Shown here piece after piece: positions 1-64,000 of a DNA stretch of 64,000 nucleotides. The stretch's first letter is position 1, and each line of letters opens with the position of its first letter. The translations under genes and the position numbers were made by a program. The notes below the pieces were generated by a model, which was not told where the DNA came from, did no database searches, and saw only the letters and a list, made by a program, of their open reading frames with translations. The stretch comes from Flexilinea sp. (GTDB taxonomy: Bacteria; Chloroflexota; Anaerolineae; Anaerolineales; Anaerolineaceae). The DNA is taken from contig JAPKMT010000003.1 in NCBI GenBank assembly GCA_026645735.1, positions 1 through 64,000 on the forward strand, given 5' to 3'.

Positions 1-70
1 TTTTCAATTTACAACACAATAGGACATTTCTAAATTGCTGTGATTAGGACATTTCTAAATTGCCTTGACA
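1..70. mobile_element. Terminus of an IS21-like insertion sequence
   Basis: Two direct copies of a 19-bp unit (TAGGACATTTCTAAATTGC) lie at 20-38 and 45-63 with a 25-bp period, and the element appears to end at 64-70 (CTTGACA). Read outward-in on the minus strand the end is TGTCAAGGCAATTTAGAAAT, followed by GTCC. A TG...CA end with tandem internal repeats ending in GAAATGTCC is typical of IS21-family (istA/istB) termini. The homology of the TRAP permease gene stops exactly here. Only the end is in the window; no transposase is seen, so the family assignment is inferred from the end sequence. Confidence 0.65.
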
Positions 71-1441
71 GATTAAGATCGCATACATCGATGCAACAAC
101 TGCTGCTTCAGTCGGTGTTGTCAATCCGCCGTATATGGTTACCATAATGATCACTGGAATCAGCAAAGCCCAGACAGCTTTTTTGAAAAGTTGAAAAGCA
201 ATTCGCCAGGAAAATCCATCTTCATTTTCCTCTGAAACGCCATATTTTCCTTTTCTGGCCCGGAAAAAGACATACAGACACAGAACAGCACAGATAACAA
301 TTCCAGGAATGGTTCCTGCTTTAAAGAGGTTGGTGATTGAAGCTCCGCTGACTGCTCCGTACAATACGAGAATTCCGCTTGGAGGTACAATCGCAGCAAG
401 TGTCCCGCCTGTCCCCAGCATGCCCGCTGCGAGGTCATCCGGGTATTTAGCTTTTCGAAGCATAGGAAATGCTACCATTCCCAATGCAGCTGCTGTTGCA
501 ACGCTGGATCCGGACATGGATGCAAATATAATTGATGCAATCATGATAGCAATTCCCACACCGCCGGATATTTTTTTCAATAAATAACAAGTAAAATCAA
601 CGATATATTTCCCCATTGGTGTTTTTGCGACGATGCTTCCAGCAAAAATGAAAAAAGGGATTGCGAGCATTGTGAATGAATTCGTAGCCCAAAATTGTTT
701 GGATGCGATTGAAGGCCACTTTACCATGTCAAAGGCATACAGTGTAACGGATCCCATCAAACCCATGGCAAATCCGATCGGCATTCCCATGAACATTAAC
801 AAAAACATTCCAATCAACATAACAGAAATGGCACTATCAGAGGTGAACGAGAATACAGCTAACGCAATAATGATTCCCAATACGGCAAAAGTGAACCAGT
901 CTCTATGCCAGCCTTTGTCCAATTTCGTTTTGATGATTCTTTCCAGCCAACGGCAAGTGATCAGAAAACCCGCCAGTGGCATGATAATGTATGGTATCCA
1001 CATGGGGGATTCTAAACGTGAGTCAGATACAGTGCCTTGTTTAAGGGCATTCATGACTAATTCAATTCCGCTGAAAAAGAGCATCGCACTATAAACCATA
1101 CAAAGCAGGCTGGTAGCTACGAACAGGACTTTCTGTCGGCCTTCGTTAAATTTTGTTACAAAAAAATCAACATTAATATGTTCATCAGGACGAGGCTTGA
1201 TTATCAGACTCGCGCCAATGAAATTTGACCAGATGACCAGGTAACGAACAATTTCCTCTGCCCAGAATAATGAAGTATTAAAGAAATATCGACTTAATAC
1301 CTGGTAAAACATTAACAACATCCCAAACGCTAAGAAAGATGAGGCAAAAATGTTTTCAAATGCAGACCAGATATCTCGTTTTGGCTTTTTGGGGATTATA
1401 ATATTGTTGGGATTTGGATGGGGTTCTGAAATTTCTTGCAT
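44..1441 (-). pseudogene. dctQM: TRAP transporter fused DctQ-DctM permease, 3' end lost to an IS
   Basis: This encodes the small (DctQ, about residues 25-175, four membrane helices) and large (DctM, from about residue 180) membrane subunits of a tripartite periplasmic organic-acid transporter in one chain. The DctM part shows the family features GMPIGFAMG and the conserved PTEAAVVASMYAIL segment. The chain ends right after that segment with CQGNLEMS, residues that are read from the IS end at 44-70. Intact DctQM fusions are around 600 residues; this one is 465, so the last helices of DctM are missing and transport is probably abolished. A good ribosome site (gaggagc) precedes the ATG at 1441. 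It lies downstream of dctP in the same operon. Confidence 0.82.
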
Positions 1442-1461
1442 TGTTTGCTCCTCAAATAAGC

Positions 1462-1490
1462 ATCATGGGGATTTTTCAGATCCCCATGAT
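1462..1490 (-). promoter_or_regulatory. Intercistronic stem-loop between dctP and dctQM
   Basis: Perfect 11-bp inverted repeat (ATCATGGGGAT / ATCCCCATGAT) with a 7-nt loop, located between the dctP stop and the dctQM ribosome site. On the coding (minus) strand no T-run follows, so it is more likely an mRNA 3'-end-protecting or partial attenuation hairpin than a full terminator. Such hairpins commonly raise the ratio of binding protein to permease. Confidence 0.55.
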
Positions 1491-1506
1491 TTTTTAAAAA
1501 AATCAA

Positions 1507-2529
1507 TTATTCGCCAAAATCAGCTACCGCTTTTTCGACAGTCTCGATCAAGTCAGCACCAATCGAATCGGCATATTCATCATATAATCCTTTTGTTGCC
1601 TCTTTCCAGGCTTCTGCTTCTTCCGGAGTAACTGTGTGAATTTCACAGCCTTCTGATTCAACATAAGTAAGCATTTCCTGCACTTCTTTTGCGTCATCAG
1701 CTCTCATCGTAGCAAGAACTTCGGTAATAATTGCGCTAAGATCTGTCCGAACATCTTCCGGCAAATCATTCCAGAAGGCATCATTGGCAAGAATAAATCC
1801 TACTGGCCAATATAAAAGGCCTGCATTGGTTACGAATTTATTGACTTCATGATATTTTCGAACGGCAAATACTGTGCTTGGAGTAGCCAAACCATCAACA
1901 ACTTTCTGTTGCAGACCGGTATAAGTCTCTTCTGAAGGTATAACAGTCGAAACACCTCCCAATGCATCGATAATGGCCGACTCCATTTTTCCGGAAGCAC
2001 GTAATTTCAATCCCGAAAAATCTGCTGGCATTTGGATAGGATGACTTGAATTGGAGATGATGACCGAACCTGAAGAAAACGCACCCAGAACATTGATCCC
2101 CTGTTTGTGGATATTTGCCAAGATATTTTGACCGATCTCACCATCCATAATCGCATAGGCTACATCTGCATTCGGGAACAGATAAGGCAGTTTGAAAATA
2201 CTCATTGTGGGATCTAATGTGGTCATGGTAGATCCAACAGCAAAACACATCTCAATGTCACCATTTTTTATGGCTTCAAGCTCTTCTGCGTTCGAATAAA
2301 GCTGTCCTCCGGTGTACGTCAGTAGCTCGACTTTGCCTGCAAGTCGTTCATCGACCAGCTGCTTAAACAACGCGATGCCTTTACCCATCTGCTGATTGTC
2401 CAATTGAACTGTTGTGACTTTAATTTTTACGGTGTCTGCAGGGGCAGCAGAAACAGACAGGCTTGTTATCGCGAGCAGCAATATCAGGCTGATAACAAAA
2501 ACAATAGTATTACGGGATCCTTTTTTCAT
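1507..2529 (-). CDS. dctP: TRAP transporter solute-binding protein (DctP family)
   Basis: Periplasmic or extracytoplasmic receptor that delivers a carboxylate-type substrate to the DctQM permease. The start is placed at the ATG at 2529 because an AAAGGAG site lies just upstream of it; a further in-frame ATG at 2547 precedes that site and is unlikely. The product of about 340 residues begins MKKGSRNTIVFV with a hydrophobic signal ending near SVSAA. The body carries the DctP hallmarks: the GIALFKQLVDE segment, the YLFPNADVAYAIMDG region and the substrate-contact stretch LKLRASGK. The substrate cannot be told from sequence. It lies between the IclR regulator and the permease, all on the minus strand. 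Confidence 0.9.
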   Translation of the reverse strand: MKKGSRNTIVFVISLILLLAITSLSVSAAPADTVKIKVTTVQLDNQQMGKGIALFKQLVDERLAGKVELLTYTGGQLYSNAEELEAIKNGDIEMCFAVGSTMTTLDPTMSIFKLPYLFPNADVAYAIMDGEIGQNILANIHKQGINVLGAFSSGSVIISNSSHPIQMPADFSGLKLRASGKMESAIIDALGGVSTVIPSEETYTGLQQKVVDGLATPSTVFAVRKYHEVNKFVTNAGLLYWPVGFILANDAFWNDLPEDVRTDLSAIITEVLATMRADDAKEVQEMLTYVESEGCEIHTVTPEEAEAWKEATKGLYDEYADSIGADLIETVEKAVADFGE

Positions 2530-2580
2530 ATATTCTCCTTTTGCCATAACTGGCGTATGTAAAAATTGTCTCCAGGCTGA

Positions 2581-3312
2581 TTAAAGAAAAAAGCCAAATT
2601 CAGAGCTGATTTCCTGTGAGCCTTTCAACAATAATTTCAAAAACTTTTCCTTATTCTCTTCAGTGAATCGTGCTTTAATGGATGCAATGGATAGAGATGC
2701 GACAATATTGCCTAAGGCATCTTTGATCGGTACAGCCATGGAGGCTGAACCCTGAAGTCTTTCACCGCTGCTGACCGCAAATCCGTCTAATTTAACTTGA
2801 TTGATATTCTTCTTAATTTTTTCAATTTCTTCAGCCTGAATTACATTTGTTTCCAGATATTTCTCTAAAATTTTCTCAGTTTCTTTTACTGATAATCCCG
2901 AGGCAATGATCTTTCCTGCAGATCCTATGAACAATGGAGCTTTTTCTCCGATTTTGATATTTCTGGTAATTTCCAGGTCGCCTTCAATTCGGAAGATACA
3001 GATCCTTTCATAACCGCTGATGATATTTAAGGAGACTGTTTCCCTTGTTTTTTCTGAAATCTCACGCATCACCGGAATGGCCAAATCCAGTAAACTAAAT
3101 TTGTTCTTGTCAGAAATCGCAATCGTCAACAACAAGGGAGTCAGTATGTACCCATATTTTGGTTTACTGGCTATGATTCCTTCTTTAATCAGACTTTGTA
3201 GAATACGCTGAACTGAACTGCGCGGAATTCCAGTATCTGCACTGATCGTATCGATTGTTTTTCCATTATTTGCTGCAATACTTTTTAAAATTCGAAATGT
3301 TTTTTCAATCAT
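2581..3312 (-). CDS. IclR-family transcriptional regulator
   Basis: 243 residues. Residues 1-60 form the winged helix-turn-helix (AANNGKTIDTISADTGIPRS, then the recognition helix VQRILQSL) and about 75-240 form the IclR effector-binding GAF-like domain (VSLNIISGYERICIFRIEG, GSAGKIIASGL, VSSGERLQGSASMAVPI). It is the first gene of the run that continues into dctP and dctQM, with about 50 bp between its stop and dctP, so it most likely controls uptake of the TRAP substrate. Paired palindromes immediately upstream suggest autoregulation. Confidence 0.9.
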   Translation of the reverse strand: MIEKTFRILKSIAANNGKTIDTISADTGIPRSSVQRILQSLIKEGIIASKPKYGYILTPLLLTIAISDKNKFSLLDLAIPVMREISEKTRETVSLNIISGYERICIFRIEGDLEITRNIKIGEKAPLFIGSAGKIIASGLSVKETEKILEKYLETNVIQAEEIEKIKKNINQVKLDGFAVSSGERLQGSASMAVPIKDALGNIVASLSIASIKARFTEENKEKFLKLLLKGSQEISSEFGFFL

Positions 3313-3326
3313 ATTTTCCCTAAAAA

Positions 3327-3365
3327 ATCCCGTTTTATGGGATATGTAATCCCAATATTTGGGAT
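3327..3365. promoter_or_regulatory. Tandem operator palindromes upstream of iclR gene
   Basis: Two identical-arm palindromes, ATCCC-N7-GGGAT, at 3327-3343 and 3349-3365. Their starts are 22 bp apart, about two helical turns, and they lie 15-53 bp upstream of the IclR start codon. IclR proteins bind as dimer pairs to repeated palindromes, so these are the probable operators for autoregulation and control of the TRAP operon. The binding itself is inferred. Confidence 0.65.
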
Positions 3366-3842
3366 ATATTGAAATTTTACAGTTTTATTTTGGGCAAAGC
3401 AAGGATTAATGTAATTGATCGATAGTGACAAAATGAAAAATCGGAAAAATATCATTTAAGGTATGACATCGAGGATCAATAAAAGGAAATTTCAGAAAAA
3501 GAAGCTAAATTAGTAAAAAAAGTAACTTTGGGAAACGATGAAAAAAAACTTCAGGTTTGTCACGAAGATTAAAAACTATTCAAAATAGCCAATGCAATTC
3601 CCTATAATTTTAAGAATCAATGTATGATACTTACCAGGGATTTTCTGAAATGAAAATATGAAATCATTGATAAGAAGAATCTAAATTTTTAAAATTTCGA
3701 AACCATGGTTCGACAATGGGTATCGTCAGTCCGGTTCGCAGGGATTCCTAGACTGTAAATACAACCCCTGCCGATTTTATAAACGATGGCCGACATTACA
3801 TTTTATTTGTACCAAAAAACGAAAGAAGATAAGGCATGCCAA
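3366..3842. other. Gene-free stretch between iclR and larE
   Basis: No convincing coding frame was seen. It must contain the promoters for the divergent iclR and larE genes. One weak stem (GCAGGG 3738-3743 with CCCTGC 3766-3771, 22-nt loop) lies shortly before larE; it fits no riboswitch that I recognise. Confidence 0.4.
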
Positions 3843-4649
3843 ATGAGTGATCTTGAAGAAAAATTCCTAAAACTACAAAATTACCTGAAAGAGTTGGGCA
3901 GCATTGCAGTCGCTTTTTCAGGCGGTGTTGATTCCACGTTTTTGCTGAAGACAGCTCATGATGTTTTAGGCGATCATGTGATTGCAGTTACTGCACAATC
4001 ATCCTCTTTTCCTAAGCGAGAATTAACGGAAGCAATTAACTTTACCGAGACGAATCATATTCGACATGTGATATTCGATTCAAATGAAATGGGCATACCC
4101 GGATTTGCCCAAAATCCTCCCAACCGCTGTTATATCTGTAAGAAAGGGATTTTTTCAAAAATCATTGAAATCTCAAAAGAACAGGGTATTTCTTTTATAG
4201 CAGAAGGTTCCAATATGGATGATTTGGGCGATTATCGCCCTGGTCTGCAGGCAATTCGGGAATTAGCGGTAAAAAGTCCATTGCAGTATGCGCAGCTTTA
4301 TAAAAAAGAAATTCGTCAGCTTTCGAAAGACATTGGGATTTCAGCCTGGGATAAGCCTTCCTATGCCTGTCTGGCTTCCCGTTTTGTCTATGGGGAAACA
4401 ATTACTCATGAAAAGTTACAAATGGTGGATCAAGCAGAGCAGTTTTTATTCGATTTAGGTTTTGTCCAGGTCCGAGTGAGAATTCACGGACTGATAGCCA
4501 GAATAGAAATTGAACCGGAAGCATTCGATCGCTTTTTGGAAAAAGCAATCCGCGAAAAAGTGGAAGAAAAATTGAAAAAAATCGGTTTTACTTATGTCAC
4601 ATTGGATTTACAAGGATATCGCTCAGGCAGTATGAATGAAATTCTATGA
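3843..4649 (+). CDS. larE: ATP-dependent sacrificial/catalytic sulfur transferase LarE
   Basis: PP-loop enzyme that adenylates and sulfurates the pyridinium dicarboxylate precursor of the nickel-pincer cofactor of lactate racemase and related enzymes. The PP-loop SGGVDS sits about 26 residues into the protein. Three cysteines are visible: the CYIC pair in PPNRCYICKK and the Cys in PSYACLASRF. This is the arrangement of the iron-sulfur LarE type (as in Thermotoga), whereas the single-cysteine sacrificial type has only the last one. I start at 3843 (MSDLEEKFLKL, with AAGG upstream, about 268 residues); an in-frame ATG at 3786 would add 19 residues with no ribosome site. larB, larC and larA are not in the window. 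Confidence 0.88.
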   Translation: MSDLEEKFLKLQNYLKELGSIAVAFSGGVDSTFLLKTAHDVLGDHVIAVTAQSSSFPKRELTEAINFTETNHIRHVIFDSNEMGIPGFAQNPPNRCYICKKGIFSKIIEISKEQGISFIAEGSNMDDLGDYRPGLQAIRELAVKSPLQYAQLYKKEIRQLSKDIGISAWDKPSYACLASRFVYGETITHEKLQMVDQAEQFLFDLGFVQVRVRIHGLIARIEIEPEAFDRFLEKAIREKVEEKLKKIGFTYVTLDLQGYRSGSMNEIL

Positions 4650-4714
4650 TATTTCGAACTGCTGGCTGAAAGATAGCGAAAATTTCTCCTCTCCAAGAAA
4701 ATTACATTGATATA

Positions 4715-4757
4715 AAATAGAGGTATGAATCATAATTTATGATTCGTACCTCTATTT
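4715..4757. repeat. 43-nt near-perfect palindrome between larE and cysK
   Basis: The left arm (21 nt, from AAATAGAGGTATG) pairs over its whole length with the right arm (ending CGTACCTCTATTT), with one G-T wobble and a 1-nt loop. Sequences like the dispersed element ends flank it (TATTTCGAACTGCTG near 4650 and ATATTTCGAATTATTG near 4799-4813), so it may be a divergent member of the same family with a different core. No T-run marks it as a terminator. Confidence 0.6.
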
Positions 4758-4991
4758 CGATCGATCAATAGCAAGTCAAAAGATGAATTCTTTTTTAATA
4801 TTTCGAATTATTGGTCGATCTATATTCGGTTAATTTTTTTGTTATGTTTTAGGGCTCTACAAAGCACGGCAAGAAAACCATATTCTAAATATAATTACGA
4901 TCCATATTCGAATGGCTGCTGAAAAAATCGGAATTGAATCACTACAGCCATCAACAAGTTACATTTTGTTTACGGGAAAAAGGTACCGAAA

Positions 4992-5927
4992 ATGAAAATT
5001 GCTTCCAATGTTACTGAACTTATCGGCAATACTCCTCTGGTTCGCATAAACCAATTATCCAAGGGTACAGGCGCCGTTGTCGCAGTGAAACTTGAGTCTT
5101 TTAATCCTGCGCATAGCATCAAGGATCGCATTGCAGCTGCTATGATCGAGACAGCAGAGCTTGATGGGAAATTAAAGAAGGGCATGACGATTGTTGAGCC
5201 CTCCAGCGGAAATACCGGTATTGGACTATCCATGGTTGCTGCTGCAAAAGGTTATCCCATCATGATTTTTCTGCCTGAAAATTTCAGCCGGGAACGACGC
5301 TTGATGATGCGTGCCTATGGTGCAGAGCTTGTTCTGACACCAGCCTCAGAAGGGATGAGCGGAGCCATAAAAAGAGCTGAAGAATTGGTCATCCAAGAAC
5401 CGGACAAATATTTCCTCCCTCAACAATTCAAGAATCCTGCCAATCCAGAAATTCATCGTACAACAACTGCGGAAGAGATTTGGCGCGATACGGATGGAAA
5501 AATCGATATATTGGTTGCTGGTGTCGGAACAGGTGGGACAATTACCGGAATAGGAGAAGTTCTGAAAAATCGCAAACCTTCTGTTCAGATTGTTGCGGTT
5601 GAACCGGATGCTTCTCCGGTTTTATCTGGTGGCTCAAAAGGACCTCATCAGATTCAGGGAATTGGAGCTGGATTCATTCCGGACGTCCTTAACACGCAAA
5701 TCTATGATGAAGTAATTCGAGTCAAAAACGAAGATGCGATGAGTACGGCACGCAGATTAGCGGCTGAAGAAGGTATTTTAGTCGGAATCTCCTCAGGTGC
5801 TGCAGTATGGGCAGCGCTGCAAGTGGCTGCCCGAATTGAAAGTTCTGCAAAACTGATTGTTGTAATCATTCCGGATTTTGGAGAGCGCTATTTGAGTACA
5901 GTCTTGTTTTCTGATCTGGCAGAATGA
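4992..5927 (+). CDS. cysK: Cysteine synthase (O-acetylserine sulfhydrylase)
   Basis: PLP-dependent enzyme making cysteine from O-acetylserine and sulfide. The 311-residue length is standard. Visible are the N-terminal [14 protein letters not shown], the PLP lysine K44 in NPAHSIKDR, the PSSGNTG substrate loop, the GTGGTITG phosphate-binding loop and the C-terminal [10 protein letters not shown] region. The ATG at 4992 follows an AAAAGG site. It stands alone between repeat-bearing intergenic regions, so it is probably monocistronic. Confidence 0.95.
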
Positions 5928-5964
5928 TGAATATGAAAAAAATCTTCCGAATTTGTAAAATACG

Positions 5965-6040
5965 GATCGATTTCAGTGATTCGAAATATTTTTTTTCTAT
6001 CAGAAAAGCATTTCCATATTTTGAATTGCTGGATCGATTT
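5965..6040. repeat. MITE-like element, short form, with perfect 9-bp target duplication
   Basis: The element body 5974-6031 (58 bp) begins CAGTGATTCGAAATATT and ends CATATTTTGAATTGCTG, imperfect inverted repeats. It is flanked by the direct repeat GATCGATTT at 5965-5973 and again at 6032-6040 (9/9 identical). The body has no coding capacity. This is the clearest evidence in the window that the family moves by transposition. Confidence 0.82.
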
Positions 6041-6132
6041 TCAAAAAATACTGGCTCACTGATTCATAATGTCTAAGTCAGTTCCTTCTTAATAAAAAAT
6101 GTTTTGCATAATACTAAAAAACTGGAGGGATC

Positions 6133-7221
6133 ATGAATTCACGGGAACGCGTTTATGCAGCACTGCGGCATCAGGATGTGGATAGGGTTCCGATTTTCAT
6201 GTGGTTCCATCCAGAAACGACAAAGCATTTAAGCGAATTGCTGGAGATTCCTGTAAATGCTGTCGGTGATGTAATGGGGAATGATATTCATCAGGCATGG
6301 GTGAACAATAATCTTGCCATGGAGGGCATTGTTCATGATCGGGATGGTGAGTTCCATATGGATGATTGGGGAATTACCTGGACGAGAAGCTATGGATTCA
6401 ACCAAATTACACATTTCCCATTGAAGAATAAAACCAAAGAAGAAGTACTGGCATATCAATTTCCGATACATAAAATTGATGATTTTTTAAAGCGTATGAT
6501 TCCAGTGATGGATACTCGGGATCAATTTTTTGTCGGATGTGATGTATCACCTTGTGCCTTTGAATTATTATGGCGGTTACGAGGTATGGACTCTGTGTTG
6601 CTGGATATGATTGAAGATCCTGACTTTTCGCAAACGATGATTGATCGCTGTATTGATTTTTCAATTTTCCTGGCGGAAGCGGCTTGTGATCGGTATCAAC
6701 TTGACTGGCTCTGGACTGGTGATGATGTGGCGTCCCAACAACAAATGATGTTTCGTCCAAATATGTGGCGACAGATGATCCGACCTGGACTGCAACGATT
6801 GTTCGATGTGGGTAAGTCGCATCATTTGTTTGTTGCATACCATTGTTGCGGCAGTCTGCGTCCGATTATTCCCGATCTCATTGAGATGGGATTGAATGTC
6901 CTCAATCCGATTCAGAGCAATTGCCCTGGTATGGAAGCGTTGGCGTTGAAACGGGAGTTCGGCAAAGAATTGACCTTTATGGGTGGTGTCGATACCCAGC
7001 GATTGCTTCCCAACGGGACAGTTCTGGAGGTTCGGGAGGCAATTCATCAATTATTAAACCAGATGGAAGCAGACAGAGGTGGATATATTCTTGCTGCTTC
7101 TCATACGATACCTCCGGAAACACCCGACGAGAATATCTTTGCAATGTATCAGGAAGCAGGTTTAAGTAAGGAAGCGATTTTCGATCATGCTGCACAGGTC
7201 AGAAAAAAAATGATCAAATGA
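6133..7221 (+). CDS. UroD-like methyltransferase-family protein (MtaA/CmuA fold)
   Basis: 362 residues with the uroporphyrinogen decarboxylase fold. The N-terminus MNSRERVYAALRHQDVDRVP is the hallmark of the MtaA/CmuA branch of UroD-like proteins, which move methyl groups between corrinoid proteins and thiols, rather than of heme-pathway HemE. The metal-binding segment shows AYHCCGS (H237, C238, C239) and the C-terminal SHTIPPETPDENI motif. The distal cysteine that completes the HxC...C zinc site in MtaA-type enzymes is not evident. GGAGG lies 5 nt before the ATG. No corrinoid protein gene is adjacent, so the substrate is unknown. Confidence 0.8.
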   Translation: MNSRERVYAALRHQDVDRVPIFMWFHPETTKHLSELLEIPVNAVGDVMGNDIHQAWVNNNLAMEGIVHDRDGEFHMDDWGITWTRSYGFNQITHFPLKNKTKEEVLAYQFPIHKIDDFLKRMIPVMDTRDQFFVGCDVSPCAFELLWRLRGMDSVLLDMIEDPDFSQTMIDRCIDFSIFLAEAACDRYQLDWLWTGDDVASQQQMMFRPNMWRQMIRPGLQRLFDVGKSHHLFVAYHCCGSLRPIIPDLIEMGLNVLNPIQSNCPGMEALALKREFGKELTFMGGVDTQRLLPNGTVLEVREAIHQLLNQMEADRGGYILAASHTIPPETPDENIFAMYQEAGLSKEAIFDHAAQVRKKMIK

Positions 7222-7274
7222 TCATTAAAACTGGTTGGAAATGAAAACACACACCATTCTTTTTGTGGATTGAC

Positions 7275-7301
7275 CATCCCAAAGAAGGATGTTTTTTTTT
7301 T
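7275..7301 (+). terminator. Rho-independent terminator
   Basis: CATCC / GGATG stem with a 7-nt loop followed by about ten T residues, 50 bp past the stop of the UroD-like gene; a weaker outer stem using upstream CCATTCTTT can extend it. Confidence 0.65.
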
Positions 7302-7345
7302 ATAAAAATTTGCGGCACAATCCCAGAATTTTCTGGAATAAATTC

Positions 7346-8989
7346 CTATTGTTTCAACAGAATTCCATCAAAGAATACATATGCTTTTTTACCTTCCTGA
7401 TCTGTAGAGAACTGAATCAAAGAAAAGTAAATCACATCGCCTTCCGGTGTTATCAAGCGGTTTGTTAATTCAGCCTTTTCATTCTCATTCGTGGGATCTG
7501 CTGTCAGATATTCCTGAATTAATTTGGACATATCTACAGTGATGACTGATTCTTCCTCAACATTTTTAAAAGGTACTGCATTCAGGATTACCGGTTCCTG
7601 ATTGGAATAAAAATGGATTTCACTCAGACTCTTAAAACCCTGAATATCAATCCCATCCAAAGTGAATTGATGGACGAAATACCGTTCCTGACTAAAAATA
7701 TCCTGGTATTGGGAGCTGTTTTCTATGCTGTTGATTTGTTCCTGGCTTAATCCTTCAAGAATTTGTTTTCCATCATCCAATTCTTTTAAATAAAAATACG
7801 CTCCTGCAATTCTTCGTTGCTCTTCCGGTGCCCATTGTTCAAAGGATGCTGTGTTTATTTTTCCTAATGTTTGTTTTTGATTGTCAATCGAACTGCTGAA
7901 CATGTTAAGACCAGGGACTATTAATACTGCAACCGTAAGAATCGAAAAAATTATCAGGATCGATTCAGTCTGTCCTTTTTTTTGCCAATGCAAAACGATA
8001 TAGGCGATTTCAAAGATAATCATCGCAACACAAAGATAGCGGAGCGGAGTTAATCCATATTCAAAAATTCGGATGCCTATTGAATATCCCTGAAGCCCAA
8101 GGAATGGAATAAATATATAGGGGAGTTTCTTTGTGACTTTGACAAGAAGATTATCATCAGGAAAAAACCCTGTCATTGTCCAGATTGGCAGGCCAATGAT
8201 GAACAGTGCAGCAATAATTCTGAATATTTCGTTGGATGGAACGATTTGTGTGATAAATATTCGCAGGATATATAAATAAATGATAGCGAAAGCAATGATG
8301 AGTAAAATATTTAAAATATATTTCACAATGATACTGAAAAAACTGGAAATCTCTTCTTTGAGGTTCCGTAATGAGGAAAGGAACCCGATTCCGACAACAT
8401 TGCAGTTGATGAGCACCTGCAGTCTCATCATGGAGTCGTAATTCTTGCTATCCAAAATCAGAAAAATAAAAATCAATGAGATCAGAGAAATACCGGCGGA
8501 CAGAATTGCAGCAATAATTCCAATTTTTGTCAGATTTTCAAAAACATGAATAGCAAAATCGTTGAAATCCAAATTGGATTTCCGAAATATTCCATAAATA
8601 CTGATGATGAATAGAACAATCCACCAGGTTAGCATTGTTCTCGCGATCTGGTATTGATTCAAATCAGCAGCGATGGACCAGAAAGAGACATCTTTTTGTC
8701 GAGACAGAAAGATGAAACTGAGGGCGATGGCAGCAAAAAAACAGATACTAATCCAACGGATTCTTTTTTTTGAGGAGAAATATACTTCGGCCAGAAATGA
8801 ACCAGGTCCCCAGAGAATGAGGAAAGGCAACATTCCATCTACCAGAAACTTAAAATTCTGTTCTTTCTGATCCAGCACGATCGATAAGATGATCGAAATG
8901 AGAATCACCAGTGTTGCTGTAGCAGGAAATGTTTGAAATGTGTTCTTGATTTCACTTGAAAAATTATTAAAAATGGATTTTATTTTCAT
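7346..8989 (-). CDS. DUF4153-type multi-spanning membrane protein
   Basis: About 547 residues. The N-terminal two-thirds holds roughly ten hydrophobic segments; the C-terminal third is hydrophilic (from about SSSIDNQKQTLGKI on). The layout, with membrane helices followed by 'LNMFSSSIDNQKQTL', fits the DUF4153 family of unknown function. I start at the ATG at 8989 (MKIKSIFNNF), which has a GAGAAAGAA site. An upstream in-frame ATG at 9070 would add 27 residues encoded by the adjacent mobile repeat and is unlikely. No functional clue comes from its neighbours. Confidence 0.7.
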   Translation of the reverse strand: MKIKSIFNNFSSEIKNTFQTFPATATLVILISIILSIVLDQKEQNFKFLVDGMLPFLILWGPGSFLAEVYFSSKKRIRWISICFFAAIALSFIFLSRQKDVSFWSIAADLNQYQIARTMLTWWIVLFIISIYGIFRKSNLDFNDFAIHVFENLTKIGIIAAILSAGISLISLIFIFLILDSKNYDSMMRLQVLINCNVVGIGFLSSLRNLKEEISSFFSIIVKYILNILLIIAFAIIYLYILRIFITQIVPSNEIFRIIAALFIIGLPIWTMTGFFPDDNLLVKVTKKLPYIFIPFLGLQGYSIGIRIFEYGLTPLRYLCVAMIIFEIAYIVLHWQKKGQTESILIIFSILTVAVLIVPGLNMFSSSIDNQKQTLGKINTASFEQWAPEEQRRIAGAYFYLKELDDGKQILEGLSQEQINSIENSSQYQDIFSQERYFVHQFTLDGIDIQGFKSLSEIHFYSNQEPVILNAVPFKNVEEESVITVDMSKLIQEYLTADPTNENEKAELTNRLITPEGDVIYFSLIQFSTDQEGKKAYVFFDGILLKQ

Positions 8990-8998
8990 ATCATTTTC

Positions 8999-9071
8999 TT
9001 TCTCAATCAGAAATTCGAAATTCGGACATAATTTCCTCTCAGTATTCGAATTGTTGTTTCCCTTTCTCAAT
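8999..9071. repeat. MITE-like element, short form, next to the DUF4153 gene start
   Basis: Ends CAGAAATTCGAAATTCGG (9008-9025) and AGTATTCGAATTGTTG (9041-9056) form an imperfect inverted repeat. The direct repeat TTTCTCAAT occurs at 8999-9007 and 9063-9071. The right copy is displaced by 6 bp from the expected element end, so the target duplication is likely but not clean. Confidence 0.65.
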
Positions 9072-9125
9072 GCAAAAAAAAATTTTTCACCTGAGTGTGG
9101 AAATCACATACGACTTGGTCCATAG

Positions 9126-10241
9126 CTATTTCCGATTTTTCAGGTAAATTGCCAATCGCTCCAGTATCTCCGGAAAATTTTCACGTCCAAAACCGACACG
9201 AAAATGTTTCCTGTCAAAATCATATACGTAAGAAGGCAGCAATAAGATTCCGGTTGTATCAATAATTTCCTGGCAGAAAACCGTTGTGTCTTCATTCGTT
9301 ATCAATTTTGGAAAACCAATGGTACCCGCTTTCGGTTTAATCCATGCCAACATTTCAGAGTACTCTGATAAAAAGGAGTCAAAAACTGTCAGATTTCTGT
9401 GAATTCTCTCCAAATGTTCACAGATGACTTTATCTTTGTTTCTTAATACGATAATGGATAAAATTTCACTCGGAGCGCTGCTGCAGATCGTAGTGTAATC
9501 CTTGAATGCAGCTATTTTTGAATATAGATCATGGTCTTTCGTTACGATCCAACCAATTCTCGCTCCAGCCAGTCCAAAAATCTTTGACATTCCCATCAGC
9601 GATACTGCTTTCTCATAGATTTCGCAGGCTGCGGGAAGACGATCAGATGCATCATACTCCAAAAAACGATACATTTCATCGGAGAACAGATAAATTTGGT
9701 GGCTTTCGGCGATAGCGACAATTTTCAAAAAATCTTCTTTCGAAGGCAGGAAACCCGTCGGATTGTGAGGAAAATTGACCACAATCAGTTTCGTGTTTGG
9801 CCGGATGTGTGCTTCTAAAAAATCAGGATCAAACCGCCAACCGTTTTCTTCCTCAGGAGTCCAAAGCGTGACTTCGCATTTTGCATTTTCGGCAATTTGA
9901 TACAGCGATTGATATCCCGGAAAAGTGCAAATGACATGATCTCCCTCATCCAAAATAACATTCATCGTCAGAAAGATGCCTTCTTCCGGAACAGATACTA
10001 AACATTCATTGGATTGTATACCTCGATATAAGGCAGCAATTTCTTCTCTCAACAGCGGATGTCCGAGTGATTCAGTATAACCGAGATGCAGGTTCTCCCA
10101 TAGATTTCTGGTTTCTGCATCTGCCATATTTAAAATATTTTTCAACGATAAACCATCGCAATCAGAACAACAAAGGAGATAACGGGCTGAGAATTCATAA
10201 CGAGCAAAATAACGTTCCAAAGAAAATGGTTTATTTTTCAA
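9126..10241 (-). CDS. PLP-dependent aminotransferase, class I/II
   Basis: 371 residues, fold type I aminotransferase. Motifs in order: LGYTESLGHPLLREEIA near residue 54, the aromatic FPGYQSLY loop, NFPHNPTGF (substrate carboxylate and PLP contact), the SDEMYRFLEY Asp/Tyr pair that holds the PLP ring, and the Schiff-base lysine in MGMSKIFGLAGARIGW. The start codon is TTG at 10241 with AAAGGA upstream; no better ATG exists. The substrate is not predictable; it resembles the capreomycidine-synthase/aspartate-type group. It is a single gene on the minus strand. Confidence 0.85.
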   Translation of the reverse strand: MKNKPFSLERYFARYEFSARYLLCCSDCDGLSLKNILNMADAETRNLWENLHLGYTESLGHPLLREEIAALYRGIQSNECLVSVPEEGIFLTMNVILDEGDHVICTFPGYQSLYQIAENAKCEVTLWTPEEENGWRFDPDFLEAHIRPNTKLIVVNFPHNPTGFLPSKEDFLKIVAIAESHQIYLFSDEMYRFLEYDASDRLPAACEIYEKAVSLMGMSKIFGLAGARIGWIVTKDHDLYSKIAAFKDYTTICSSAPSEILSIIVLRNKDKVICEHLERIHRNLTVFDSFLSEYSEMLAWIKPKAGTIGFPKLITNEDTTVFCQEIIDTTGILLLPSYVYDFDRKHFRVGFGRENFPEILERLAIYLKNRK

Positions 10242-10371
10242 GATTTAAGTCCTTTGAGAAAAAAAATGGTGCTGTATTGTTGAAATGCAGCAAAGTGCAC
10301 ATCGATTTCAGATCCGATGAAAAAATCGAAAAACCGATGGAACGATTCTGGCTATCTGGTATATCAATGAA

Positions 10372-10929
10372 TTACTTTCTTCGGTAAAGTCCAATCAATT
10401 CAGTCTGCGCCAAAATATGATTTTTCATTGCCGTTTCGATCATAATTTTATCCGGATGATCCATTGTTGACAGGATGGTGTCTAATGCGTATAGCTTAAA
10501 AAAGTAACGATGTGTACCGGATGGCGGGCATGGACCTCCATACGAAAAATTGCCAAAGCTGTTTTTCCCCTGGATGCCGGCTGGCTTTGAATCTTCCTGA
10601 ATTTTATTACTTTCAACCGGAAGGTTGTAAAGGATCCAATGGACCCATGTGCCGGAAGGAGCATCCGGATCATCAACGATCAGGACGAAACTTCGGGTGC
10701 CATCAGGAATTTCCGAGAATTCCAGCGGTGGATTGATGTTTTTTCCATCACAAGTATATTGTGGCGGAATCAATTGTGTATTTTCAAAGGCCGTGCTGGT
10801 GATCTTCATAGTACCTTCCTTGGTCTTCTGGTATTGGAATGTCTGTTGTAAGAATACTCCTGCAGAAAAAAGTAGCGTTGTCAATCCGAGAAAAAACATG
10901 AAAAAAGACGCTTTCCAGATTCTGATCAC
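10372..10929 (-). CDS. YbhB/YbcL-type PEBP (Raf kinase inhibitor-like) protein, membrane-anchored or secreted
   Basis: 185 residues from a GTG start at 10929 with a strong GGGAGG site. An N-terminal hydrophobic segment (about 8-28) acts as a signal or anchor, then a phosphatidylethanolamine-binding-protein domain follows with DDPDAPSGTWVHWILYNLP and GPCPPSGTHRYFFKLYALD, the two anion-pocket motifs. Bacterial members are common and of unclear function. Confidence 0.9.
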   Translation of the reverse strand: MIRIWKASFFMFFLGLTTLLFSAGVFLQQTFQYQKTKEGTMKITSTAFENTQLIPPQYTCDGKNINPPLEFSEIPDGTRSFVLIVDDPDAPSGTWVHWILYNLPVESNKIQEDSKPAGIQGKNSFGNFSYGGPCPPSGTHRYFFKLYALDTILSTMDHPDKIMIETAMKNHILAQTELIGLYRRK

Positions 10930-10998
10930 GTTTACCTCCCTATACCCCTCTTAACCAACATTATATATTGAAAAATTCATCATGAAACCATCATATTT

Positions 10999-11146
10999 CA
11001 GCGATTCGTAGTATGGAAAAAAATAAATGTTGTTGTGGTGTTTTGCGCAAAGCGCAAAACACCACAACAACATATTTTATCTCACTATTCGACAAGCAAA
11101 TTCAACGTTTTTTATTGAATAGCAATTAGAAAGTTGAATTTGCTTG
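10999..11146. repeat. MITE-like element, long form with perfect 22-bp core palindrome
   Basis: The left end CAGCGATTCGTAGTATGG at 10999-11016 is followed by a perfect palindrome: arms 11027-11048 and 11052-11073 with an AAA loop and the GCGC tip shared by other copies. The right side carries CTCACTATTCGACAAGC and a second perfect 14-bp inverted repeat (CAAGCAAATTCAAC 11093-11106 with GTTGAATTTGCTTG 11133-11146). The right terminus is rearranged and no target duplication is clear. It lies between two minus-strand genes. Confidence 0.75.
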
Positions 11147-11180
11147 AGCGAAGAATTGTTCAATTACCAATCTGCATCTA

Positions 11181-12380
11181 TTAATAAGGCCTGGGACCCG
11201 GAATGAAATATTGATTATATGAGTTGATTATTGCGCAGGTAACGTTTTCACCGTTATTCAGAATAATTGAATTTTGATCAAAGAGTGGAATATCAACACC
11301 TTCCCGTGTCTGACAGCTCCACTCACTCCTATTGTAATCATCAGAGTCGACATCGAAATTGTTTACGACCGCATTCAACGTGTATTTCTTACCTGCTGCA
11401 ATGGAATGGGGTATACCAGATTCAAAAATAATATTATTTTCATTGGAGACAGCCGTCATTGTCCAGTCAGATCTTCTGGCCAACCCGTTTCCTTTGACAT
11501 GATTAATTAATGTCAGGATCGGAAAGTTGGGTGTGCTGCCTAAACTTCTTGAATTTGTAAAAACACAAGTAACGATTTCATTTTCTGCTATGTTGATATT
11601 GGATGCAATCTGATTTTTTCCCAGAGAACTGGAGCAAGCTGATGAAGTTCTCCAGCCTGATACACCTGTTTGTGTCAGGCTATAGATTCCAGGCATCGCG
11701 TAACCACTCCATTGCAGCGGGTAAATGGCACTATTGGAATATGTATCATCGTTATCATCATCAAGTGTAAAATACTTCTCTGCCATTGCGGATGACTGCC
11801 CTATTAATGAATATTGAAAATCCTGGGGATCCATATCTGAGAGTGTATCTTCTTCGATAATAATGATCGGTGTACGGGGACGATTATAAAAATAGCATTG
11901 GATATCTGTGTTATCACTGACTTCAATTTCTTGAATTCCACGGTCATCCCAATCCAGATACTCCAAATCCAACTCGTAGCTGTCTGTTCCAGAGCAATAC
12001 CCATAAACAAAAGTATAAAAAGAGGGAACAACCGGGATATTTAGGTTCAAGTAAGCAAAACTGCTTGTGAGTGTGACCATATAAGGTCCAATAATACCTT
12101 GTGAATTGGTAGTTCCGGATGTAGAAGATATGCTGCCGCCGCTTGAAACATTTGTCTCAAAAGACCATCCGCTACCTGGAAATTGATCACCATCACTGTT
12201 AGTCATAAAATTGGCGCCATTCAGATCGATAATATTATGGATGGTCACTGAACTGGATGCTTCCACTGGCGCTGCTGCCATCAAGAGAAATCCCATGATT
12301 ATGATTATGACTACTTTTTGTTTAAGATTGCTTCTTCGAAAAGCTGTCCTGCACCGAATTAGTTGATTTTTGATATGCAT
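11181..12380 (-). CDS. Secreted protein of unknown function with Cys-x-(F/I)-x-N repeats
   Basis: About 399 residues from the ATG at 12380 (AAAGG upstream); longer starts at 12405 or a GTG at 12422 are possible. A basic N-terminus and a hydrophobic stretch (VVIIIIMGFLLMAAAPVEA) form a signal peptide. The rest is rich in Ser, Thr, Asn and Tyr and reads as about three related beta-rich units, each closing with Cys and Asn: TDIQCYFYNRP, EIVTCVFTNSR, ENVTCAIINSY. This ending is common in prealbumin-like or DUF11-like extracellular domains. No cell-wall sorting motif is seen at the C-terminus. The function is unknown. Confidence 0.7.
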   Translation of the reverse strand: MHIKNQLIRCRTAFRRSNLKQKVVIIIIMGFLLMAAAPVEASSSVTIHNIIDLNGANFMTNSDGDQFPGSGWSFETNVSSGGSISSTSGTTNSQGIIGPYMVTLTSSFAYLNLNIPVVPSFYTFVYGYCSGTDSYELDLEYLDWDDRGIQEIEVSDNTDIQCYFYNRPRTPIIIIEEDTLSDMDPQDFQYSLIGQSSAMAEKYFTLDDDNDDTYSNSAIYPLQWSGYAMPGIYSLTQTGVSGWRTSSACSSSLGKNQIASNINIAENEIVTCVFTNSRSLGSTPNFPILTLINHVKGNGLARRSDWTMTAVSNENNIIFESGIPHSIAAGKKYTLNAVVNNFDVDSDDYNRSEWSCQTREGVDIPLFDQNSIILNNGENVTCAIINSYNQYFIPGPRPY

Positions 12381-12850
12381 TTTCTGTCTACCTTTCTGTC
12401 CTGACATACCAGGAAAGTCCACTCTTCATTTTTTTCATTGTTTATGTTTTTTGGATATCTGGTTTATTTTTTTTTAAAAACGATTTTTCAATGTACGATT
12501 TTTTTGTGATCAAAGCGATTATCTTTATCTACTACACCAAATTGAATTGCAAAACGGATCGGATCAATAGGTATGTTGCAAGATTTATTCCAAATTAGAC
12601 TGGATAATATTGCGTATATCCTGATGTATTTTTGCAGAAAGAACAGGAAAATTAATGGTTTGAAATAGTCTAACTTTGGTTAAAAAATCTGATTGGACGT
12701 ATCAACCAACCATCAATAACCAGGAAATTTTTCCAATCAGGTTACAATTTGTGATGGAAAAAATAAAAATCATTTTGTCCGAAAAAAAAATTGAATGATG
12801 ATGACATAAGAAACCGTTGTTTTTACAAAATGAAGCGTACAAGAGGGAAA
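12381..12850. other. Gene-free divergent intergenic region
   Basis: AT-rich spacer between divergent genes. It should hold the promoters for both; I see no clear operator, RNA structure or mobile repeat end in it. Confidence 0.4.
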
Positions 12851-13255
12851 ATGAATCAATTTCAGAACAAGTTTAACCAGTTCATGCGTGGCCGATATGG
12901 AAACGATCAATTGAATATGGGTTTATTAATCCTTGGAATCATCCTATCGTTGATATCCTCTTTGTTTCGATCCGAGTTTTTGATGTTAATGGGTTATATT
13001 ATTTTCGGATTGACCATATATCGCGCATTTTCACGTAATTATCTGCGCAGGAGTAAAGAAAATTCCTGGTTCTTAAAGTATTGGTATCCAGTCGGAAACT
13101 GGTTTTCACGACAAAAACGACTTTTTAAAGACATGAAAACTTACAGATTCTTTCACTGTCCAGAATGTCATCAAAAGATACGTGTACCTAAAGGAAAAGG
13201 GAAAATCTGCATTACCTGTCCGAAATGCAGAACTGAATTCGTTAAAAAGACATAA
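12851..13255 (+). CDS. Small membrane protein with C-terminal zinc ribbon
   Basis: About 134 residues starting at MNQFQNKFNQFMRGRYGNDQLN, chosen because AAGAGGG lies just upstream; an ATG at 12791 would extend it by 20 residues without a site. Two hydrophobic segments (NMGLLILGIILSLISSLF and FLMLMGYIIFGLTIY) are followed by a basic linker and a zinc ribbon (CPECHQ...CPKCRTEF). Proteins of this plan are frequent in anaerobic Gram-positive-type genomes; their role is unknown. Confidence 0.75.
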   Translation: MNQFQNKFNQFMRGRYGNDQLNMGLLILGIILSLISSLFRSEFLMLMGYIIFGLTIYRAFSRNYLRRSKENSWFLKYWYPVGNWFSRQKRLFKDMKTYRFFHCPECHQKIRVPKGKGKICITCPKCRTEFVKKT

Positions 13256-13298
13256 CAAACTAAATAGAAATAAGTGTTAACTTGACATTGATAACGAT

Positions 13299-13422
13299 GC
13301 CGATTCGAAATATTGGCATTTTTTTTGTTGTTAAGTTGTTATTGCTCGAATCGCAGAACAACTTAACAACAAATTTTCTCACTTGAACCGAAAAGCTTAT
13401 CAGGATTTCTTATAATTGCTCC
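13299..13422. repeat. MITE-like element, long form, between convergent genes
   Basis: The left end GCCGATTCGAAATATTGG (13299-13316) is followed by a perfect 16-bp inverted repeat TTGTTGTTAAGTTGTT (13325-13340) with AACAACTTAACAACAA (13357-13372) around a 16-nt loop containing CTCGAATCGC, then TTTTCTCACTTGAACCGAAAAGC as in other copies and a degraded right end TATAATTGCT. It could also stop transcription of the two convergent genes. Confidence 0.7.
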
Positions 13423-13462
13423 TGCAAGAAGAAAATTGACGCTTTCCGATGACCAGGTAACA

Positions 13463-14644
13463 TTATCGGTCAGCTAATTGATAAATCGCCAGCACATCTT
13501 CCCAGGCAAGTTTTTTCAATCCGCCGATTTTATTTTCTTTTCCAAACGCAAATCCGGTAGCCTTCTTCGCCATCAATTCAAAGTTTTCGCTGTCGATGTC
13601 AATTTCTTTCATGGATATTGGCATTCCCATTTTGGAATAGAAATCCTCCAGCCTGCGAATGCCTTCCAATGCAATCCATTCCTGATCCCGAAAACTGCCT
13701 TCAACGCCCATGACATTTACAGCAAATTGAACGAACATCGGCAAATTGGTTTCATAGACATATTTCATCCAGGCTGGTGTTACAACCGTCAGACCTGCCG
13801 CATGCGCAACATCGTAGATTGCGCTCATCTCATGCTCCATCGCGTGACAAGCCCAATCCTGCTCTCTGCCTAAATTTAAAAATCCGTTATGTGCCAGTGT
13901 GCCTGAAAAAGCCACTTCAGCCCAGGCATCGTAATTTGTATGGTCACGTTTCAGGATTAAGCCGTTTTTCATGATCGTTTTCATGGTACTTTCCGAAAGT
14001 CCATCGATCAAATCGGTATGAGTCGTATTCGTGAAATATCTTTCCATAATATGGCTCATCATGTCACAAACACCGCAGGCTATCTGAAAATCCGGAAGTG
14101 AAAAGTAAATTTCAGGATTAATGACACTGACAACCGGACGAATTTTTTCGCCACCATATCCCAGTTTGCGCTGTGTTTTTTCATCCGATATAACGGATCG
14201 GATACTGGATTCTGATCCTGTTGCAGGAATGGTTAATACCGTTGCAACCGGCAACACGGTTTCGGGTTGTTTACCGGCTGCGAAGAAATCCCAAACATCC
14301 CCCTCATAGGGAACTCCCATGGCTATGGCTTTCGCGGAATCAATTACGCTGCCGCCTCCGACAGCCAGGACGAATCCGATATTTTCTTTCCGGCAGAGAT
14401 CGATCCCTTCATGAATCAAGGATAATCTTGGATTTGGCTTCACGCCGCTCAATTCAACAATTTCAATCGATTGTTCTTTTAATGAATGAATCACATCTTC
14501 ATAGACGTCGTTTTTCTTTATACTCCCGCTCCCATAATGCAGCAAAACTTTCGATGTATACGGTTTGATCAGACTTCCGATTTGTTTGTGGGTATCTTTT
14601 CCAAAAACGATTCTGGTTTTATTCTGATAATCAAAATTCAGCAT
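13463..14644 (-). CDS. Iron-containing alcohol dehydrogenase (butanol dehydrogenase/YqhD type)
   Basis: 393 residues; NAD(P)H-dependent reduction of aldehydes to alcohols. The N-terminus MLNFDYQNKTRIVFGKDT and the GGGSVIDSAKAIA nucleotide loop are typical of the BdhA/YqhD branch. The metal site is built from CDMMSHIMERYF and the two His segments DWACHAMEHEMSAIYDVAHAAGL. The ATG at 14644 has AAGGAGAG 5 nt upstream; the in-frame codon 15 residues further upstream lacks one. Single gene. Confidence 0.92.
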   Translation of the reverse strand: MLNFDYQNKTRIVFGKDTHKQIGSLIKPYTSKVLLHYGSGSIKKNDVYEDVIHSLKEQSIEIVELSGVKPNPRLSLIHEGIDLCRKENIGFVLAVGGGSVIDSAKAIAMGVPYEGDVWDFFAAGKQPETVLPVATVLTIPATGSESSIRSVISDEKTQRKLGYGGEKIRPVVSVINPEIYFSLPDFQIACGVCDMMSHIMERYFTNTTHTDLIDGLSESTMKTIMKNGLILKRDHTNYDAWAEVAFSGTLAHNGFLNLGREQDWACHAMEHEMSAIYDVAHAAGLTVVTPAWMKYVYETNLPMFVQFAVNVMGVEGSFRDQEWIALEGIRRLEDFYSKMGMPISMKEIDIDSENFELMAKKATGFAFGKENKIGGLKKLAWEDVLAIYQLADR

Positions 14645-14764
14645 CCTTCTCTCCTTGTTATACACAGATAAATTACAAAATAATAACAAAGGTAATTATA
14701 GTCAGATTATGTGGACGATTTCCATTTTTTTTCATAAATCGAATCGCTGATTTTTTGTAAGAAA

Positions 14765-14866
14765 CAGTAATTTGAAATGCTGAGAGGTGCATTTTGTTTT
14801 TCAATTTAGCGCAAAAACAAAATCACAGCAAACTTTAAGTAGACCTTCCCATTTTAAATGGCACTG
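14765..14866. repeat. MITE-like element, degraded copy upstream of trxB
   Basis: Left end CAGTAATTTGAAATGCTG (14765-14782), an 11-bp inverted repeat ATTTTGTTTTT (14791-14801) with AAAAACAAAAT (14813-14823) containing the GCGC remnant, and a right end CCCATTTTAAATGGCACTG. Another right-end-like motif (ATCGAATCGCTG) lies just to the left near 14739-14750, so two elements may be joined here. No target duplication is seen. It lies between divergent genes. Confidence 0.6.
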
Positions 14867-14962
14867 TTATTTATCAGAAAAGAAATTCATTTTTATCAAT
14901 CGTTGTAACTTTTTTTGTTTTTTTGCATCTAAATATAACGAAGAACATAAATGGAGCTGATT

Positions 14963-15970
14963 ATGGAAGAAAATCAATTAGAAAAAAATTCAAATACAAA
15001 TGGGAATCAAAAAGGCTCTTCAGATTATGACGTTGTCATTATCGGAGGCGGACCTGCGGGGTCTTCTGCAGCAATTTACGCATCTCGGTCAGGATTGAAG
15101 ACATTGGTAGTGGATAAGGGATTGACATCCGGTGCACTTGGTATTACATCAAAGATTGTTAATTATCCTGGAATAACTGATGAAATCAGCGGCGCTGAAT
15201 TGGTGGAAAAGATGCGGACTCAGGCAAAATCATTTGGAGCTGAATATATTTCTGATAAAGTGATTGGTGTGGATCTGCAAAGTGACGTAAAAAGTGTTTT
15301 TGGTAATGGAGGCGTTTATACCTCCCGGTCTGTGATCATCTCTACCGGATCGATGGGACGTGGATCCAGAATCAAAGGGGAAGACCGTCTGTTAGGACAT
15401 GGCGTTTCTTACTGTGCAACTTGCGATGCTGCATTTTATCGGGACAAATATGTAGCAGTTGCAGGAAATAATGATGAAGCAATTGAAGAAGCACTGTTCT
15501 TAACAAAATTTGCCAAACAAGTCTATTTCTTATCTCAAACGGAACATCTGATTGCATCGGAAGAATTAATTAATGAATTGCAAAAAAATCAGAAAGTCGT
15601 TCTATATTCAGGGTCAAAAATTAAAGAAATTATCGGTCAAAATCGGGTGGAAGCAGTCGAAGCAGTTCGTAAGGACCAGAGTGAAGTTTTGCTGAATGTA
15701 TCCGGTGTATTTGTATATCTGCAAGGTGGCAGGCCGGTCACGGATTTTACTCAGGGGCAGCTTGAAGTTTCACAAGGTGGCTGTCTGATCGTCGATGCCA
15801 GTTATCAGACGAACATCCCCGGTGTTTATGCTGTTGGAGATGTTTTGTGTACACATGTAAAACAAGTTATTGTGTCCGCTGCAGAGGGGGCAATCGCTGC
15901 AATGGCAGTTGAAAAAGAATTAAATGGCCGCAGTCGAATGATGGTTGATTGGTCAGAGAAAAAACAATAA
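14963..15970 (+). CDS. trxB: Thioredoxin reductase-like flavoprotein, probably not NADPH-dependent
   Basis: About 335 residues, starting at the ATG with GGAG upstream (an in-frame ATG 12 nt earlier overlaps that site). FAD site VVIIGGGPAGSSAA at the N-terminus, redox-active CATC near residues 151-154 and a C-terminal VYAVGD FAD motif. The second dinucleotide motif, GGGNTA/GGGDSA in NADPH enzymes, reads GNNDEA, and the HRRxxxRA segment that holds the NADPH 2'-phosphate reads LSQTEHLIAS. Loss of both is characteristic of ferredoxin-dependent flavin thioredoxin reductases of clostridia. trxA follows 17 bp downstream, so its product is the expected partner. Confidence 0.85.
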   Translation: MEENQLEKNSNTNGNQKGSSDYDVVIIGGGPAGSSAAIYASRSGLKTLVVDKGLTSGALGITSKIVNYPGITDEISGAELVEKMRTQAKSFGAEYISDKVIGVDLQSDVKSVFGNGGVYTSRSVIISTGSMGRGSRIKGEDRLLGHGVSYCATCDAAFYRDKYVAVAGNNDEAIEEALFLTKFAKQVYFLSQTEHLIASEELINELQKNQKVVLYSGSKIKEIIGQNRVEAVEAVRKDQSEVLLNVSGVFVYLQGGRPVTDFTQGQLEVSQGGCLIVDASYQTNIPGVYAVGDVLCTHVKQVIVSAAEGAIAAMAVEKELNGRSRMMVDWSEKKQ

Positions 15971-15987
15971 AAAAATTGGAGAAAAAA

Positions 15988-16323
15988 ATGAACAGCGTTA
16001 TTCATGTCAATGATGGTCAATTTGAAGAAATGGTATTAAAAGCAGAACTTCCGGTTTTAGTGGATTTTTGGGCACCCTGGTGTGGACCATGCCGTATGGT
16101 TGCACCGTTGTTAGATAAAATTGCATCTGAGTACTCAGGAAAATTAATTGTTGCTAAAGTCAATACAGATGAAAACAGTCAATGGGCTGTGAATTATCGC
16201 GTTCAGGGAATTCCTACGATGCTTTTTATTTCAAAAGGAGAGGTCGTTAAGACACAGGTTGGAGCTCTTTCCGAATCAGGATTGAAAAACCTTGTTGATG
16301 AATTTCTTGCCAGTAATAACTGA
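15988..16323 (+). CDS. trxA: Thioredoxin
   Basis: 111 residues, cytoplasmic dithiol carrier. The active site WCGPC lies in VDFWAPWCGPCRM, with the conserved cis-proline in GIPTMLF. The start at 15988 has a TTGGAG site; an in-frame ATG at 15949 would overlap trxB and lacks one. It forms an operon with the flavin reductase just upstream and ends at a terminator. Confidence 0.95.
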   Translation: MNSVIHVNDGQFEEMVLKAELPVLVDFWAPWCGPCRMVAPLLDKIASEYSGKLIVAKVNTDENSQWAVNYRVQGIPTMLFISKGEVVKTQVGALSESGLKNLVDEFLASNN

Positions 16324-16355
16324 AAAAAATTATTTCCTGTATCTTTGAAAGATGG

Positions 16356-16401
16356 AAAGTGTTGATTTGACCTTAAAAAAGGATTCATATCAACACTTTT
16401 T
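16356..16401 (+). terminator. Terminator after trxBA
   Basis: AAAGTGTTGAT (16356-16366) pairs with ATCAACACTTT (16389-16399), followed by a T-run; located 33 bp past the trxA stop. Confidence 0.7.
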
Positions 16402-16492
16402 GATTTAATGGATGTAATTATTCTTTTCCAAACACCAGGTTCTGTAGTGAAATTATGAATGCAACAAAAGAATTTTCACAACGGGGTGAACA

Positions 16493-17365
16493 ATGAACGA
16501 GCGTTATGAGTTAAATAAAAATCTTGCACAGATGCTGAAAGGGGGGGTCATCATGGATGTGACATCTCCGGAACAGGCATGTATTGCTGAAAATGCGGGT
16601 GCATGCGCGGTGATGGCGTTGGAACGGATTCCTGCAGACATTCGGGCTGCAGGTGGAGTTTCGCGCATGAGTGATCCGAAGATGATCAGGGAAATCCAGC
16701 AGGCCGTTTCAATCCCGGTCATGGCGAAAGTACGAATCGGGCATTTTGTAGAAGCTCAAATTCTGGAAGCTATTGAGATTGATTATATCGATGAAAGTGA
16801 AGTGCTTTCACCGGCAGATGATATATACCACATCGATAAAACGAAATTCCGTGTTCCCTTTGTTTGCGGAGCAAAGGATTTGGGCGAAGCATTACGAAGA
16901 ATTTCAGAGGGAGCATCGATGATTCGCACGAAAGGGGAACCTGGAACCGGCGATATTATTCAGGCTGTCCGTCATATGCGGATCATGATGTCACAAATCC
17001 GGCAAATCCAAAACCAGCGTGAAGATGAGCTGTTTCAAACTGCAAAGGAACTGCAGGTTTCCTGTGAACTCGTCCAATATGTTCATCAAAATGGAAAACT
17101 TCCTGTCGTTAATTTTGCCGCAGGCGGGGTTGCAACCCCTGCAGATGCTGCTTTAATGATGCAGCTTGGAGCAGAAGGTGTATTCGTGGGGTCCGGGATT
17201 TTCAAATCTGGCAATCCCGCAAAACGAGCGGAAGCTATCGTAAAATCAGTAACCAATTTCAATAATCCCGGTCTGATTGCACAACTCTCTGAAGATTTGG
17301 GAGAAGCAATGGTCGGGATTAATGAACAGGAAATTGATCTTCTGATGGCAGAGCGTGGTAAATAA
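16493..17365 (+). CDS. pdxS: Pyridoxal 5'-phosphate synthase lyase subunit PdxS
   Basis: Condenses ribose 5-phosphate, glyceraldehyde 3-phosphate and ammonia to PLP in the DXP-independent route. 290 residues, TIM barrel. It starts with the usual lead ([20 protein letters not shown]), carries the catalytic lysine in [11 protein letters not shown] and phosphate loops ([35 protein letters not shown]). It overlaps pdxT by one nucleotide (TAATG), so the two subunits are translationally coupled. Confidence 0.98.
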
Positions 17366-17928
17366 TGATTGGAGTTCTGGCATTACAGGGTGGTTTTATC
17401 GAACATATTCATGCACTTGATAAATTAGGTGTTGCAAATTTTGAAATTCGCGACCTGAACGATTTGGAGAGAAACTCGCTGGACGGATTAATTCTGCCGG
17501 GAGGCGAAAGCACAACTATTGGGAAACTACTTTGCAACAGCGGACTTTTTCAGAGAATTAGCGACCTGATTCGTAACGGCATTCCCGTTTTAGGTACATG
17601 TGCCGGCATGATTCTGCTGGCAAAAAAAATCATCAACGATGATCGGCTTTACTTTCAGTCAATGGATATTTCAGTGAAAAGGAATGCTTTTGGCAGACAG
17701 CTTGGAAGTTTTTTTGCAATTGAGAATTTTGAAGGAATCGGAAAAATTCCAATGACATTCATTCGTGCTCCGTGGATCGAACAGATCAATGATGCAAGTG
17801 TTCAAATCCTTTGCCGCAGAGATGGCCATGTTGTTGCTGCCAGACAGAAAAATATGCTGGTAACATCCTTTCATCCGGAGCTGACCAACGATCTCAGTGT
17901 ACATCAATATTTTCTGGATACATTCTGA
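17365..17928 (+). CDS. pdxT: Pyridoxal 5'-phosphate synthase glutaminase subunit PdxT
   Basis: Class I glutamine amidotransferase that feeds ammonia to PdxS. 187 residues. [14 protein letters not shown] at the N-terminus, PGGESTT oxyanion region, nucleophile cysteine in GTCAGMILL and the His-Glu pair in SFHPELT complete the triad. Coupled to pdxS by a TAATG overlap and followed by a strong terminator. Confidence 0.97.
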   Translation: MIGVLALQGGFIEHIHALDKLGVANFEIRDLNDLERNSLDGLILPGGESTTIGKLLCNSGLFQRISDLIRNGIPVLGTCAGMILLAKKIINDDRLYFQSMDISVKRNAFGRQLGSFFAIENFEGIGKIPMTFIRAPWIEQINDASVQILCRRDGHVVAARQKNMLVTSFHPELTNDLSVHQYFLDTF

Positions 17929-17940
17929 AAAACACATAAC

Positions 17941-17985
17941 AAAAAAGGCTGTCCTAAAAAAAATGAAGGACAGCCTTTTTTGTTT
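17941..17985. terminator. Bidirectional terminator between pdxT and the anti-sigma gene
   Basis: A perfect 15-bp stem, AAAAAAGGCTGTCCT with AGGACAGCCTTTTTT, separated by 11 nt. A-run on one side and T-run on the other make it functional for both convergent transcripts. Confidence 0.88.
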
Positions 17986-17995
17986 TTCGACCATA

Positions 17996-18271
17996 TCATG
18001 ATGGATCCTGATGATCCATCCACTCATTTAACGCTAATTTTTTAAATAAGCGCTCACGAATATCGTCTGGCAGATTTGTTTCATCCGAAGCACATCTTTC
18101 GTACAATTCAACTGTCTTTTTCAATGTATCGACCACTATGCGGCAATTCTTACAATTTTTCAGATGTTCTTCAATCTCTGAGCATAGTTCTGCCTGCAAA
18201 TCACCGTCAATAAAGTCTGAAAGGTTCCCCAACATTTGTTTGCATGATGAAGTATAAGTATGGTTTATCAT
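17996..18271 (-). CDS. Zinc-finger anti-sigma factor (ZAS type)
   Basis: 91 residues, soluble, no membrane segment. The zinc anti-sigma motif HxxxCxxC is present as EEHLKNCKNC, preceded by SDFIDGDLQAELCSEIEEH. It overlaps the upstream ECF sigma gene by 4 nt (ATGA), the usual arrangement of a cognate sigma/anti-sigma pair. Lacking a membrane domain, it probably senses a cytoplasmic signal such as redox state or zinc. It is the last gene of the minus-strand Trs-like operon. Confidence 0.9.
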   Translation of the reverse strand: MINHTYTSSCKQMLGNLSDFIDGDLQAELCSEIEEHLKNCKNCRIVVDTLKKTVELYERCASDETNLPDDIRERLFKKLALNEWMDHQDPS

Positions 18272-18873
18272 AATTCTTTTTCCTCCACGAAAAACTTGTT
18301 GAAGTATCCTGAAAGCTTTTTTCTTAAAATCAGCCGTGCCCGCATCAGTCTGATTTTTACATTGTTTTCACTGATTCCTAACGAATCAGCCGTTTCCTGC
18401 GTCGATAACCCTTCCATATCACGCATCACAAAGACAATTCGTAAAGATTCCGGAAGGCTTTGGACCGCCTGATCCAAAAAATGACGACTTTCTTTGGAGA
18501 GCAGCTCCCTTTCAGGCAAACAACAGAAATCGACAATGTCTTTTTGTTCAATATCCATGTCTTCAGAAAATGGTTCATTGTTATCGATCGAAATGATCTG
18601 CGGCTTTTGTATCCGAATTTGCATCAATGCCTCATTCAGCGCGATGCGGTGGAGCCAGGTATATAACGCGGACCGATTTTCAAAATCTGGTATGGCCCGA
18701 TAGGCTTTGATATAGGTGTCTTGAAGAATATCCTCCGCATCCTGTTCATTGCCCAACAATTGAAGCAGCGTATTATAAATTTTTCCGGACGTCTCATCAA
18801 CTAACATCGCAAAAGACTCCCGGTCTCCGGATTTTAATTTTTCTAATTGAATTGTGGATCTTTCTTGGTTCAT
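18268..18873 (-). CDS. ECF-type RNA polymerase sigma factor
   Basis: 201 residues. Region 2 is visible in DAEDILQDTYIKAYRAIPDF and RSALYTWLHRIALN; region 4 in LPESLRIVFVMRDMEGLSTQ followed by ETADSLGISENNVKIRLMRARL. A longer than usual linker between regions 2 and 4 contains an adjacent cysteine pair (DFCCLPE). Its ATG overlaps the stop of the CoA ligase gene (ATGA) and its own stop overlaps the anti-sigma start, so it is translated as part of the same operon. Confidence 0.93.
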   Translation of the reverse strand: MNQERSTIQLEKLKSGDRESFAMLVDETSGKIYNTLLQLLGNEQDAEDILQDTYIKAYRAIPDFENRSALYTWLHRIALNEALMQIRIQKPQIISIDNNEPFSEDMDIEQKDIVDFCCLPERELLSKESRHFLDQAVQSLPESLRIVFVMRDMEGLSTQETADSLGISENNVKIRLMRARLILRKKLSGYFNKFFVEEKEL

Positions 18874-20186
18874 GACGTGATTCTTTTTTTTCTCATTTCA
18901 AAAGCAGAGTCTGGAAATCCAATTTTATTTTCAATAATTATATGCTTAATAGTTGGATACTGATTGCTGATCATCCATTCTATTAAGGCTGCGTTTTGAA
19001 AATTGAATTCTGTTTCCCAGTATAAATTCAGGTTTATAGTTTGATCAATCCATGCAGCATCAAAACCGTTGATTCCGGATTGCGTAAAGATTATGTCATC
19101 CAGTTCCTGGATAGTGATGACGAAATAGTCATCTTCTTTTCGTTTTTTAATCCATTCATATGTTTTTAATGTCGTGCCGCATGGGCAATCACCAGGCAGA
19201 ACCCGACTGATATCTTTGGTTTTATACCGGATCAGAGGCATTCCACTTCGTGTAAGCGTAGTGAGAACCACTTCTCCATGTTGACCGTCCGGTACCGGAA
19301 GTCCATGTGAATCGATCAATTCAAAATAAATATCTGCTTCCCGCAAATGAAATCCTCTCACTGCAGCACAATCAATTCCGACTCCCAATCCAGCTTCCGT
19401 CATTCCGTAGTGTTGTAATACGCTGCAATTCCAACCATTTCGAATTTGATTCATCAGGGAAGGGGCTGCATAATCGGTAGATAACAGGATGGAACGAACC
19501 GGACATTTTTTCTTTCCAGCCATTTGCCATGCTCGAACCAGCGTAAATACTTGTTTCGGCGTACCGACAAGCGTTTGAATTTGAAGCGCTTCGATCCGTT
19601 CATTGGTTGCGAATGGATCAGTAAACGGTCCATGCTGGATTCCGACAGAGCCGATTCTTTCGATACCTTTCTGCAGGAGATCTCCAACACTGCCAGGTAT
19701 CTTTCCAGGGAGCAGGATTAATACCTTATATCCCGGTTCGATCAAGGTAGACATACCGACACCAAAAAAAATAATCGTCAATTCTTGGTCTTCCCGTGTA
19801 AAATAAATGCGCTTTGGTTTCCCGGTAGTGCCGGATGTATCGAGTGTGACGATTCGGGCAATCTCGCTTTGGGAGACACAGATCATCCGATTCCCTTCTA
19901 TTGAAATATCGTCTGCTGTTGTAAACGGGAATTTTTCAAATTCATTAAAACTGTTCAGTTGTTCAGGCGATGATGCGAACATTTTTTTATAAAATAGGCT
20001 GTAATGCCTGACGTATTGAATCACCTGATTCAGCCTGGACAGTTGCCATTCCTGTAAAATTTGTGATGAAAGTGCATTTTGGGGAATGCCAATTTTTCGT
20101 TCAATTTCAAATTGAACAGGTGTTTTGGGAAACACCGAAGGTTTAAATTCGCTTATGTCATAATTGAGGCATGATAACAGACTCAT
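18870..20186 (-). CDS. PaaK-like AMP-dependent CoA ligase of the Trs-type cluster (DVU_1553-like)
   Basis: 438 residues, related to phenylacetate-CoA ligase. The adenylate-forming loop is TLDTSGTTGKPKRIYF (about residues 114-129), the A5 motif QHYGMTEAGLG, and a CxC-containing segment GDCPCGTTLKTYEWIKKR typical of the PaaK branch. It activates an unknown carboxylate with ATP and CoA, or only adenylates it. It overlaps both neighbours by 4 nt (ATGA), the radical SAM gene upstream and the sigma factor downstream. The assignment to the DVU_1553 family rests on this neighbourhood. Confidence 0.82.
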   Translation of the reverse strand: MSLLSCLNYDISEFKPSVFPKTPVQFEIERKIGIPQNALSSQILQEWQLSRLNQVIQYVRHYSLFYKKMFASSPEQLNSFNEFEKFPFTTADDISIEGNRMICVSQSEIARIVTLDTSGTTGKPKRIYFTREDQELTIIFFGVGMSTLIEPGYKVLILLPGKIPGSVGDLLQKGIERIGSVGIQHGPFTDPFATNERIEALQIQTLVGTPKQVFTLVRAWQMAGKKKCPVRSILLSTDYAAPSLMNQIRNGWNCSVLQHYGMTEAGLGVGIDCAAVRGFHLREADIYFELIDSHGLPVPDGQHGEVVLTTLTRSGMPLIRYKTKDISRVLPGDCPCGTTLKTYEWIKKRKEDDYFVITIQELDDIIFTQSGINGFDAAWIDQTINLNLYWETEFNFQNAALIEWMISNQYPTIKHIIIENKIGFPDSAFEMRKKRITS

Positions 20187-21550
20187 CGATAGATCGAGAT
20201 CCCGGATTCGTTGGTTAGATTACAAGCACAGAAAGGAATCAGATTCCCTTCTGGTGAGACGATCATAATATAACAGCTTTTTAGGCGTGCCAAGTCTAAA
20301 TTCCATGCATCCTGGAAAGCCATTCCTGAAATGGTGAATTGGAAATTCTTTTTCCGTTCCAGGAAATGTTCCCATTCAAAAAATAATGGCTTTGTATCCA
20401 TTTGTTTTATAGGACTTTTTTCGGGAAAAGTCCATGTTTTTGCAACAAAATTTTGAGCTTTAAGGCGACTGATTGAAGCTTCCTTGGGCTTACAGCAGCA
20501 ACTTTCCATTTTTTCATTGGGAATAAATTTGGATAACGCTTTTAAGGATCCATCCTCCATCAAAACAAAATTAGCCTGGAAACCACACATGGGGTGTTGC
20601 CCGCCGCCCGGTTTAAAATGCTGGACTTTGATCAATCCATTTGTCTGTTCTTCCACTTTTTGGAAAATTTCCGGAATCGTTAACCGGTCCTTATTCTCAG
20701 GTTTTTGAATATTTCTCCCGGAATAACAGACAGGCTGGATATGAACACAACGAACCACTGGAATCTGTGCAACAGCAAAACGAATGATATCTCCCAGATT
20801 CCAGTCATTGATTCCGGGGATTATCGTCGGAACAAGGACAACGCCGATTTCAACTTTCTGACATCGTTCCACGACTTTCATCTTCAGGTCGAAAAGCGGT
20901 TTGCCGCGAATGCGTTGGTAGATTGTATCTTCTGTCCCATCAAACTGGAGATAAACTGTATTTAATCCAGCTTCTTTCAACGTTTCCAGAAAGCCATCTT
21001 GCTCAGCAATTCGAATTCCGTTGGTATTGAGTTGAAAGAAGTTAAATCCCAACTGTTTCCCCATCTTGATGATCTCCGGAAGATCATTCCGGAGCGATGG
21101 TTCGCCACCAGAAAGCTGAATATTAAACGGCCCGCCTGCTTCCATAAGCTTCTGATACCAGAAATGGATGGTCTCCAGCGAAGGATCCTTTTGACTGGAG
21201 CTTCCGGCAGAAGCATAACAAACAGGACATTGCAGATTGCAGCGTTGGGTGACTTCCAATAAAACACAACAAGGCTGCTGTTCGTGATCCGGACAGAGTC
21301 CGCAGTCATAGGGACAGCCTTGATTCAAATCGGTAAATGGATGATCCGGATGAGATGGATTGTTTTTTATCCCCCAGGTTTCCAGCGAGGGTTCACCTCG
21401 CCAGGTAATTGTAGAGAAAAAACCATGTTCAGGACACGTTTTTTCTAAATAGACTTGATTGTTCTGTTGGATAACCTCCACTGCAGGAATAACTTTTAAA
21501 CAAACAGGGCATACACTTTGTGTATGAGAAAAAATTTGCCCTTCAGTCAT
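20183..21550 (-). CDS. Radical SAM protein, TrsS-like
   Basis: 455 residues from the ATG at 21550. Order of motifs: N-terminal CPVC and TCPEHG zinc-like segment (residues 14-42), GCPYDCGLC (79-86), the radical SAM cluster CNLQCPVC (C104, C108, C111), GGEPSLR, then a cysteine-rich C-terminal SPASM-like part (MESCCCKPKE, FCACN). This architecture is shared by the Tes/MJ0619-type radical SAM enzymes and by TrsS. Some TrsS proteins are selenoproteins; this one has no in-frame TGA and uses cysteines. It overlaps the C-GCAxxG-C-C gene by 8 nt, with a run of nine G just before its start. The substrate is unknown. Confidence 0.85.
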   Translation of the reverse strand: MTEGQIFSHTQSVCPVCLKVIPAVEVIQQNNQVYLEKTCPEHGFFSTITWRGEPSLETWGIKNNPSHPDHPFTDLNQGCPYDCGLCPDHEQQPCCVLLEVTQRCNLQCPVCYASAGSSSQKDPSLETIHFWYQKLMEAGGPFNIQLSGGEPSLRNDLPEIIKMGKQLGFNFFQLNTNGIRIAEQDGFLETLKEAGLNTVYLQFDGTEDTIYQRIRGKPLFDLKMKVVERCQKVEIGVVLVPTIIPGINDWNLGDIIRFAVAQIPVVRCVHIQPVCYSGRNIQKPENKDRLTIPEIFQKVEEQTNGLIKVQHFKPGGGQHPMCGFQANFVLMEDGSLKALSKFIPNEKMESCCCKPKEASISRLKAQNFVAKTWTFPEKSPIKQMDTKPLFFEWEHFLERKKNFQFTISGMAFQDAWNLDLARLKSCYIMIVSPEGNLIPFCACNLTNESGISIYR

Positions 21551-21995
21551 CCAGCCCCCCCCCGGAAAGATCAAAACCATTTTCGACTAATAATTCTTTG
21601 ATAAATTGCAGTGTTTCAGCAATCATAACAGGGCATCGATCCATATCAATTTTTCCGGAATTCAATCCTAAAATCTCGTTACAATGAATTCCACCATAGA
21701 TTTCACCATATTTTTGTTTATACCATTTCAGCAGATCTTCGATCATGAACATCAGACGAACATCATCATGATCTTGTGCAGATCCTTTTCCTGCATATAG
21801 TCCTAATACTGCAACGGCACCGGTGAGTACCCCGCAGAGGTCACCGGACCATCCCAACCCTCCTGCGAAACCCGTCATTGCGCGAACAACCTCCGGATTA
21901 TCTTTCCCCTGCATTTCTAAAGCCTGGATCATCATGATTTGTCCGCAATTGTACCCCTGACGGCCATATTCCAATAATTCTTCCATTTCATCCAT
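21543..21995 (-). CDS. C-GCAxxG-C-C family protein (DVU_1555-like)
   Basis: 150 residues starting at the ATG at 21995 with AAGGAG 7 nt upstream; a GTG one codon earlier is the alternative start. The four family cysteines are visible: YNCGQ (C17), GDLCGVLTGAVAVLG (C54), IHCNEIL (C105) and DRCPVMI (C121). They probably bind metal or carry redox chemistry. The gene ends in a run of nine G residues that encodes SGGGLDD. A mobile repeat occupies the spacer upstream of it, between it and the methyltransferase gene of the same operon. Confidence 0.87.
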   Translation of the reverse strand: MDEMEELLEYGRQGYNCGQIMMIQALEMQGKDNPEVVRAMTGFAGGLGWSGDLCGVLTGAVAVLGLYAGKGSAQDHDDVRLMFMIEDLLKWYKQKYGEIYGGIHCNEILGLNSGKIDMDRCPVMIAETLQFIKELLVENGFDLSGGGLDD

Positions 21996-22093
21996 CACTA
22001 ACTCCTTTTAACCGGTACCGATTCCGTATTCTGATTTTCAGAAATTCTCCAATCGGAAATCTTTACAATTGAATAACTTTAACAAACCAGGAA

Positions 22094-22192
22094 TCTGATC
22101 GGCAATAATTCGAAATATGGATAAGCTTTTCGAATTGAAAGAGAAAATTTGTTGTTGCATTGTTTTTAGATTTCGAATTACTGTCTGATCGG
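22094..22192. repeat. MITE-like element inside the Trs-like operon, perfect 9-bp target duplication
   Basis: The body 22103-22183 (81 bp) begins CAATAATTCGAAATATGG and ends TTTCGAATTACTG; the ends are inverted repeats (12 of 13). It is flanked by TCTGATCGG at 22094-22102 and 22184-22192 (9/9 identical). Only the left arm of the core palindrome is present (TTGTTGTTGCATTGTTTTT). It separates the methyltransferase stop from the C-GCAxxG-C-C start. Confidence 0.82.
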
Positions 22193-22194
22193 AT

Positions 22195-22782
22195 TTAAAT
22201 ACAAGATTGAGCGTTTTTTCTCCCAATTAGAATAAAATAACCCAGATTTTTCGATCCTTTAATTCCATGGTGCCCGTTAGAAATACAAAAAGACTCTGTT
22301 AAATCTTGCTTCCATAATATTTCAAAAATTAGATTTCTCAATTCCCGCGTATGGTCTTCCCATAGAATGATCTGGAATCCTGCCTTCTGAATCACTTCAA
22401 GATACAGATTTTTCGTATGCAGACGATAAGAATTGTCTTGATCTGACTGCAAGTACAGATCACTCAATAATAGCAATCCAGATTGCTTCAGGATCCGGTG
22501 TGCTTCGGATAATCCTGCTGAAGGATCATCTTGAATAGAAAGTACACATTCCATCATAACTGCATCAAAAAAATTCGTTGACAAAGGTAAATTATGAAAA
22601 TTACCTTGAACAAAACCGATATCTTCTGATTTTCTGAATCGAATTTCCTGATCGATACCAGTTGCTTGAAATTCTTTATGATGAAGAAAATCACACACAA
22701 TTCCATTTCCGCATCCCAAATCTACAATGGATGCATGATCGGGAATTCCGCTCAATTCGATCAAACGTTCTGTCAGTTTCAA
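22195..22782 (-). CDS. Class I SAM-dependent methyltransferase (DVU_1556-like)
   Basis: Rossmann methyltransferase with the SAM loop IVDLGCGNGIVCDFL and post-I to III motifs (FDAVMMECVLSI, HRILKQSGLLLLSDLY). The first conventional start in frame is the TTG at 22782. Fourteen more in-frame codons upstream encode SALSFETCFHPGG, which looks like family sequence, beginning at an ATA (22824-22822) that overlaps the previous gene's stop as TAATA and sits 7 nt from a GAGG. The true start may therefore be this AUA codon, or an ATG changed to ATA. The substrate is unknown, probably the product of the neighbouring radical SAM/ligase chemistry. Confidence 0.82.
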   Translation of the reverse strand: MKLTERLIELSGIPDHASIVDLGCGNGIVCDFLHHKEFQATGIDQEIRFRKSEDIGFVQGNFHNLPLSTNFFDAVMMECVLSIQDDPSAGLSEAHRILKQSGLLLLSDLYLQSDQDNSYRLHTKNLYLEVIQKAGFQIILWEDHTRELRNLIFEILWKQDLTESFCISNGHHGIKGSKNLGYFILIGRKNAQSCI

Positions 22783-22823
22783 TCCACCTGGATGGAAGCA
22801 TGTTTCAAATGATAAGGCTGATA

Positions 22824-23036
22824 TTACTTATCCTCCATTTGCTGTTCAATTTCGAGCATCTTATGAATCGCCAAGGATTCAGGAATAAAAACCTGCCCGC
22901 AATTCTTGCAGACCGGAAGATCCACTGGAAACGATCCCTCCAAATATGACACAACCACTTTTTTTAATTCCAGTTCACAATTGCATTTATCACAACGCCA
23001 ATGTGAAAATTCATCATTATTAACATACTGTGCCAT
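22824..23036 (-). CDS. Small CxxC-CxxC redox/zinc-ribbon protein (DVU_1557-like)
   Basis: 70 residues. WRCDKCNCELELKKV and PVCKNCGQVFIPESLA form a rubredoxin-like or zinc-ribbon knuckle pair (C15, C18 and C43, C46), with one extra Cys20. The gene starts in a 1-nt overlap (TGATG) with the dicluster oxidoreductase gene and leads straight into the methyltransferase, so it is tightly embedded in the operon. Its role is unknown; electron transfer or metal binding is likely. Confidence 0.85.
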   Translation of the reverse strand: MAQYVNNDEFSHWRCDKCNCELELKKVVVSYLEGSFPVDLPVCKNCGQVFIPESLAIHKMLEIEQQMEDK

Positions 23037-25324
23037 CAGTTTGCCTCCTCGATGAACATTCTGTGAGAATATGCAGAAAAAATCTGAAATCCGTCCTCTT
23101 TCGGCAAGTACTCAATCCAATATGTTACATGTCCCGGAGTGGCATGTGCGAGATAATGTCCGGTTTGTGTATTGATCATACGGTTTCCTGTTTCCAGCGT
23201 TTGATCAATCACCTGTTGTATATCCTCCAATAAAATCATTCTTTCTTCCAGCAGTTCGCGGACTTCTTCGGATATAAAAAGCCGGATCTTTTCATAAGGT
23301 TCAGATGCATTCATTTCTTCTCTCCAGTACTTTTTTAAAAGGTGCTTTTTTACCCGGCTGCGGTTTTCATGCCGCATGGAATAATCCGGTCTGGGCATTG
23401 GTTTAGCGTTGATGATTCGATCCGGTTCAAAGAACAAATCTAAAAGGTGATACGCGTTTTTCCCCCGTTTGAGAAAAAAATCGCGGCACATAGCGCAATA
23501 GGTCAAATAATCATGACAATTTTCTGCTGCAAGAGCATCCACAGCAGCATCGCTGAGCGAGCGATTCGCATTCCAGGCATTTCCTCCGTAAGTACAGCAG
23601 GAAGTGTTGTCCCTGTTTAGCGGGAGTTCTTCTACCTGAATTCCAAGTTTCCCTGCCAATGAACGCACAGCATCCTGATCCTCTGTTTGATATCTTGCTC
23701 CGCATGGATCATGAATTGCAAAGGTTTGAACTCTTTCGTGTTGTTTCGGGGAAATATCCATTTGATCCAATATGGTCCAAAGAGAACGTATCTTTAACTC
23801 AGGATAAAAATTTCGAAATGTCTGCATACAACCCGGACAACCGACAATCAATTCAGGATTCCCCAAGAATTTCACTTCCTGAAGCAATTCATTACGAGCC
23901 TGCTGAAATTTTCCATTTTCTCCAGCCCAATCCGCAATGATCCCGCAGCATCGCAACAGCAAGCCGGTGGATTCACTGAATTTCTCTTGTAATAAATCAT
24001 AGACCTTTTCCACAGCAGATGGATTGGAGGCAGGTAATTGACATCCGGGGAAGAATACATAGGAACAAACTTTTTGTCCTTCCGGACTTTTCGCCAAAGC
24101 AAATGCATCACTGTTTGAAAAACTCATATCACGCAAAGCAAAATCAAATGCAGAAGGAGGCATTTTTTTTGTTTCCACCATAGTTTGCCTTGTTTCCCGG
24201 ATGACATCCTGAAAATTTAAATGATTCGGGCATACGCTTTCACATTGACCACAAACGGAACAGGAATTGATCATATTGTTTTTTTGGCGCAATCCGGTAC
24301 AGATGGATATATTATTGTATACCTGTCGCAAATAAACCCGGGGATAAGCTTCATAATGACGGATAAATTCACACCCTTTGGCACATTCCATACAAGTACA
24401 TTGGATGCATCTGGCAGCTTCCTTCCTGGCAGTTTCTTCGTCCGGTGTTACCTGAGAGTTCTGGATTAAAGAATGGGATGGAGAGACGGATGCTAACGAA
24501 GTAAACAGACGCGTCTCATAACTGCCTTCATCGGATCTGGAAGCAGTCATCGATACATTTTGAATAAATCGGTCCATTGAAATCGCAGCCCGTCTTCCGT
24601 CCGCTGCCTGTTCAATCCAGAATTCCGGACCGGCAGAGCCTCCGAATATGCCATTGCCTTCTGTCATGCGGGTAATTGGATCGATGGTGCGTATTTCCTG
24701 ATTGTCAGAAATATACACACAAATGAATTCATCTTCCTTAATTACGAATCTCCCAGAGTCAGATTTCCTTTGGATCAATAATTCCCCTATTGGTTGGGAA
24801 AAATGAAATTCGATTCCCATCTTTTCAAGGAGAGAAACCGTGTCATCGATGATCTGAAAGGGTAAAACCGTTTCTGAAAAATTTCTTAGAAATCCGCCTG
24901 CTGAGGATGCTGGTTCATAGATCTGAGTGATGTAACCTTTTCGGCGGAGATCATAAGCTGCTGTTAGGACATCTAAACCGGAACCCAGAAAGGCTACTTT
25001 TTTATTTTTTAAGGGGAGCCTTGTGGGGAGAAAGGATCGATCAGACTGAGAGTCAAGGAATAATTCCATTGAACGGACATCTATCCCGTCACCAATTTCT
25101 GCAAGCCGGCATTTTTTCTGGCATGGTGCCTCACAAATCCGGCTCAATATGGATGGCAACGGGACACTTTTTCGATATGTTTTCAGCGCTCCTTCCACAT
25201 CGTTTTCTTTCAATTGGCGGAGCATTAATCGGGCATCCACATGCAATGGGCAGGCAGCAGTACAAGCTGGTGCTTCTTCCTGAATGCAGTATGATTCCAA
25301 CATCCGTAATTTCTGTTGATCCAT
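23036..25324 (-). CDS. Pyridine nucleotide-disulfide oxidoreductase/dicluster-binding protein
   Basis: 762 residues, soluble, three modules. 1-100: GltD-type iron-sulfur domain (CIQEEAPACTAACPLHVDAR, CEAPCQKKC). About 105-250: FAD module starting KKVAFLGSGLDVLTAAYDLR. About 300-640: two-cluster ferredoxin-like region (CIQCTCMECAKGC, SCSVCGQCESVCPNH) and two HdrB/GlpC-like cysteine-rich CCG domains (FFPGCQLPASNP...LLRCCG, CGARYQTEDQ...NTSCCTYGG). A C-terminal 90-residue tail is hydrophilic. It should pass electrons between NAD(P)H, ferredoxin and a disulfide-type acceptor. It is the first gene of the operon, with a GAGGAA ribosome site. Confidence 0.85.
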   Translation of the reverse strand: MDQQKLRMLESYCIQEEAPACTAACPLHVDARLMLRQLKENDVEGALKTYRKSVPLPSILSRICEAPCQKKCRLAEIGDGIDVRSMELFLDSQSDRSFLPTRLPLKNKKVAFLGSGLDVLTAAYDLRRKGYITQIYEPASSAGGFLRNFSETVLPFQIIDDTVSLLEKMGIEFHFSQPIGELLIQRKSDSGRFVIKEDEFICVYISDNQEIRTIDPITRMTEGNGIFGGSAGPEFWIEQAADGRRAAISMDRFIQNVSMTASRSDEGSYETRLFTSLASVSPSHSLIQNSQVTPDEETARKEAARCIQCTCMECAKGCEFIRHYEAYPRVYLRQVYNNISICTGLRQKNNMINSCSVCGQCESVCPNHLNFQDVIRETRQTMVETKKMPPSAFDFALRDMSFSNSDAFALAKSPEGQKVCSYVFFPGCQLPASNPSAVEKVYDLLQEKFSESTGLLLRCCGIIADWAGENGKFQQARNELLQEVKFLGNPELIVGCPGCMQTFRNFYPELKIRSLWTILDQMDISPKQHERVQTFAIHDPCGARYQTEDQDAVRSLAGKLGIQVEELPLNRDNTSCCTYGGNAWNANRSLSDAAVDALAAENCHDYLTYCAMCRDFFLKRGKNAYHLLDLFFEPDRIINAKPMPRPDYSMRHENRSRVKKHLLKKYWREEMNASEPYEKIRLFISEEVRELLEERMILLEDIQQVIDQTLETGNRMINTQTGHYLAHATPGHVTYWIEYLPKEDGFQIFSAYSHRMFIEEAN

Positions 25325-25386
25325 GTTGTTTTTTCCTCTGAAATATTGATTGTATTCGGATTTGACCCGTTCGTAAAGTTCAATGA

Positions 25387-25466
25387 TAGGACTGCCAGTA
25401 ATTCGAAATTTGAAAAAATTCTTTATTCAAAATGTCAATCCAAATTTCGAATTGCTGTAGGACTTC
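25387..25466. repeat. MITE-like element, short form, with 8/9 target duplication
   Basis: The body 25396-25457 (62 bp) begins CAGTAATTCGAAATTTG and ends CCAAATTTCGAATTGCTG, an almost perfect inverted repeat. Flanks are TAGGACTGC (25387-25395) and TAGGACTTC (25458-25466). It lies in the 365-bp spacer between the aldehyde oxidoreductase gene and the Trs-like operon; the rest of that spacer holds only the terminator at 25641-25675 and presumably the operon promoter. Confidence 0.8.
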
Positions 25467-25640
25467 AGAATTCAAAACATATGCAGGATATTTTTATTCT
25501 TTTTATAAGAAAAGCCAAACAATTGATTCATAAATTTACTTTTTAAATCTGAAAACCAGTCTTCATTTCGAATGATTGGAAAGGATCTTCAATCCTGGAT
25601 TGTTTGCAGAAATATTGGTCTCCAGCTCTCCTGATAAAGA

Positions 25641-25675
25641 AAGAGGCTGCCGATTTTGGACAGCCTCTTCTTATC
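25641..25675 (-). terminator. Terminator after the aldehyde oxidoreductase gene
   Basis: AAGAGGCTG (25641-25649) pairs with CAGCCTCTT (25661-25669), and on the minus strand a TCTTT stretch follows. It separates the mop transcript from the downstream Trs-like operon, which therefore probably has its own promoter. Confidence 0.7.
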
Positions 25676-25689
25676 AAGTTTAATAGCTT

Positions 25690-28419
25690 TTACTTCTTCA
25701 GCGCTTTCAAACCTTCCAGTACTCTTTCCGGATAGGCAGGAAGATGGCGGATGCGAACACCGCAAGCGTTGTAGATTGCATTGATCACTGCAACATGCGG
25801 AGATGTCAGCGGTAATTCACCGACACCACCGGCACCATATGGGCCGTATTCCCGTGGATTTTCAAAGAATCGGATATCCCATTCATCCGGAACATCATTG
25901 CAGTACGGAATTCCAGCACCGCGCATTGTGGTATGTTTATGATAATCTTCAATGTCCTCTGAAAGGGCTAAGCCAATACCTTGAGTACATCCTCCCAGAA
26001 TTTGTCCTTCTACGACCAGATAGTTGTTAATTTTGCCGCAGTCTCCATAGCAGGTATATTTATCTACTTTGGTTTTGCCAGTGGCTGTTTCTACAGTGAC
26101 TTCTGCCATAAATAAGCCATATTCATAAACCATGAATGGTTTTCCCTGCGCTTTGTCATCGCAGCCGACTGCATCGGACATTGCAAATTTTCCGGAAACT
26201 TTAGTGTTCTTCCCGTCTTGTTTCATCTCATCAAAATTCCGGAATGTACCGTCATTCTTCTTCATCTCTGCCAGCAGGTTTTCACAGGCAATTTTTATTG
26301 CATTGCCAACCATGGTTTGCGAGCGGGAACCGCCTGCAGGGCCTGAATTCGGTGTATATTTCATGTCGTTGAAAATCAACTTAATCTGATCTACAGTGAA
26401 ACCGGCTGTTTTTAACGTTTCATGAGCCGTACCGAGAGCACCAGCGTCATTTCCCTGACCATGTTCACCCCAGGAGGAAAAGATAATCACTTTCCCTTCC
26501 GGAGTCAGCTCGGCATACGCTTCTGCGCTGTCGACGCCATCAAGACCGCAGCCATATACGCCCAAAGAGATACCAACGCCTTTCTTAAACTCAGGGGTGG
26601 ATTCTTTTCTGGCTTTTTCTTTGGCAGCTTCATAATACGGTTTGAGTGTGTCAAACATTTTTTCAAAGCACAGACTGTCCGGTTTTTGTCCTGTCGGCGT
26701 GGTGGAACCCTCTCGATAAATATTCTTATAACGTAAATCGAACGGATCCATCCCCATTTTTTCTGCCAGCTCATCAATACACGATTCCGAGGCCAGATAA
26801 GCTTGTGGAGATCCATAACCGCGGAAAGCAGCACCCCATATGTGGTTGGTGCAAACAGTCCGGCCGATACCGCGAATATTCGGAATGTTATAACCGCCGC
26901 CCATAAACTGGTTGACTCGCAATGTCAGTAAATCACCAAATTCGGAATACGGACCATGATCGACAAACCATTCACCATCCATGGCAATCAGCTTCCCTTC
27001 TTTGTCTGCACCCATCTTGCAATGCAGGAACATTGGAGAGCGTTTTCCAGTGTAGGTCATATGCTGATAATAGTTGTAAATTAACACAACAGGTCGTTGT
27101 GTTGCAAGGCAGGCTACACCCAGCAATGCTTCCAAAGTAGGACTGAATTTGTATCCGAAAGTGCCGCCGGCATTGTTCTCAACCATCCTGAGTTTGTCGA
27201 TGGATAATCCCAAACCTTCGGCAATCATCGCTGCATGCAGATGAATACCGATTGATTTCGAATGGATTGTAAGACAACCATCTTCATCGATGTAAGCAAA
27301 ACCATTATCCGGTTCAACCGTCAAATGCGGTTGGCGCTGCAGATAATAATCCCCTTCTGCGACATAAGCGGCTTTCTCAAACAGCGGCCCTACCTCTTCT
27401 CCTTTGACTGTCCTTTGTTCGAAGTAAACATTGGGTGTTCCCGGGTGAATTTCGATGGCATCATCGGCCATGGCTTCCGGTGCACTCATGTAAGCAGGAA
27501 GTTCTTCCAATTCCACTTTGACAAGTTTGGCAGCAGCCTCAGCGTGTTCTTTGGAATCGGCACACACAATTGCCATTGCATCGCCAATTTGGAATACTTT
27601 TTTATCACACAGAATCGGACGATCCCATCCATCACCTTTATTGGTCGGGAAGGTAATTAATCCGGTGATCTGATTTCGGCCTTTGACATCTTTGGAAGTG
27701 ACGACTTTGAATACTCCCGGCATTTTTTCTGCTTCAGACGTATCGATAGAGCGAATATTGGCATGAGCAACTTCAGATTGGACTAAGGCGCACTGCAATG
27801 TATCAGAAGGAAGTTTTAAAGCAAGATCAGCGCCAAAATCCCATGTTCCGGTTACTTTTGCTTCTTCAGATGGTCGTGGACGTTTTGTGCCCCAGACTTT
27901 ATTCTCAGACGGTTCTTTGTATGTCAACGCTTCCAATTTCTTCTCACCACGTAGGACAGCAGCAGCTTCCATTAAAGCATCAACATATGGTCTATAGCCA
28001 TTACAGCGGCAGACATTGTGATGTTTTGTATACCAATCTCGAATTTCCTGGCGGCTTGGCTTTGGATTTTCAAGCAAAAGCGCATAGGATGAGATGACAA
28101 ATCCGGGAGTGCAGAAACCGCATTGAGCAACGCCGTGTAATTTGAAGGCAGCCTGGATCGGATGAAGCTTACCGGGTGTACCGATACCCTCCACAGTAAG
28201 GATGGTTGACTCATCTGGAACCCGTTCCATTTTAACAATACAAGAAAGGGTTAACTTACCATTCAAAATGACAGAGCAGGCACCGCAGTGTCCTTGACCG
28301 CATCCCTTTTTTACGCCTAAGACATGGATTTGATTACGCAATACATCTGCAAGCATCGTATCTGGATGGTGGATGACTGTCTGTCGAATACCATTAATGG
28401 TTAAAAACTTTTTCTCCAT
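25690..28419 (-). CDS. Molybdopterin-dependent aldehyde oxidoreductase (Mop type)
   Basis: 909 residues, single-chain member of the xanthine oxidase family; oxidises aldehydes to acids at a Mo-cytosine dinucleotide centre. The plant-type [2Fe-2S] ligands are C40, C45, C48, C60 and the second cluster C100, C103, C137, C139, the same numbering as in Desulfovibrio gigas Mop (907 residues). Mo-cofactor motifs include GGTFGYKF, FRGYGSPQ and the catalytic glutamate in GAGGVGELPL (E868). The ATG at 28419 follows AAGGAG. In Desulfovibrio vulgaris a similar enzyme (DVU_1559, from memory) lies beside the Trs genes as here, which suggests that the downstream operon serves this enzyme. Confidence 0.93.
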   Translation of the reverse strand: MEKKFLTINGIRQTVIHHPDTMLADVLRNQIHVLGVKKGCGQGHCGACSVILNGKLTLSCIVKMERVPDESTILTVEGIGTPGKLHPIQAAFKLHGVAQCGFCTPGFVISSYALLLENPKPSRQEIRDWYTKHHNVCRCNGYRPYVDALMEAAAVLRGEKKLEALTYKEPSENKVWGTKRPRPSEEAKVTGTWDFGADLALKLPSDTLQCALVQSEVAHANIRSIDTSEAEKMPGVFKVVTSKDVKGRNQITGLITFPTNKGDGWDRPILCDKKVFQIGDAMAIVCADSKEHAEAAAKLVKVELEELPAYMSAPEAMADDAIEIHPGTPNVYFEQRTVKGEEVGPLFEKAAYVAEGDYYLQRQPHLTVEPDNGFAYIDEDGCLTIHSKSIGIHLHAAMIAEGLGLSIDKLRMVENNAGGTFGYKFSPTLEALLGVACLATQRPVVLIYNYYQHMTYTGKRSPMFLHCKMGADKEGKLIAMDGEWFVDHGPYSEFGDLLTLRVNQFMGGGYNIPNIRGIGRTVCTNHIWGAAFRGYGSPQAYLASESCIDELAEKMGMDPFDLRYKNIYREGSTTPTGQKPDSLCFEKMFDTLKPYYEAAKEKARKESTPEFKKGVGISLGVYGCGLDGVDSAEAYAELTPEGKVIIFSSWGEHGQGNDAGALGTAHETLKTAGFTVDQIKLIFNDMKYTPNSGPAGGSRSQTMVGNAIKIACENLLAEMKKNDGTFRNFDEMKQDGKNTKVSGKFAMSDAVGCDDKAQGKPFMVYEYGLFMAEVTVETATGKTKVDKYTCYGDCGKINNYLVVEGQILGGCTQGIGLALSEDIEDYHKHTTMRGAGIPYCNDVPDEWDIRFFENPREYGPYGAGGVGELPLTSPHVAVINAIYNACGVRIRHLPAYPERVLEGLKALKK

Positions 28420-28694
28420 GAATACTCCTTATTCTACTGAATTGGATTGAGCCATTAAAATATGCTTTTTATTTATGAATGGGATTGTTTTACAATTCTC
28501 ATGAAGACATTCATTTGAAAAGCAAGTGCCTTAATGGTAAGGAACAAGACTGAAAAGGTCAATGCTGATTTGTGAAAAAATGCAATATTGATTAAAAATC
28601 GTTATGAAATACACATGAAAAACGCAAGAATGTAATAATAAAATTATAAATATTTATTAATTGAATATAAGCATTTATCCAGGATGTTTTTGAA

Positions 28695-29681
28695 ATGAAA
28701 TCCGTGAAATTGAGAAAATCACTTGTTAGAGGTTTCAGTTTTTGGCGGCTTCTTGAGAAGATTCTGATTATACTTAGGGTTATGTTTGAAAAATTGCGTT
28801 ATCCTAAAGTTGAAATTATGACTTCGCCCGATTGGGTCGATTATGAATTAATTGACAGCGGTGAGGGTAGAAAATTGGAACGTTTTGGGGATATTCGAGT
28901 GATTCGTCCTGAAGCGGAAGCTGTGTGGAGATGTATGCTGCCTGCAAATGAATGGGAAAAATCTGATGCAGAATTCATACCTTCCCCGGAGGAAAATGGC
29001 GGACACTGGAAATTTTTCCGCAAAATTCCAGAATCCTGGAATATCCGATACAAGGATCTGACCTTTCGGTTAATGCTGTCCAATTCGAAACAGCTTGGTA
29101 TTTTCCCTGAACAAGCTTGCCAGTGGGATTGGGTACAAGAGCGGATCCGTTCTGTGAAAAAGCCGATGCGGATACTAAATTTATTTGGTTATACAGGAGC
29201 GATCTCATTGGCGGCGGCGTCAGCCGGAGCGAAGGTCACTCATCTGGATGCTTCAAAAAAAGCTGTTCAGTGGGCAAAAGAGAATCAAATGCTGTCATCT
29301 CTTCCGGAAGATTCCATTCGATGGCTGATGGATGACGGATTAAAATTTGTTCAAAGGGAATCGAGACGGGAATCTTTTTACCAGGGAATCATTCTTGATC
29401 CGCCAAAATTCGGACGAGGTCCGAAAGGTGAAGTTTGGGAGTTTTATAAGGGTTTTCCGGAATTGATGCAGGCATGCAAATCCATCCTGGCTGCTGATGC
29501 TGATTTTATGCTGATTACTGCGTATGCGATTAAAGCTTCTTCATTGACATTGAATAATTCTCTGACTGAAATTACCCGAAATCTTGGCGGATCCGTTTCC
29601 AACGGAGAAGTCTGTTTACAGGATCGATCTGGTGGAAGATTATTGTCCATGGCAGTTTATGGACGCTGGCAGAAAAATTAG
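28695..29681 (+). CDS. RlmI/RlmK-like SAM-dependent methyltransferase
   Basis: 328 residues. A PUA-like N-terminal part (YELIDSGEGRKLERFGDIRVIRPEAEAVW), then a Rossmann methyltransferase (RILNLFGYTGAISLAAASAG, VTHLDASKKAVQWAKEN) with the catalytic-loop motif ILDPPKFGRGPKGEVW found in rRNA m5C methyltransferases of the RlmI type. The start is uncertain: the ATG at 28695 has an AGGA 9 nt upstream, but the first 40 residues are basic and not typical of the family, so later ATGs at 28782 or 28818 are possible. An rRNA target is inferred. Confidence 0.8.
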   Translation: MKSVKLRKSLVRGFSFWRLLEKILIILRVMFEKLRYPKVEIMTSPDWVDYELIDSGEGRKLERFGDIRVIRPEAEAVWRCMLPANEWEKSDAEFIPSPEENGGHWKFFRKIPESWNIRYKDLTFRLMLSNSKQLGIFPEQACQWDWVQERIRSVKKPMRILNLFGYTGAISLAAASAGAKVTHLDASKKAVQWAKENQMLSSLPEDSIRWLMDDGLKFVQRESRRESFYQGIILDPPKFGRGPKGEVWEFYKGFPELMQACKSILAADADFMLITAYAIKASSLTLNNSLTEITRNLGGSVSNGEVCLQDRSGGRLLSMAVYGRWQKN

Positions 29682-29807
29682 GCTTCTTTATATAAGGAAA
29701 CGATTATTTATTAACAAAAGTGCCTTTTTATTCGTTGGATCGGAACGGAAAATTTCACGATTCCATAAATTTACAAAATGCAAAAAACCAACAAGGAAGG
29801 GGATTTC

Positions 29808-30647
29808 ATGGATAAAATGAAAATGGCAGTCATTGGCTCCGGAATGATGGGGCGAGCAATTATCACAGGAATCATAAAAAATCAGATTTTAAATCCAGAA
29901 ACAATATTTGTTTCGGATATTGATCCGGAAAAAATAAAGGAACTTCATGATGAGCTGCATGTTTCAACCGCAGGTTCCAATGTAGAATGTGTGAAAGGTG
30001 CGGATCTTGTGCTGATTGCTGTCAAACCACAATATTTACAGCCAGTGTTGGATGAATTGTATGGGAAAATTAAATCCGAATCATTGATTATCTCCATTGT
30101 TGCCGGTGTTCCGATTCAAAGATTTATTGATGGACTGGGAAATCAGAAAATTGTGAGAGTAATGCCGAATACACCGGCTCAGATTTTGGAGGGTGTTTCT
30201 GGATGGTACACTTCCCCGGAAGTCAATTCCGAACAAAAGGTGCTGGTAGAAAAAATTTTATCCGGATTAGGGATGGCAATTCCGTTTAGCAAGGAATCTG
30301 ACCTGGATCAGGTTGCTGCGATTTCCGGTTCCGGACCTGCTTATGTTTTCCTCTTTATGGAAGCGATGATAGATACCGCGGTGCACATGGGGTTCCCAAG
30401 GAAAATAGCGGAGAAACTGGTCACGCAAACTGTACGGGGATCAGTTAATTATTTTGAAAAACGGGGAGAACATCCGGCAGTACTCCGTAATGAAGTAACT
30501 TCTCCAGGTGGAACCACTGCCGAAGCTTTATATTACATGGAAAAAGAAGGATTGCGACATGCTGTTTCCAGTGGCATGTGGGCTTGTTTAAATCGGACTG
30601 TTGAGCTTCGCGAGAATCAACCTCGCCAGAAGGGACCGACTGCATAA
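29808..30647 (+). CDS. proC: Pyrroline-5-carboxylate reductase
   Basis: Last step of proline synthesis (P5C to proline with NAD(P)H). 279 residues from the ATG at 29808, chosen for the AAGGAAGGGG site; an ATG at 29778 lacks one. The nucleotide motif MAVIGSGMMGRAI, VRVMPNTPA, and the C-terminal substrate region SGSGPAYVFLFMEA and EVTSPGGTTAEAL are all present. mtaB starts 3 bp after its stop. Confidence 0.95.
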   Translation: MDKMKMAVIGSGMMGRAIITGIIKNQILNPETIFVSDIDPEKIKELHDELHVSTAGSNVECVKGADLVLIAVKPQYLQPVLDELYGKIKSESLIISIVAGVPIQRFIDGLGNQKIVRVMPNTPAQILEGVSGWYTSPEVNSEQKVLVEKILSGLGMAIPFSKESDLDQVAAISGSGPAYVFLFMEAMIDTAVHMGFPRKIAEKLVTQTVRGSVNYFEKRGEHPAVLRNEVTSPGGTTAEALYYMEKEGLRHAVSSGMWACLNRTVELRENQPRQKGPTA

Positions 30648-30650
30648 CTT

Positions 30651-31925
30651 GTGAAGATTTTTTTTGATTTAATCGGATGTCGACTAAACCAGGCTGAAAT
30701 TGAGCAGTTCGCAGCTCAATTTCGTTCCCAGGGACATGAAATTACCGGCAACCGCGATGATGCTGAAATGATCATTATCAATACCTGCGCAGTGACAGCA
30801 GCGGCTGCTTCTGATTCCCGTGAAAAGATACGCAAAGCAGGAACCAATCCAAAAGCTCAAATTGTTGTAACCGGCTGCTGGTCGGATATGGATCCAGAGA
30901 CAGCGGTGATGATGCCCGGTGTTGTAAAAATAATTCCCAATCAGAAAAAAGATCTTTTACCTGCTTTAACGCTTGGAATTTCAGCGGAGCTGTTTGATCT
31001 GGAACCGATCAGACGGGAACCGCTGCCCGGTGTTCATGCGAGGACTCGTGCATTTATTAAAGTTCAGGATGGCTGTGATAATTTTTGTACTTTTTGTGTC
31101 ACGCGTTTCGTGCGAGGAAAAGCGCGCAGCATTCCTTTTGAGGAGATTCTTCAGCGGATTCAATCTGTCCAACTTGCCGATGGAAAAGAAATTGTGCTGA
31201 CAGGTGTCAATCTTGGCGCCTGGGGTCTTGATTCAAATCCACAAAAAGACATAACTGAATTGTTGAAACGCATCCTATCGGAAACAGACATTCCGCGGAT
31301 TCGGCTTTCTTCGTTGGAAACCTGGAATCTGAGCGAAGATTTTATAAGGTTATGGGAAAATCCGAGACTATGCCCGCATTTCCATCTTCCCCTGCAATCC
31401 GGATCGGAAAGTGTTCTGAAAAGGATGGCTCGCAGAACCAGATTATCCGACTTTCGAAATCTGGTAGGCCTGGCTCGTTCTTTGGATCCTTCTTTCGCAA
31501 TAACTTCGGATGTGATTGTCGGTTTCCCAGGCGAAACGGAACACGAATTTCAACAGACTCTCGATTTCATCCGAGAAATGAATTTTTGCGGAGGGCATGT
31601 GTTTTCCTTCTCGTCCAGACCCGGAACTGCCGCTGCCCGAATGGATGGAAAAGTCCCCGGTCGAATTATTAAAGAGCGATCGAAAATTCTGCGCGATGAA
31701 TTTCAGATCCAAAAAGACCGTTTCTATCAATCCTTTTTAGGGAAAAAAATGAGTGTTTTATGGGAAAACAGTTCGATTTATGAAAATAAAAAATGGGAAT
31801 TACACGGGATGACCGGAAATTATTTGACCGTTAAAGCCCGTTGTTCCCGAAAAATGCAAAATGAAATCAGTGAAATATGGCTAGAGAATTATGACGGAAA
31901 ATCCCTGACGGGTTCCATGCTTTAA
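30651..31925 (+). CDS. mtaB: tRNA (t6A37-C2)-methylthiotransferase MtaB
   Basis: 424 residues; adds a methylthio group to t6A at position 37 of tRNAs. The N-terminal UPF0004 domain has its three cluster cysteines in IGCRLNQAE, INTCAVT and VTGCWSD; the radical SAM cluster is CDNFCTFC, followed by LTGVNLGAWG and a C-terminal TRAM-like segment. The start codon is GTG. VTRFVRGKARS after the cluster favours MtaB over MiaB. It shares an operon with proC, with 3 bp between them. Confidence 0.92.
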   Translation: MKIFFDLIGCRLNQAEIEQFAAQFRSQGHEITGNRDDAEMIIINTCAVTAAAASDSREKIRKAGTNPKAQIVVTGCWSDMDPETAVMMPGVVKIIPNQKKDLLPALTLGISAELFDLEPIRREPLPGVHARTRAFIKVQDGCDNFCTFCVTRFVRGKARSIPFEEILQRIQSVQLADGKEIVLTGVNLGAWGLDSNPQKDITELLKRILSETDIPRIRLSSLETWNLSEDFIRLWENPRLCPHFHLPLQSGSESVLKRMARRTRLSDFRNLVGLARSLDPSFAITSDVIVGFPGETEHEFQQTLDFIREMNFCGGHVFSFSSRPGTAAARMDGKVPGRIIKERSKILRDEFQIQKDRFYQSFLGKKMSVLWENSSIYENKKWELHGMTGNYLTVKARCSRKMQNEISEIWLENYDGKSLTGSML

Positions 31926-31952
31926 GAAGAAGGGTCTTATCATTCCGTAATT

Positions 31953-32546
31953 CTATCTGTTTATTTTTCTTATATCCCACACAGCCCGAATAGCTGCCGG
32001 AATTTCACGAATGTGCCACCAGATTACATCATCTAACCGATGATTTTCATGCTGCGCAATGACACCATGCGCTTCAATCCCCAGATTCCATGCTAGAAAA
32101 AGAACTCGTGGCAGATGAAAAGATTGTGTGATGAGCGTGGCTTCTGTGATATGAAAATGTTCTTTTGCATGAAAACAGGTATTAAAACTGCGAAAACCAT
32201 CAGGATCAATGAGTATATCCGCCTCATGTATTCCTGCTTCAATTCCGGCCAATTTCATTGCCATCGTCTCGTTATAATAAATCCAGCGATTGGTTCCGCT
32301 GAGAATCACTTTGTTGACTTTACCGGACTTATATAAAATGGCTGCGGTTTGAATGCGCTCTCTGAGTACTTTTGATGGACACCCGTTCTTTTCCAAACCA
32401 GCTCCAAAAACAATCGCTGTAGGATGGCAGGGAACAGTTTGAATGGAAAAGCATTGATGATAACTCGATGCGACCATAACCAACCGGATGATGATCGGGA
32501 CAACAAGGCTCAAGGAGAAAAGCAGGATTATCAGAATTTGATTCAT
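31953..32546 (-). CDS. SanA/YdcF-like DUF218 membrane-anchored protein
   Basis: About 197 residues. The start at 32546 has GAGGTG 7 nt upstream; an ATG 15 nt earlier would contain that site. One N-terminal transmembrane helix (QILIILLFSLSLVVPIIIRL) anchors an extracytoplasmic DUF218 domain: AIVFGAGLEKNG, VLRERIQTAAILYKSGKVNKVILSG, and the ITQSFHLPRVLFLAWNLGIEAHG signature. Relatives (SanA, ElyC) affect envelope integrity and vancomycin exclusion; the biochemical role is unknown. Confidence 0.87.
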   Translation of the reverse strand: MNQILIILLFSLSLVVPIIIRLVMVASSYHQCFSIQTVPCHPTAIVFGAGLEKNGCPSKVLRERIQTAAILYKSGKVNKVILSGTNRWIYYNETMAMKLAGIEAGIHEADILIDPDGFRSFNTCFHAKEHFHITEATLITQSFHLPRVLFLAWNLGIEAHGVIAQHENHRLDDVIWWHIREIPAAIRAVWDIRKINR

Positions 32547-32574
32547 CAGATGGCACCTCATTTATCAACCAGGA

Positions 32575-32732
32575 ATTGTAACCTATCCGGGATCTCAAAT
32601 ATGGAGTGGATTATTCTCTTTTTTTTGAAAAGCCTTTTTTGAAAAAAGAGAAAACTTGTTGTTGTGTTGTTTTTGCGCGGAGCGCAAAAACAACACAACA
32701 ACAAGTAATTCTCCCCATATTTCGAATCGCTG
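32575..32732. repeat. MITE-like element, long form with perfect 24-bp core palindrome
   Basis: Core arms 32655-32678 and 32682-32705 are perfect complements around GGA, with the GCGC tip. To the left is the shared stretch GAAAAGCCTTTTTTGAAAAA (from about 32627), to the right the end CCCATATTTCGAATCGCTG, finishing at 32732. The extreme left end is degraded and a target duplication is not clear. It sits between divergent genes, so it cannot be a terminator for either. The rest of the 328-bp gap holds nothing else recognised. Confidence 0.78.
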
Positions 32733-32874
32733 ATTTACATGGTTTCATCATTTGATTATATAATTCGACTGAATGAGATATTGTGGCATTCGGTGTAGGA
32801 TGATCGTTTCAAAGAATAGAAAGATTTGTGAAAGCTGAATACATTGGGTATGCTTTTACATGAATTGAGGAAAA

Positions 32875-34593
32875 ATGACTAAAGAATTTCAATTTGTTGA
32901 AGCTGGAAACACGATTGAGGTCGAGTTACCGGATGGACGTTTTATTAAAGGCCCGAAAGGCAGTACAGCTGAAGAATTTCTCCAATTGATAATCTCAGAA
33001 TTAAAACAACCACTGACTGGTGCGATTGTCAACAATGAATTACGAGAATTAACGTATCCGATTGATCGCAATTCAACGATTCGCCCTGTAACAACAGCAG
33101 AATCCGATGGAAAAAATATTTATCGCCGCTCGCTCGTTTTTCTGCTTTCGGCAATATTTGAGCAAGTATTTCCTAATCATGAATTGAAAGTGGACCACTC
33201 CATTCAATCAGGTGGACTATTTTGCAGCATCAGCGGACCTGAAATCCGAAATCAAGAAGAATTCATCCATAAGCTTCAATTTGAAATGCAAGCGATGGTT
33301 GACCGAAATCTGCCAATTCGACGAAGCCGGTTATCCCTGGATGAGGCAAAAGCCATGTTTACGCGCAGGCATCAAAAAGAAAAAGTGCATTTGCTGAAGT
33401 TCAGAAATAAACCATATCTCACGATCTATCAATTGGAAAATTTTGCCGATTATCATTACGGCTATATGGTCCCATCTACGGGTTATTTGAAGACTTTTGC
33501 TATAGAACCTTCATTGAAATCTAACGAATTCTTCCTCCGTTACCCGAAGGATGTTCTAACGAATGAAATTTCTCCGTTGAAGGAATCGCCGAAAATGATG
33601 CTCGAATTTCGCAGATATGGGGAGTGGCTGGAAAAACTTGGCATCGATTCAATCGCTTCTTTAAATGAGGCCATCGAAAAAGACAGAATTCAGGAAGTGA
33701 TACTCGTCAGTGAAGCATTGCATGACCAGAAGTTCGTACAAGTTGCCAAAGATATTGCTGAAGGAGAAAATAAGGTCAGAGTTGTTCTGATCGCAGGTCC
33801 ATCGTCTTCTGGAAAAACTACTTTTTCTAAACGTTTGTCGATTGAGATGCTTGCGTTGGGAATTTCACCAGTTCCGATTGAAATGGATGATTTCTTCGTT
33901 GATCGAACACAAAGCCCAAAAGACAAGGATGGTAATTACGACTTTGAATCAATTTATAACCTGAATCTGCCATTGCTGGATGATTGTGTCAAGAAGCTGA
34001 TTACAGGTCAGGAAGTGCAACTTCCGAAGTATGATTTTTTGGACGGGAAGAGCAAACCGGGGAAAGTAGTAAAACTTGCAGAGGACCAAATGATCATTTT
34101 GGAAGGAATTCATGGATTAAACCCGGAATTATTGAAGGAAATCGATCCGAATCTGAAATATAAAGTATTTGTCTCCCCACTGACACAATTAAATGTAGAC
34201 CGGTACAATCGTGTTTCTACTGTGGATACCAGGTTAATACGAAGAATTGTCCGTGATTATCGTGATCGAGGCTATAGTGCTCAAGAAACAATTGCACGCT
34301 GGAATTCGGTTCGTGCCGGTGAAGAACGGAATATCTTTCCCTTTCAGGGCATGGCGGATGAATTCTGTAACACTTCGTTAGTGTATGAACTTTCGGCTTT
34401 AAAATCCTTGGCCGAGATGGCTCTACAGCAAGTACCCTGGGGTAATCAAGAATTCATTGAAGCGAAAAGGCTGCTTTCGTTCTTAGAATGGGTACTCCCT
34501 CTCGATACCAGTCTTATTCCTGAAAATTCTATTTTGGCTGAATTTATCGGAGGATCCAACTTGAAAAATTTTTCAGTTTGGAAACATTTTTAA
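32875..34593 (+). CDS. Nucleoside (uridine-like) kinase with N-terminal TGS domain
   Basis: 572 residues. About 1-75 is a TGS domain (IEVELPDGRFIKGPKGSTAE), about 80-280 resembles the threonyl-tRNA synthetase second domain (DEAKAMFTRRHQKEKVHLLK), and about 290-500 is a uridine/phosphoribulokinase-type P-loop kinase with Walker A AGPSSSGKTTFSKRL and MDDFFVDR. This fused architecture occurs in Chloroflexota, Bacillota and Thermotogae. The exact nucleoside is unknown. Confidence 0.9.
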   Translation: MTKEFQFVEAGNTIEVELPDGRFIKGPKGSTAEEFLQLIISELKQPLTGAIVNNELRELTYPIDRNSTIRPVTTAESDGKNIYRRSLVFLLSAIFEQVFPNHELKVDHSIQSGGLFCSISGPEIRNQEEFIHKLQFEMQAMVDRNLPIRRSRLSLDEAKAMFTRRHQKEKVHLLKFRNKPYLTIYQLENFADYHYGYMVPSTGYLKTFAIEPSLKSNEFFLRYPKDVLTNEISPLKESPKMMLEFRRYGEWLEKLGIDSIASLNEAIEKDRIQEVILVSEALHDQKFVQVAKDIAEGENKVRVVLIAGPSSSGKTTFSKRLSIEMLALGISPVPIEMDDFFVDRTQSPKDKDGNYDFESIYNLNLPLLDDCVKKLITGQEVQLPKYDFLDGKSKPGKVVKLAEDQMIILEGIHGLNPELLKEIDPNLKYKVFVSPLTQLNVDRYNRVSTVDTRLIRRIVRDYRDRGYSAQETIARWNSVRAGEERNIFPFQGMADEFCNTSLVYELSALKSLAEMALQQVPWGNQEFIEAKRLLSFLEWVLPLDTSLIPENSILAEFIGGSNLKNFSVWKHF

Positions 34594-34598
34594 AAATT

Positions 34599-34641
34599 AT
34601 TCCGCACGAATCAACCAATAAAAGATTGACTGGTGCGGAAT
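34599..34641. terminator. Convergent hairpin between the nucleoside kinase and glyA-gcvT genes
   Basis: An 18-bp imperfect stem: ATTCCGCAC... at 34599-34616 with ...GTGCGGAAT at 34624-34641. It lies 5 bp after one stop and about 30 bp before the other, so it can serve both transcripts, though the T-run is weak. Confidence 0.55.
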
Positions 34642-34669
34642 TCTTCCATCATTAATTCAGTAAATTGAA

Positions 34670-37600
34670 TCAGCTCTTTTTTTCAGCCTTTGGAAATCGG
34701 CTGATGATAACAGCCTGATTGGGTAATGTGGTTTTTTCTCCGTCGGATAGCTGTTCAGGATTTTTAAGCTGCGTTTTTTCACTGTTCTGGTAGATATACA
34801 GTACTGTTCCTTCTTCAGATAATTTCATATCCAGCATGGCCAGTCCCATGATCCAACCATCTTTATCCATCGCGCAGCTGGTTACTCTTCCGATCACTTT
34901 CCCCTTGCCATCCAAAACGGGATCATTGTTGTGTGCCAAACGGACTGTTTTATCTGTGAAGCGGAAACGGACAAGGATTTTTTTCTGTTTCTCTTCATCC
35001 TTCAGATAAGCCGACCGTCCAATAAACCAGGCTTTGTAAGTTTTCACAAAACTGCTTAAACCGGCTTCGCCGACACGATAATCGCAAGGTCCAGCCAATT
35101 CATGCCCATACAGTGGAAGTCCTGCTTCGATGCGCAGTGAATCTCTGGAGCCCAAACCGCAAGGCTTCAAACCTATTGGTGAGCCGACTTCCAAAATCTT
35201 GTCCCACAGTGCAGAAAGTTTTTCCGGATGGACAAAAATTTCAAAAGATATTTTTTCTCCTGTGTAACCAGTCCGAGCGATGTATAAATTGAATCCCCCC
35301 AACGTCACCTGACAGATATGCCCTTTTTTGAGTTTTATGAGTTCCAGGGAATCTTCTTCAGACGCTCCCAGTTTGAGCAAAATATCCGTTGAGAGTTGGC
35401 CTTGCAACGCCAGATCAACACGCATATGATCCCCTGCTTTTGGATCACGGAGATTTTCAAGAATGACATTTCTTCCAAATGCGCAGGCATCCGGCTGATC
35501 ACGATCCACCAGAACTGTGTGCTCTCTGACTGCATTTAACCATGCCCAGTCTTTTTCATCATTGGAGGCATTGACAACAATCAGGTATTTTTCAGATTCA
35601 ATTCTGTATATGATTAAATCATCGATTACATGACCATCCGGATCCAGAAAATGCGTATAGCAGGTATCGCCGATCTGGACCGCTGCAACATCGTTGCTGA
35701 CAACGCTGTCAAGAAAGACCATTGCGTCGGGACCAGAAGCAAGATAAACGCCCATGTGTGATACATCAAATAAACCTGCAGCATTTCGTACAGCGGCATG
35801 TTCTTCTTTAATCGAAGTGTACCAGACTGGCATTTCCCAGCCAGCAAACGGGACCATTTTTGCGCCCAGCGCTTTGTGATTTTCGAATAATGGTGTTTTT
35901 TTGTTTTGAAGATTTTCCTCTTCAGCAAATTTTGAAAAATTAAATTCTGGAAGCGGTTTACCTGGAGTGATTTTTTTACCGATGGCAAAGGGTTTCACCA
36001 GGTCCTTTTGAGAGCCTTCTTTTGCTTTCGTGGGTTCACATTCCGAAATATAAACCGGACCAGGCAAGCGTTTTCGCAAATCTCCATCAAATTTGACAAA
36101 TCCATCCGAAAGTGCGCGCAACCAGGCAGCTGCGACAGGCATTTTGGATGATTCACATTGAAATTGGTAGCCATTCTCTCTTAAGCTCAGATTACCTTCA
36201 ATCCTTTGTCCATCCACATAAATTGTTGAGTTTTGGAAGGTATTCATCTGCAGTGCTTCTGCATCACTCTGAAATGCATAATTTACGAATTCACGGTTAA
36301 GACTGCCATGAATCAGAATCGATGAATGACCATTGCTGGATTTGAACTGGTCATCGATATAGTAGAAATGTGGATAGCCATATGCCGGGTCCGAATTAAA
36401 AGCGCGAGTTTTGGCACAGATATTTCTTACACGGACTTTACATTCTTCTAGAGCTGTAAAATCAATTCTGGCTCGCTGCAGCTTTCCTTTGGCTCCAGGC
36501 ATGGAATAAGGATGAATTGCAAAGAGAACATCTGCAATAATGTCTGCGATTTCTTTCATATCGGTCTCTTTCAGACCAATCTGTGTGATGCAAGGGGTTC
36601 CCATGCGGATCCCGCTGGCTTTTAGAGCTGATTTATCTCCTGGTATGGTGTTTCGGTTCAGTACGATTCCGATAATATCCAGAATGCGGGCAGCGATGTC
36701 TCCAGAAAGCGTCGTTCCATCAGCACCTTTGATCACTTTGCAATCCAGCAAGACCATATGACTGTTGGAGCCATGATAGGCAATTTTCAAACCTCTGGTC
36801 TCAAATTGGCGGATTAAAGCCTGTGTATTGTTCAGTATCTGCAGTTGATATTTCTTAAAACGATCTGTTTTTGCAATTTTGAAAGAAGTCGCTAACCCTG
36901 CAAAAACTTGTGCATGCGGACCGCCTTGCTCTCCGGGAAAAACTGCTTTGTCAATAATTTTGGCCAGTTTTGGATCTGTTGTCAGGATGACAGCACCACG
37001 CGGTCCGGTAATCGTCTTATGCGTTGTAAAAGTAATCACATCTGCATACCCGACGGGGGAATCAATCACTCCTGCGGCTACCAAACCTGCAATATGGGAT
37101 AAGTCCACAAAAAGATAAGCGCCGACACTATCTGCAATCTCTCGATAACGTTTCCAATCAGGAATGTACGGGTAAGAAGTATATCCGGCGATGATCATCC
37201 TGGGTTTGTGCTCTGTTGCCAGTCGTTGGATTTCATCGTAATTCAACATTTCTGAGTTCGGATCGACAGTGTAGTGAATAATGTTATATAAAATACCGGA
37301 ACGATTAACCGGACTTCCATGCGTTAAATGTCCCCCGTGAAGAAGATCCATAGCCAGAACGGTGTCACCGGGATTAATAAGATGATAAACTGCATTATTG
37401 GCTGGGGCTCCTGATAAAGGCTGCACGTTGACCTGGATGTCCTCAGCGCAAACGCGTTCATTCGAAAAAGCTTCTGCACATCGGCGTCGGGTTAAGGCTT
37501 CTAAAATATCTACATAATCCACACCTTTGTAGTACCGCGGATCTGAATTTCTGCGATAGTCTCCCAACATGAAATCGTAGTCCAATATTTCATCTTCAGA

Positions 37601-37807
37601 AAATGATCGGGATTCCTCATTCGGGTAGCCTTCAGCATAAATATTTTGAAAAACGGATCCCAATGATTCACGAACAGACTCAGGTGCGAAAGATTCACTG
37701 GGAATCATGATGAGTTTTCGTTTTTGACGTTCTGCTTCGAGTTTTGTCAACCATTCGATCGCTCCGTCAACTTCAGAAAGAGGACCATCGAATAAATAGT
37801 TATCCAT
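34670..37807 (-). CDS. Fused serine hydroxymethyltransferase / glycine cleavage T protein
   Basis: 1045 residues. 1-480: GlyA, with YAEGYP and [10 protein letters not shown] substrate segments, the PLP lysine K264 in [12 protein letters not shown] and FPGEQGGPH. About 480-630: a beta-rich linker domain with no family I recognise ([35 protein letters not shown]). About 637-1045: full GcvT ([27 protein letters not shown], the folate region, [20 protein letters not shown] and a C-terminal barrel). Both halves keep their active-site motifs. The fusion would couple methylene-tetrahydrofolate made from glycine to serine formation. The AGGAGG site is strong. gcvH and gcvP are not in the window. Confidence 0.93.
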
Positions 37808-37883
37808 GAAAAAAACCTCCTGGGTGGTACATATGTAAATATTTTTAAGTTTATCGCAGTTTTACTAAAAAACGTCTTATCCG

Positions 37884-38024
37884 GTGATGGATCAGTAATT
37901 TGAAGTATGGAAAAAAAAGATTGTTGTTGTGGTGTTTTTGCACAAAGCGCAAAAATACCACAACAAGACATTTTCTCTCACTATTCGAAAAGCATGTCCA
38001 TATTGCGAATAGCGAGTGATGAAT
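37884..38024. repeat. MITE-like element, long form, with 8/9 target duplication
   Basis: The body 37893-38015 (123 bp) begins CAGTAATTTGAAGTATGG and ends TCCATATTGCGAATAGCGA. Flanks are GTGATGGAT (37884-37892) and GTGATGAAT (38016-38024). The core palindrome arms 37924-37943 and 37947-37966 pair with two imperfections around AAA. The right arm carries the shared CTCACTATTCGAAAAGC. It lies upstream of glyA-gcvT; the rest of this 400-bp gap holds no gene or riboswitch that I recognise. Confidence 0.8.
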
Positions 38025-38207
38025 CAACATCTCGAAATTTGGAGAAGATTCATGGTTTTTCTTTGTTTTTTTAGAGGGAAAAAACAAGTATTAAACATCC
38101 TTTATGTCTACATGCCGATGATAAAACCGATGCAGAGATTTGAGATCATTTTTTCCTTCTCATCAACCGATAAAAAAATATAAGATTCTTTTGAAATTGG
38201 TCAATGA

Positions 38208-39056
38208 TTAATGCATCACACCATCCTTCATGATGGTTGTTTGAATCCAGCCTTGGATTCTGTTAAATATGTCCTCTTTATTCGGTTCATTATGCAATTC
38301 ATGAAAACCACCTGAAATTCGGTGATAAGTCACTTGACCTTTGATTTTTTCAACAAATTGATCGGTCGCATACGAATCAACCAGAATATCCTTGTCACCT
38401 TGAAGCAGCAGCAGCGGAAGCGGGAAGGAGGTTTGATCCAGCAAAAATTTTCCTGTATTGAAAAGATCCAAACCCAGACGCAATGAAACACGATTATGTA
38501 CCAGCGGATCAGCAATATAACGTTCTGAAACAGCGGGATCCTGTGAAAGCCCCTGTAAATTCAATCCATTTTGAATAGTCAAATCCGGGAAAAGACGCAT
38601 CAATAATTTAAGGACTTGAACAAGATGTTCGGGCAGCGGATTTGCCAAGCCTATCGCTGGTGAAGATGCGATGATTCCATGAATTTTTTCGGTATGATTC
38701 AATCCATAAGCGAGAACCATAGCACCCCCCATCGAGTGTCCATAAAGCAGAATTGGCACGTCAGGTTCTTCATTACTCAAACGGTTTATTAAGTGGGTGA
38801 TGATTTCAAAAACCTGTTGATACGATTCAGCTCCTCGTTTACCGCTCGATTTTCCATGTCCTATTTGATCAAATGTGTGAAACTCCAAACCCAAAGGTGT
38901 GAAGAAAGCAGCAACGTGTTGATAGCGATCTGAATGTTCACCGATTCCATGAACAAGGATCACTTTGGCGATCGTTTCGTGATCATCAGGCATCCAGGAC
39001 TGCATGAAAATTTTAAAATTGCCTGCTATCACATCAAATGATGTTTTTGTCTCCAT
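38208..39056 (-). CDS. Alpha/beta hydrolase, monoacylglycerol lipase-like
   Basis: 282 residues from METKTSFDVIAGNFKIF; GGAGAA lies 5 nt upstream, while an in-frame ATG at 39128 does not have one. Motifs: the oxyanion stretch KVILVHGIGEHSDRYQHVAAFF, the nucleophile serine in YGHSMGGAMVLAYG, the acid in LLLLQGDKDILVDS and the histidine in RISGGFHELHNE. The LVHGIGEHS and GHSMGG pair is typical of the lysophospholipase/monoglyceride lipase group. Cytoplasmic; substrate unknown. Confidence 0.9.
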   Translation of the reverse strand: METKTSFDVIAGNFKIFMQSWMPDDHETIAKVILVHGIGEHSDRYQHVAAFFTPLGLEFHTFDQIGHGKSSGKRGAESYQQVFEIITHLINRLSNEEPDVPILLYGHSMGGAMVLAYGLNHTEKIHGIIASSPAIGLANPLPEHLVQVLKLLMRLFPDLTIQNGLNLQGLSQDPAVSERYIADPLVHNRVSLRLGLDLFNTGKFLLDQTSFPLPLLLLQGDKDILVDSYATDQFVEKIKGQVTYHRISGGFHELHNEPNKEDIFNRIQGWIQTTIMKDGVMH

Positions 39057-39563
39057 ATTTTCTCCGATCAATTCTCCAACGATATGTTGTAAATGGACAC
39101 ATAAATCTGAATATTCAACTTTGAACAATCATAAAAAATTAAATTGGATTACTGGTTTACCCGATTCGAATCAACTTCAGTTCGGAAACCATTTTATGAA
39201 GTGCGGATCAATTAATTCTGTGAATCCAAGTCCGAATTCATCCTGAAACGAATTTATTTGCTATTTTAAAAAATTGCGTTACCTGCACACTTTTTTTTCT
39301 AAACTAAATCATGTGGATTGTTTTTATCTGTTTCATTTTATCAGAATAATAAGTAAAGAAATTTGGAAAATCTTTTTGAGAAAAAAAGAGAAAACTTGTT
39401 GTTGTGCTGATTGATTCAAAGAGCATTCTGTTTTTACGATTTTTGATAGAAAACACAAAAAGGAATAGTTTTGGAAAGGAGGAATAAACTGAGTGTTGAA
39501 AATTATTAACTGATCATAATTTGTAACCGTCAATCAAGCTTTTAGTAATGAAGGAGGAATTCG
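39057..39563. other. Intergenic region with a partial MITE-like copy
   Basis: About 500 bp without a convincing gene. Around 39358-39408 it carries AAATTTGGAAAATCTTTTTG and GAGAAAACTTGTTGTTGTGCTG, the left half and half core of the dispersed element without a return arm. Divergent promoters are presumably here too. Confidence 0.5.
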
Positions 39564-39749
39564 ATGTCTTTTGTGGTGAATATCAAATGCCCTAAATGTG
39601 GGAATACTTTAAAACACATGCCAGAATCAAAGCATTTCTTTTGTGAACAATGCCAGGATGAATTGGCTATGAAGTTAATTAATGGAAAAATTACTCTCCT
39701 TCCAGTTTACATGAAAAATGAAAAATCTGAAAGTATCCACGATGAATAA
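39564..39749 (+). CDS. Small zinc-ribbon protein, function unknown
   Basis: 61 residues. CPKCGNTLKHMPESKHFFCEQC gives a CxxC...CxxC zinc ribbon (written here only to show the four cysteines at about 9, 12, 27 and 30). A strong GAAGGAGG ribosome site 6 nt before the ATG supports expression. Neighbours give no clue. Confidence 0.75.
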   Translation: MSFVVNIKCPKCGNTLKHMPESKHFFCEQCQDELAMKLINGKITLLPVYMKNEKSESIHDE

Positions 39750-39995
39750 ATCAAACGCAGCGTTCGATGAGAAATCTTGGATAATTTTGAAATCTTTTTC
39801 ATAATAGGTGATTGGGAGTCTCCAAAGGAGAAGAATCAAAAAGAACAGACAATTATTTGGGACCAGAAATTGGAGATCAGTGATTGGTCTTGAATCTTAA
39901 AGAATTCGATCGTGAATTGAAAAATCCGGCTTTTTTTGTGATAATGAGTATTAATTCAATTAATGAACCAAAAACCAAAAAAGTAGGAGCCTCCC

Positions 39996-41093
39996 ATGAA
40001 AAATGCAAGGACCGTATTATTACTTTTCGTATTCTTTATGACAGCGTTTTCTGTTTCTGCACAATCAGATCCCCTTGTCTTTGAAGGATACGAAGAAGAC
40101 GTTATTGAAAAAATGATCGATGTTGTGGAATACCCGATTATTCAACTCGAATCCGATTGTCAAAACGAGTATGACACAATTTCGATCACCCTTTATGGTT
40201 CCAATGATGAGGAAATTGGAATTTTTTATAACACCTGCTTTAGCCAGGGAAAAATTTATTACGCAAATAATGAAATTGACCAAATTGAATATGTCCAGAT
40301 ATCTTCAGAAGGCAGCTGGAAGTTGTCTTTCTTGCCGATGAGCGCCGAATTTATGGATACTTATGAAGCTCCAGTGACCGTCACTGGTTCCGGATCTTCC
40401 GCTTTTATGATTAAGAATTTTGGAAAAATACTAACCTATTCATTCAAGACTGAAAGCTATTTTGATTTAACGCAGTATTCTTCTGATGGAATTAAAGGAT
40501 ATGCAGGATCCAAAATGCTCCTTTTTGAAATGGGACCTAAAGAAGGAAGAACCATTGTCGATCCAAATTTCTCGATTATCCAGGTAACCACATCTGGAGA
40601 ATGGAGCCTTGATTTTTCCGCAGGAAACTCTGCTGCTTCAGCGGATGATACAATTCCCGAACCGCCTGTGGATCAAGGACTTCCAAGTTCAAACCATCTC
40701 ACTCCAGATTTCCTGGAAGTTTTTGTGACAAAAGAGACGAATCAGGAAGCTTATGCAGACACAATGGTTACGGAAATTGCTGCTTCTCTGGATCTGTTGG
40801 AAAGAGACGCATTAATTGACTGGCAGTTATTTACTTATTACGGGAAGGATTCATTGGAGGCGTTGACAACTGAAATTCTTGATTTTTACCAGGAGGAATA
40901 TGAAGCTGATAATTATCTTTTGTTATCAGAACCCCAAATAATTCCATTGGTGATTCTGGAAGAGGATCTTGGTGATGGATATCAAGCCCTTTTAGAACAA
41001 GACGAGAATAAAATTTGGATCTATGTAACGAATTCCAATGCTGAAGATGAAAAACACGTTTTTGTATTCTTCTGTTCTCCTGAATCCGTTTAG
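39996..41093 (+). CDS. Secreted protein of unknown function
   Basis: 365 residues with a clear signal peptide (MKNARTVLLLFVFFMTAFSV, cleavage near SAQ). The mature part is acidic and splits into two: about 20-215, beta-rich with aromatic-glycine repeats that twice end in a W-S/K-L pattern (EGSWKLSFLPM, SGEWSLDFSAG), and about 240-365, mostly helical. The paired WxLxF endings suggest two copies of one small beta domain. TAGGAG precedes the ATG. I do not recognise the family. Confidence 0.72.
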   Translation: MKNARTVLLLFVFFMTAFSVSAQSDPLVFEGYEEDVIEKMIDVVEYPIIQLESDCQNEYDTISITLYGSNDEEIGIFYNTCFSQGKIYYANNEIDQIEYVQISSEGSWKLSFLPMSAEFMDTYEAPVTVTGSGSSAFMIKNFGKILTYSFKTESYFDLTQYSSDGIKGYAGSKMLLFEMGPKEGRTIVDPNFSIIQVTTSGEWSLDFSAGNSAASADDTIPEPPVDQGLPSSNHLTPDFLEVFVTKETNQEAYADTMVTEIAASLDLLERDALIDWQLFTYYGKDSLEALTTEILDFYQEEYEADNYLLLSEPQIIPLVILEEDLGDGYQALLEQDENKIWIYVTNSNAEDEKHVFVFFCSPESV

Positions 41094-41130
41094 ATTGCTG
41101 CAAGGATCTAATTCTGAGCCATTAATTAGT

Positions 41131-41207
41131 CTCATCATCCAGTAATTCGAAATTTGGAAAAGCCCTTTGAGAAAAATGAGAAAACTTCGAATCGCTGCTC
41201 ATCATTC
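41131..41207. repeat. MITE-like element, short form, with 8/9 target duplication
   Basis: The body 41140-41197 (58 bp, the same length as the copy at 5974) begins CAGTAATTCGAAATTTGG and ends CTTCGAATCGCTG. Flanks are CTCATCATC (41131-41139) and CTCATCATT (41198-41206). The internal stretch CCTTTGAGAAAAATGAGAAA matches the left arm of the long copies at 32627 and 39370. Confidence 0.8.
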
Positions 41208-41453
41208 TGAATCCTGGATTTTTTGACGATTTTGAGGCGAAAAGATAGGTTCTTCCGATTACTTTGTCAATATTGTGAAGAACCTTTCTATTATTTAAAT
41301 ATGCATATGCTTTCGTCACTTGTTATTCAAATTTTGTAATTTACGCTGCCCAGATAGAATGAAAAATTTTTTCCATTAATCTTGATTAGTATACAAACAG
41401 AGTGATCAAAAATATTTCGAATATTTAGAAAAAATGTTCTAATATACATAAAC

Positions 41454-41493
41454 TTTACATAAATTTTACAATTCAGTTTCTTTTTCCTTTACA
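41454..41493 (+). promoter_or_regulatory. PHO-box-like direct repeats upstream of pstS
   Basis: TTTACA occurs at 41454-41459 and 41465-41470, exactly 11 bp apart, and again at 41488-41493 (about two further periods). Repeats of TTWACA with 5-bp spacers are the PhoP/PhoB binding pattern of Gram-positive-type Pho regulons. They sit 40-80 bp upstream of pstS, whose operon encodes the PhoB/PhoR pair, so phosphate-starvation activation is likely. Confidence 0.7.
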
Positions 41494-41532
41494 TTTCTTT
41501 AGTAAGATCAATCGAGGGAGTATGAGAAAAAT

Positions 41533-42402
41533 ATGAAACGATGGATCTTTAGTATTATCAGTCTAATTCTTGAATCAACATTGTTTCTGTCTGGATGTTC
41601 TTCAGAGATGGCTTTCCAGCAGGAAAAAGAAATCTCAGTTATCTCCCGTGAGGATGGATCCGGTACTAGGGGGGCATTTATCGAACTGTTTGAAATCGAA
41701 GAAAAAGAAATGGACGGAACAAAAGTCGATCATACAACTGAAGAAGCTGGCATAACCAATAACACATCGGTCATGCTGTCATCGGTAATTGGAGATCCTT
41801 ATGCAATCGGTTATCTTTCCCTTGGTTCGATGAATGAAGCGGTAAAAGCGGTAAAAATCGATGGACAGGAAGCAAATGCAAAGAATATTATCAACAATAC
41901 CTATCAGATTTCCCGTCCTTTCCTTATTGCAGTAAAAAATGAAACCAATGATCTTTCAAGGGATTTTATCCATTTCATTTTAAGTTCAGATGGGCAGGCA
42001 TCGATAACAGCCAGCGGCTATATTCCAATAACAGAAAATTCCTCCTATTCAAGCAATCGAATGACAGGAAAACTTGTCATCGCAGGTTCATCGTCCGTTA
42101 CGCCGGTGATGGAAAAGCTGAAAGAAGCCTATATCCGTCTGAATCCGGAAGTCACCATCGAAATACAGCAAAGTGATTCATCAACTGGAATGAACTCTGT
42201 CATTGCAGATATCTGTGATATTGGAATGGCTTCCCGTAATTTAAAAGACAGCGAATTGAAAGCCGGTCTGATTCCAACTGTCATTGCAAAGGATGGATTG
42301 GCTGTTATTGTCAATAAACAGAATCCGATAGATGATTTGAGTTTTGAACAAGTGAAGGATATTTTCACAGGAAATATTCAAAATTGGTCTGATTTGCTGT
42401 AA
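41533..42402 (+). CDS. pstS: Phosphate-binding lipoprotein PstS, circularly permuted order
   Basis: 289 residues. Lipobox LFLSGC near the N-terminus, so it is a membrane-anchored receptor. The domain order is permuted relative to classical PstS: the segment that normally comes second (VISREDGSGTRGAFIELF, GDPYAIGYLSLGS, SGYIPI) comes first, and the segment that normally comes first (GKLVIAGSSSVTPVMEKLKE, CDIGMASRNLKDSE, DGLAVIVNKQNP, KDIFTGNIQNWSDLL) comes last. The protein ends right after that, so nothing is truncated. Similar permuted receptors exist in clostridia (from memory). First gene of the pst-pho operon. Confidence 0.9.
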   Translation: MKRWIFSIISLILESTLFLSGCSSEMAFQQEKEISVISREDGSGTRGAFIELFEIEEKEMDGTKVDHTTEEAGITNNTSVMLSSVIGDPYAIGYLSLGSMNEAVKAVKIDGQEANAKNIINNTYQISRPFLIAVKNETNDLSRDFIHFILSSDGQASITASGYIPITENSSYSSNRMTGKLVIAGSSSVTPVMEKLKEAYIRLNPEVTIEIQQSDSSTGMNSVIADICDIGMASRNLKDSELKAGLIPTVIAKDGLAVIVNKQNPIDDLSFEQVKDIFTGNIQNWSDLL

Positions 42403-42512
42403 TACGGTAAATCATACAAAAACAACCGTTGGAAAAATTGATCAATATTTCAAACAAAGAGAGAAGATTACGCTCGCGATAATTCAAATCACGGAGAAAG
42501 AGGATAGATCGA

Positions 42513-42935
42513 ATGAAACGCGTTTTATTTGTATGTGTACATAATTCTGCCAGAAGTCAGATGGCAGAAGCATTTTTGAACAAAATCGGTAAAGATGCTT
42601 TTTACGCGGAAAGCGCTGGATTGGAGCCGGGAATCTTGAATCCGCTGGTTGTTAAAGTGATGGGTGAGATTGGAATCGATATCAGCAAAAATTCCACAAA
42701 TTCCGTATTTGAATATCTAAAAGAAGGCAGGACCTATTCAATTGTTGTCAAAGTCTGCGATCAGATGAACGGACAACGCTGTCCGATTTTTCCATCAGCC
42801 GGTATTTCTCTCAATTGGAATATCACCGATCCATCCGCGGTTACTGGCACTGAAGAGGAGAAACTGAACCAAATCAGAGCGATACGCGATGAAATCAAAT
42901 CGAAAGTCGAGGCGTTGATCACTGTTTATGGCTGA
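42513..42935 (+). CDS. ArsC/low-molecular-weight phosphatase family protein
   Basis: 140 residues. The phosphate-binding P-loop CVHNSARSQ lies at residues 8-16, with the general-acid Asp in NITDPSAV. This is the thioredoxin-linked arsenate reductase/LMW tyrosine phosphatase fold. Two more cysteines (KVCDQMNGQRCPIF) could form the redox relay used by ArsC. Its place inside the pst operon fits arsenate detoxification, because the phosphate transporter also imports arsenate. Confidence 0.87.
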   Translation: MKRVLFVCVHNSARSQMAEAFLNKIGKDAFYAESAGLEPGILNPLVVKVMGEIGIDISKNSTNSVFEYLKEGRTYSIVVKVCDQMNGQRCPIFPSAGISLNWNITDPSAVTGTEEEKLNQIRAIRDEIKSKVEALITVYG

Positions 42936-43025
42936 CGTTTGGTTTTATGATGCTCGACTTTCCCTTTTTTTGAAACCTAAACTGAACATGATGGAAAGAA
43001 GCGTTTTTCACGAAAGGAATTTCGA

Positions 43026-43874
43026 ATGATAAAGAAAAAAGAAAAAATTATGCGACTCATCTTTCTTTTTTCAGCATGCACCTCGATTATTGCAGTATTT
43101 TTAATCTGCATTTTCTTGTTCGCAAATGGAATCCCAGCAATCGGAAAAATTGGTGTTTTCAATTTTCTTTTGGGAAAGAATTGGAAACCATCCAACGAAC
43201 TCTTTGGAATTCTCCCGATGATATTGGGTAGTATATATGTCACTGCAGGAGCAATTCTCATTGGAGTACCGATTGGTGTTTTGACAGCCATGTATCTCTC
43301 ATTATTTTGTCCCAAAAAAATGTACCACCTGATTAAACCTGCGATAGAACTGCTGGCAGGGATTCCTTCCGTAGTATATGGATTTTTCGGTTTGGTGGTT
43401 CTGGTTCCTTTTGTGAGAAATTATATCGGCGGAAACGGTAGTGTGATGCTGACTGCATCTGTTTTGCTGGGAATGATGATACTTCCGACAATCATTAATG
43501 TTTCTGAGTCAGCGATCCGAGCTGTCCCATTAAATTATTATGAGGGCGGAAGAGCACTTGGCGCCAGCCATGAACGGAGCGCTTTTTTTGTGATTCTTCC
43601 TGCAGCGAAATCCGGAGTTTTTGCCAGTATTATTTTAGGAGTAGGACGAGCCATCGGAGAAACCATGGCCGTCATCATGGTTGCAGGAAATCAGGCGCGC
43701 ATGCCAAAGGGGCTCCTGAAAGGAGTCCGAACATTGACGGCCAATATTGTGATTGAAATGGGATACGCAGCAGATTTGCATCGCGAAGCCTTGATTGCAA
43801 CGGCTGTTGTTTTGTTCATCTTTATCCTGATTATCAATCTTTCTTTTTCGATTCTCAGCCGGAAAACGATATGA
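43026..43874 (+). CDS. pstC: Phosphate ABC transporter permease PstC
   Basis: 282 residues, six membrane helices. It carries the ABC-coupling EAA loop (YYEGGRALGASHERSAFFVI) and the PstC-typical ELLAGIPSVVYGFFGLVVLVP. AAAGGA precedes the ATG. It overlaps pstA by 4 nt (ATGA). Confidence 0.95.
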   Translation: MIKKKEKIMRLIFLFSACTSIIAVFLICIFLFANGIPAIGKIGVFNFLLGKNWKPSNELFGILPMILGSIYVTAGAILIGVPIGVLTAMYLSLFCPKKMYHLIKPAIELLAGIPSVVYGFFGLVVLVPFVRNYIGGNGSVMLTASVLLGMMILPTIINVSESAIRAVPLNYYEGGRALGASHERSAFFVILPAAKSGVFASIILGVGRAIGETMAVIMVAGNQARMPKGLLKGVRTLTANIVIEMGYAADLHREALIATAVVLFIFILIINLSFSILSRKTI

Positions 43875-44740
43875 ACCATTCAACGAAAATGATGAATCCT
43901 GTTTCAAATTTGAAATTATGGTCAAAAGATCCTGTGTCTCTGATCCTCCGAATTCTTGTCTGGGGAGCTTCAGGATTAACGATCCTCGTGCTGCTCGTGA
44001 TCATTGGATATATCCTGTATAAAGGCATTCCAAATTTATCGCTGGATCTGTTTGATCTGGAATACAGTACAGAAAATGTTTCTCTCATGCCTGCCCTGAT
44101 CAACACAGTGATGATGACTGCCCTTTCGATATTAATTGCAGTACCGCTTGGTATTTTTTCTGCCATTTACCTAACAGAGTATGCCAGACGTGGGAGCAGG
44201 CTGATAAAAATTGTCCGCATCACAGCGGAAACCTTATCCGGAATTCCGTCAATTATTTATGGTCTTTTTGGACTTTTGTTTTTTGTGACAACGCTCCACT
44301 GGGGATTCTCCATGTTGGCAGGCGGATTTACGCTTTCGATAATGATCCTTCCTCTGATTATGAGAACAACGGAAGAAGCCCTGCAATCAGTCCCAGATTC
44401 ATATCGGGAAGGAAGCTATGGGCTCGGTGCCGGAAAAATGCGCACTGTTTTTACGATTGTTCTGCCTTCAGCAATTCCCGGAATCCTGGCCGGAGTCATT
44501 CTGGCTATCGGTCGAATTGTAGGGGAGACTGCAGCACTGATTTATACAGCTGGAACAGTTGCAGATATTCCCGACAGCTTGTTATCTTCCGGTCGAACAC
44601 TCTCCGTTCACATGTATGTTCTTTCCAGCGAGGGATTGTTTATGGACAAAGCATATGCGACTGCGGTCATACTGGTGATTTTAGTCATCTTACTGAATCG
44701 TATTTCTTCATATACAGCTGAAAAAATTTCTAAAGGCTGA
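43871..44740 (+). CDS. pstA: Phosphate ABC transporter permease PstA
   Basis: 289 residues, six membrane helices. Visible motifs are TLSGIPSIIYGLFGLLFF and the coupling loop YREGSYGLGAGKMRTVFTIV, followed by IGRIVGETAALIYTAG. It starts inside the pstC stop codon and ends 6 bp before pstB, so the three transporter genes are translated together. Confidence 0.96.
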   Translation: MNHSTKMMNPVSNLKLWSKDPVSLILRILVWGASGLTILVLLVIIGYILYKGIPNLSLDLFDLEYSTENVSLMPALINTVMMTALSILIAVPLGIFSAIYLTEYARRGSRLIKIVRITAETLSGIPSIIYGLFGLLFFVTTLHWGFSMLAGGFTLSIMILPLIMRTTEEALQSVPDSYREGSYGLGAGKMRTVFTIVLPSAIPGILAGVILAIGRIVGETAALIYTAGTVADIPDSLLSSGRTLSVHMYVLSSEGLFMDKAYATAVILVILVILLNRISSYTAEKISKG

Positions 44741-44746
44741 GTTTAA

Positions 44747-45496
44747 ATGGAAAAATTTATAATAACTGATCTGGATCTGTATTATGGAACATTCAAAGCA
44801 CTGATGGAAGTCAACCTTACCATTGAAGAGAATCAGATTACTGCATTTATCGGTCCTTCCGGATGCGGAAAATCGACTCTGTTAAAAAGTCTGAATCGCA
44901 TGAATGATCTGATTGAAGGTTGCCGGATTGAAGGCAATGTTTTACTGGACGGTGAAGATATTTATGGAAATATTGATGTGAATCTTTTGCGTAAACGGGT
45001 TGGAATGGTTTTTCAAAAACCGAATCCTTTCCCCATGAGTATCTACGACAATGTCGCTTATGGTCCTCGAACACATGGAGTACATTCAAAAATCAAATTG
45101 GACGAGATTGTTGAAACGTCCCTTCGTAATGCGGCAATCTGGGATGAACTTAAGGATCGACTTAAAAAAAGTGCTTTGGGAATATCAGGAGGACAACAAC
45201 AGCGTCTCTGCATCGCGAGAGCGCTGGCAGTACAACCTGAAGTGCTGCTCATGGATGAACCAACCTCTGCATTGGACCCGATATCAACCTCAAAGATCGA
45301 GGATCTTATTTCAGAGCTCAAAGAACGATATACTATAATTATCGTTACTCATAATATGCAACAGGCTGTTCGTATATCGGATAAAACCGCTTTTTTCCTC
45401 CTTGGACAGGTCATTGAATACGATACAACGGAGAATATTTTTTCCAATCCAAAACAAAAACAGACAGAAGATTATATAACCGGGAGGTTTGGATAA
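44747..45496 (+). CDS. pstB: Phosphate ABC transporter ATPase PstB
   Basis: 249 residues. Walker [11 protein letters not shown]-loop [20 protein letters not shown] (PstB signature), ABC signature [18 protein letters not shown], Walker [14 protein letters not shown] and the switch His in [10 protein letters not shown]. It is followed directly by phoU (1-nt overlap). Confidence 0.98.
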
Positions 45497-46146
45497 TGAG
45501 AAACAAATTTGATGAACAACTCGAATTGCTAAATTCCGAACTTATCATGATGGGCGGATTGTGCGAGGAAGTGATTAATTTAACAACGAAAGCGCTTTTG
45601 AGCGGTAACCCGTTACTCGCAAGAGAGGTCTTCCCTCTGGTGGAAGAAATCGAAAAGAAAGAACGGGAAATTGAGACACTCTGCCTGAAACTCCTTTTAC
45701 AACAGCAGCCAGTCGCAAAAGATTTGCGTTTAATTTCATCAGCGTTGAAGATGATAACCGACATGGCGCGTGTAGGAACGCAGGCTGCCGATATAACAGA
45801 AATCACACTGCTGGAGAATATTACAAAAGAAAACAGCAATATTCATATTCAGGATATGGCACTGGCAACGATTGATATGGTCAACGGGTCCATCAGTGCG
45901 TTTGTGCAACGAGATTTGGAACTGGCACAAGCGGTTATTGACTATGATGATATCGTCGATGAAATGTTCAATGAGATCAAAGATGATTTGATCCAACTTA
46001 TTGGTCAGGATCCATCCATTGGTGAATATGCTGTCGATATGCTGATGGTTTCAAAATATTTTGAAAAAATTGGTGACCATGCAGTTAATATTGCTGAATG
46101 GGTTGTGTTTTCCATCACTGGAATCCACAAGGAAGATCACGAATGA
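45496..46146 (+). CDS. phoU: Phosphate signalling complex regulator PhoU
   Basis: 216 residues, two repeats of a three-helix bundle. The metal-binding ExxxD/DxxxD motifs are visible (EIEKKEREIETLCL and DYDDIVDEMFNEIKDDL), with KDLRLISSALKMITDMARVG and KYFEKIGDHAVNIAEW. PhoU links PstB activity to PhoR kinase signalling. It overlaps phoB by 4 nt. Confidence 0.96.
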   Translation: MRNKFDEQLELLNSELIMMGGLCEEVINLTTKALLSGNPLLAREVFPLVEEIEKKEREIETLCLKLLLQQQPVAKDLRLISSALKMITDMARVGTQAADITEITLLENITKENSNIHIQDMALATIDMVNGSISAFVQRDLELAQAVIDYDDIVDEMFNEIKDDLIQLIGQDPSIGEYAVDMLMVSKYFEKIGDHAVNIAEWVVFSITGIHKEDHE

Positions 46147-46862
46147 GAGTATTTTGTGTTGAGGATGATGAAGCAATTCGTGAGATTATTGTTTACACGC
46201 TTCATTCAACCGGCTTTGACGCAAAAGGATTCACGGATGGAAAAGATTTTTTTTCAGCGTTGGATGGTGTGGAAAATGCAGCGCAGCGAGCGAAATCGGA
46301 AGCTCCAAACAAAGAGCCGCTTCCAGATTTGATTTTACTGGACATTATGCTTCCGGGTGAAGATGGACTTCAGATTCTGAAAAGGCTGCGTAAAAATAAT
46401 AACACACGGAATATACCGGTGATCTTGCTGACTGCAAAAGGAACTGAATTTGACAAAGTAACCGGGCTTGATCTTGGCGCTGATGATTATGTGACAAAAC
46501 CCTTTGGCATGATGGAGCTTATATCCAGAATTCGGGCAGTTCTGCGTCGATCTGAGAAATCATCAGAACAAAGTGAATTAAGAAAAGGGAAAGTTGAACT
46601 TTTTGCTGCGGAACATCGTGTTACTGTTGATGATCAGGAAATAAACCTGACCCCCAAAGAGTTTCAGCTCCTCAATTTGTTGTTGGAGCATCAGGGAATC
46701 GTTTTTACAAGAGAGCAGCTCCTTTCGCAAATTTGGGGATTTGAATATTATGGGGAAACGCGTACAGTAGACGTTCATATTCGTTCTCTTCGATCGAAAC
46801 TTGGTTCGGCTGCAGAGATGATTGAAACGATTCGCGGAATCGGTTATCGAATCACAAAATAG
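46143..46862 (+). CDS. phoB: Response regulator, PhoB/PhoP type
   Basis: 239 residues from the ATG overlapping the phoU stop (ATGA). The receiver domain has acidic pocket VEDDEA, phosphorylation site D67 in LILLDIMLPGEDG and the KPFGMMEL loop; a longer than usual beta2-beta3 loop (ENAAQRAKSEAPNKEP) shifts the Asp from the common position near 52. The C-terminal OmpR/PhoB winged helix (LTPKEFQLLNLLLEHQG, TVDVHIRSLRSKLG) binds DNA. Expected to act at the PHO-box repeats at 41454. Confidence 0.95.
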   Translation: MRVFCVEDDEAIREIIVYTLHSTGFDAKGFTDGKDFFSALDGVENAAQRAKSEAPNKEPLPDLILLDIMLPGEDGLQILKRLRKNNNTRNIPVILLTAKGTEFDKVTGLDLGADDYVTKPFGMMELISRIRAVLRRSEKSSEQSELRKGKVELFAAEHRVTVDDQEINLTPKEFQLLNLLLEHQGIVFTREQLLSQIWGFEYYGETRTVDVHIRSLRSKLGSAAEMIETIRGIGYRITK

Positions 46863-46953
46863 GAAATTGTTATATTGTATTGATCCTAAATTGAATCAAT
46901 CAACTCGTGCGGTATACAGTATATTTTTTCCGGATAGTGATGAAGCACAGTAA

Positions 46954-47024
46954 CAGCAATTTGAATTATAGTTCGGATTATTTCTTCTTTCCTTTGAAAA
47001 ATTGTTCTAAATTTCAAATTTCTG
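46954..47024. repeat. Degenerate MITE-like element between phoB and phoR
   Basis: Ends CAGCAATTTGAATTATAG (46954) and TTCTAAATTTCAAATTTCTG (to 47024) form a weak inverted repeat that matches the family consensus. No core palindrome or clean target duplication is seen. It is the only gap in an otherwise tightly packed operon. Confidence 0.45.
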
Positions 47025-47054
47025 GAGCAGCACCTGGTTAAATAGGAGTGATCC

Positions 47055-48782
47055 GTGAGACGAAAAATCCTGACGAACATCTTTTTTCTGGCAGTAGTAA
47101 CGATCTTGATTACAACTGCATTAATTGGCGCTGTCATGTATCAGCAGCTCTATCATCACATGCGGTTGACTGTCGAAAATGAAGCTTTAATGATTTCAGC
47201 GGTACTCGATGATCATGATAACCAAAGGCTATCAGTCCCAACCCTCCTGACTGACATATCGCGCCGCATCGATGAGAAATCGCTTGATAAAAACTTATCA
47301 CGTATAACATATCTGTCGATAGACGGAACTGTTTTGTATGACAATCATGAAGATCCTGCGAAAATGGAAAATCACTCTGACAGGCCTGAAATCGCAGCAG
47401 CGCTACAGGTTGGAAAAGGTGAAGCTTCAAGATTCTCAGAGACATTAGGCAGACGAACATTCTATTATGCAGTTCGTTCAAAAAATGGATCTGTAATTCG
47501 TGTGGCTGAAACCAGTGTCAGTGTCTGGTATTCTGTCTTAAGCACAATTCCGTTTTTGCTCTTAATTGGCATGATTGTTCTGATTCTTGCCATCATTCTT
47601 GCAAACCGTCAGACTGCCCGGATAATCGCTCCAATCAATAATATAAATCTCGATGATCCAGAATCCAATGAGATTTATGACGAGATTTTACCTTTACTAA
47701 AACGAATTTCAAAACAACGCAGCGAGATTGATGCGCAAATCACTGAGATTCAAAAAAAGCAAAAAGAATTTGATTTTATCGTTGCTAATTTACGAGAAGG
47801 GTTCGTATTGGTGAATTCTCATGCTTCCATTGTTTCAATCAATCAGAGTGCCTTCAAAATTTTAGGCGTGGATCGTAACGATTACATAGGAAAATTGATT
47901 TATACGCTTAATCGCAGTGCTGCCATGCAGTGCGTTGTCAGCCATGCGTTAACTGGTTCCTCTGCTGAGGATGTTCTTGAAATTGAGAATCGATATTATC
48001 AATTATTAGCAAATCCGGTTCATGAAGATGGAAAAATCATCGGAATTGTCCTTCTGATTTTGGATATTACCGAAAAACATGAAGCAGAAATCCGACGAAA
48101 GGAATTTTCTGCCAATGTCTCTCATGAACTTAAGACACCTCTGACAGCAATTTCCGGATATGCGGAAATCTTAAAAAACAACCTCGCAAAACCGGAAGAT
48201 ATTCCGTATTTTTGTGAAAAAATCTTCAACGAATCTGCAAGAATGACCGCGTTACTCAACGATATCATGATACTTTCGAAACTTGATGAAAACCAGATTG
48301 AAACTGTAATGGAACAAGTCGATTTACTTCAAATTGCGAATGATGTCAAAGAACGATTGTCGGTATTAGGCAAAGAAAAACACGTTCAGATATCGATTGA
48401 GCAACAGGGCTTTCCGACAACTGTCACAGGCGTTCACCGAATTCTGGATGAAATGATTTTTAACCTGTGTGAGAATGCAGTTAAATATAATAAAGAAAAT
48501 GGCAGCGTAATTATCCGGATAACTGGCACTCATCAGGGATCTGAAGAGAAATGTGTAAAATTATGTGTTATTGATACAGGTATTGGTATCCCCAAGGAGG
48601 ATCTGGATCGTGTATTTGAACGTTTCTATCGTGTGGATAAATCAAGATCACGGGATACCGGAGGAACTGGACTTGGACTCTCGATCGTGAAGCATGGCGC
48701 CTTGCTCCATCATGCAAAAGTCGAATTATCGAGTATCCCTGGAACTGGAACAACTGTTTGTCTAAGTTTCCCTACGACTTAA
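47055..48782 (+). CDS. phoR: Sensor histidine kinase, PhoR type
   Basis: 575 residues from a GTG with AGGAGTG upstream. TM1 (about 8-30), an extracytoplasmic domain of about 125 residues, TM2 (about 158-182), a HAMP-like linker with coiled coil (RISKQRSEIDAQITEIQKKQ), a PAS domain (FIVANLREGFVLVNSHASIV), HisKA with H357 in ANVSHELKTPLTAISGYAEIL, and HATPase with N-box NLCENAVKYN and G-boxes DTGIGIP and GTGLGLSIV. The partner of the adjacent phoB. Confidence 0.93.
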   Translation: MRRKILTNIFFLAVVTILITTALIGAVMYQQLYHHMRLTVENEALMISAVLDDHDNQRLSVPTLLTDISRRIDEKSLDKNLSRITYLSIDGTVLYDNHEDPAKMENHSDRPEIAAALQVGKGEASRFSETLGRRTFYYAVRSKNGSVIRVAETSVSVWYSVLSTIPFLLLIGMIVLILAIILANRQTARIIAPINNINLDDPESNEIYDEILPLLKRISKQRSEIDAQITEIQKKQKEFDFIVANLREGFVLVNSHASIVSINQSAFKILGVDRNDYIGKLIYTLNRSAAMQCVVSHALTGSSAEDVLEIENRYYQLLANPVHEDGKIIGIVLLILDITEKHEAEIRRKEFSANVSHELKTPLTAISGYAEILKNNLAKPEDIPYFCEKIFNESARMTALLNDIMILSKLDENQIETVMEQVDLLQIANDVKERLSVLGKEKHVQISIEQQGFPTTVTGVHRILDEMIFNLCENAVKYNKENGSVIIRITGTHQGSEEKCVKLCVIDTGIGIPKEDLDRVFERFYRVDKSRSRDTGGTGLGLSIVKHGALLHHAKVELSSIPGTGTTVCLSFPTT

Positions 48783-48819
48783 TCTATAAATCAAAATCCG
48801 GCAATAACGCAACTTGTCC

Positions 48820-48941
48820 CGGTAATTGAAATTCGGAAAGAGTTCATTGTTGTACTTATGGTTTTGCGCTTAGCGCAAAACCATAAGTACAACAAATTTT
48901 TTTGATTGATTCGAAAAGTCAATCCATATTTTAAATTGTTG
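48820..48941. repeat. MITE-like element, long form with perfect 23-bp core palindrome
   Basis: Body from CGGTAATTGAAATTCGG (48820) to TCCATATTTTAAATTGTTG (48941). The core arms 48847-48869 and 48873-48895 are perfect complements around TTA with the GCGC tip, but the arm sequence (GTACTTATGGTTTT) differs from the GTTGTGTTG type. The flanks AACTTGTCC and ACCTTGTTT agree at 6 of 9 positions, so any duplication has decayed. It lies between the tandem genes phoR and DUF368. Confidence 0.78.
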
Positions 48942-49078
48942 ACCTTGTTTATTATTGCGATTTTAGCAGCGCTTACGATATTTATATCGCTGATTGGTGC
49001 ACGAACTTCGAAGTATTTCTCACTTGTGAGATAGAATAAGGAACAGTATTCTTAAATTGAATTTTGGAGAAAAACCTG

Positions 49079-49990
49079 ATGAATCAAATGGAAAACCTCA
49101 AAAACACAGAAATTAACAGTAATGTAGATTCGACAGAAAATTTAAAAACCAAAAAAACAGGAAACATCGTTATCGAATGGGTCATTCGACTGATCAAGGG
49201 TGTCCTGGTCGGTATCGGTGCAATCGTCCCAGGTTTGTCCGGGGGTGTATTAATGGTGGTTTTCGGAATTTACGAACCGTTAATCCGCTTTTTAGCAAAT
49301 TTACGACATAAATTTATTGAAAATATTCGGTATTTCCTGCCGGTAGGCATTGGTGGAATTCTGGGAATTGTTGGTTTTTCCGCTGTGGTTGATTATGCTT
49401 TCACGCATTTTGCAGCTCAATTTACCTGGTTGTTTATTGGTTTTATTTCCGGGACATTCCCTTCGCTGATCAAAACATCTGGTAAAGAAGGACGAAAAAC
49501 TTGGCATTGGATCCTTCTATTAGGTGTTGCATTGGGAACTTTCTTCCTGATGAATTGGATGGAGACAATTCGGAATGTCACGCTGACACCGAATTTCTTT
49601 ATTTGGGTGATGAGCGGCGCATTAACCGGGTTGGGTTTGGTGGTACCCGGAATGTCCCCTTCGAACTTTTTAATTTATCTGGGATTGTATCAACCGATGG
49701 CAAGCGGAATTCGTCAGTTTAATTTTGGCGTAATTATTCCTTTAATTCTGGGTGTTGTTATCGTGGTTCTGATTTTTGCCAAACTAATTAACTGGTTATT
49801 TAAAAAATATTATACAAACATGTATCATTTCATTCTTGGCGTTGTTGTTGGATCAACAGCAGCGATTATTCCTGGCGGTGTCAGTGGATGGTCTATTGCT
49901 GTATGTATTGTTTTATTTATCGCAGGTGCGGCAGGTTCTTATATTTTGTCGATCGTTGATGAAAAACACCCGCATGAGTCATTGTTTTAA
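49079..49990 (+). CDS. DUF368 polyprenyl-phosphate translocase (PopT-like)
   Basis: 303 residues from the ATG at 49079 with GGAGA upstream (a TTG five codons earlier would include that site). After a charged 35-residue N-terminus come about eight hydrophobic helices in two inverted halves, each with the DUF368 signature: GIGAIVPGLSGGVLMVVFGIY and TGLGLVVPGMSPSNFLIYLG. DUF368 proteins recycle undecaprenyl phosphate across the membrane for envelope synthesis. Single gene with a terminator. Confidence 0.9.
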   Translation: MNQMENLKNTEINSNVDSTENLKTKKTGNIVIEWVIRLIKGVLVGIGAIVPGLSGGVLMVVFGIYEPLIRFLANLRHKFIENIRYFLPVGIGGILGIVGFSAVVDYAFTHFAAQFTWLFIGFISGTFPSLIKTSGKEGRKTWHWILLLGVALGTFFLMNWMETIRNVTLTPNFFIWVMSGALTGLGLVVPGMSPSNFLIYLGLYQPMASGIRQFNFGVIIPLILGVVIVVLIFAKLINWLFKKYYTNMYHFILGVVVGSTAAIIPGGVSGWSIAVCIVLFIAGAAGSYILSIVDEKHPHESLF

Positions 49991-50021
49991 GAGTTTTATA
50001 TAGATATCCAAAAATAATATA

Positions 50022-50066
50022 GTCGGTATTGTGGCTTTTTTTCACAATACCGGCTTTTATTTTTAT
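50022..50066 (+). terminator. Terminator after the DUF368 gene
   Basis: GTCGGTATTGTG (50022-50033) pairs with CACAATACCGGC (50043-50054), followed by a T-rich run, 31 bp past the stop. Confidence 0.8.
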
Positions 50067-50105
50067 TGATAAAATTATAAGAAAGCGAATTGATTTCTCC
50101 GTGGT

Positions 50106-50228
50106 CAGTAATTTGAAATTTGTAATGAATCCGTTTGGTCCTTATGGTTTTAGGCTCCGCGTAAAAACCATAAGAGCTACATATTTCCTCTTTTTATTCG
50201 AAAGGTTTTTCCATATTTTGAATTACTG
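50106..50228. repeat. MITE-like element, long form, degraded core
   Basis: Ends CAGTAATTTGAAATTTG (50106) and CCATATTTTGAATTACTG (to 50228) are well matched inverted repeats. The core CTTATGGTTTT (50141-50151) with AAAACCATAAG (50164-50174) is the same arm type as the copy at 48820. The flanks do not repeat. The remaining 140 bp up to the kinase gene hold its promoter and nothing else that I see. Confidence 0.72.
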
Positions 50229-50370
50229 ATCAAATGGATTATGGATTGAGTATAATCAAAAGAGTAAAACGTAATGAAAATCGAATATTCCTTTTCAAAT
50301 TTTTAATCACTAAACGATAAATTGATCAAATATAAATTATATGATTTATTGATTTCATCACGGATTCTAC

Positions 50371-53300
50371 ATGAAAAATACTATGAAATTCTTTATGTTT
50401 TTCGAAACAAGAAGTCCCAGAATACTAAATCTGATTTTGTCTCTGTTTTTTCTTATTTTCTGGTTGATGTTCATTGTTCCATCGGTCCAATCAGAAAGTA
50501 AGACAATTCGTGTAGGATTATATGAAAACGAGCCAAAAATCTTTTTGAATAAAGAGGGAAATCCGGATGGTTTTTTTGTCGACTTACTGTCCGAAATCGC
50601 ATATAAAGAAAAATGGTCCATCAATTATTTCCCGTGCGAATGGGATGAATGCCTGGAAGCATTAGATAACGGCTCCATTGATTTGATGCCTGATGTCGCC
50701 TTTTCCCCGCAGCGAGATGAAATATTTGATTTTAATCAAATTCCCGTATTTAAAAGCTGGTCTCGGATATATTCAAATAAAGATTTCCCGATTGAATGGA
50801 TCAACCAATTAGAAGGAAAAAAAATCTCAATTCTAAGAGACTCAATTCAACTTCCTCTTTTTCAGGAAATGATCGCTAAAGATAAGCTTTCGGTCGAAAT
50901 CGTACTGGTTAATTCGCAATCAGAGGCTTTCGAGTTAGCGTCTAATGGAACTGTAGCTGCTGCACTTACAAATCAATTTTTTGGCGACTATCACACCCAA
51001 AAGTATGAGTTAAAAAAGACAAATATCCTTCTATTTCCATCCTCCTTGTTCTTCGCAGTGGATAATGGAAAAAATCACGATTTACTGGATCAAATTGATA
51101 TTCAGTTGGCGTCATGGCAAAATGATACACGATCAGTCTATTATAAAATTGCAGATCGCTGGTTAAATCCGTCAACAACTGGAAAATGGCCCAGAATTGT
51201 TTTAATATTCCTTTTTTCCGCAATACTATTGCTTGGTGTTGCAATGGGGTGGATTGCGCTGCTGCGAAAAGAAGTCAACGAGCGAACACGCCATTTAATG
51301 GAGGCAAATGCAAAAAATCTGGAAAATGAGGAAAGATACCGCTCGATTCTTGGGGTAACAACCGATTATATTTTTTCATCTGTTGTAGATGAAAACGGAT
51401 CCGTCAGAACGAGTTGGGTTGGCGGCGCTTTTGAAAAAATTACCGGATACACGTTTCAGGAATACCTGGATCATGGCGGATGGCGAGCGCATGTCTATCC
51501 GGAAGATCTTAAGATTGATGATCGGGATATGGAGAAGCTGCGCAGAAATGAATCGATCATCAGCGATATCCGAACAGTAACGAAAGATGGAAGAATTGTC
51601 TGGGTTCGATCCTATTCGCGGCCCGTATGGGATGCGGAGAATCATCGGCTGATCGGTATCAATGGAGCTGTCCAGGATATTACAGAAAAAAAGATTATTG
51701 AAGAAAACCTCATTGCCAGTGAACATCGAAATAAGGTCATTGTTGACGCAATTCCCGATTTATTGTTCCGAATTCGTAAAGATGGTACATTCCTTGATTA
51801 TCACTCTGCTGGCGATTTCTTGTTTCTTGACCTGCCTGATCAATTCATCGGAAAGAATATTCGAGATTTAATCTCAGAGGAAATCAGCTCTGTCTGTATG
51901 GGAGCGGTTGAAAAGGCATTTGAAGAAAAACGAACTCAATTTTTTGAATATCAATTGCAGCGGGAAGGTCAAGTATTCACTTATGAATCACGTGTCGTAG
52001 CAAATTCGGTCGCTGGTGAAGCGGTTTTAATCATCCGTGATGTAACTGACCAGCGGAATAATGAAAAAAAGTTGCGTGAGAGTGAAGAAAAATATCGCAA
52101 TCTTTCCAGAGAGTTGGAAAGGCGTGTCGATGAACGAACTGCCGAGGTTCAGGATTTATATGATCATGCGCCGATTGGATACCATTCATTGGATCGAAAT
52201 GGAGTATTTCAAATGATCAATGAAACTGAATTGAAGTGGTTGGGATACTCCGAAAAAGAAATTGTTGGAGAAAAAACTGAATTGGAAATAGCGACCCCGG
52301 AAAGCCAGGAGAAAATTAAAACCACCTTTTCGCAGTTTATAGAAAACGGGAGTATTTCTAATCTGGAGCTTGAATATGTGCGGAAAGATGGCAGCGTATT
52401 TCCTGTCATTATCAGCGCAGTCGGTATTTATGATTCCGATGGCAACTTTATCAGAAGCCGAACGGCTGTTTTTGATAATTCTGAGCGGAAAGAAATTGAA
52501 GAAGAAATCCGAAGAGTCAACAATTTTTCAGATATAGCCTTTGAGCTGTCAAAATCGGGCTATTGGTATATCCCGTTGGATAACAAGGGTAATTTTTATG
52601 CCTCTGATCGTGTCGTAGAAATCTGCGGTGAAGAAGTTCGAAATGACCATTGTTATAGTCTTGAAAAAGATTGTCTGATAAATGCCCGACTTGGAGATTT
52701 TGACTTGGCAACGGAAGCATTTCGAGCAATCTACGATACGATATCAGGGAAAATAGATCGTTTTGATGTTGAATTTATTTACAAAAGACCTATTGACGGA
52801 CGAAATATCTGGATTCATGAGACTGGAAATGTCTTGCGGGATAAAAATGGAAAGCGGATGCTTATTTCCGGAGTATTGCAGGATATTACAAGCCAGAAGC
52901 AAATGGAAAGTGAATTGAAAGCTGCAAAAGAAGCTGCGGAAGATGCCAATAAAGCAAAAAGTATATTCTTAGCGAATATGAGCCACGAAATCCGTACTCC
53001 AATGAATGCTATATTGGGCTTTTCACAAATAATCCGCAAAAGCAACCAGTTGGATGAAAAAAATCGCGAATTTTTAGACATCATCAACCGGTCTGGGGAG
53101 CACCTATTAACGCTCATCAATGAGATTCTGGAAATGTCAAAAATTGAAGCCGGTCATTCCACATATAATCCTGCTGAGTTCTCTCTTCCGTCTCTGATAA
53201 AAGATATTCAAAATATGTTCATCCCAAAAATTAAAGGGAAGGATCTGATATTAACCGTTCAACTTGATTCAAAATTGCCTCAATTCATTATTTCCGATGA

Positions 53301-54357
53301 GAATAAATTAAAAGCAATATTAATCAATCTGATCGGAAATGCAGTGAAATTTACTGAAGAGGGTGAAATTTCTATTATTTGCCATGCTGAGAAAAATAAT
53401 TCGAGTTCTGACCCGAGGAGTTTGAATTTGTTTATCGATGTCAAAGATACCGGCATCGGAATTCAAGCGGATGATATTCCAAAGTTGTTCCAGAAATTTG
53501 AACAAACTCAAAGGGGATCTCAAGTAATTGGCGGAACAGGTCTTGGACTGGCAATCAGCAAAGGACACGCAAAATTAATGGGAGGCGATATTACTGTGAT
53601 CAGTACGCCTGGCAAAGGAAGCTGTTTTCATGTGGTCATCGAAGTTCAGGAATGTGAAGAAATCAGTAAACCGGTCGATCGTATTGAAAAGCAGGTTATC
53701 GGTCTGAAACCGGGTTTAAACGATATTCGCATATTAATCGTGGATGACAATGAAGAAAACCGACTCGTCATTAAAGATTTGCTGGATCCGATTGGTTTCA
53801 CAACGATGGTTGCTGAAGATGGCGGAAAAGCTATCGAAGCTGTGCAAAAAGTGAAGCCAGATCTGATTTTTATGGATATTCGAATGCCCAATATCGACGG
53901 GTTTGAAGCAGCCAGAAGAATTCTTGCGATGGAATTAACCAAATCGACACCAATTATTGCATTGACTGCAACCGTCCTGAATCTGGATACACAGAAAATT
54001 ATGGATAGCGGAATGCGTGGATATATCAGCAAACCCTTTAAGGATTATGAACTGTTTTCCGTAATTGAGGAACAACTTGGAAAAATCTTTATTTATCAAG
54101 AAGAGCAAGTTGAGACAGAAAATCAGAAGAATTTGAAAGAGTCCTTATTAACCCGTTCTGATATGGCATTAATCCCTGCGACAATGCACAGTCAGTTAAA
54201 AAACGTTACCTTGAATGCTCAATTCGATAAATTAATGGAGTTAATTGAAGAAATTTCGGACATTTCGCCGAATCTCTCTTATCAGTTGCGAAAAATGGCT
54301 GACCGATATCAATATGATGATTTATTAAGATTATTTGAAAACAATGGTAAAAAATAA
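50371..54357 (+). CDS. Hybrid sensor histidine kinase with periplasmic solute-binding domain
   Basis: 1328 residues. TM1 about 20-38, extracytoplasmic SBP_bac_3 domain about 43-265 (RVGLYENEPKIFLNKEGNPD, DGFFVDLLSEIAYKE), TM2 about 274-298, four PAS domains about 320-860 (the first three flagged by WVGGAFEKITGYTFQEYL, FRIRKDGTFLDYHSAGDF, YDHAPIGYHSLDRNGVF), HisKA with H872 in ANMSHEIRTPMNAILGFSQII, HATPase (LIGNAVKFTEEG, DTGIGIQ, GGTGLGLAIS), a receiver with D1169 in LIFMDIRMPNIDGFEAA, and a 90-residue tail. No partner regulator is adjacent. The receptor domain suggests sensing of an amino-acid-like solute. The ribosome site is weak. Confidence 0.92.
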   Translation: MKNTMKFFMFFETRSPRILNLILSLFFLIFWLMFIVPSVQSESKTIRVGLYENEPKIFLNKEGNPDGFFVDLLSEIAYKEKWSINYFPCEWDECLEALDNGSIDLMPDVAFSPQRDEIFDFNQIPVFKSWSRIYSNKDFPIEWINQLEGKKISILRDSIQLPLFQEMIAKDKLSVEIVLVNSQSEAFELASNGTVAAALTNQFFGDYHTQKYELKKTNILLFPSSLFFAVDNGKNHDLLDQIDIQLASWQNDTRSVYYKIADRWLNPSTTGKWPRIVLIFLFSAILLLGVAMGWIALLRKEVNERTRHLMEANAKNLENEERYRSILGVTTDYIFSSVVDENGSVRTSWVGGAFEKITGYTFQEYLDHGGWRAHVYPEDLKIDDRDMEKLRRNESIISDIRTVTKDGRIVWVRSYSRPVWDAENHRLIGINGAVQDITEKKIIEENLIASEHRNKVIVDAIPDLLFRIRKDGTFLDYHSAGDFLFLDLPDQFIGKNIRDLISEEISSVCMGAVEKAFEEKRTQFFEYQLQREGQVFTYESRVVANSVAGEAVLIIRDVTDQRNNEKKLRESEEKYRNLSRELERRVDERTAEVQDLYDHAPIGYHSLDRNGVFQMINETELKWLGYSEKEIVGEKTELEIATPESQEKIKTTFSQFIENGSISNLELEYVRKDGSVFPVIISAVGIYDSDGNFIRSRTAVFDNSERKEIEEEIRRVNNFSDIAFELSKSGYWYIPLDNKGNFYASDRVVEICGEEVRNDHCYSLEKDCLINARLGDFDLATEAFRAIYDTISGKIDRFDVEFIYKRPIDGRNIWIHETGNVLRDKNGKRMLISGVLQDITSQKQMESELKAAKEAAEDANKAKSIFLANMSHEIRTPMNAILGFSQIIRKSNQLDEKNREFLDIINRSGEHLLTLINEILEMSKIEAGHSTYNPAEFSLPSLIKDIQNMFIPKIKGKDLILTVQLDSKLPQFIISDENKLKAILINLIGNAVKFTEEGEISIICHAEKNNSSSDPRSLNLFIDVKDTGIGIQADDIPKLFQKFEQTQRGSQVIGGTGLGLAISKGHAKLMGGDITVISTPGKGSCFHVVIEVQECEEISKPVDRIEKQVIGLKPGLNDIRILIVDDNEENRLVIKDLLDPIGFTTMVAEDGGKAIEAVQKVKPDLIFMDIRMPNIDGFEAARRILAMELTKSTPIIALTATVLNLDTQKIMDSGMRGYISKPFKDYELFSVIEEQLGKIFIYQEEQVETENQKNLKESLLTRSDMALIPATMHSQLKNVTLNAQFDKLMELIEEISDISPNLSYQLRKMADRYQYDDLLRLFENNGKK

Positions 54358-54409
54358 GCTGAGATTCAATATCCTGGCAAATTTATTTTCACAAATTATT
54401 ACAGAAAAT

Positions 54410-54539
54410 CGGTAATCCGATATTTGATGAGGATGGTTTATAGGTGTGTTGTTTTTGCGTTTCACGCTCATCCAACGCACCTATAAGCTATTTCAATTAA
54501 TTCGTAAGACTCTTATATTTCGAAATTCGGGGATTACTG
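54410..54539. repeat. MITE-like element, long form, divergent core
   Basis: Ends CGGTAATCCGATATTTG (54410) and CGAAATTCGGGGATTACTG (to 54539) are inverted repeats. The core TTATAGGTGTGTTG (54438-54451) pairs with CAACGCACCTATAA (54473-54486) with one G-T wobble. The loop has TTTTTGCGT...ACGC, a relic of the GCGC tip. It lies between convergent genes. Confidence 0.68.
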
Positions 54540-54559
54540 CCTTTTTGTGAATTTAACTT

Positions 54560-55585
54560 TCAATCTGAATATTGGATATGAACCAATGCGCCTTCTTTAA
54601 AAGAACGCGTTGTGGCAAATGCGATTTGAGTTGATCGTGTTCCATCATAAACATTGATTTCAGGAGTTTTACCGGTCAGAACGCAATCAATGAAATACTG
54701 TAATTCTGAGCGATAGGCTTCATCAAAACGTTCCGGGAACGCTTCGACGCATTCTGTGACAACGCCCTGTTCGTTGTATAAAATTGCCAGGTTTTTTTGC
54801 GGGACTGGACTGATCCGGATCGATCCCTTTGTACCGACTATTTCTGTTTCGATATGATATCCGTGAGCTGCAGTTCGTCCTGTGTGAATGATTCCCATCG
54901 CATCATTTTGAAATTTGTAGAGTGCACAACCGGCTTCGGCATCACCGATTTCTGCAAATTGTGGGAATCCATAACTGGATCCGACAGCATAAACGGAGAC
55001 AGGATCCGATTTAAGGAACCATCGCATCAGATCAATATCATGAATCGCCATGTCGATGAACAAGCCGCCGCTTGTTTTTGCAAATTTTAGTGCGCCCTCA
55101 ATATATTTCAAAGGATCGACTCCCGTTGCTTTTACAAGGTAAGGTTCTCCAATCGCACCATCTTCTATTTTAGCTTTGGCATATACATACGATGGATCAA
55201 ATCGCCGCATAAAACCGAGTAAAAAGACTTTTTCGGGGTGCTTTTCAACTGCTTTTTCCGCTGCAAAGCACTCATCCACTGTGATGCCCAACGGTTTTTC
55301 ACAAAAAACATGTTTTCCCGCATCTAACGCCGCAGCAAGCTGTTTGCAATGTTCTCCGCTTGACGTGACGATTGCAACTGCCTGAATATCTGCTTTGGCA
55401 AGCATTTCATCATAATTGGTATAGCAGTCCTGAACATTCAGCTCATTTTTTGCATAGGCTAATTCGCTTTCCAATAAACTGCAGGCGGCGGTTAATTCTG
55501 CTCCGGGAATTTTAAATGCCAGATTTCTTGCGTGTATTTTTCCTAAACGACCCAACCCTGCAACTCCAATTTTTACCTTTTCCAT
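54560..55585 (-). CDS. Gfo/Idh/MocA-family dehydrogenase, inositol 2-dehydrogenase-like
   Basis: 341 residues. NAD site VKIGVAGLGRLGKIHARNL, the EKP motif (HVFCEKPLGITVDE) carrying the catalytic lysine, and the substrate-pocket motif GGLFIDMAIHDIDLMRWFL with Asp and His acting in hydride transfer, as in IolG. It is divergent from the sugar ABC transporter 600 bp away, so a sugar or cyclitol imported by that system is a likely substrate. Confidence 0.9.
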   Translation of the reverse strand: MEKVKIGVAGLGRLGKIHARNLAFKIPGAELTAACSLLESELAYAKNELNVQDCYTNYDEMLAKADIQAVAIVTSSGEHCKQLAAALDAGKHVFCEKPLGITVDECFAAEKAVEKHPEKVFLLGFMRRFDPSYVYAKAKIEDGAIGEPYLVKATGVDPLKYIEGALKFAKTSGGLFIDMAIHDIDLMRWFLKSDPVSVYAVGSSYGFPQFAEIGDAEAGCALYKFQNDAMGIIHTGRTAAHGYHIETEIVGTKGSIRISPVPQKNLAILYNEQGVVTECVEAFPERFDEAYRSELQYFIDCVLTGKTPEINVYDGTRSTQIAFATTRSFKEGALVHIQYSD

Positions 55586-56200
55586 ATATGCTCCTTTTCA
55601 TGGAATTTAATATATTGTCGAAAATGGTCTGCAATTCTGTCTGCGGGTATATTTGCGATCTGTATTACTGAGCTGTGAATCCTCGATCTGTAAAGGATTA
55701 TTTTTCATTCTCAGGTAATTTTCAATTGCCAGACGTGCATATCGAATTTTAGATATCCTGCAAGAATTAGATCGAGAACTGCAGAAAAAATGCAGATATT
55801 TTCATATATGATCGATTGATTGTAAAACTAAAAGTCAAATTTTTGAATAACCTTTCAAACCAGCAATTCGAAATCGGGTAAGAACTTTTGACCTAAGAGA
55901 GAAGTTTTGTTATCGTGTTGTTTTTGCGCAGAACGTAAACGAACTACGATAAAAAATAATTCACCCCTTAATACGAATCGTATTATTGATTTTAGAATAA
56001 CAATTTATGATTTATGTCATATAATTTGTTTAAGAATCATAGCTTAATATCATCTATATATTTACTCGAGACTTGATATAATCAGTTATACCGTTGTAAA
56101 CGTTTGCAATCCCAAATCGTTTTCCATTATTGCATGCGTTTCGGCAAAATCCAGTTTGTGTAAGTTGTTATAAGTTTTCTATATTTTTAAGGAGAAGATA
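55586..56200. other. Divergent intergenic region with a degraded MITE-like copy and promoter
   Basis: The 615-bp gap carries a degraded element from CAGCAATTCGAAATCGGG (55861) to about 55990, with a decayed core (TTATCGTGTTGTTTTTGCGC, then ACGATAA). The right part holds the transporter promoter and operator at 56077-56109. No gene was recognised at 55586-55860. Confidence 0.6.
56077..56109 (+). promoter_or_regulatory. -10 box and LacI-type operator before the sugar-binding protein gene
   Basis: TATAAT at 56077-56082 is followed 12 bp later by TTGTAAACGTTTGCAA (56094-56109), a near-perfect palindrome with the central ACGTTT / AACGTT core of LacI/GalR-family operators. Its place just downstream of the -10 box suggests repression. 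No LacI-type gene is in the window; the -35 box is weak. Confidence 0.65.
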
Positions 56201-57148
56201 ATGAAAAAGTATTTAGTATTAATTCTTATTGTTGTCCTTGCCATGGGAGTTCTTCCCGGAGCAGTAAGCGCTGCGGATAAAATCAAAATTGGTTATTCCT
56301 GCAACAACTTCAATGATACATTTCAAACGGTAATTGAAGGATATGCCAAAGCTTATGCAGAAGCAAATGATATTGATTACTCGTATACAGATGCCGGAGA
56401 AGATGTCATCAAACAGCAGGATCAGATTAAGGCGTTTATTTCTGAAGGAGTCGATGCTCTGGTAGTTGTCCCGGTTGATACAAGCGCTATGGATCCGGTT
56501 ATCAAATTAGCTGCTGAAGCAAAAATTCCTCTTGTTTTTGTCAATAGAAATCCTTTTGCTGGAATCAAGACTGAAGATATTCCGGCAAACACTTATTATG
56601 TTGGTTCCGAATCAATCGATGCCGGTATTTTCCAGGCTGAATATCTTGTCAAGAAATTAGGCGAAGATGCGAAAGTCGGCTATGCAATCCTTGTTGGTAT
56701 GCTTTCTAATGAAGCAGCTGTTGCTCGAACTGAAGGGAACAAGCAAGTATTGGATAAATATGCAGGTTATAAACTGTTAGCTGAGAAAAACGGTGACTGG
56801 CAGCGTGATCAGGGTATGTCCATTACAGAAAACTGGATTACAGCTTATGGGGATGAATTGAATGCGGTTCTGGCGAATAATGATGAAATGGCACTGGGTG
56901 CCATTGAAGCGTTAGAAGCTGCAAAAATTAAAGACAAAGTAATCGTGATGGGTGTAGACCTGATTGACGATGCGAAGGTTGCAATCAAAGAAGGACGTCT
57001 GGATGCATCTGTGCTGCAGGATGGCAAGGGACAAGGTGAAGGTGGAATGAAAATTGCCATGCAAGTTCTTGCTGGTGAAAAAGTCGATCCGATTACGATG
57101 ATTCCGTATGTTCTGGTAACCCCGGAAAATATTGCAGATTACGAATAA
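56201..57148 (+). CDS. Sugar ABC transporter substrate-binding protein (RbsB type)
   Basis: 315 residues with a signal peptide cleaved near SAADKIKIG. Periplasmic-binding-protein type I fold: FNDTFQTVIEGYAKAYAEAN, SEGVDALVVVPVDTSAMDPV, PLVFVNRNPF and the AVLANNDEMALGAIEAL hinge region. An AAGGAGA site precedes the ATG. Preceded by a LacI-type operator and followed by a hairpin, then the ATPase and permease genes. Ribose, galactose or inositol are all possible substrates. Confidence 0.92.
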   Translation: MKKYLVLILIVVLAMGVLPGAVSAADKIKIGYSCNNFNDTFQTVIEGYAKAYAEANDIDYSYTDAGEDVIKQQDQIKAFISEGVDALVVVPVDTSAMDPVIKLAAEAKIPLVFVNRNPFAGIKTEDIPANTYYVGSESIDAGIFQAEYLVKKLGEDAKVGYAILVGMLSNEAAVARTEGNKQVLDKYAGYKLLAEKNGDWQRDQGMSITENWITAYGDELNAVLANNDEMALGAIEALEAAKIKDKVIVMGVDLIDDAKVAIKEGRLDASVLQDGKGQGEGGMKIAMQVLAGEKVDPITMIPYVLVTPENIADYE

Positions 57149-57165
57149 TTGATTTTTTGTGAATA

Positions 57166-57209
57166 AAAGAGGAGGGAGGAAGGAATTCCCTTTCCTCCTC
57201 TTTTTTTTT
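57166..57209 (+). terminator. Intercistronic terminator/attenuator between binding protein and ATPase genes
   Basis: AAAAGAGGAGGGAGGAAGG folds on CCCTTTCCTCCTCTTTTT and ends in nine T. It should release most transcripts after the binding-protein gene, giving excess receptor over transporter. Confidence 0.8.
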
Positions 57210-57331
57210 GAAGATATGTTGTTTTCAGAAAAATTGATATACGTCTTGTGATTAAAAGTTTTTTACTTCCTTGTACAATGAAAGTAGAATACTTTTAAAT
57301 TCAAGATGAAAAAATCCTACGAGGAGAAACG

Positions 57332-58843
57332 ATGGAAAAAGTAAAAGATCTTCTACAGATGGTCAACATTGAGAAGAATTTCCCAGGAGTGAAAGCCCTC
57401 AAAGGTGTAAATCTGAATGTCGGTTATGGGGAAGTTCATGCGCTAGTAGGCGAGAATGGAGCCGGAAAGTCCACATTAATGAAATGTCTGATTGGATTGT
57501 ATCCAGTTACTTCCGGAGAGATTCTTTTTGACGGAAAAACGATTGATCATTATTCAACAGCACAGGCATTAACAATGGGAATTTCGATGATCCATCAGGA
57601 GTTGTCGCCCGTTTTGTATCGCCCGATTATGGAAAACCTCTGGCTCGGAAGAGAACCCTTAAACCGATTCGGTTTTGTCGATCATCAGGAAATGTACAAT
57701 AAAAGCCTGAAGGTACTGCAGGAAATTGAACTGGACGAAGATCCTCGAACATTGATGGTTAATTTGACGGTAGCAAAAATGCAGATGGTCGAAATTGCGA
57801 AAGCGATTTCTTATGACGCCAAGTTGATTATTATGGATGAGCCTTCCTCTGCTTTGACAGAACATGAAGAACAACAATTGTTCAAGATTATTCGAAAACT
57901 GAAATCCAAAGGTACTTCCATCATCTATATCTCCCATCGACTGGCAGAGATATTTGAAATTGCAGACCGGGTAACAGTTTTTCGTGATGGGAAAAATGTT
58001 GGTACTGAATTTATCGATCAATTAACCATGGATCAAATTATTACGATGATGATTGGTCGAACGATGGATGAAATGTATCCAAAAATCCCGTGCCAGATTG
58101 GTGAAACAATTCTTGAAGTAAAGAATTTATCTCATAAAAAATATTTTCGTAACATCTCTTTTGAAGTGAAAAAGGGGGAAATTTTTGGAATTGCCGGCTT
58201 GGTCGGAGCGGGACGAACCGAAGTCATCGAGACAATTTTTGGCATGCGACCAAAAATTTCAGGAGAAGTTCGAATAAACGGTAAACTGGTTGAAATTAAA
58301 AATCCGATGGATGGCATAGCAAATAAAATGGGTTTTCTGACGGAAGATCGCAGAGCAACGGGGATTTTTGCAGTTCTTGGAGTTGATTCCAATATTGCGA
58401 TTCCAAACTATGATCAATTTCTTTCAAAAATCGGATTGGTCGATGACAAGGCAGTGACAATTGGATGTAATGAGTACGTTGAAAAAATTCAAATTAAAAC
58501 GCCCAGTTTAAATCAGGCAATCCAAAACCTAAGCGGTGGAAATCAGCAAAAAGTATTAATGGCTAGATGGTTGATGACAGGACCTGATATTTTATTCCTG
58601 GATGAGCCAACTCGAGGAATTGATGTCGGAGCAAAAGCTGAAATTTATAAATTGATTACCATGTTAGCCGGTGAAGGTAAATGTATCGTAATGGTTTCAT
58701 CGGAGCTGCCGGAAATTCTTGGCATGAGTGACAGAATCATGGTGATGCATGAAGGAAAAATGACCGGTTTATTAGAGAATTCACCGGATTTAACCCAAGA
58801 TACTATTATGCGGTACGCAACCGGAACGCAAGATGATTTTTAA
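57332..58843 (+). CDS. Sugar ABC transporter ATPase (RbsA/MglA type)
   Basis: 503 residues, two ABC domains in one chain. First: Walker A VGENGAGKSTLMKCL, Walker B KLIIMDEPSSALTEHE, switch His IYISHRL. Second: lacks a full Walker A (AGLVGAGRTEVIETIFGM), signature NLSGGNQQKVLMARWL, Walker B DILFLDEPTRGIDVG. This asymmetry is normal for RbsA/MglA proteins. GAGGAG precedes the start. It works with the permease downstream. Confidence 0.95.
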   Translation: MEKVKDLLQMVNIEKNFPGVKALKGVNLNVGYGEVHALVGENGAGKSTLMKCLIGLYPVTSGEILFDGKTIDHYSTAQALTMGISMIHQELSPVLYRPIMENLWLGREPLNRFGFVDHQEMYNKSLKVLQEIELDEDPRTLMVNLTVAKMQMVEIAKAISYDAKLIIMDEPSSALTEHEEQQLFKIIRKLKSKGTSIIYISHRLAEIFEIADRVTVFRDGKNVGTEFIDQLTMDQIITMMIGRTMDEMYPKIPCQIGETILEVKNLSHKKYFRNISFEVKKGEIFGIAGLVGAGRTEVIETIFGMRPKISGEVRINGKLVEIKNPMDGIANKMGFLTEDRRATGIFAVLGVDSNIAIPNYDQFLSKIGLVDDKAVTIGCNEYVEKIQIKTPSLNQAIQNLSGGNQQKVLMARWLMTGPDILFLDEPTRGIDVGAKAEIYKLITMLAGEGKCIVMVSSELPEILGMSDRIMVMHEGKMTGLLENSPDLTQDTIMRYATGTQDDF

Positions 58844-58861
58844 GGGATGAAAGAGGATTCA

Positions 58862-59845
58862 ATGAGACATCAAAATCGACTGCAGGAGATACTAACCAAA
58901 TATGGAATCGTGTTTGTATTAATCGTAATGATTGTTGCGATGAGCATGATCAAACCAAGTTTCCGAACGTTGAATAATATTCTAAATATTTTGACACAAT
59001 GTTCTGTTTATGGAATTTTAGCACTGGGTATGACCGTTGTGATAGTATCGAAGGGAATTGATCTTTCTGTTGGTTCAATTTTAGCTTTATGTGCAGTAAT
59101 TGCAGCCAGTCTTGGCCAGAGTAATACAGCATCTACGAAGTATTTTGTAAATATGTCAGAACTTCCGATCATTGTACCCATATTGGCTGGATTACTGGTC
59201 GGTGCCTTATGTGGTGCGGTGAACGGAGGTTTGATTGCTTTTACAGGCATCCCGGCTTTTATCGCGACATTAGGGATGATGACGATTTGCCGAGGTTTTG
59301 CATATATTTACACTTCAGGAAAACCAGTCAGTACTTTAATCCCGTCTTTTGAGTTTATCGGACAAGGAAGACTGTTGGGGATTCCAATGCCGGTTGTAGT
59401 TTACCTGATCATGATCATCATAACCAAAATTCTTTTGAACAACACACGATTTGGAAAAAGAACTTTTGCTGTCGGTGGAAATATCAACGCAGCCGAAGTA
59501 TCTGGTGTGAATGTTAAGAAAATTCTTCTTTGGGTATATACCTATATGGGCTTATGCGCAGGTGTTGCTGCCATTGTATCGACCGGACGTATGGTCTCAG
59601 CACAGCCAGGATTAGCATCCGGTTATGAACTAACTGCAATTGCGTCAACCACGATCGGTGGTACCAGCCAATCCGGCGGTATCGGAACAGTTTGGGGCGC
59701 TGTCGTAGGGGCATTGGTGCTTTCCGTTATGCGCAATGGAATGACAATTTTAGGGATCCAATCTTATTTGCAGCAAATCGTGGAAGGTGTTGTGATTATT
59801 GTGGCGGTAATTCTTGATATGAGAAAGAACGCACGAAAAGCATAA
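58862..59845 (+). CDS. Sugar ABC transporter permease (RbsC type)
   Basis: 327 residues from the ATG at 58862 (AGAGGA upstream; an ATG 15 nt earlier lacks a site). About ten hydrophobic helices with the RbsC motifs YGILALGMTVVIVSKGIDLS and FAVGGNINAAEVSGVNVKK, plus ASTTIGGTSQSGGIGTVWGA. It starts 18 bp after the ATPase stop and ends before a terminator. Confidence 0.94.
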   Translation: MRHQNRLQEILTKYGIVFVLIVMIVAMSMIKPSFRTLNNILNILTQCSVYGILALGMTVVIVSKGIDLSVGSILALCAVIAASLGQSNTASTKYFVNMSELPIIVPILAGLLVGALCGAVNGGLIAFTGIPAFIATLGMMTICRGFAYIYTSGKPVSTLIPSFEFIGQGRLLGIPMPVVVYLIMIIITKILLNNTRFGKRTFAVGGNINAAEVSGVNVKKILLWVYTYMGLCAGVAAIVSTGRMVSAQPGLASGYELTAIASTTIGGTSQSGGIGTVWGAVVGALVLSVMRNGMTILGIQSYLQQIVEGVVIIVAVILDMRKNARKA

Positions 59846-59872
59846 GAGTAAAATCAGTAAAAATCATCATCG

Positions 59873-59899
59873 AAAGGATCCTGAAATAGGATCCTTTTT
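59873..59899 (+). terminator. Terminator after the sugar ABC permease gene
   Basis: AAAGGATCC and GGATCCTTT form a perfect 9-bp stem with a 7-nt loop, followed by TTTTT. Confidence 0.85.
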
Positions 59900-60070
59900 G
59901 TATCAAAGGAATGGGTTCTTTTGAAATTTTGACGATGACGAATCTATAAAAGTTATCTTCAAATTTTCTATTATTATTCAAAAGTCAGTTGATCTATTTA
60001 ATTTCTGAAAGAGAAAAGTTTTGAAATACATTGATGATCCATTATAATAAACACGGAAAATTTTTCAAAA

Positions 60071-61510
60071 ATGCTGAAAAAACTTATCAATAAAATGCCC
60101 AATCAAAGGGAAGCATGGTTTGTAATCACAATCTTGTTATTGCTGTTTTTACTTTTGTCTTTGCTTTTGACGGATGGACATGGCTGGGGTGATGATTTTG
60201 CCCTTTATCTCAAACAAGCAAAAAATATCGCAGAAAACCATGATTATTCGGATACCGGTTACATTTATAATGTGAGAGAGCCACTTTACTCACCCAAACT
60301 TTATCCGCCCATATATCCATTATTCCTGGCGCTCATCTATAAACTTTTCGGATTGGATTTTATAAAATTAAAAACCGTTAGTGTACTGTTTTATGTGCTC
60401 TATTTGGGTTTGTTGTTTATTTTTTTTCGAAAAAGGTTCTCTTTTTCAATCAGCATTCTCGTAGTAATTTTATTTGGTTTCAATCCGGAATTTTTCACTG
60501 AACTGGATCAGATCCTTTCCGACTTCGCAGCATTATTTTTTACGATGCTTGCGATTCTTGCCATTGAAAAGTTCTCCCAAAAAACTACGGTATTTCAGTC
60601 GATACTGTTAGCAATTCTATTCTGGTTGTCTTATGCATCTCGATCAGCAGGAATTGTGCTAATTCCATCTTTTATTTTGTATCATCTAATTTTGAATAGA
60701 AAAATTACGATTGAGCTCATGTTAACAATCGGATTCGCGGTGATTCTAATGACCATGCAGAAACTGCTGCTGCACGAAGGCGCTTATTTTAATTTCCGGT
60801 TAATTTTTAAAGATTTTTTTGGCACAATATTTTTTAATATTGGTTATTATTCAAAAATTTTAGCAAAATCTATCCTCAGAACGGATGTTTTGCCGATTGT
60901 TCTAATATTTGTCTTTTTCGTGATTGGCGGTATCGTTTTAACACTTTATTCCACAAAGAAAATCGATTTTATCTTTATCTTTTCGTTCTTTTTTCTGGGA
61001 TTGCTTCTTATATTCCCTTCCATTCAAGGACCGAGATATATTTTTCCATTGATTCCAATATCATTAATGTATGGACTTTTTTTCCTGCAGAAAGTTATTA
61101 AGAATGATCAAAGAATCATTCCGGCATTATTATTTTTACTGATCATCGGGAATGTTCCGGAATATGGTCAAATGAAAAAAAAAGCGGTTGAAATTCAAGA
61201 GGCAACAAGCCCTGCTGCGATGAGTCTATATGAATTCATCGATCAGTTCGATGAGGGTGGATTTTATTTCAGGAAACCAAGAGCTTTAGCTTTTTTTGCC
61301 AATGTTCATGCCGGAGTAATTGCTAATGATGACCTGAATCAATTAGAAACAACAATATCTGAAGCTGATCGATTGGATATCCAGTATTTTGTCGAAGATA
61401 AAAAACATTTATCAAGATTTAAAACAATTCAAGAGTTGAATCAGGATAAATTTCTACAAATTTTTGAAAATGAAGGCTTTTTCATCTATCAGTTAAAGGA
61501 TTCCAATTAA
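60071..61510 (+). CDS. Membrane glycosyltransferase-like protein (GT39/ArnT type)
   Basis: 479 residues, about ten to twelve hydrophobic helices. After the first helix comes the acidic motif GHGWGDDFALYLKQAKNIAE, the position of the catalytic Asp in GT-C enzymes, then the YPPIYPLFLALIYKLFG motif usual in dolichyl-phosphate-mannose mannosyltransferase-like proteins. The C-terminal 80 residues are soluble. The acceptor is unknown. It lies between the sugar transporter and the SorC regulator but has terminators upstream, so it is a separate unit. Confidence 0.78.
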   Translation: MLKKLINKMPNQREAWFVITILLLLFLLLSLLLTDGHGWGDDFALYLKQAKNIAENHDYSDTGYIYNVREPLYSPKLYPPIYPLFLALIYKLFGLDFIKLKTVSVLFYVLYLGLLFIFFRKRFSFSISILVVILFGFNPEFFTELDQILSDFAALFFTMLAILAIEKFSQKTTVFQSILLAILFWLSYASRSAGIVLIPSFILYHLILNRKITIELMLTIGFAVILMTMQKLLLHEGAYFNFRLIFKDFFGTIFFNIGYYSKILAKSILRTDVLPIVLIFVFFVIGGIVLTLYSTKKIDFIFIFSFFFLGLLLIFPSIQGPRYIFPLIPISLMYGLFFLQKVIKNDQRIIPALLFLLIIGNVPEYGQMKKKAVEIQEATSPAAMSLYEFIDQFDEGGFYFRKPRALAFFANVHAGVIANDDLNQLETTISEADRLDIQYFVEDKKHLSRFKTIQELNQDKFLQIFENEGFFIYQLKDSN

Positions 61511-61554
61511 CCTTGAAGGATCATATTGTTTGAATAATTACCTGGATTTTAAAC

Positions 61555-62493
61555 ATGGCAGCATCGGATAATATTTATCTCTCTCTGAAAATTTGTCATA
61601 TGTACTATATAGAAAAAAAAAGTCAGAAGGAAATCGCTGCTGAATTAGATATGTCACGCCCTCAAATAAGCAGGATTTTAGCGGCTGCATGGGATAAAAA
61701 CCTGATTTCAGTCAAAATTAATAATCCATTTGAAAATGAAATGAGGTTGGAACGAGAATTAATTACACGATATCAATTGAGAGATGCATTGGTTTTAAAG
61801 ATTAACGAGACTAATAATTTGTCCAGAATTGAAAAATTTGGGCAATTGGCAGCTGTAAATCTGGACTCTTACATCGCTGATAATGACCGTGTTGGCATTT
61901 TAGGAGGATTCACAATTGGCAGCCTTATCCACGGAATCAACACATTTAACAGGAAAAACTTGGAGATTGTTCCATTAATTGGAAACGTTGGTGCTCTGAA
62001 CACGGAATATCAAGCAAATTATCTGGCAAGGAATTTGGCAGGTTTATCAGGTGGCAGAAATTTTTCCTTTAATGCACCCGCCAAACTGATGGATGTTCAA
62101 TCCAAAGAAATTTTGATCAGTGAACCGGACATTGCATCCGTACTTGAGTTAGGCTCCAAATGTGATGTTGTTCTGTTTGAAATCAACGGGATTAATCATC
62201 CATCAGGTTCAATTTTGTTAAGAAGCCTTACGGTGAAAGAAATTGAACTATTAATGAAATTAGGAACCACTGCTTCGATAGGCATTTCGTTTTTGGATAT
62301 TTTTGGAAACCTGATACCATCGGAGATTTCGGACCTGCTATTAGGAAAAACAATTGATGAAATGAAAAAATCCAAAAAAATTGCAGCATCCATTGGGAAG
62401 AACAATATTGATGCAATTAAAGCTGCTTTTATGGGAAAGTATGTCGATATTTTTATGACTGATTTTGATACTGCAAAAGCGCTTTTAGAATAA
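61555..62493 (+). CDS. SorC/DeoR-family sugar-responsive regulator
   Basis: 312 residues. N-terminal helix-turn-helix KSQKEIAAELDMSRPQISRI (about residues 22-41), then a sugar-phosphate-binding SorC domain (DNDRVGILGGFTIGSLIHGI, VPLIGNVGALNTEYQANYLA, DIFGNLIPSE). The ribosome site is weak, so an alternative start is possible. It leads by 22 bp into the UroD-like methyltransferase gene and may control it or the sugar transporter nearby. Confidence 0.87.
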   Translation: MAASDNIYLSLKICHMYYIEKKSQKEIAAELDMSRPQISRILAAAWDKNLISVKINNPFENEMRLERELITRYQLRDALVLKINETNNLSRIEKFGQLAAVNLDSYIADNDRVGILGGFTIGSLIHGINTFNRKNLEIVPLIGNVGALNTEYQANYLARNLAGLSGGRNFSFNAPAKLMDVQSKEILISEPDIASVLELGSKCDVVLFEINGINHPSGSILLRSLTVKEIELLMKLGTTASIGISFLDIFGNLIPSEISDLLLGKTIDEMKKSKKIAASIGKNNIDAIKAAFMGKYVDIFMTDFDTAKALLE

Positions 62494-62514
62494 ATCAGTG
62501 AGGGTGATACGAGA

Positions 62515-63528
62515 ATGAATTCTTACGAACGAGTAATGAACCGTATTCATGGGATTCAAGTTGACCGAATTCCGAATTTATGTATTTTAATGACATTTGC
62601 GGCAAAATACACCGGTACTACTTATGACAAGTACGTAAAGGATTACAGATTATTGGTTGAAGGAAACATTCGCTGCTGCGAAGATTTTGGAATCGATCTG
62701 TTGTCAGCCATTTCTGACCCTGTTCGTGAAGCGGCAGATCTTGGCGCAGAAGTCGTCTTTCCATTTGATGATGTTCCATATTTGCAGAAGGCTTATGTGG
62801 ATAGCATCAAGGATATCAATAAATTGCATTTCATTAAACCGGAAGACGGACGAAGAATGACTGATCGTATTGCTGCTGTGTCTTTGTTTCGTGAAAAAAT
62901 TGGGAAAAATTATCCGGTACTTGGGTGGGTGGAAGGTGCTTTTGCTGAAGCCTGTGATTTACATACAGTTGCAAAGATGATGATATCGATTGTGGATGAG
63001 CCTGAATTCTCAAGTGATTTGTTGAATTTTTGTACTGAACAGGCTATTCTTTTTGCTCAAGCTCAGATCGATGCCGGAGCGGATTTCATCGGTATCGGCG
63101 ATGCTGCTGCATCGCTTATCAGCAAACGGATGTATCAAAAATGGGTTTTTCCATACGAAAAACGAATTATTGAAGCAGTTCATGCCCGAGGAGCGAAAGC
63201 AAAATTGCATATCTGCGGAAATACTAACCATTTATTAGAAGGACTGCTTGCAACCGGAGCTGACATGATTGATATTGATTGGATGGTTGATTTTGATAAA
63301 GCAGTCCGTATTTGTGGCGATAAAGCTTCAATTTGCGGTAATTTTGATCCTGTGTCTGTTTTATTACATGGGTCAACGAAACATGTACATGAAGCGGTAA
63401 CTGCTTGTATCCAAAAATCGAAAGATAATACATTTATTGCGGCTGGATGTGAGGTTCCTGGAAAAACCCCGGTTGAAAATTTGCTTATGGTGAAACAGGC
63501 GATTTTTGATAATAAAATGACTGGATAA
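62515..63528 (+). CDS. UroD-like methyltransferase-family protein (MtaA/CmuA type)
   Basis: 337 residues. N-terminus MNSYERVMNRIHGIQVDRIP as in MtaA/CmuA-like proteins. The zinc ligands of this branch look complete: H232 and C234 in KLHICGN and C312 in AAGCEVPGKTP. The GGAF-like loop reads GWVEGAFAEACDL. Probably transfers a methyl group between a corrinoid and a thiol. It is co-transcribed with the SorC regulator and is a distant paralogue of the gene at 6133. No corrinoid protein gene is visible nearby. Confidence 0.85.
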   Translation: MNSYERVMNRIHGIQVDRIPNLCILMTFAAKYTGTTYDKYVKDYRLLVEGNIRCCEDFGIDLLSAISDPVREAADLGAEVVFPFDDVPYLQKAYVDSIKDINKLHFIKPEDGRRMTDRIAAVSLFREKIGKNYPVLGWVEGAFAEACDLHTVAKMMISIVDEPEFSSDLLNFCTEQAILFAQAQIDAGADFIGIGDAAASLISKRMYQKWVFPYEKRIIEAVHARGAKAKLHICGNTNHLLEGLLATGADMIDIDWMVDFDKAVRICGDKASICGNFDPVSVLLHGSTKHVHEAVTACIQKSKDNTFIAAGCEVPGKTPVENLLMVKQAIFDNKMTG

Positions 63529-63570
63529 CAACCAAATCACGATTCTTAAAGGCATAAATGATTTTTTTCC

Positions 63571-63606
63571 AATTCTCATCCGGGCATATCGGGATAGGAA
63601 TTTTTT
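63571..63606 (+). terminator. Terminator after the UroD-like gene
   Basis: AATTCTCATCCG pairs with CGGGATAGGAATT and ends in a T-run, 43 bp after the stop; it may also serve the convergent gene at the window edge. Confidence 0.7.
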
Positions 63607-63675
63607 CATTAACAATAAAAATTACCCGTCTATGTTTTTAGGGTTATAAAAGATTCAATCATTTGTATCAATGAT

Positions 63676-64000
63676 TTATGTCGAAAGACGATGCTTATTT
63701 CTTTTGAATAAATTCAGAAAAGGAATACATAGCAATCCAAACAGGGATCCACATCCATACATCAGGTGAAAAATCGGAAAAAGAAACAATAACAAAGGGA
63801 AATGTCTGATTGATTGACAGGTTTTCTGATACGTAAAAATCATATCTGTAATCAGATATACAGATATTTCTAAAAGGAGCATCCATTGAAAAAAAGGATT
63901 GACCGAATGAAGTATTGATAAACCCAGCACAGATACCAAAAAGAACAGCGGAACAAGGTGACGATTGGGAAGAAATCCGGTGCATAACTGCATTTTTTTG
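63676..64000 (-). CDS. C-terminal part of a probable family 2 glycosyltransferase (cut by window edge)
   Basis: The frame stays open to position 64000, so only the last 107 or so residues are in the window. Two or three hydrophobic helices with RHLVPLFFLVSVLGL, then FPIFHLMYGCGSLFGLLCIP and a basic tail (FKRNKHRLST). The R(x)LVP and HxxYGxGxLxGL pattern is typical of the membrane-anchored end of GT2 polysaccharide glycosyltransferases. The catalytic domain is outside the window. Confidence 0.6.
   Translation of the reverse strand, partial: KKMQLCTGFLPNRHLVPLFFLVSVLGLSILHSVNPFFQWMLLLEISVYLITDMIFTYQKTCQSIRHFPLLLFLFPIFHLMYGCGSLFGLLCIPFLNLFKRNKHRLST

Follow-up and report, generated by a model that had tools for sequence, protein, structure and literature searches.

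Dispersed sites in this Flexilinea genome that share inverted-repeat ends are, judging from their sequences and flanks, almost certainly copies of one MITE family. An original prediction to this effect, made for the 64,000-nucleotide stretch analyzed here (the window; G000:C33:1-64000), is supported by short inverted-repeat elements, 9-bp target duplications of fixed length, empty sites, and a matching insertion sequence in Flexilinea flocculi. At 43-150 bp, the copies cannot accommodate a transposase gene. We give high credence to a joint explanation, in which the MITE would be moved by a transposase, its palindromic core would be shaped by template switching, and its short copies would be palindrome-deleted forms.

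Ends, copies, and target duplications

Family ends read CAG(C/T)AATTCGAAAT(A/T)TGG. With up to 3 mismatches, CAGYAATTCGAAATWTGG matches the host genome (3.35 Mb, 86 contigs, 92% complete) 549 + 498 = 1047 times, whereas the reversed pattern matches 3 + 0 times; at the same tolerance the window holds 13 end-sequence matches versus 0.23 expected. A weight matrix was trained on a 452-kb sample of the host genome (the window plus 20 stretches totaling 388 kb), where it found 380 ends versus 18 on the reversed sequence; sample densities lean high because the stretches were picked around listed matches. These ends form 159 pairs under 3 kb, of which 110 are under 400 bp, totals that are slightly inflated since a few pairs have an end in common. 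Pairs of up to 150 bp occupy 2.3% of the sample. Within the window, the matrix scores 53 places as end-like and yields 10 pairs of 40-400 bp (see the table for individual copies). By simple arithmetic, these 10 pairs extrapolate to about 500 per genome, and 77 pairs in 460 kb of F. flocculi extrapolate to about 590 per 3.5 Mb.

Copies of the family in the window (positions are those of the window)
Feature	Position	Strand	Observations
Short copy, 58 bp (the copy first predicted)	5974..6031	+	GATCGATTT at 5965-5973 and 6032-6040, 9/9
Short copy, 49 bp	9008..9056	+	Flanks 6/9
Long copy, right end unrecognizable	10999..11121	+	Perfect 22-bp arms around AAA; end coordinate assumed from 123-bp length
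Decayed long copy	13298..13420	+	Weak left end (matrix score 12), no recognized right end; end coordinate assumed
81-bp copy	22103..22183	+	Flanked twice by TCTGATCGG, 9/9; site empty in F. flocculi
Short copy, 62 bp	25396..25457	+	Flanks TAGGACTGC/TAGGACTTC, 8/9
Palindrome and right end of long copy, left end uncertain	32656..32732	-	25-bp perfect arms, loop GGA on + strand
Long copy, 123 bp, central palindrome	37893..38015	+	Flanks GTGATGGAT/GTGATGAAT, 8/9
Short copy, 58 bp	41140..41197	+	Flanks CTCATCATC/CTCATCATT, 8/9; 55/58 bases equal long copy minus palindrome
Short copy, 71 bp	46954..47024	+	Flanks 5/9
123-bp copy, imperfect palindrome	50106..50228	+	Flanks 3/9; common to F. flocculi, within 94.7% block
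121-bp copy, 5 arm mismatches	54410..54530	+	Flanks 2/9; common to F. flocculi, within 94.7% block
Decayed long copy: left end and part of palindrome	55861..55990	+	End coordinate arbitrary

The sequence of the flank repeat varies between copies. The five duplications first described in the window were confirmed where claimed, two at 9/9 (5974-6031 and 22103-22183) and three at 8/9 (25396-25457, 41140-41197, and 37893-38015), so that half of the window's 10 end pairs have flank repeats of 8/9 or 9/9; the remaining five match at 6, 5, 3, 2, and 2 of 9. These include a 146-bp pair (32587-32732) with a doubtful left end and flanks of 2/9. Sample-wide, 47 of the 110 pairs under 400 bp have 9-bp flanks that agree at 7/9 or better, compared with about 0.5% of comparisons between left and right flanks of different copies. 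Among the 99 pairs of 41-150 bp, 37 have flank repeats of at least 8/9 at length 9 and 62 fall below this level, while control lengths of 5-8 and 10-13 (k-1 of k or better) yield 0-3 pairs. F. flocculi behaves likewise, with 20/77 pairs at 8/9 or better at length 9 and 0-3 at other lengths. The earlier view that so many matching 9-mers are not due to chance thus holds, and the excess extends beyond the window in both genomes.

The main long form is 123 bp and carries a palindrome of about 23 bp around a 3-base loop. A long size class had been predicted and exists, but its peak is sharp at 123 bp rather than spread over 120-160 bp. Central palindromes with arms of at least 15 bp occur in 56 of the 68 sample pairs of 95-150 bp, and the element can be oriented because about 28 bp separate the palindrome from one end and about 46 bp from the other. 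Alignment to a long copy takes a single gap in 21 of 31 short pairs and two gaps in the other 10. By our own tally, the closest such alignments are identical at 55/58, 72/77, and 68/73 bases. The single gap deletes at least 80% of the palindrome in 18/31 (own tally), including 5974-6031, in which it takes out the palindrome and leaves 51/58 bases identical, and many short copies therefore look like palindrome-deleted long ones, a reading that is weaker than it looks since large internal deletions necessarily overlap the center. The palindrome is missing, wholly or in part, from five short copies whose flanks match at 9/9.

Most sample pairs are intergenic (85/99). Of 76 elements placed relative to crude gene calls, 48 lie between tandem, 20 between divergent, and 8 between convergent genes; convergent gaps show no excess on these calls (8/76 elements versus 13% of intergenic bases), which speaks against a terminator role. 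Rfam at gathering scores gave no match over the window, and a known RNA family was rejected on this basis.

A separate near-perfect palindrome, AATAGAGGTATGAATCAT ... ATGATTCGTACCTCTATT, lies at about 4714-4758, about 65 bp past the gene at 3786-4649 and near sequences that resemble MITE ends. Window positions 3881-5713 are 86% identical to a 1.85-kb stretch in another genome (G002, L130), whose other matches to window positions 1-20000 are at 66-75%.

Related genomes, empty sites, and a candidate transposase

We searched 61 genomes for the ends with up to 2 mismatches. Within one genus, the host genome has 715 matches, F. flocculi TC1 (G010) 752, G003 156, and G008 11, and the remaining 10 congeners have 0-1 each; amplification is patchy across the genus. 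A genome of another genus (G028) has 40 matches, and the rest of the 61 have 0-5. The G028 ends, CAGCAATTCTCAATATGG, bound larger elements packed with several other repeats (L043-L087, odd numbers), many at contig edges, and one of them (L071) has TCCAACATA on both flanks, a 9-bp repeat read off the sequence. Although these larger elements have related ends, the transposase was not found in G028, which was set aside as a source of the partner. Phage carriage was likewise rejected: among 2.9 million viral contigs there were 8 exact matches, which we judge chance-like.

The window is colinear with positions 1.94-2.02 Mb of F. flocculi C3, in blocks of about 74-91% identity save for 47028-59851. 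These 12.8 kb are 94.7% identical between the species, as after recent exchange, and both elements inside are common to the two. We joined flanks across 10 window elements and 15 F. flocculi elements and searched for the joined site in the other species. Junction-spanning empty sites were found for 3 of the 25 elements, one of them clean: F. flocculi lacks the window copy at 22103-22183, and the window lacks two elements present in F. flocculi. Cleanest of the three is a 125-bp F. flocculi element with ATTACCCTC/ATTTCCCTC on its sides; the second F. flocculi element joins less well, and its flanks agree at 7/9. The only shared insertions (2/25) are those in the 94.7% block, and the remaining 20/25 are uninformative, their flanks matching apart (one or both) or not at all. 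The elements are thus not all at identical places in the two species.

A full-length insertion sequence with the ends of the family, which the original prediction had suggested looking for, is present in F. flocculi. It spans 1632 bp (L089:821-2452, contig NZ_DF968179.1), contains a single frame for a 446-aa DDE-type transposase, and is flanked by GCATTCTGT on both sides (9/9). Its ends, CAGCAATTCGAAATATGAGAAT and CAGTAATTCGAAAAATGAAAAC, are alike at 18/22 bases by our own count. A search for the transposase located one copy in F. flocculi and none in the host genome (a 92%-complete assembly), G003, G008, or G028. A search with PF01609 gave 16 matches in F. flocculi, one of which lies between two good family ends, one weak and truncated match in the host genome, and no match in G003, G008, or G028. 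The 446-aa protein itself scores below cut-off with both PF13808 (20.6 bits; cut-off, 32.3) and PF01609 (19.2 bits; cut-off, 23) and matches no NCBIfam model; of four relatives scanned, three match PF13808 and two PF01609, weakly. Weak as they are, these matches point to ISAs1 elements, of which the pairing of PF13808 and PF01609 is a signature and which have direct repeats of about 8-10 bp. We assign D128, D216, and E344 as putative catalytic residues from a four-row alignment in which only E344 is listed as invariant and one row is a fragment without the region of both aspartates. A sequence search of solved structures returned three weak matches, none relevant.

Relatives of this transposase seem rare: they occur in 3 of the 400 genomes of a phylum sample (E ≤ 1e-10) and at 4 loci, F. 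flocculi included, in GTDB contigs, where the search was pattern-based and thus confined to close relatives. Ends of the distant relatives were read from the sequence and by script, the inverted-repeat lists being mostly noise. One relative (L145, about 30% identity) belongs to an element at 1309-2956 with CAGCAATTCCCG at both ends and flanks of ATGTCGAGA (9/9), and L142 has the same ends with flanks of only 3/9. A transposase fragment in L143 lies near CAGCAATTCTCAATATGG, L106 begins CAGCAGTTCTCATTTTGG, and L107 has CAGCGGTTCCCGCTG at both ends with flanks of only 3/9. Where readable, the ends of L145, L142, L143, and L106 resemble those of the family. A member of this transposase clade is very probably the partner of the family. 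In L106:1894-3210, a 41%-identical relative is truncated, and the 439-aa frame after it resembles, from its translation, a group II intron reverse transcriptase.

Two other candidates were rejected as partners. A truncated transposase on C83 (labeled IS1634-like here) is not bounded by family ends; the one strong end pair near it is a separate 123-bp element. Copies of a 518-aa F. flocculi transposase are not bounded by family ends either. F. flocculi C2 and C3 (L090-L101) match this 517/518-aa transposase at 12 places; five tandem pairs, spaced 1625-1628 bp, account for 10 of these and may be either tandem insertion-sequence dimers or an assembly effect.

Together, these findings bear on whether the repeats move at all. 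Their mainly intergenic placement (85/99) would also suit an immobile regulatory or structural repeat that is conserved together with its flank repeats. We consider that reading refuted and its probability close to nil, because the flank repeats vary by copy and stand out at length 9 only, empty sites exist, and an insertion sequence shares both the ends and the duplication length. For the mobile element that we favor, a transposase of the F. flocculi type, or a lost relative, would bind the family ends in trans and join them to the strands of a cut staggered by 9 bp; filling of the gaps would yield the duplication. Points that weigh against this picture are the 62/99 sample pairs whose flanks fall short of 8/9, the negative search for the transposase in the host genome, G003, G008, and G028, and the 3/9 flanks of L142 and L107.

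Covariation and decay of the palindrome

We compared the palindrome arms of 54 oriented copies from the host genome (one copy with an even loop was left out). Changes on both sides occur at 17 of 22 arm pairs. Double changes fill 117 cells versus 24.7 in shuffles (0 of 500 as high); this is a number of cells and not of events, as double changes are partly inherited by subfamilies. Only 20 cells are one-sided (G-U), and sliding the partner arm leaves 13-31 double cells. With gapless anchoring, 113 of 134 double changes are transversions. Palindromes are perfect over 22 pairs in 22/54 copies, compared with 2/28 in F. flocculi (5 even-loop copies left out).

Each insertion brings its own clock in the two copies of its duplication. 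In 34 long host-genome pairs with flanks of at least 7/9, inner arm pairs 5-20 mismatch at 6/544 positions and duplications at 27/306 (Fisher, 5e-8); over all 22 arm pairs the mismatch is 35/748 (p = 0.014). For 14 F. flocculi copies, inner arm pairs mismatch at 10/224 versus 13/126 in duplications (p = 0.04), and all 22 pairs (34/308 versus 13/126) show no difference. Arm mismatch in the host genome is 5.3% where flanks match at 6/9 or less versus 2.6-3.8% in other copies. Two window copies with a lost or unrecognized end still have matched arms: both arms of 10999-11121 are one base shorter than in the copy at 37893, a matched shortening, and in 13298-13420 the outer 17 bp still match and include a matched two-base difference from the consensus. 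Counter-examples in the window are the copies at 54410, with 5 arm mismatches, and 50106, with an imperfect palindrome. Relative to the flanks, loops occur in both orientations (GAA 13/TTC 10, AAA 6/TTT 5, TCC 6/GGA 3, and AGA 2/TCT 2), a modest effect: in both genomes, 57 of 5000 column shuffles reached the same symmetry.

Published marks of template switching at inverted repeats include arm homogenization and spacer inversion, and a transversion preference is cited for bacteria (PMC8604942); template switching has also been proposed to generate compensatory changes in RNA stems (PMC8794818). During replication of the family described here, template switching between the arms would copy mutations across from one arm to its partner and now and then invert the loop, and deletion of the palindrome would give rise to many short copies, 5974-6031 included. 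We lean, by a modest degree, toward the view that arm matching is mainly due to template switching. Weighing against it are the less perfect palindromes of F. flocculi, where arm decay over all 22 pairs keeps pace with that of the duplications, the raised arm mismatch in host-genome copies with poorer flanks, and the modest size of the loop symmetry.

The main rival is selection. The element would move as described, and its arms would be kept complementary by selection on a hairpin, in RNA or DNA, acting for example through transcript stability, termination, or protein binding. Strong covariation, arms that are better preserved than the flanking duplications, and the matched arms of the two decayed window copies are all expected from such selection. 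The predominance of transversions among double changes (113/134), the scarcity of one-sided cells (20 versus 117), the partial or complete palindrome loss in five short copies with 9/9 flanks, the occurrence of both loop orientations, and a placement that tracks intergenic space, with no excess between convergent genes (8/76 versus 13% of intergenic bases), argue against it, although none of these is decisive. We consider selection on the hairpin unlikely as the explanation of the arms.

Covariation could also stem from a few founder elements with different palindromes, copied faithfully, with arms untouched after insertion. Some arm types do recur (e.g., the CTTATGG type), and differences inherited by subfamilies contribute to the covariation. 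Against founders as its source, which we regard as improbable, there are 42 distinct left arms among the 54 copies, 39 further pair types over the 22 pairs versus 25.9 in shuffles, and inner arms that match better than the duplications made at insertion.

Relation to known systems and implications

Bacterial MITEs such as Correia, ERIC, QMITE, and Chunjie are described as short, mainly intergenic elements with terminal inverted repeats, target duplications, truncated variants, and up to hundreds of copies (PMC10969869), all of which apply here. MITEs of several hundred copies are already known, and 711 copies are cited for ERIC in Photorhabdus luminescens (PMC10969869). The present family departs from the MITEs described there in its ends, in its target duplication of 9 bp, in having its ISAs1-like partner in a sister species, and in the covariation of its central palindrome; we class it as a new family of MITEs whose palindrome core covaries. 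REPINs are likewise described as small mobile hairpins of extragenic space with compensatory changes, but they are REP doublets tied to RAYT transposases (PMC3116915), whereas our family has a DDE-type candidate partner and 9-bp repeats.

ISAs1 ends are given as 14-22 bp beginning CAGGG (PMC11946415), and the direct repeat as 10 bp (PMC11946415, PMC6305408). The partner element resembles ISAs1 in ends that begin CAG, in a duplication of similar length (9 bp in L089 and L145), and in weak matches to PF13808 and PF01609. It differs from the ISAs1 features described in these sources in that its ends begin CAGCAATTC or CAGTAATTC, without CAGGG, its Pfam matches are below cut-off, and its length is 1632 bp versus 1306 bp for ISArsp11 (PMC11946415, PMC6305408). 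Because the CAGGG feature is missing, we call the partner ISAs1-like and do not file it as an ISAs1 member.

Literature searches for Flexilinea flocculi with transposable elements, and for MITE, ISAs1, and target site duplication together, found nothing, and the matches listed for MITEs with Chloroflexi or Anaerolineae include no description of this kind. The analysis thus yields a MITE family and its probable transposase in a group without such a description among those matches.

The template-switching studies report the features seen here, namely arm homogenization, spacer inversion (including GAA to TTC), and the transversion preference cited for bacteria, and as described they cover yeast protein genes and RNA genes (PMC8604942, PMC8794818); our replicates are the copies, over 50 in number, of a single mobile element in part of one genome. 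Covariation is widely taken as strong evidence for a functional RNA, and the more than 50 sample copies can test mutation alone as its cause. On a narrow balance of probability, the palindrome core evolves by template switching, and its transversion-rich covariation across hundreds of copies may have arisen without RNA function. If so, the hundreds of copies in one genome would amount to a natural replicate experiment on template switching, with no RNA function behind the covariation.
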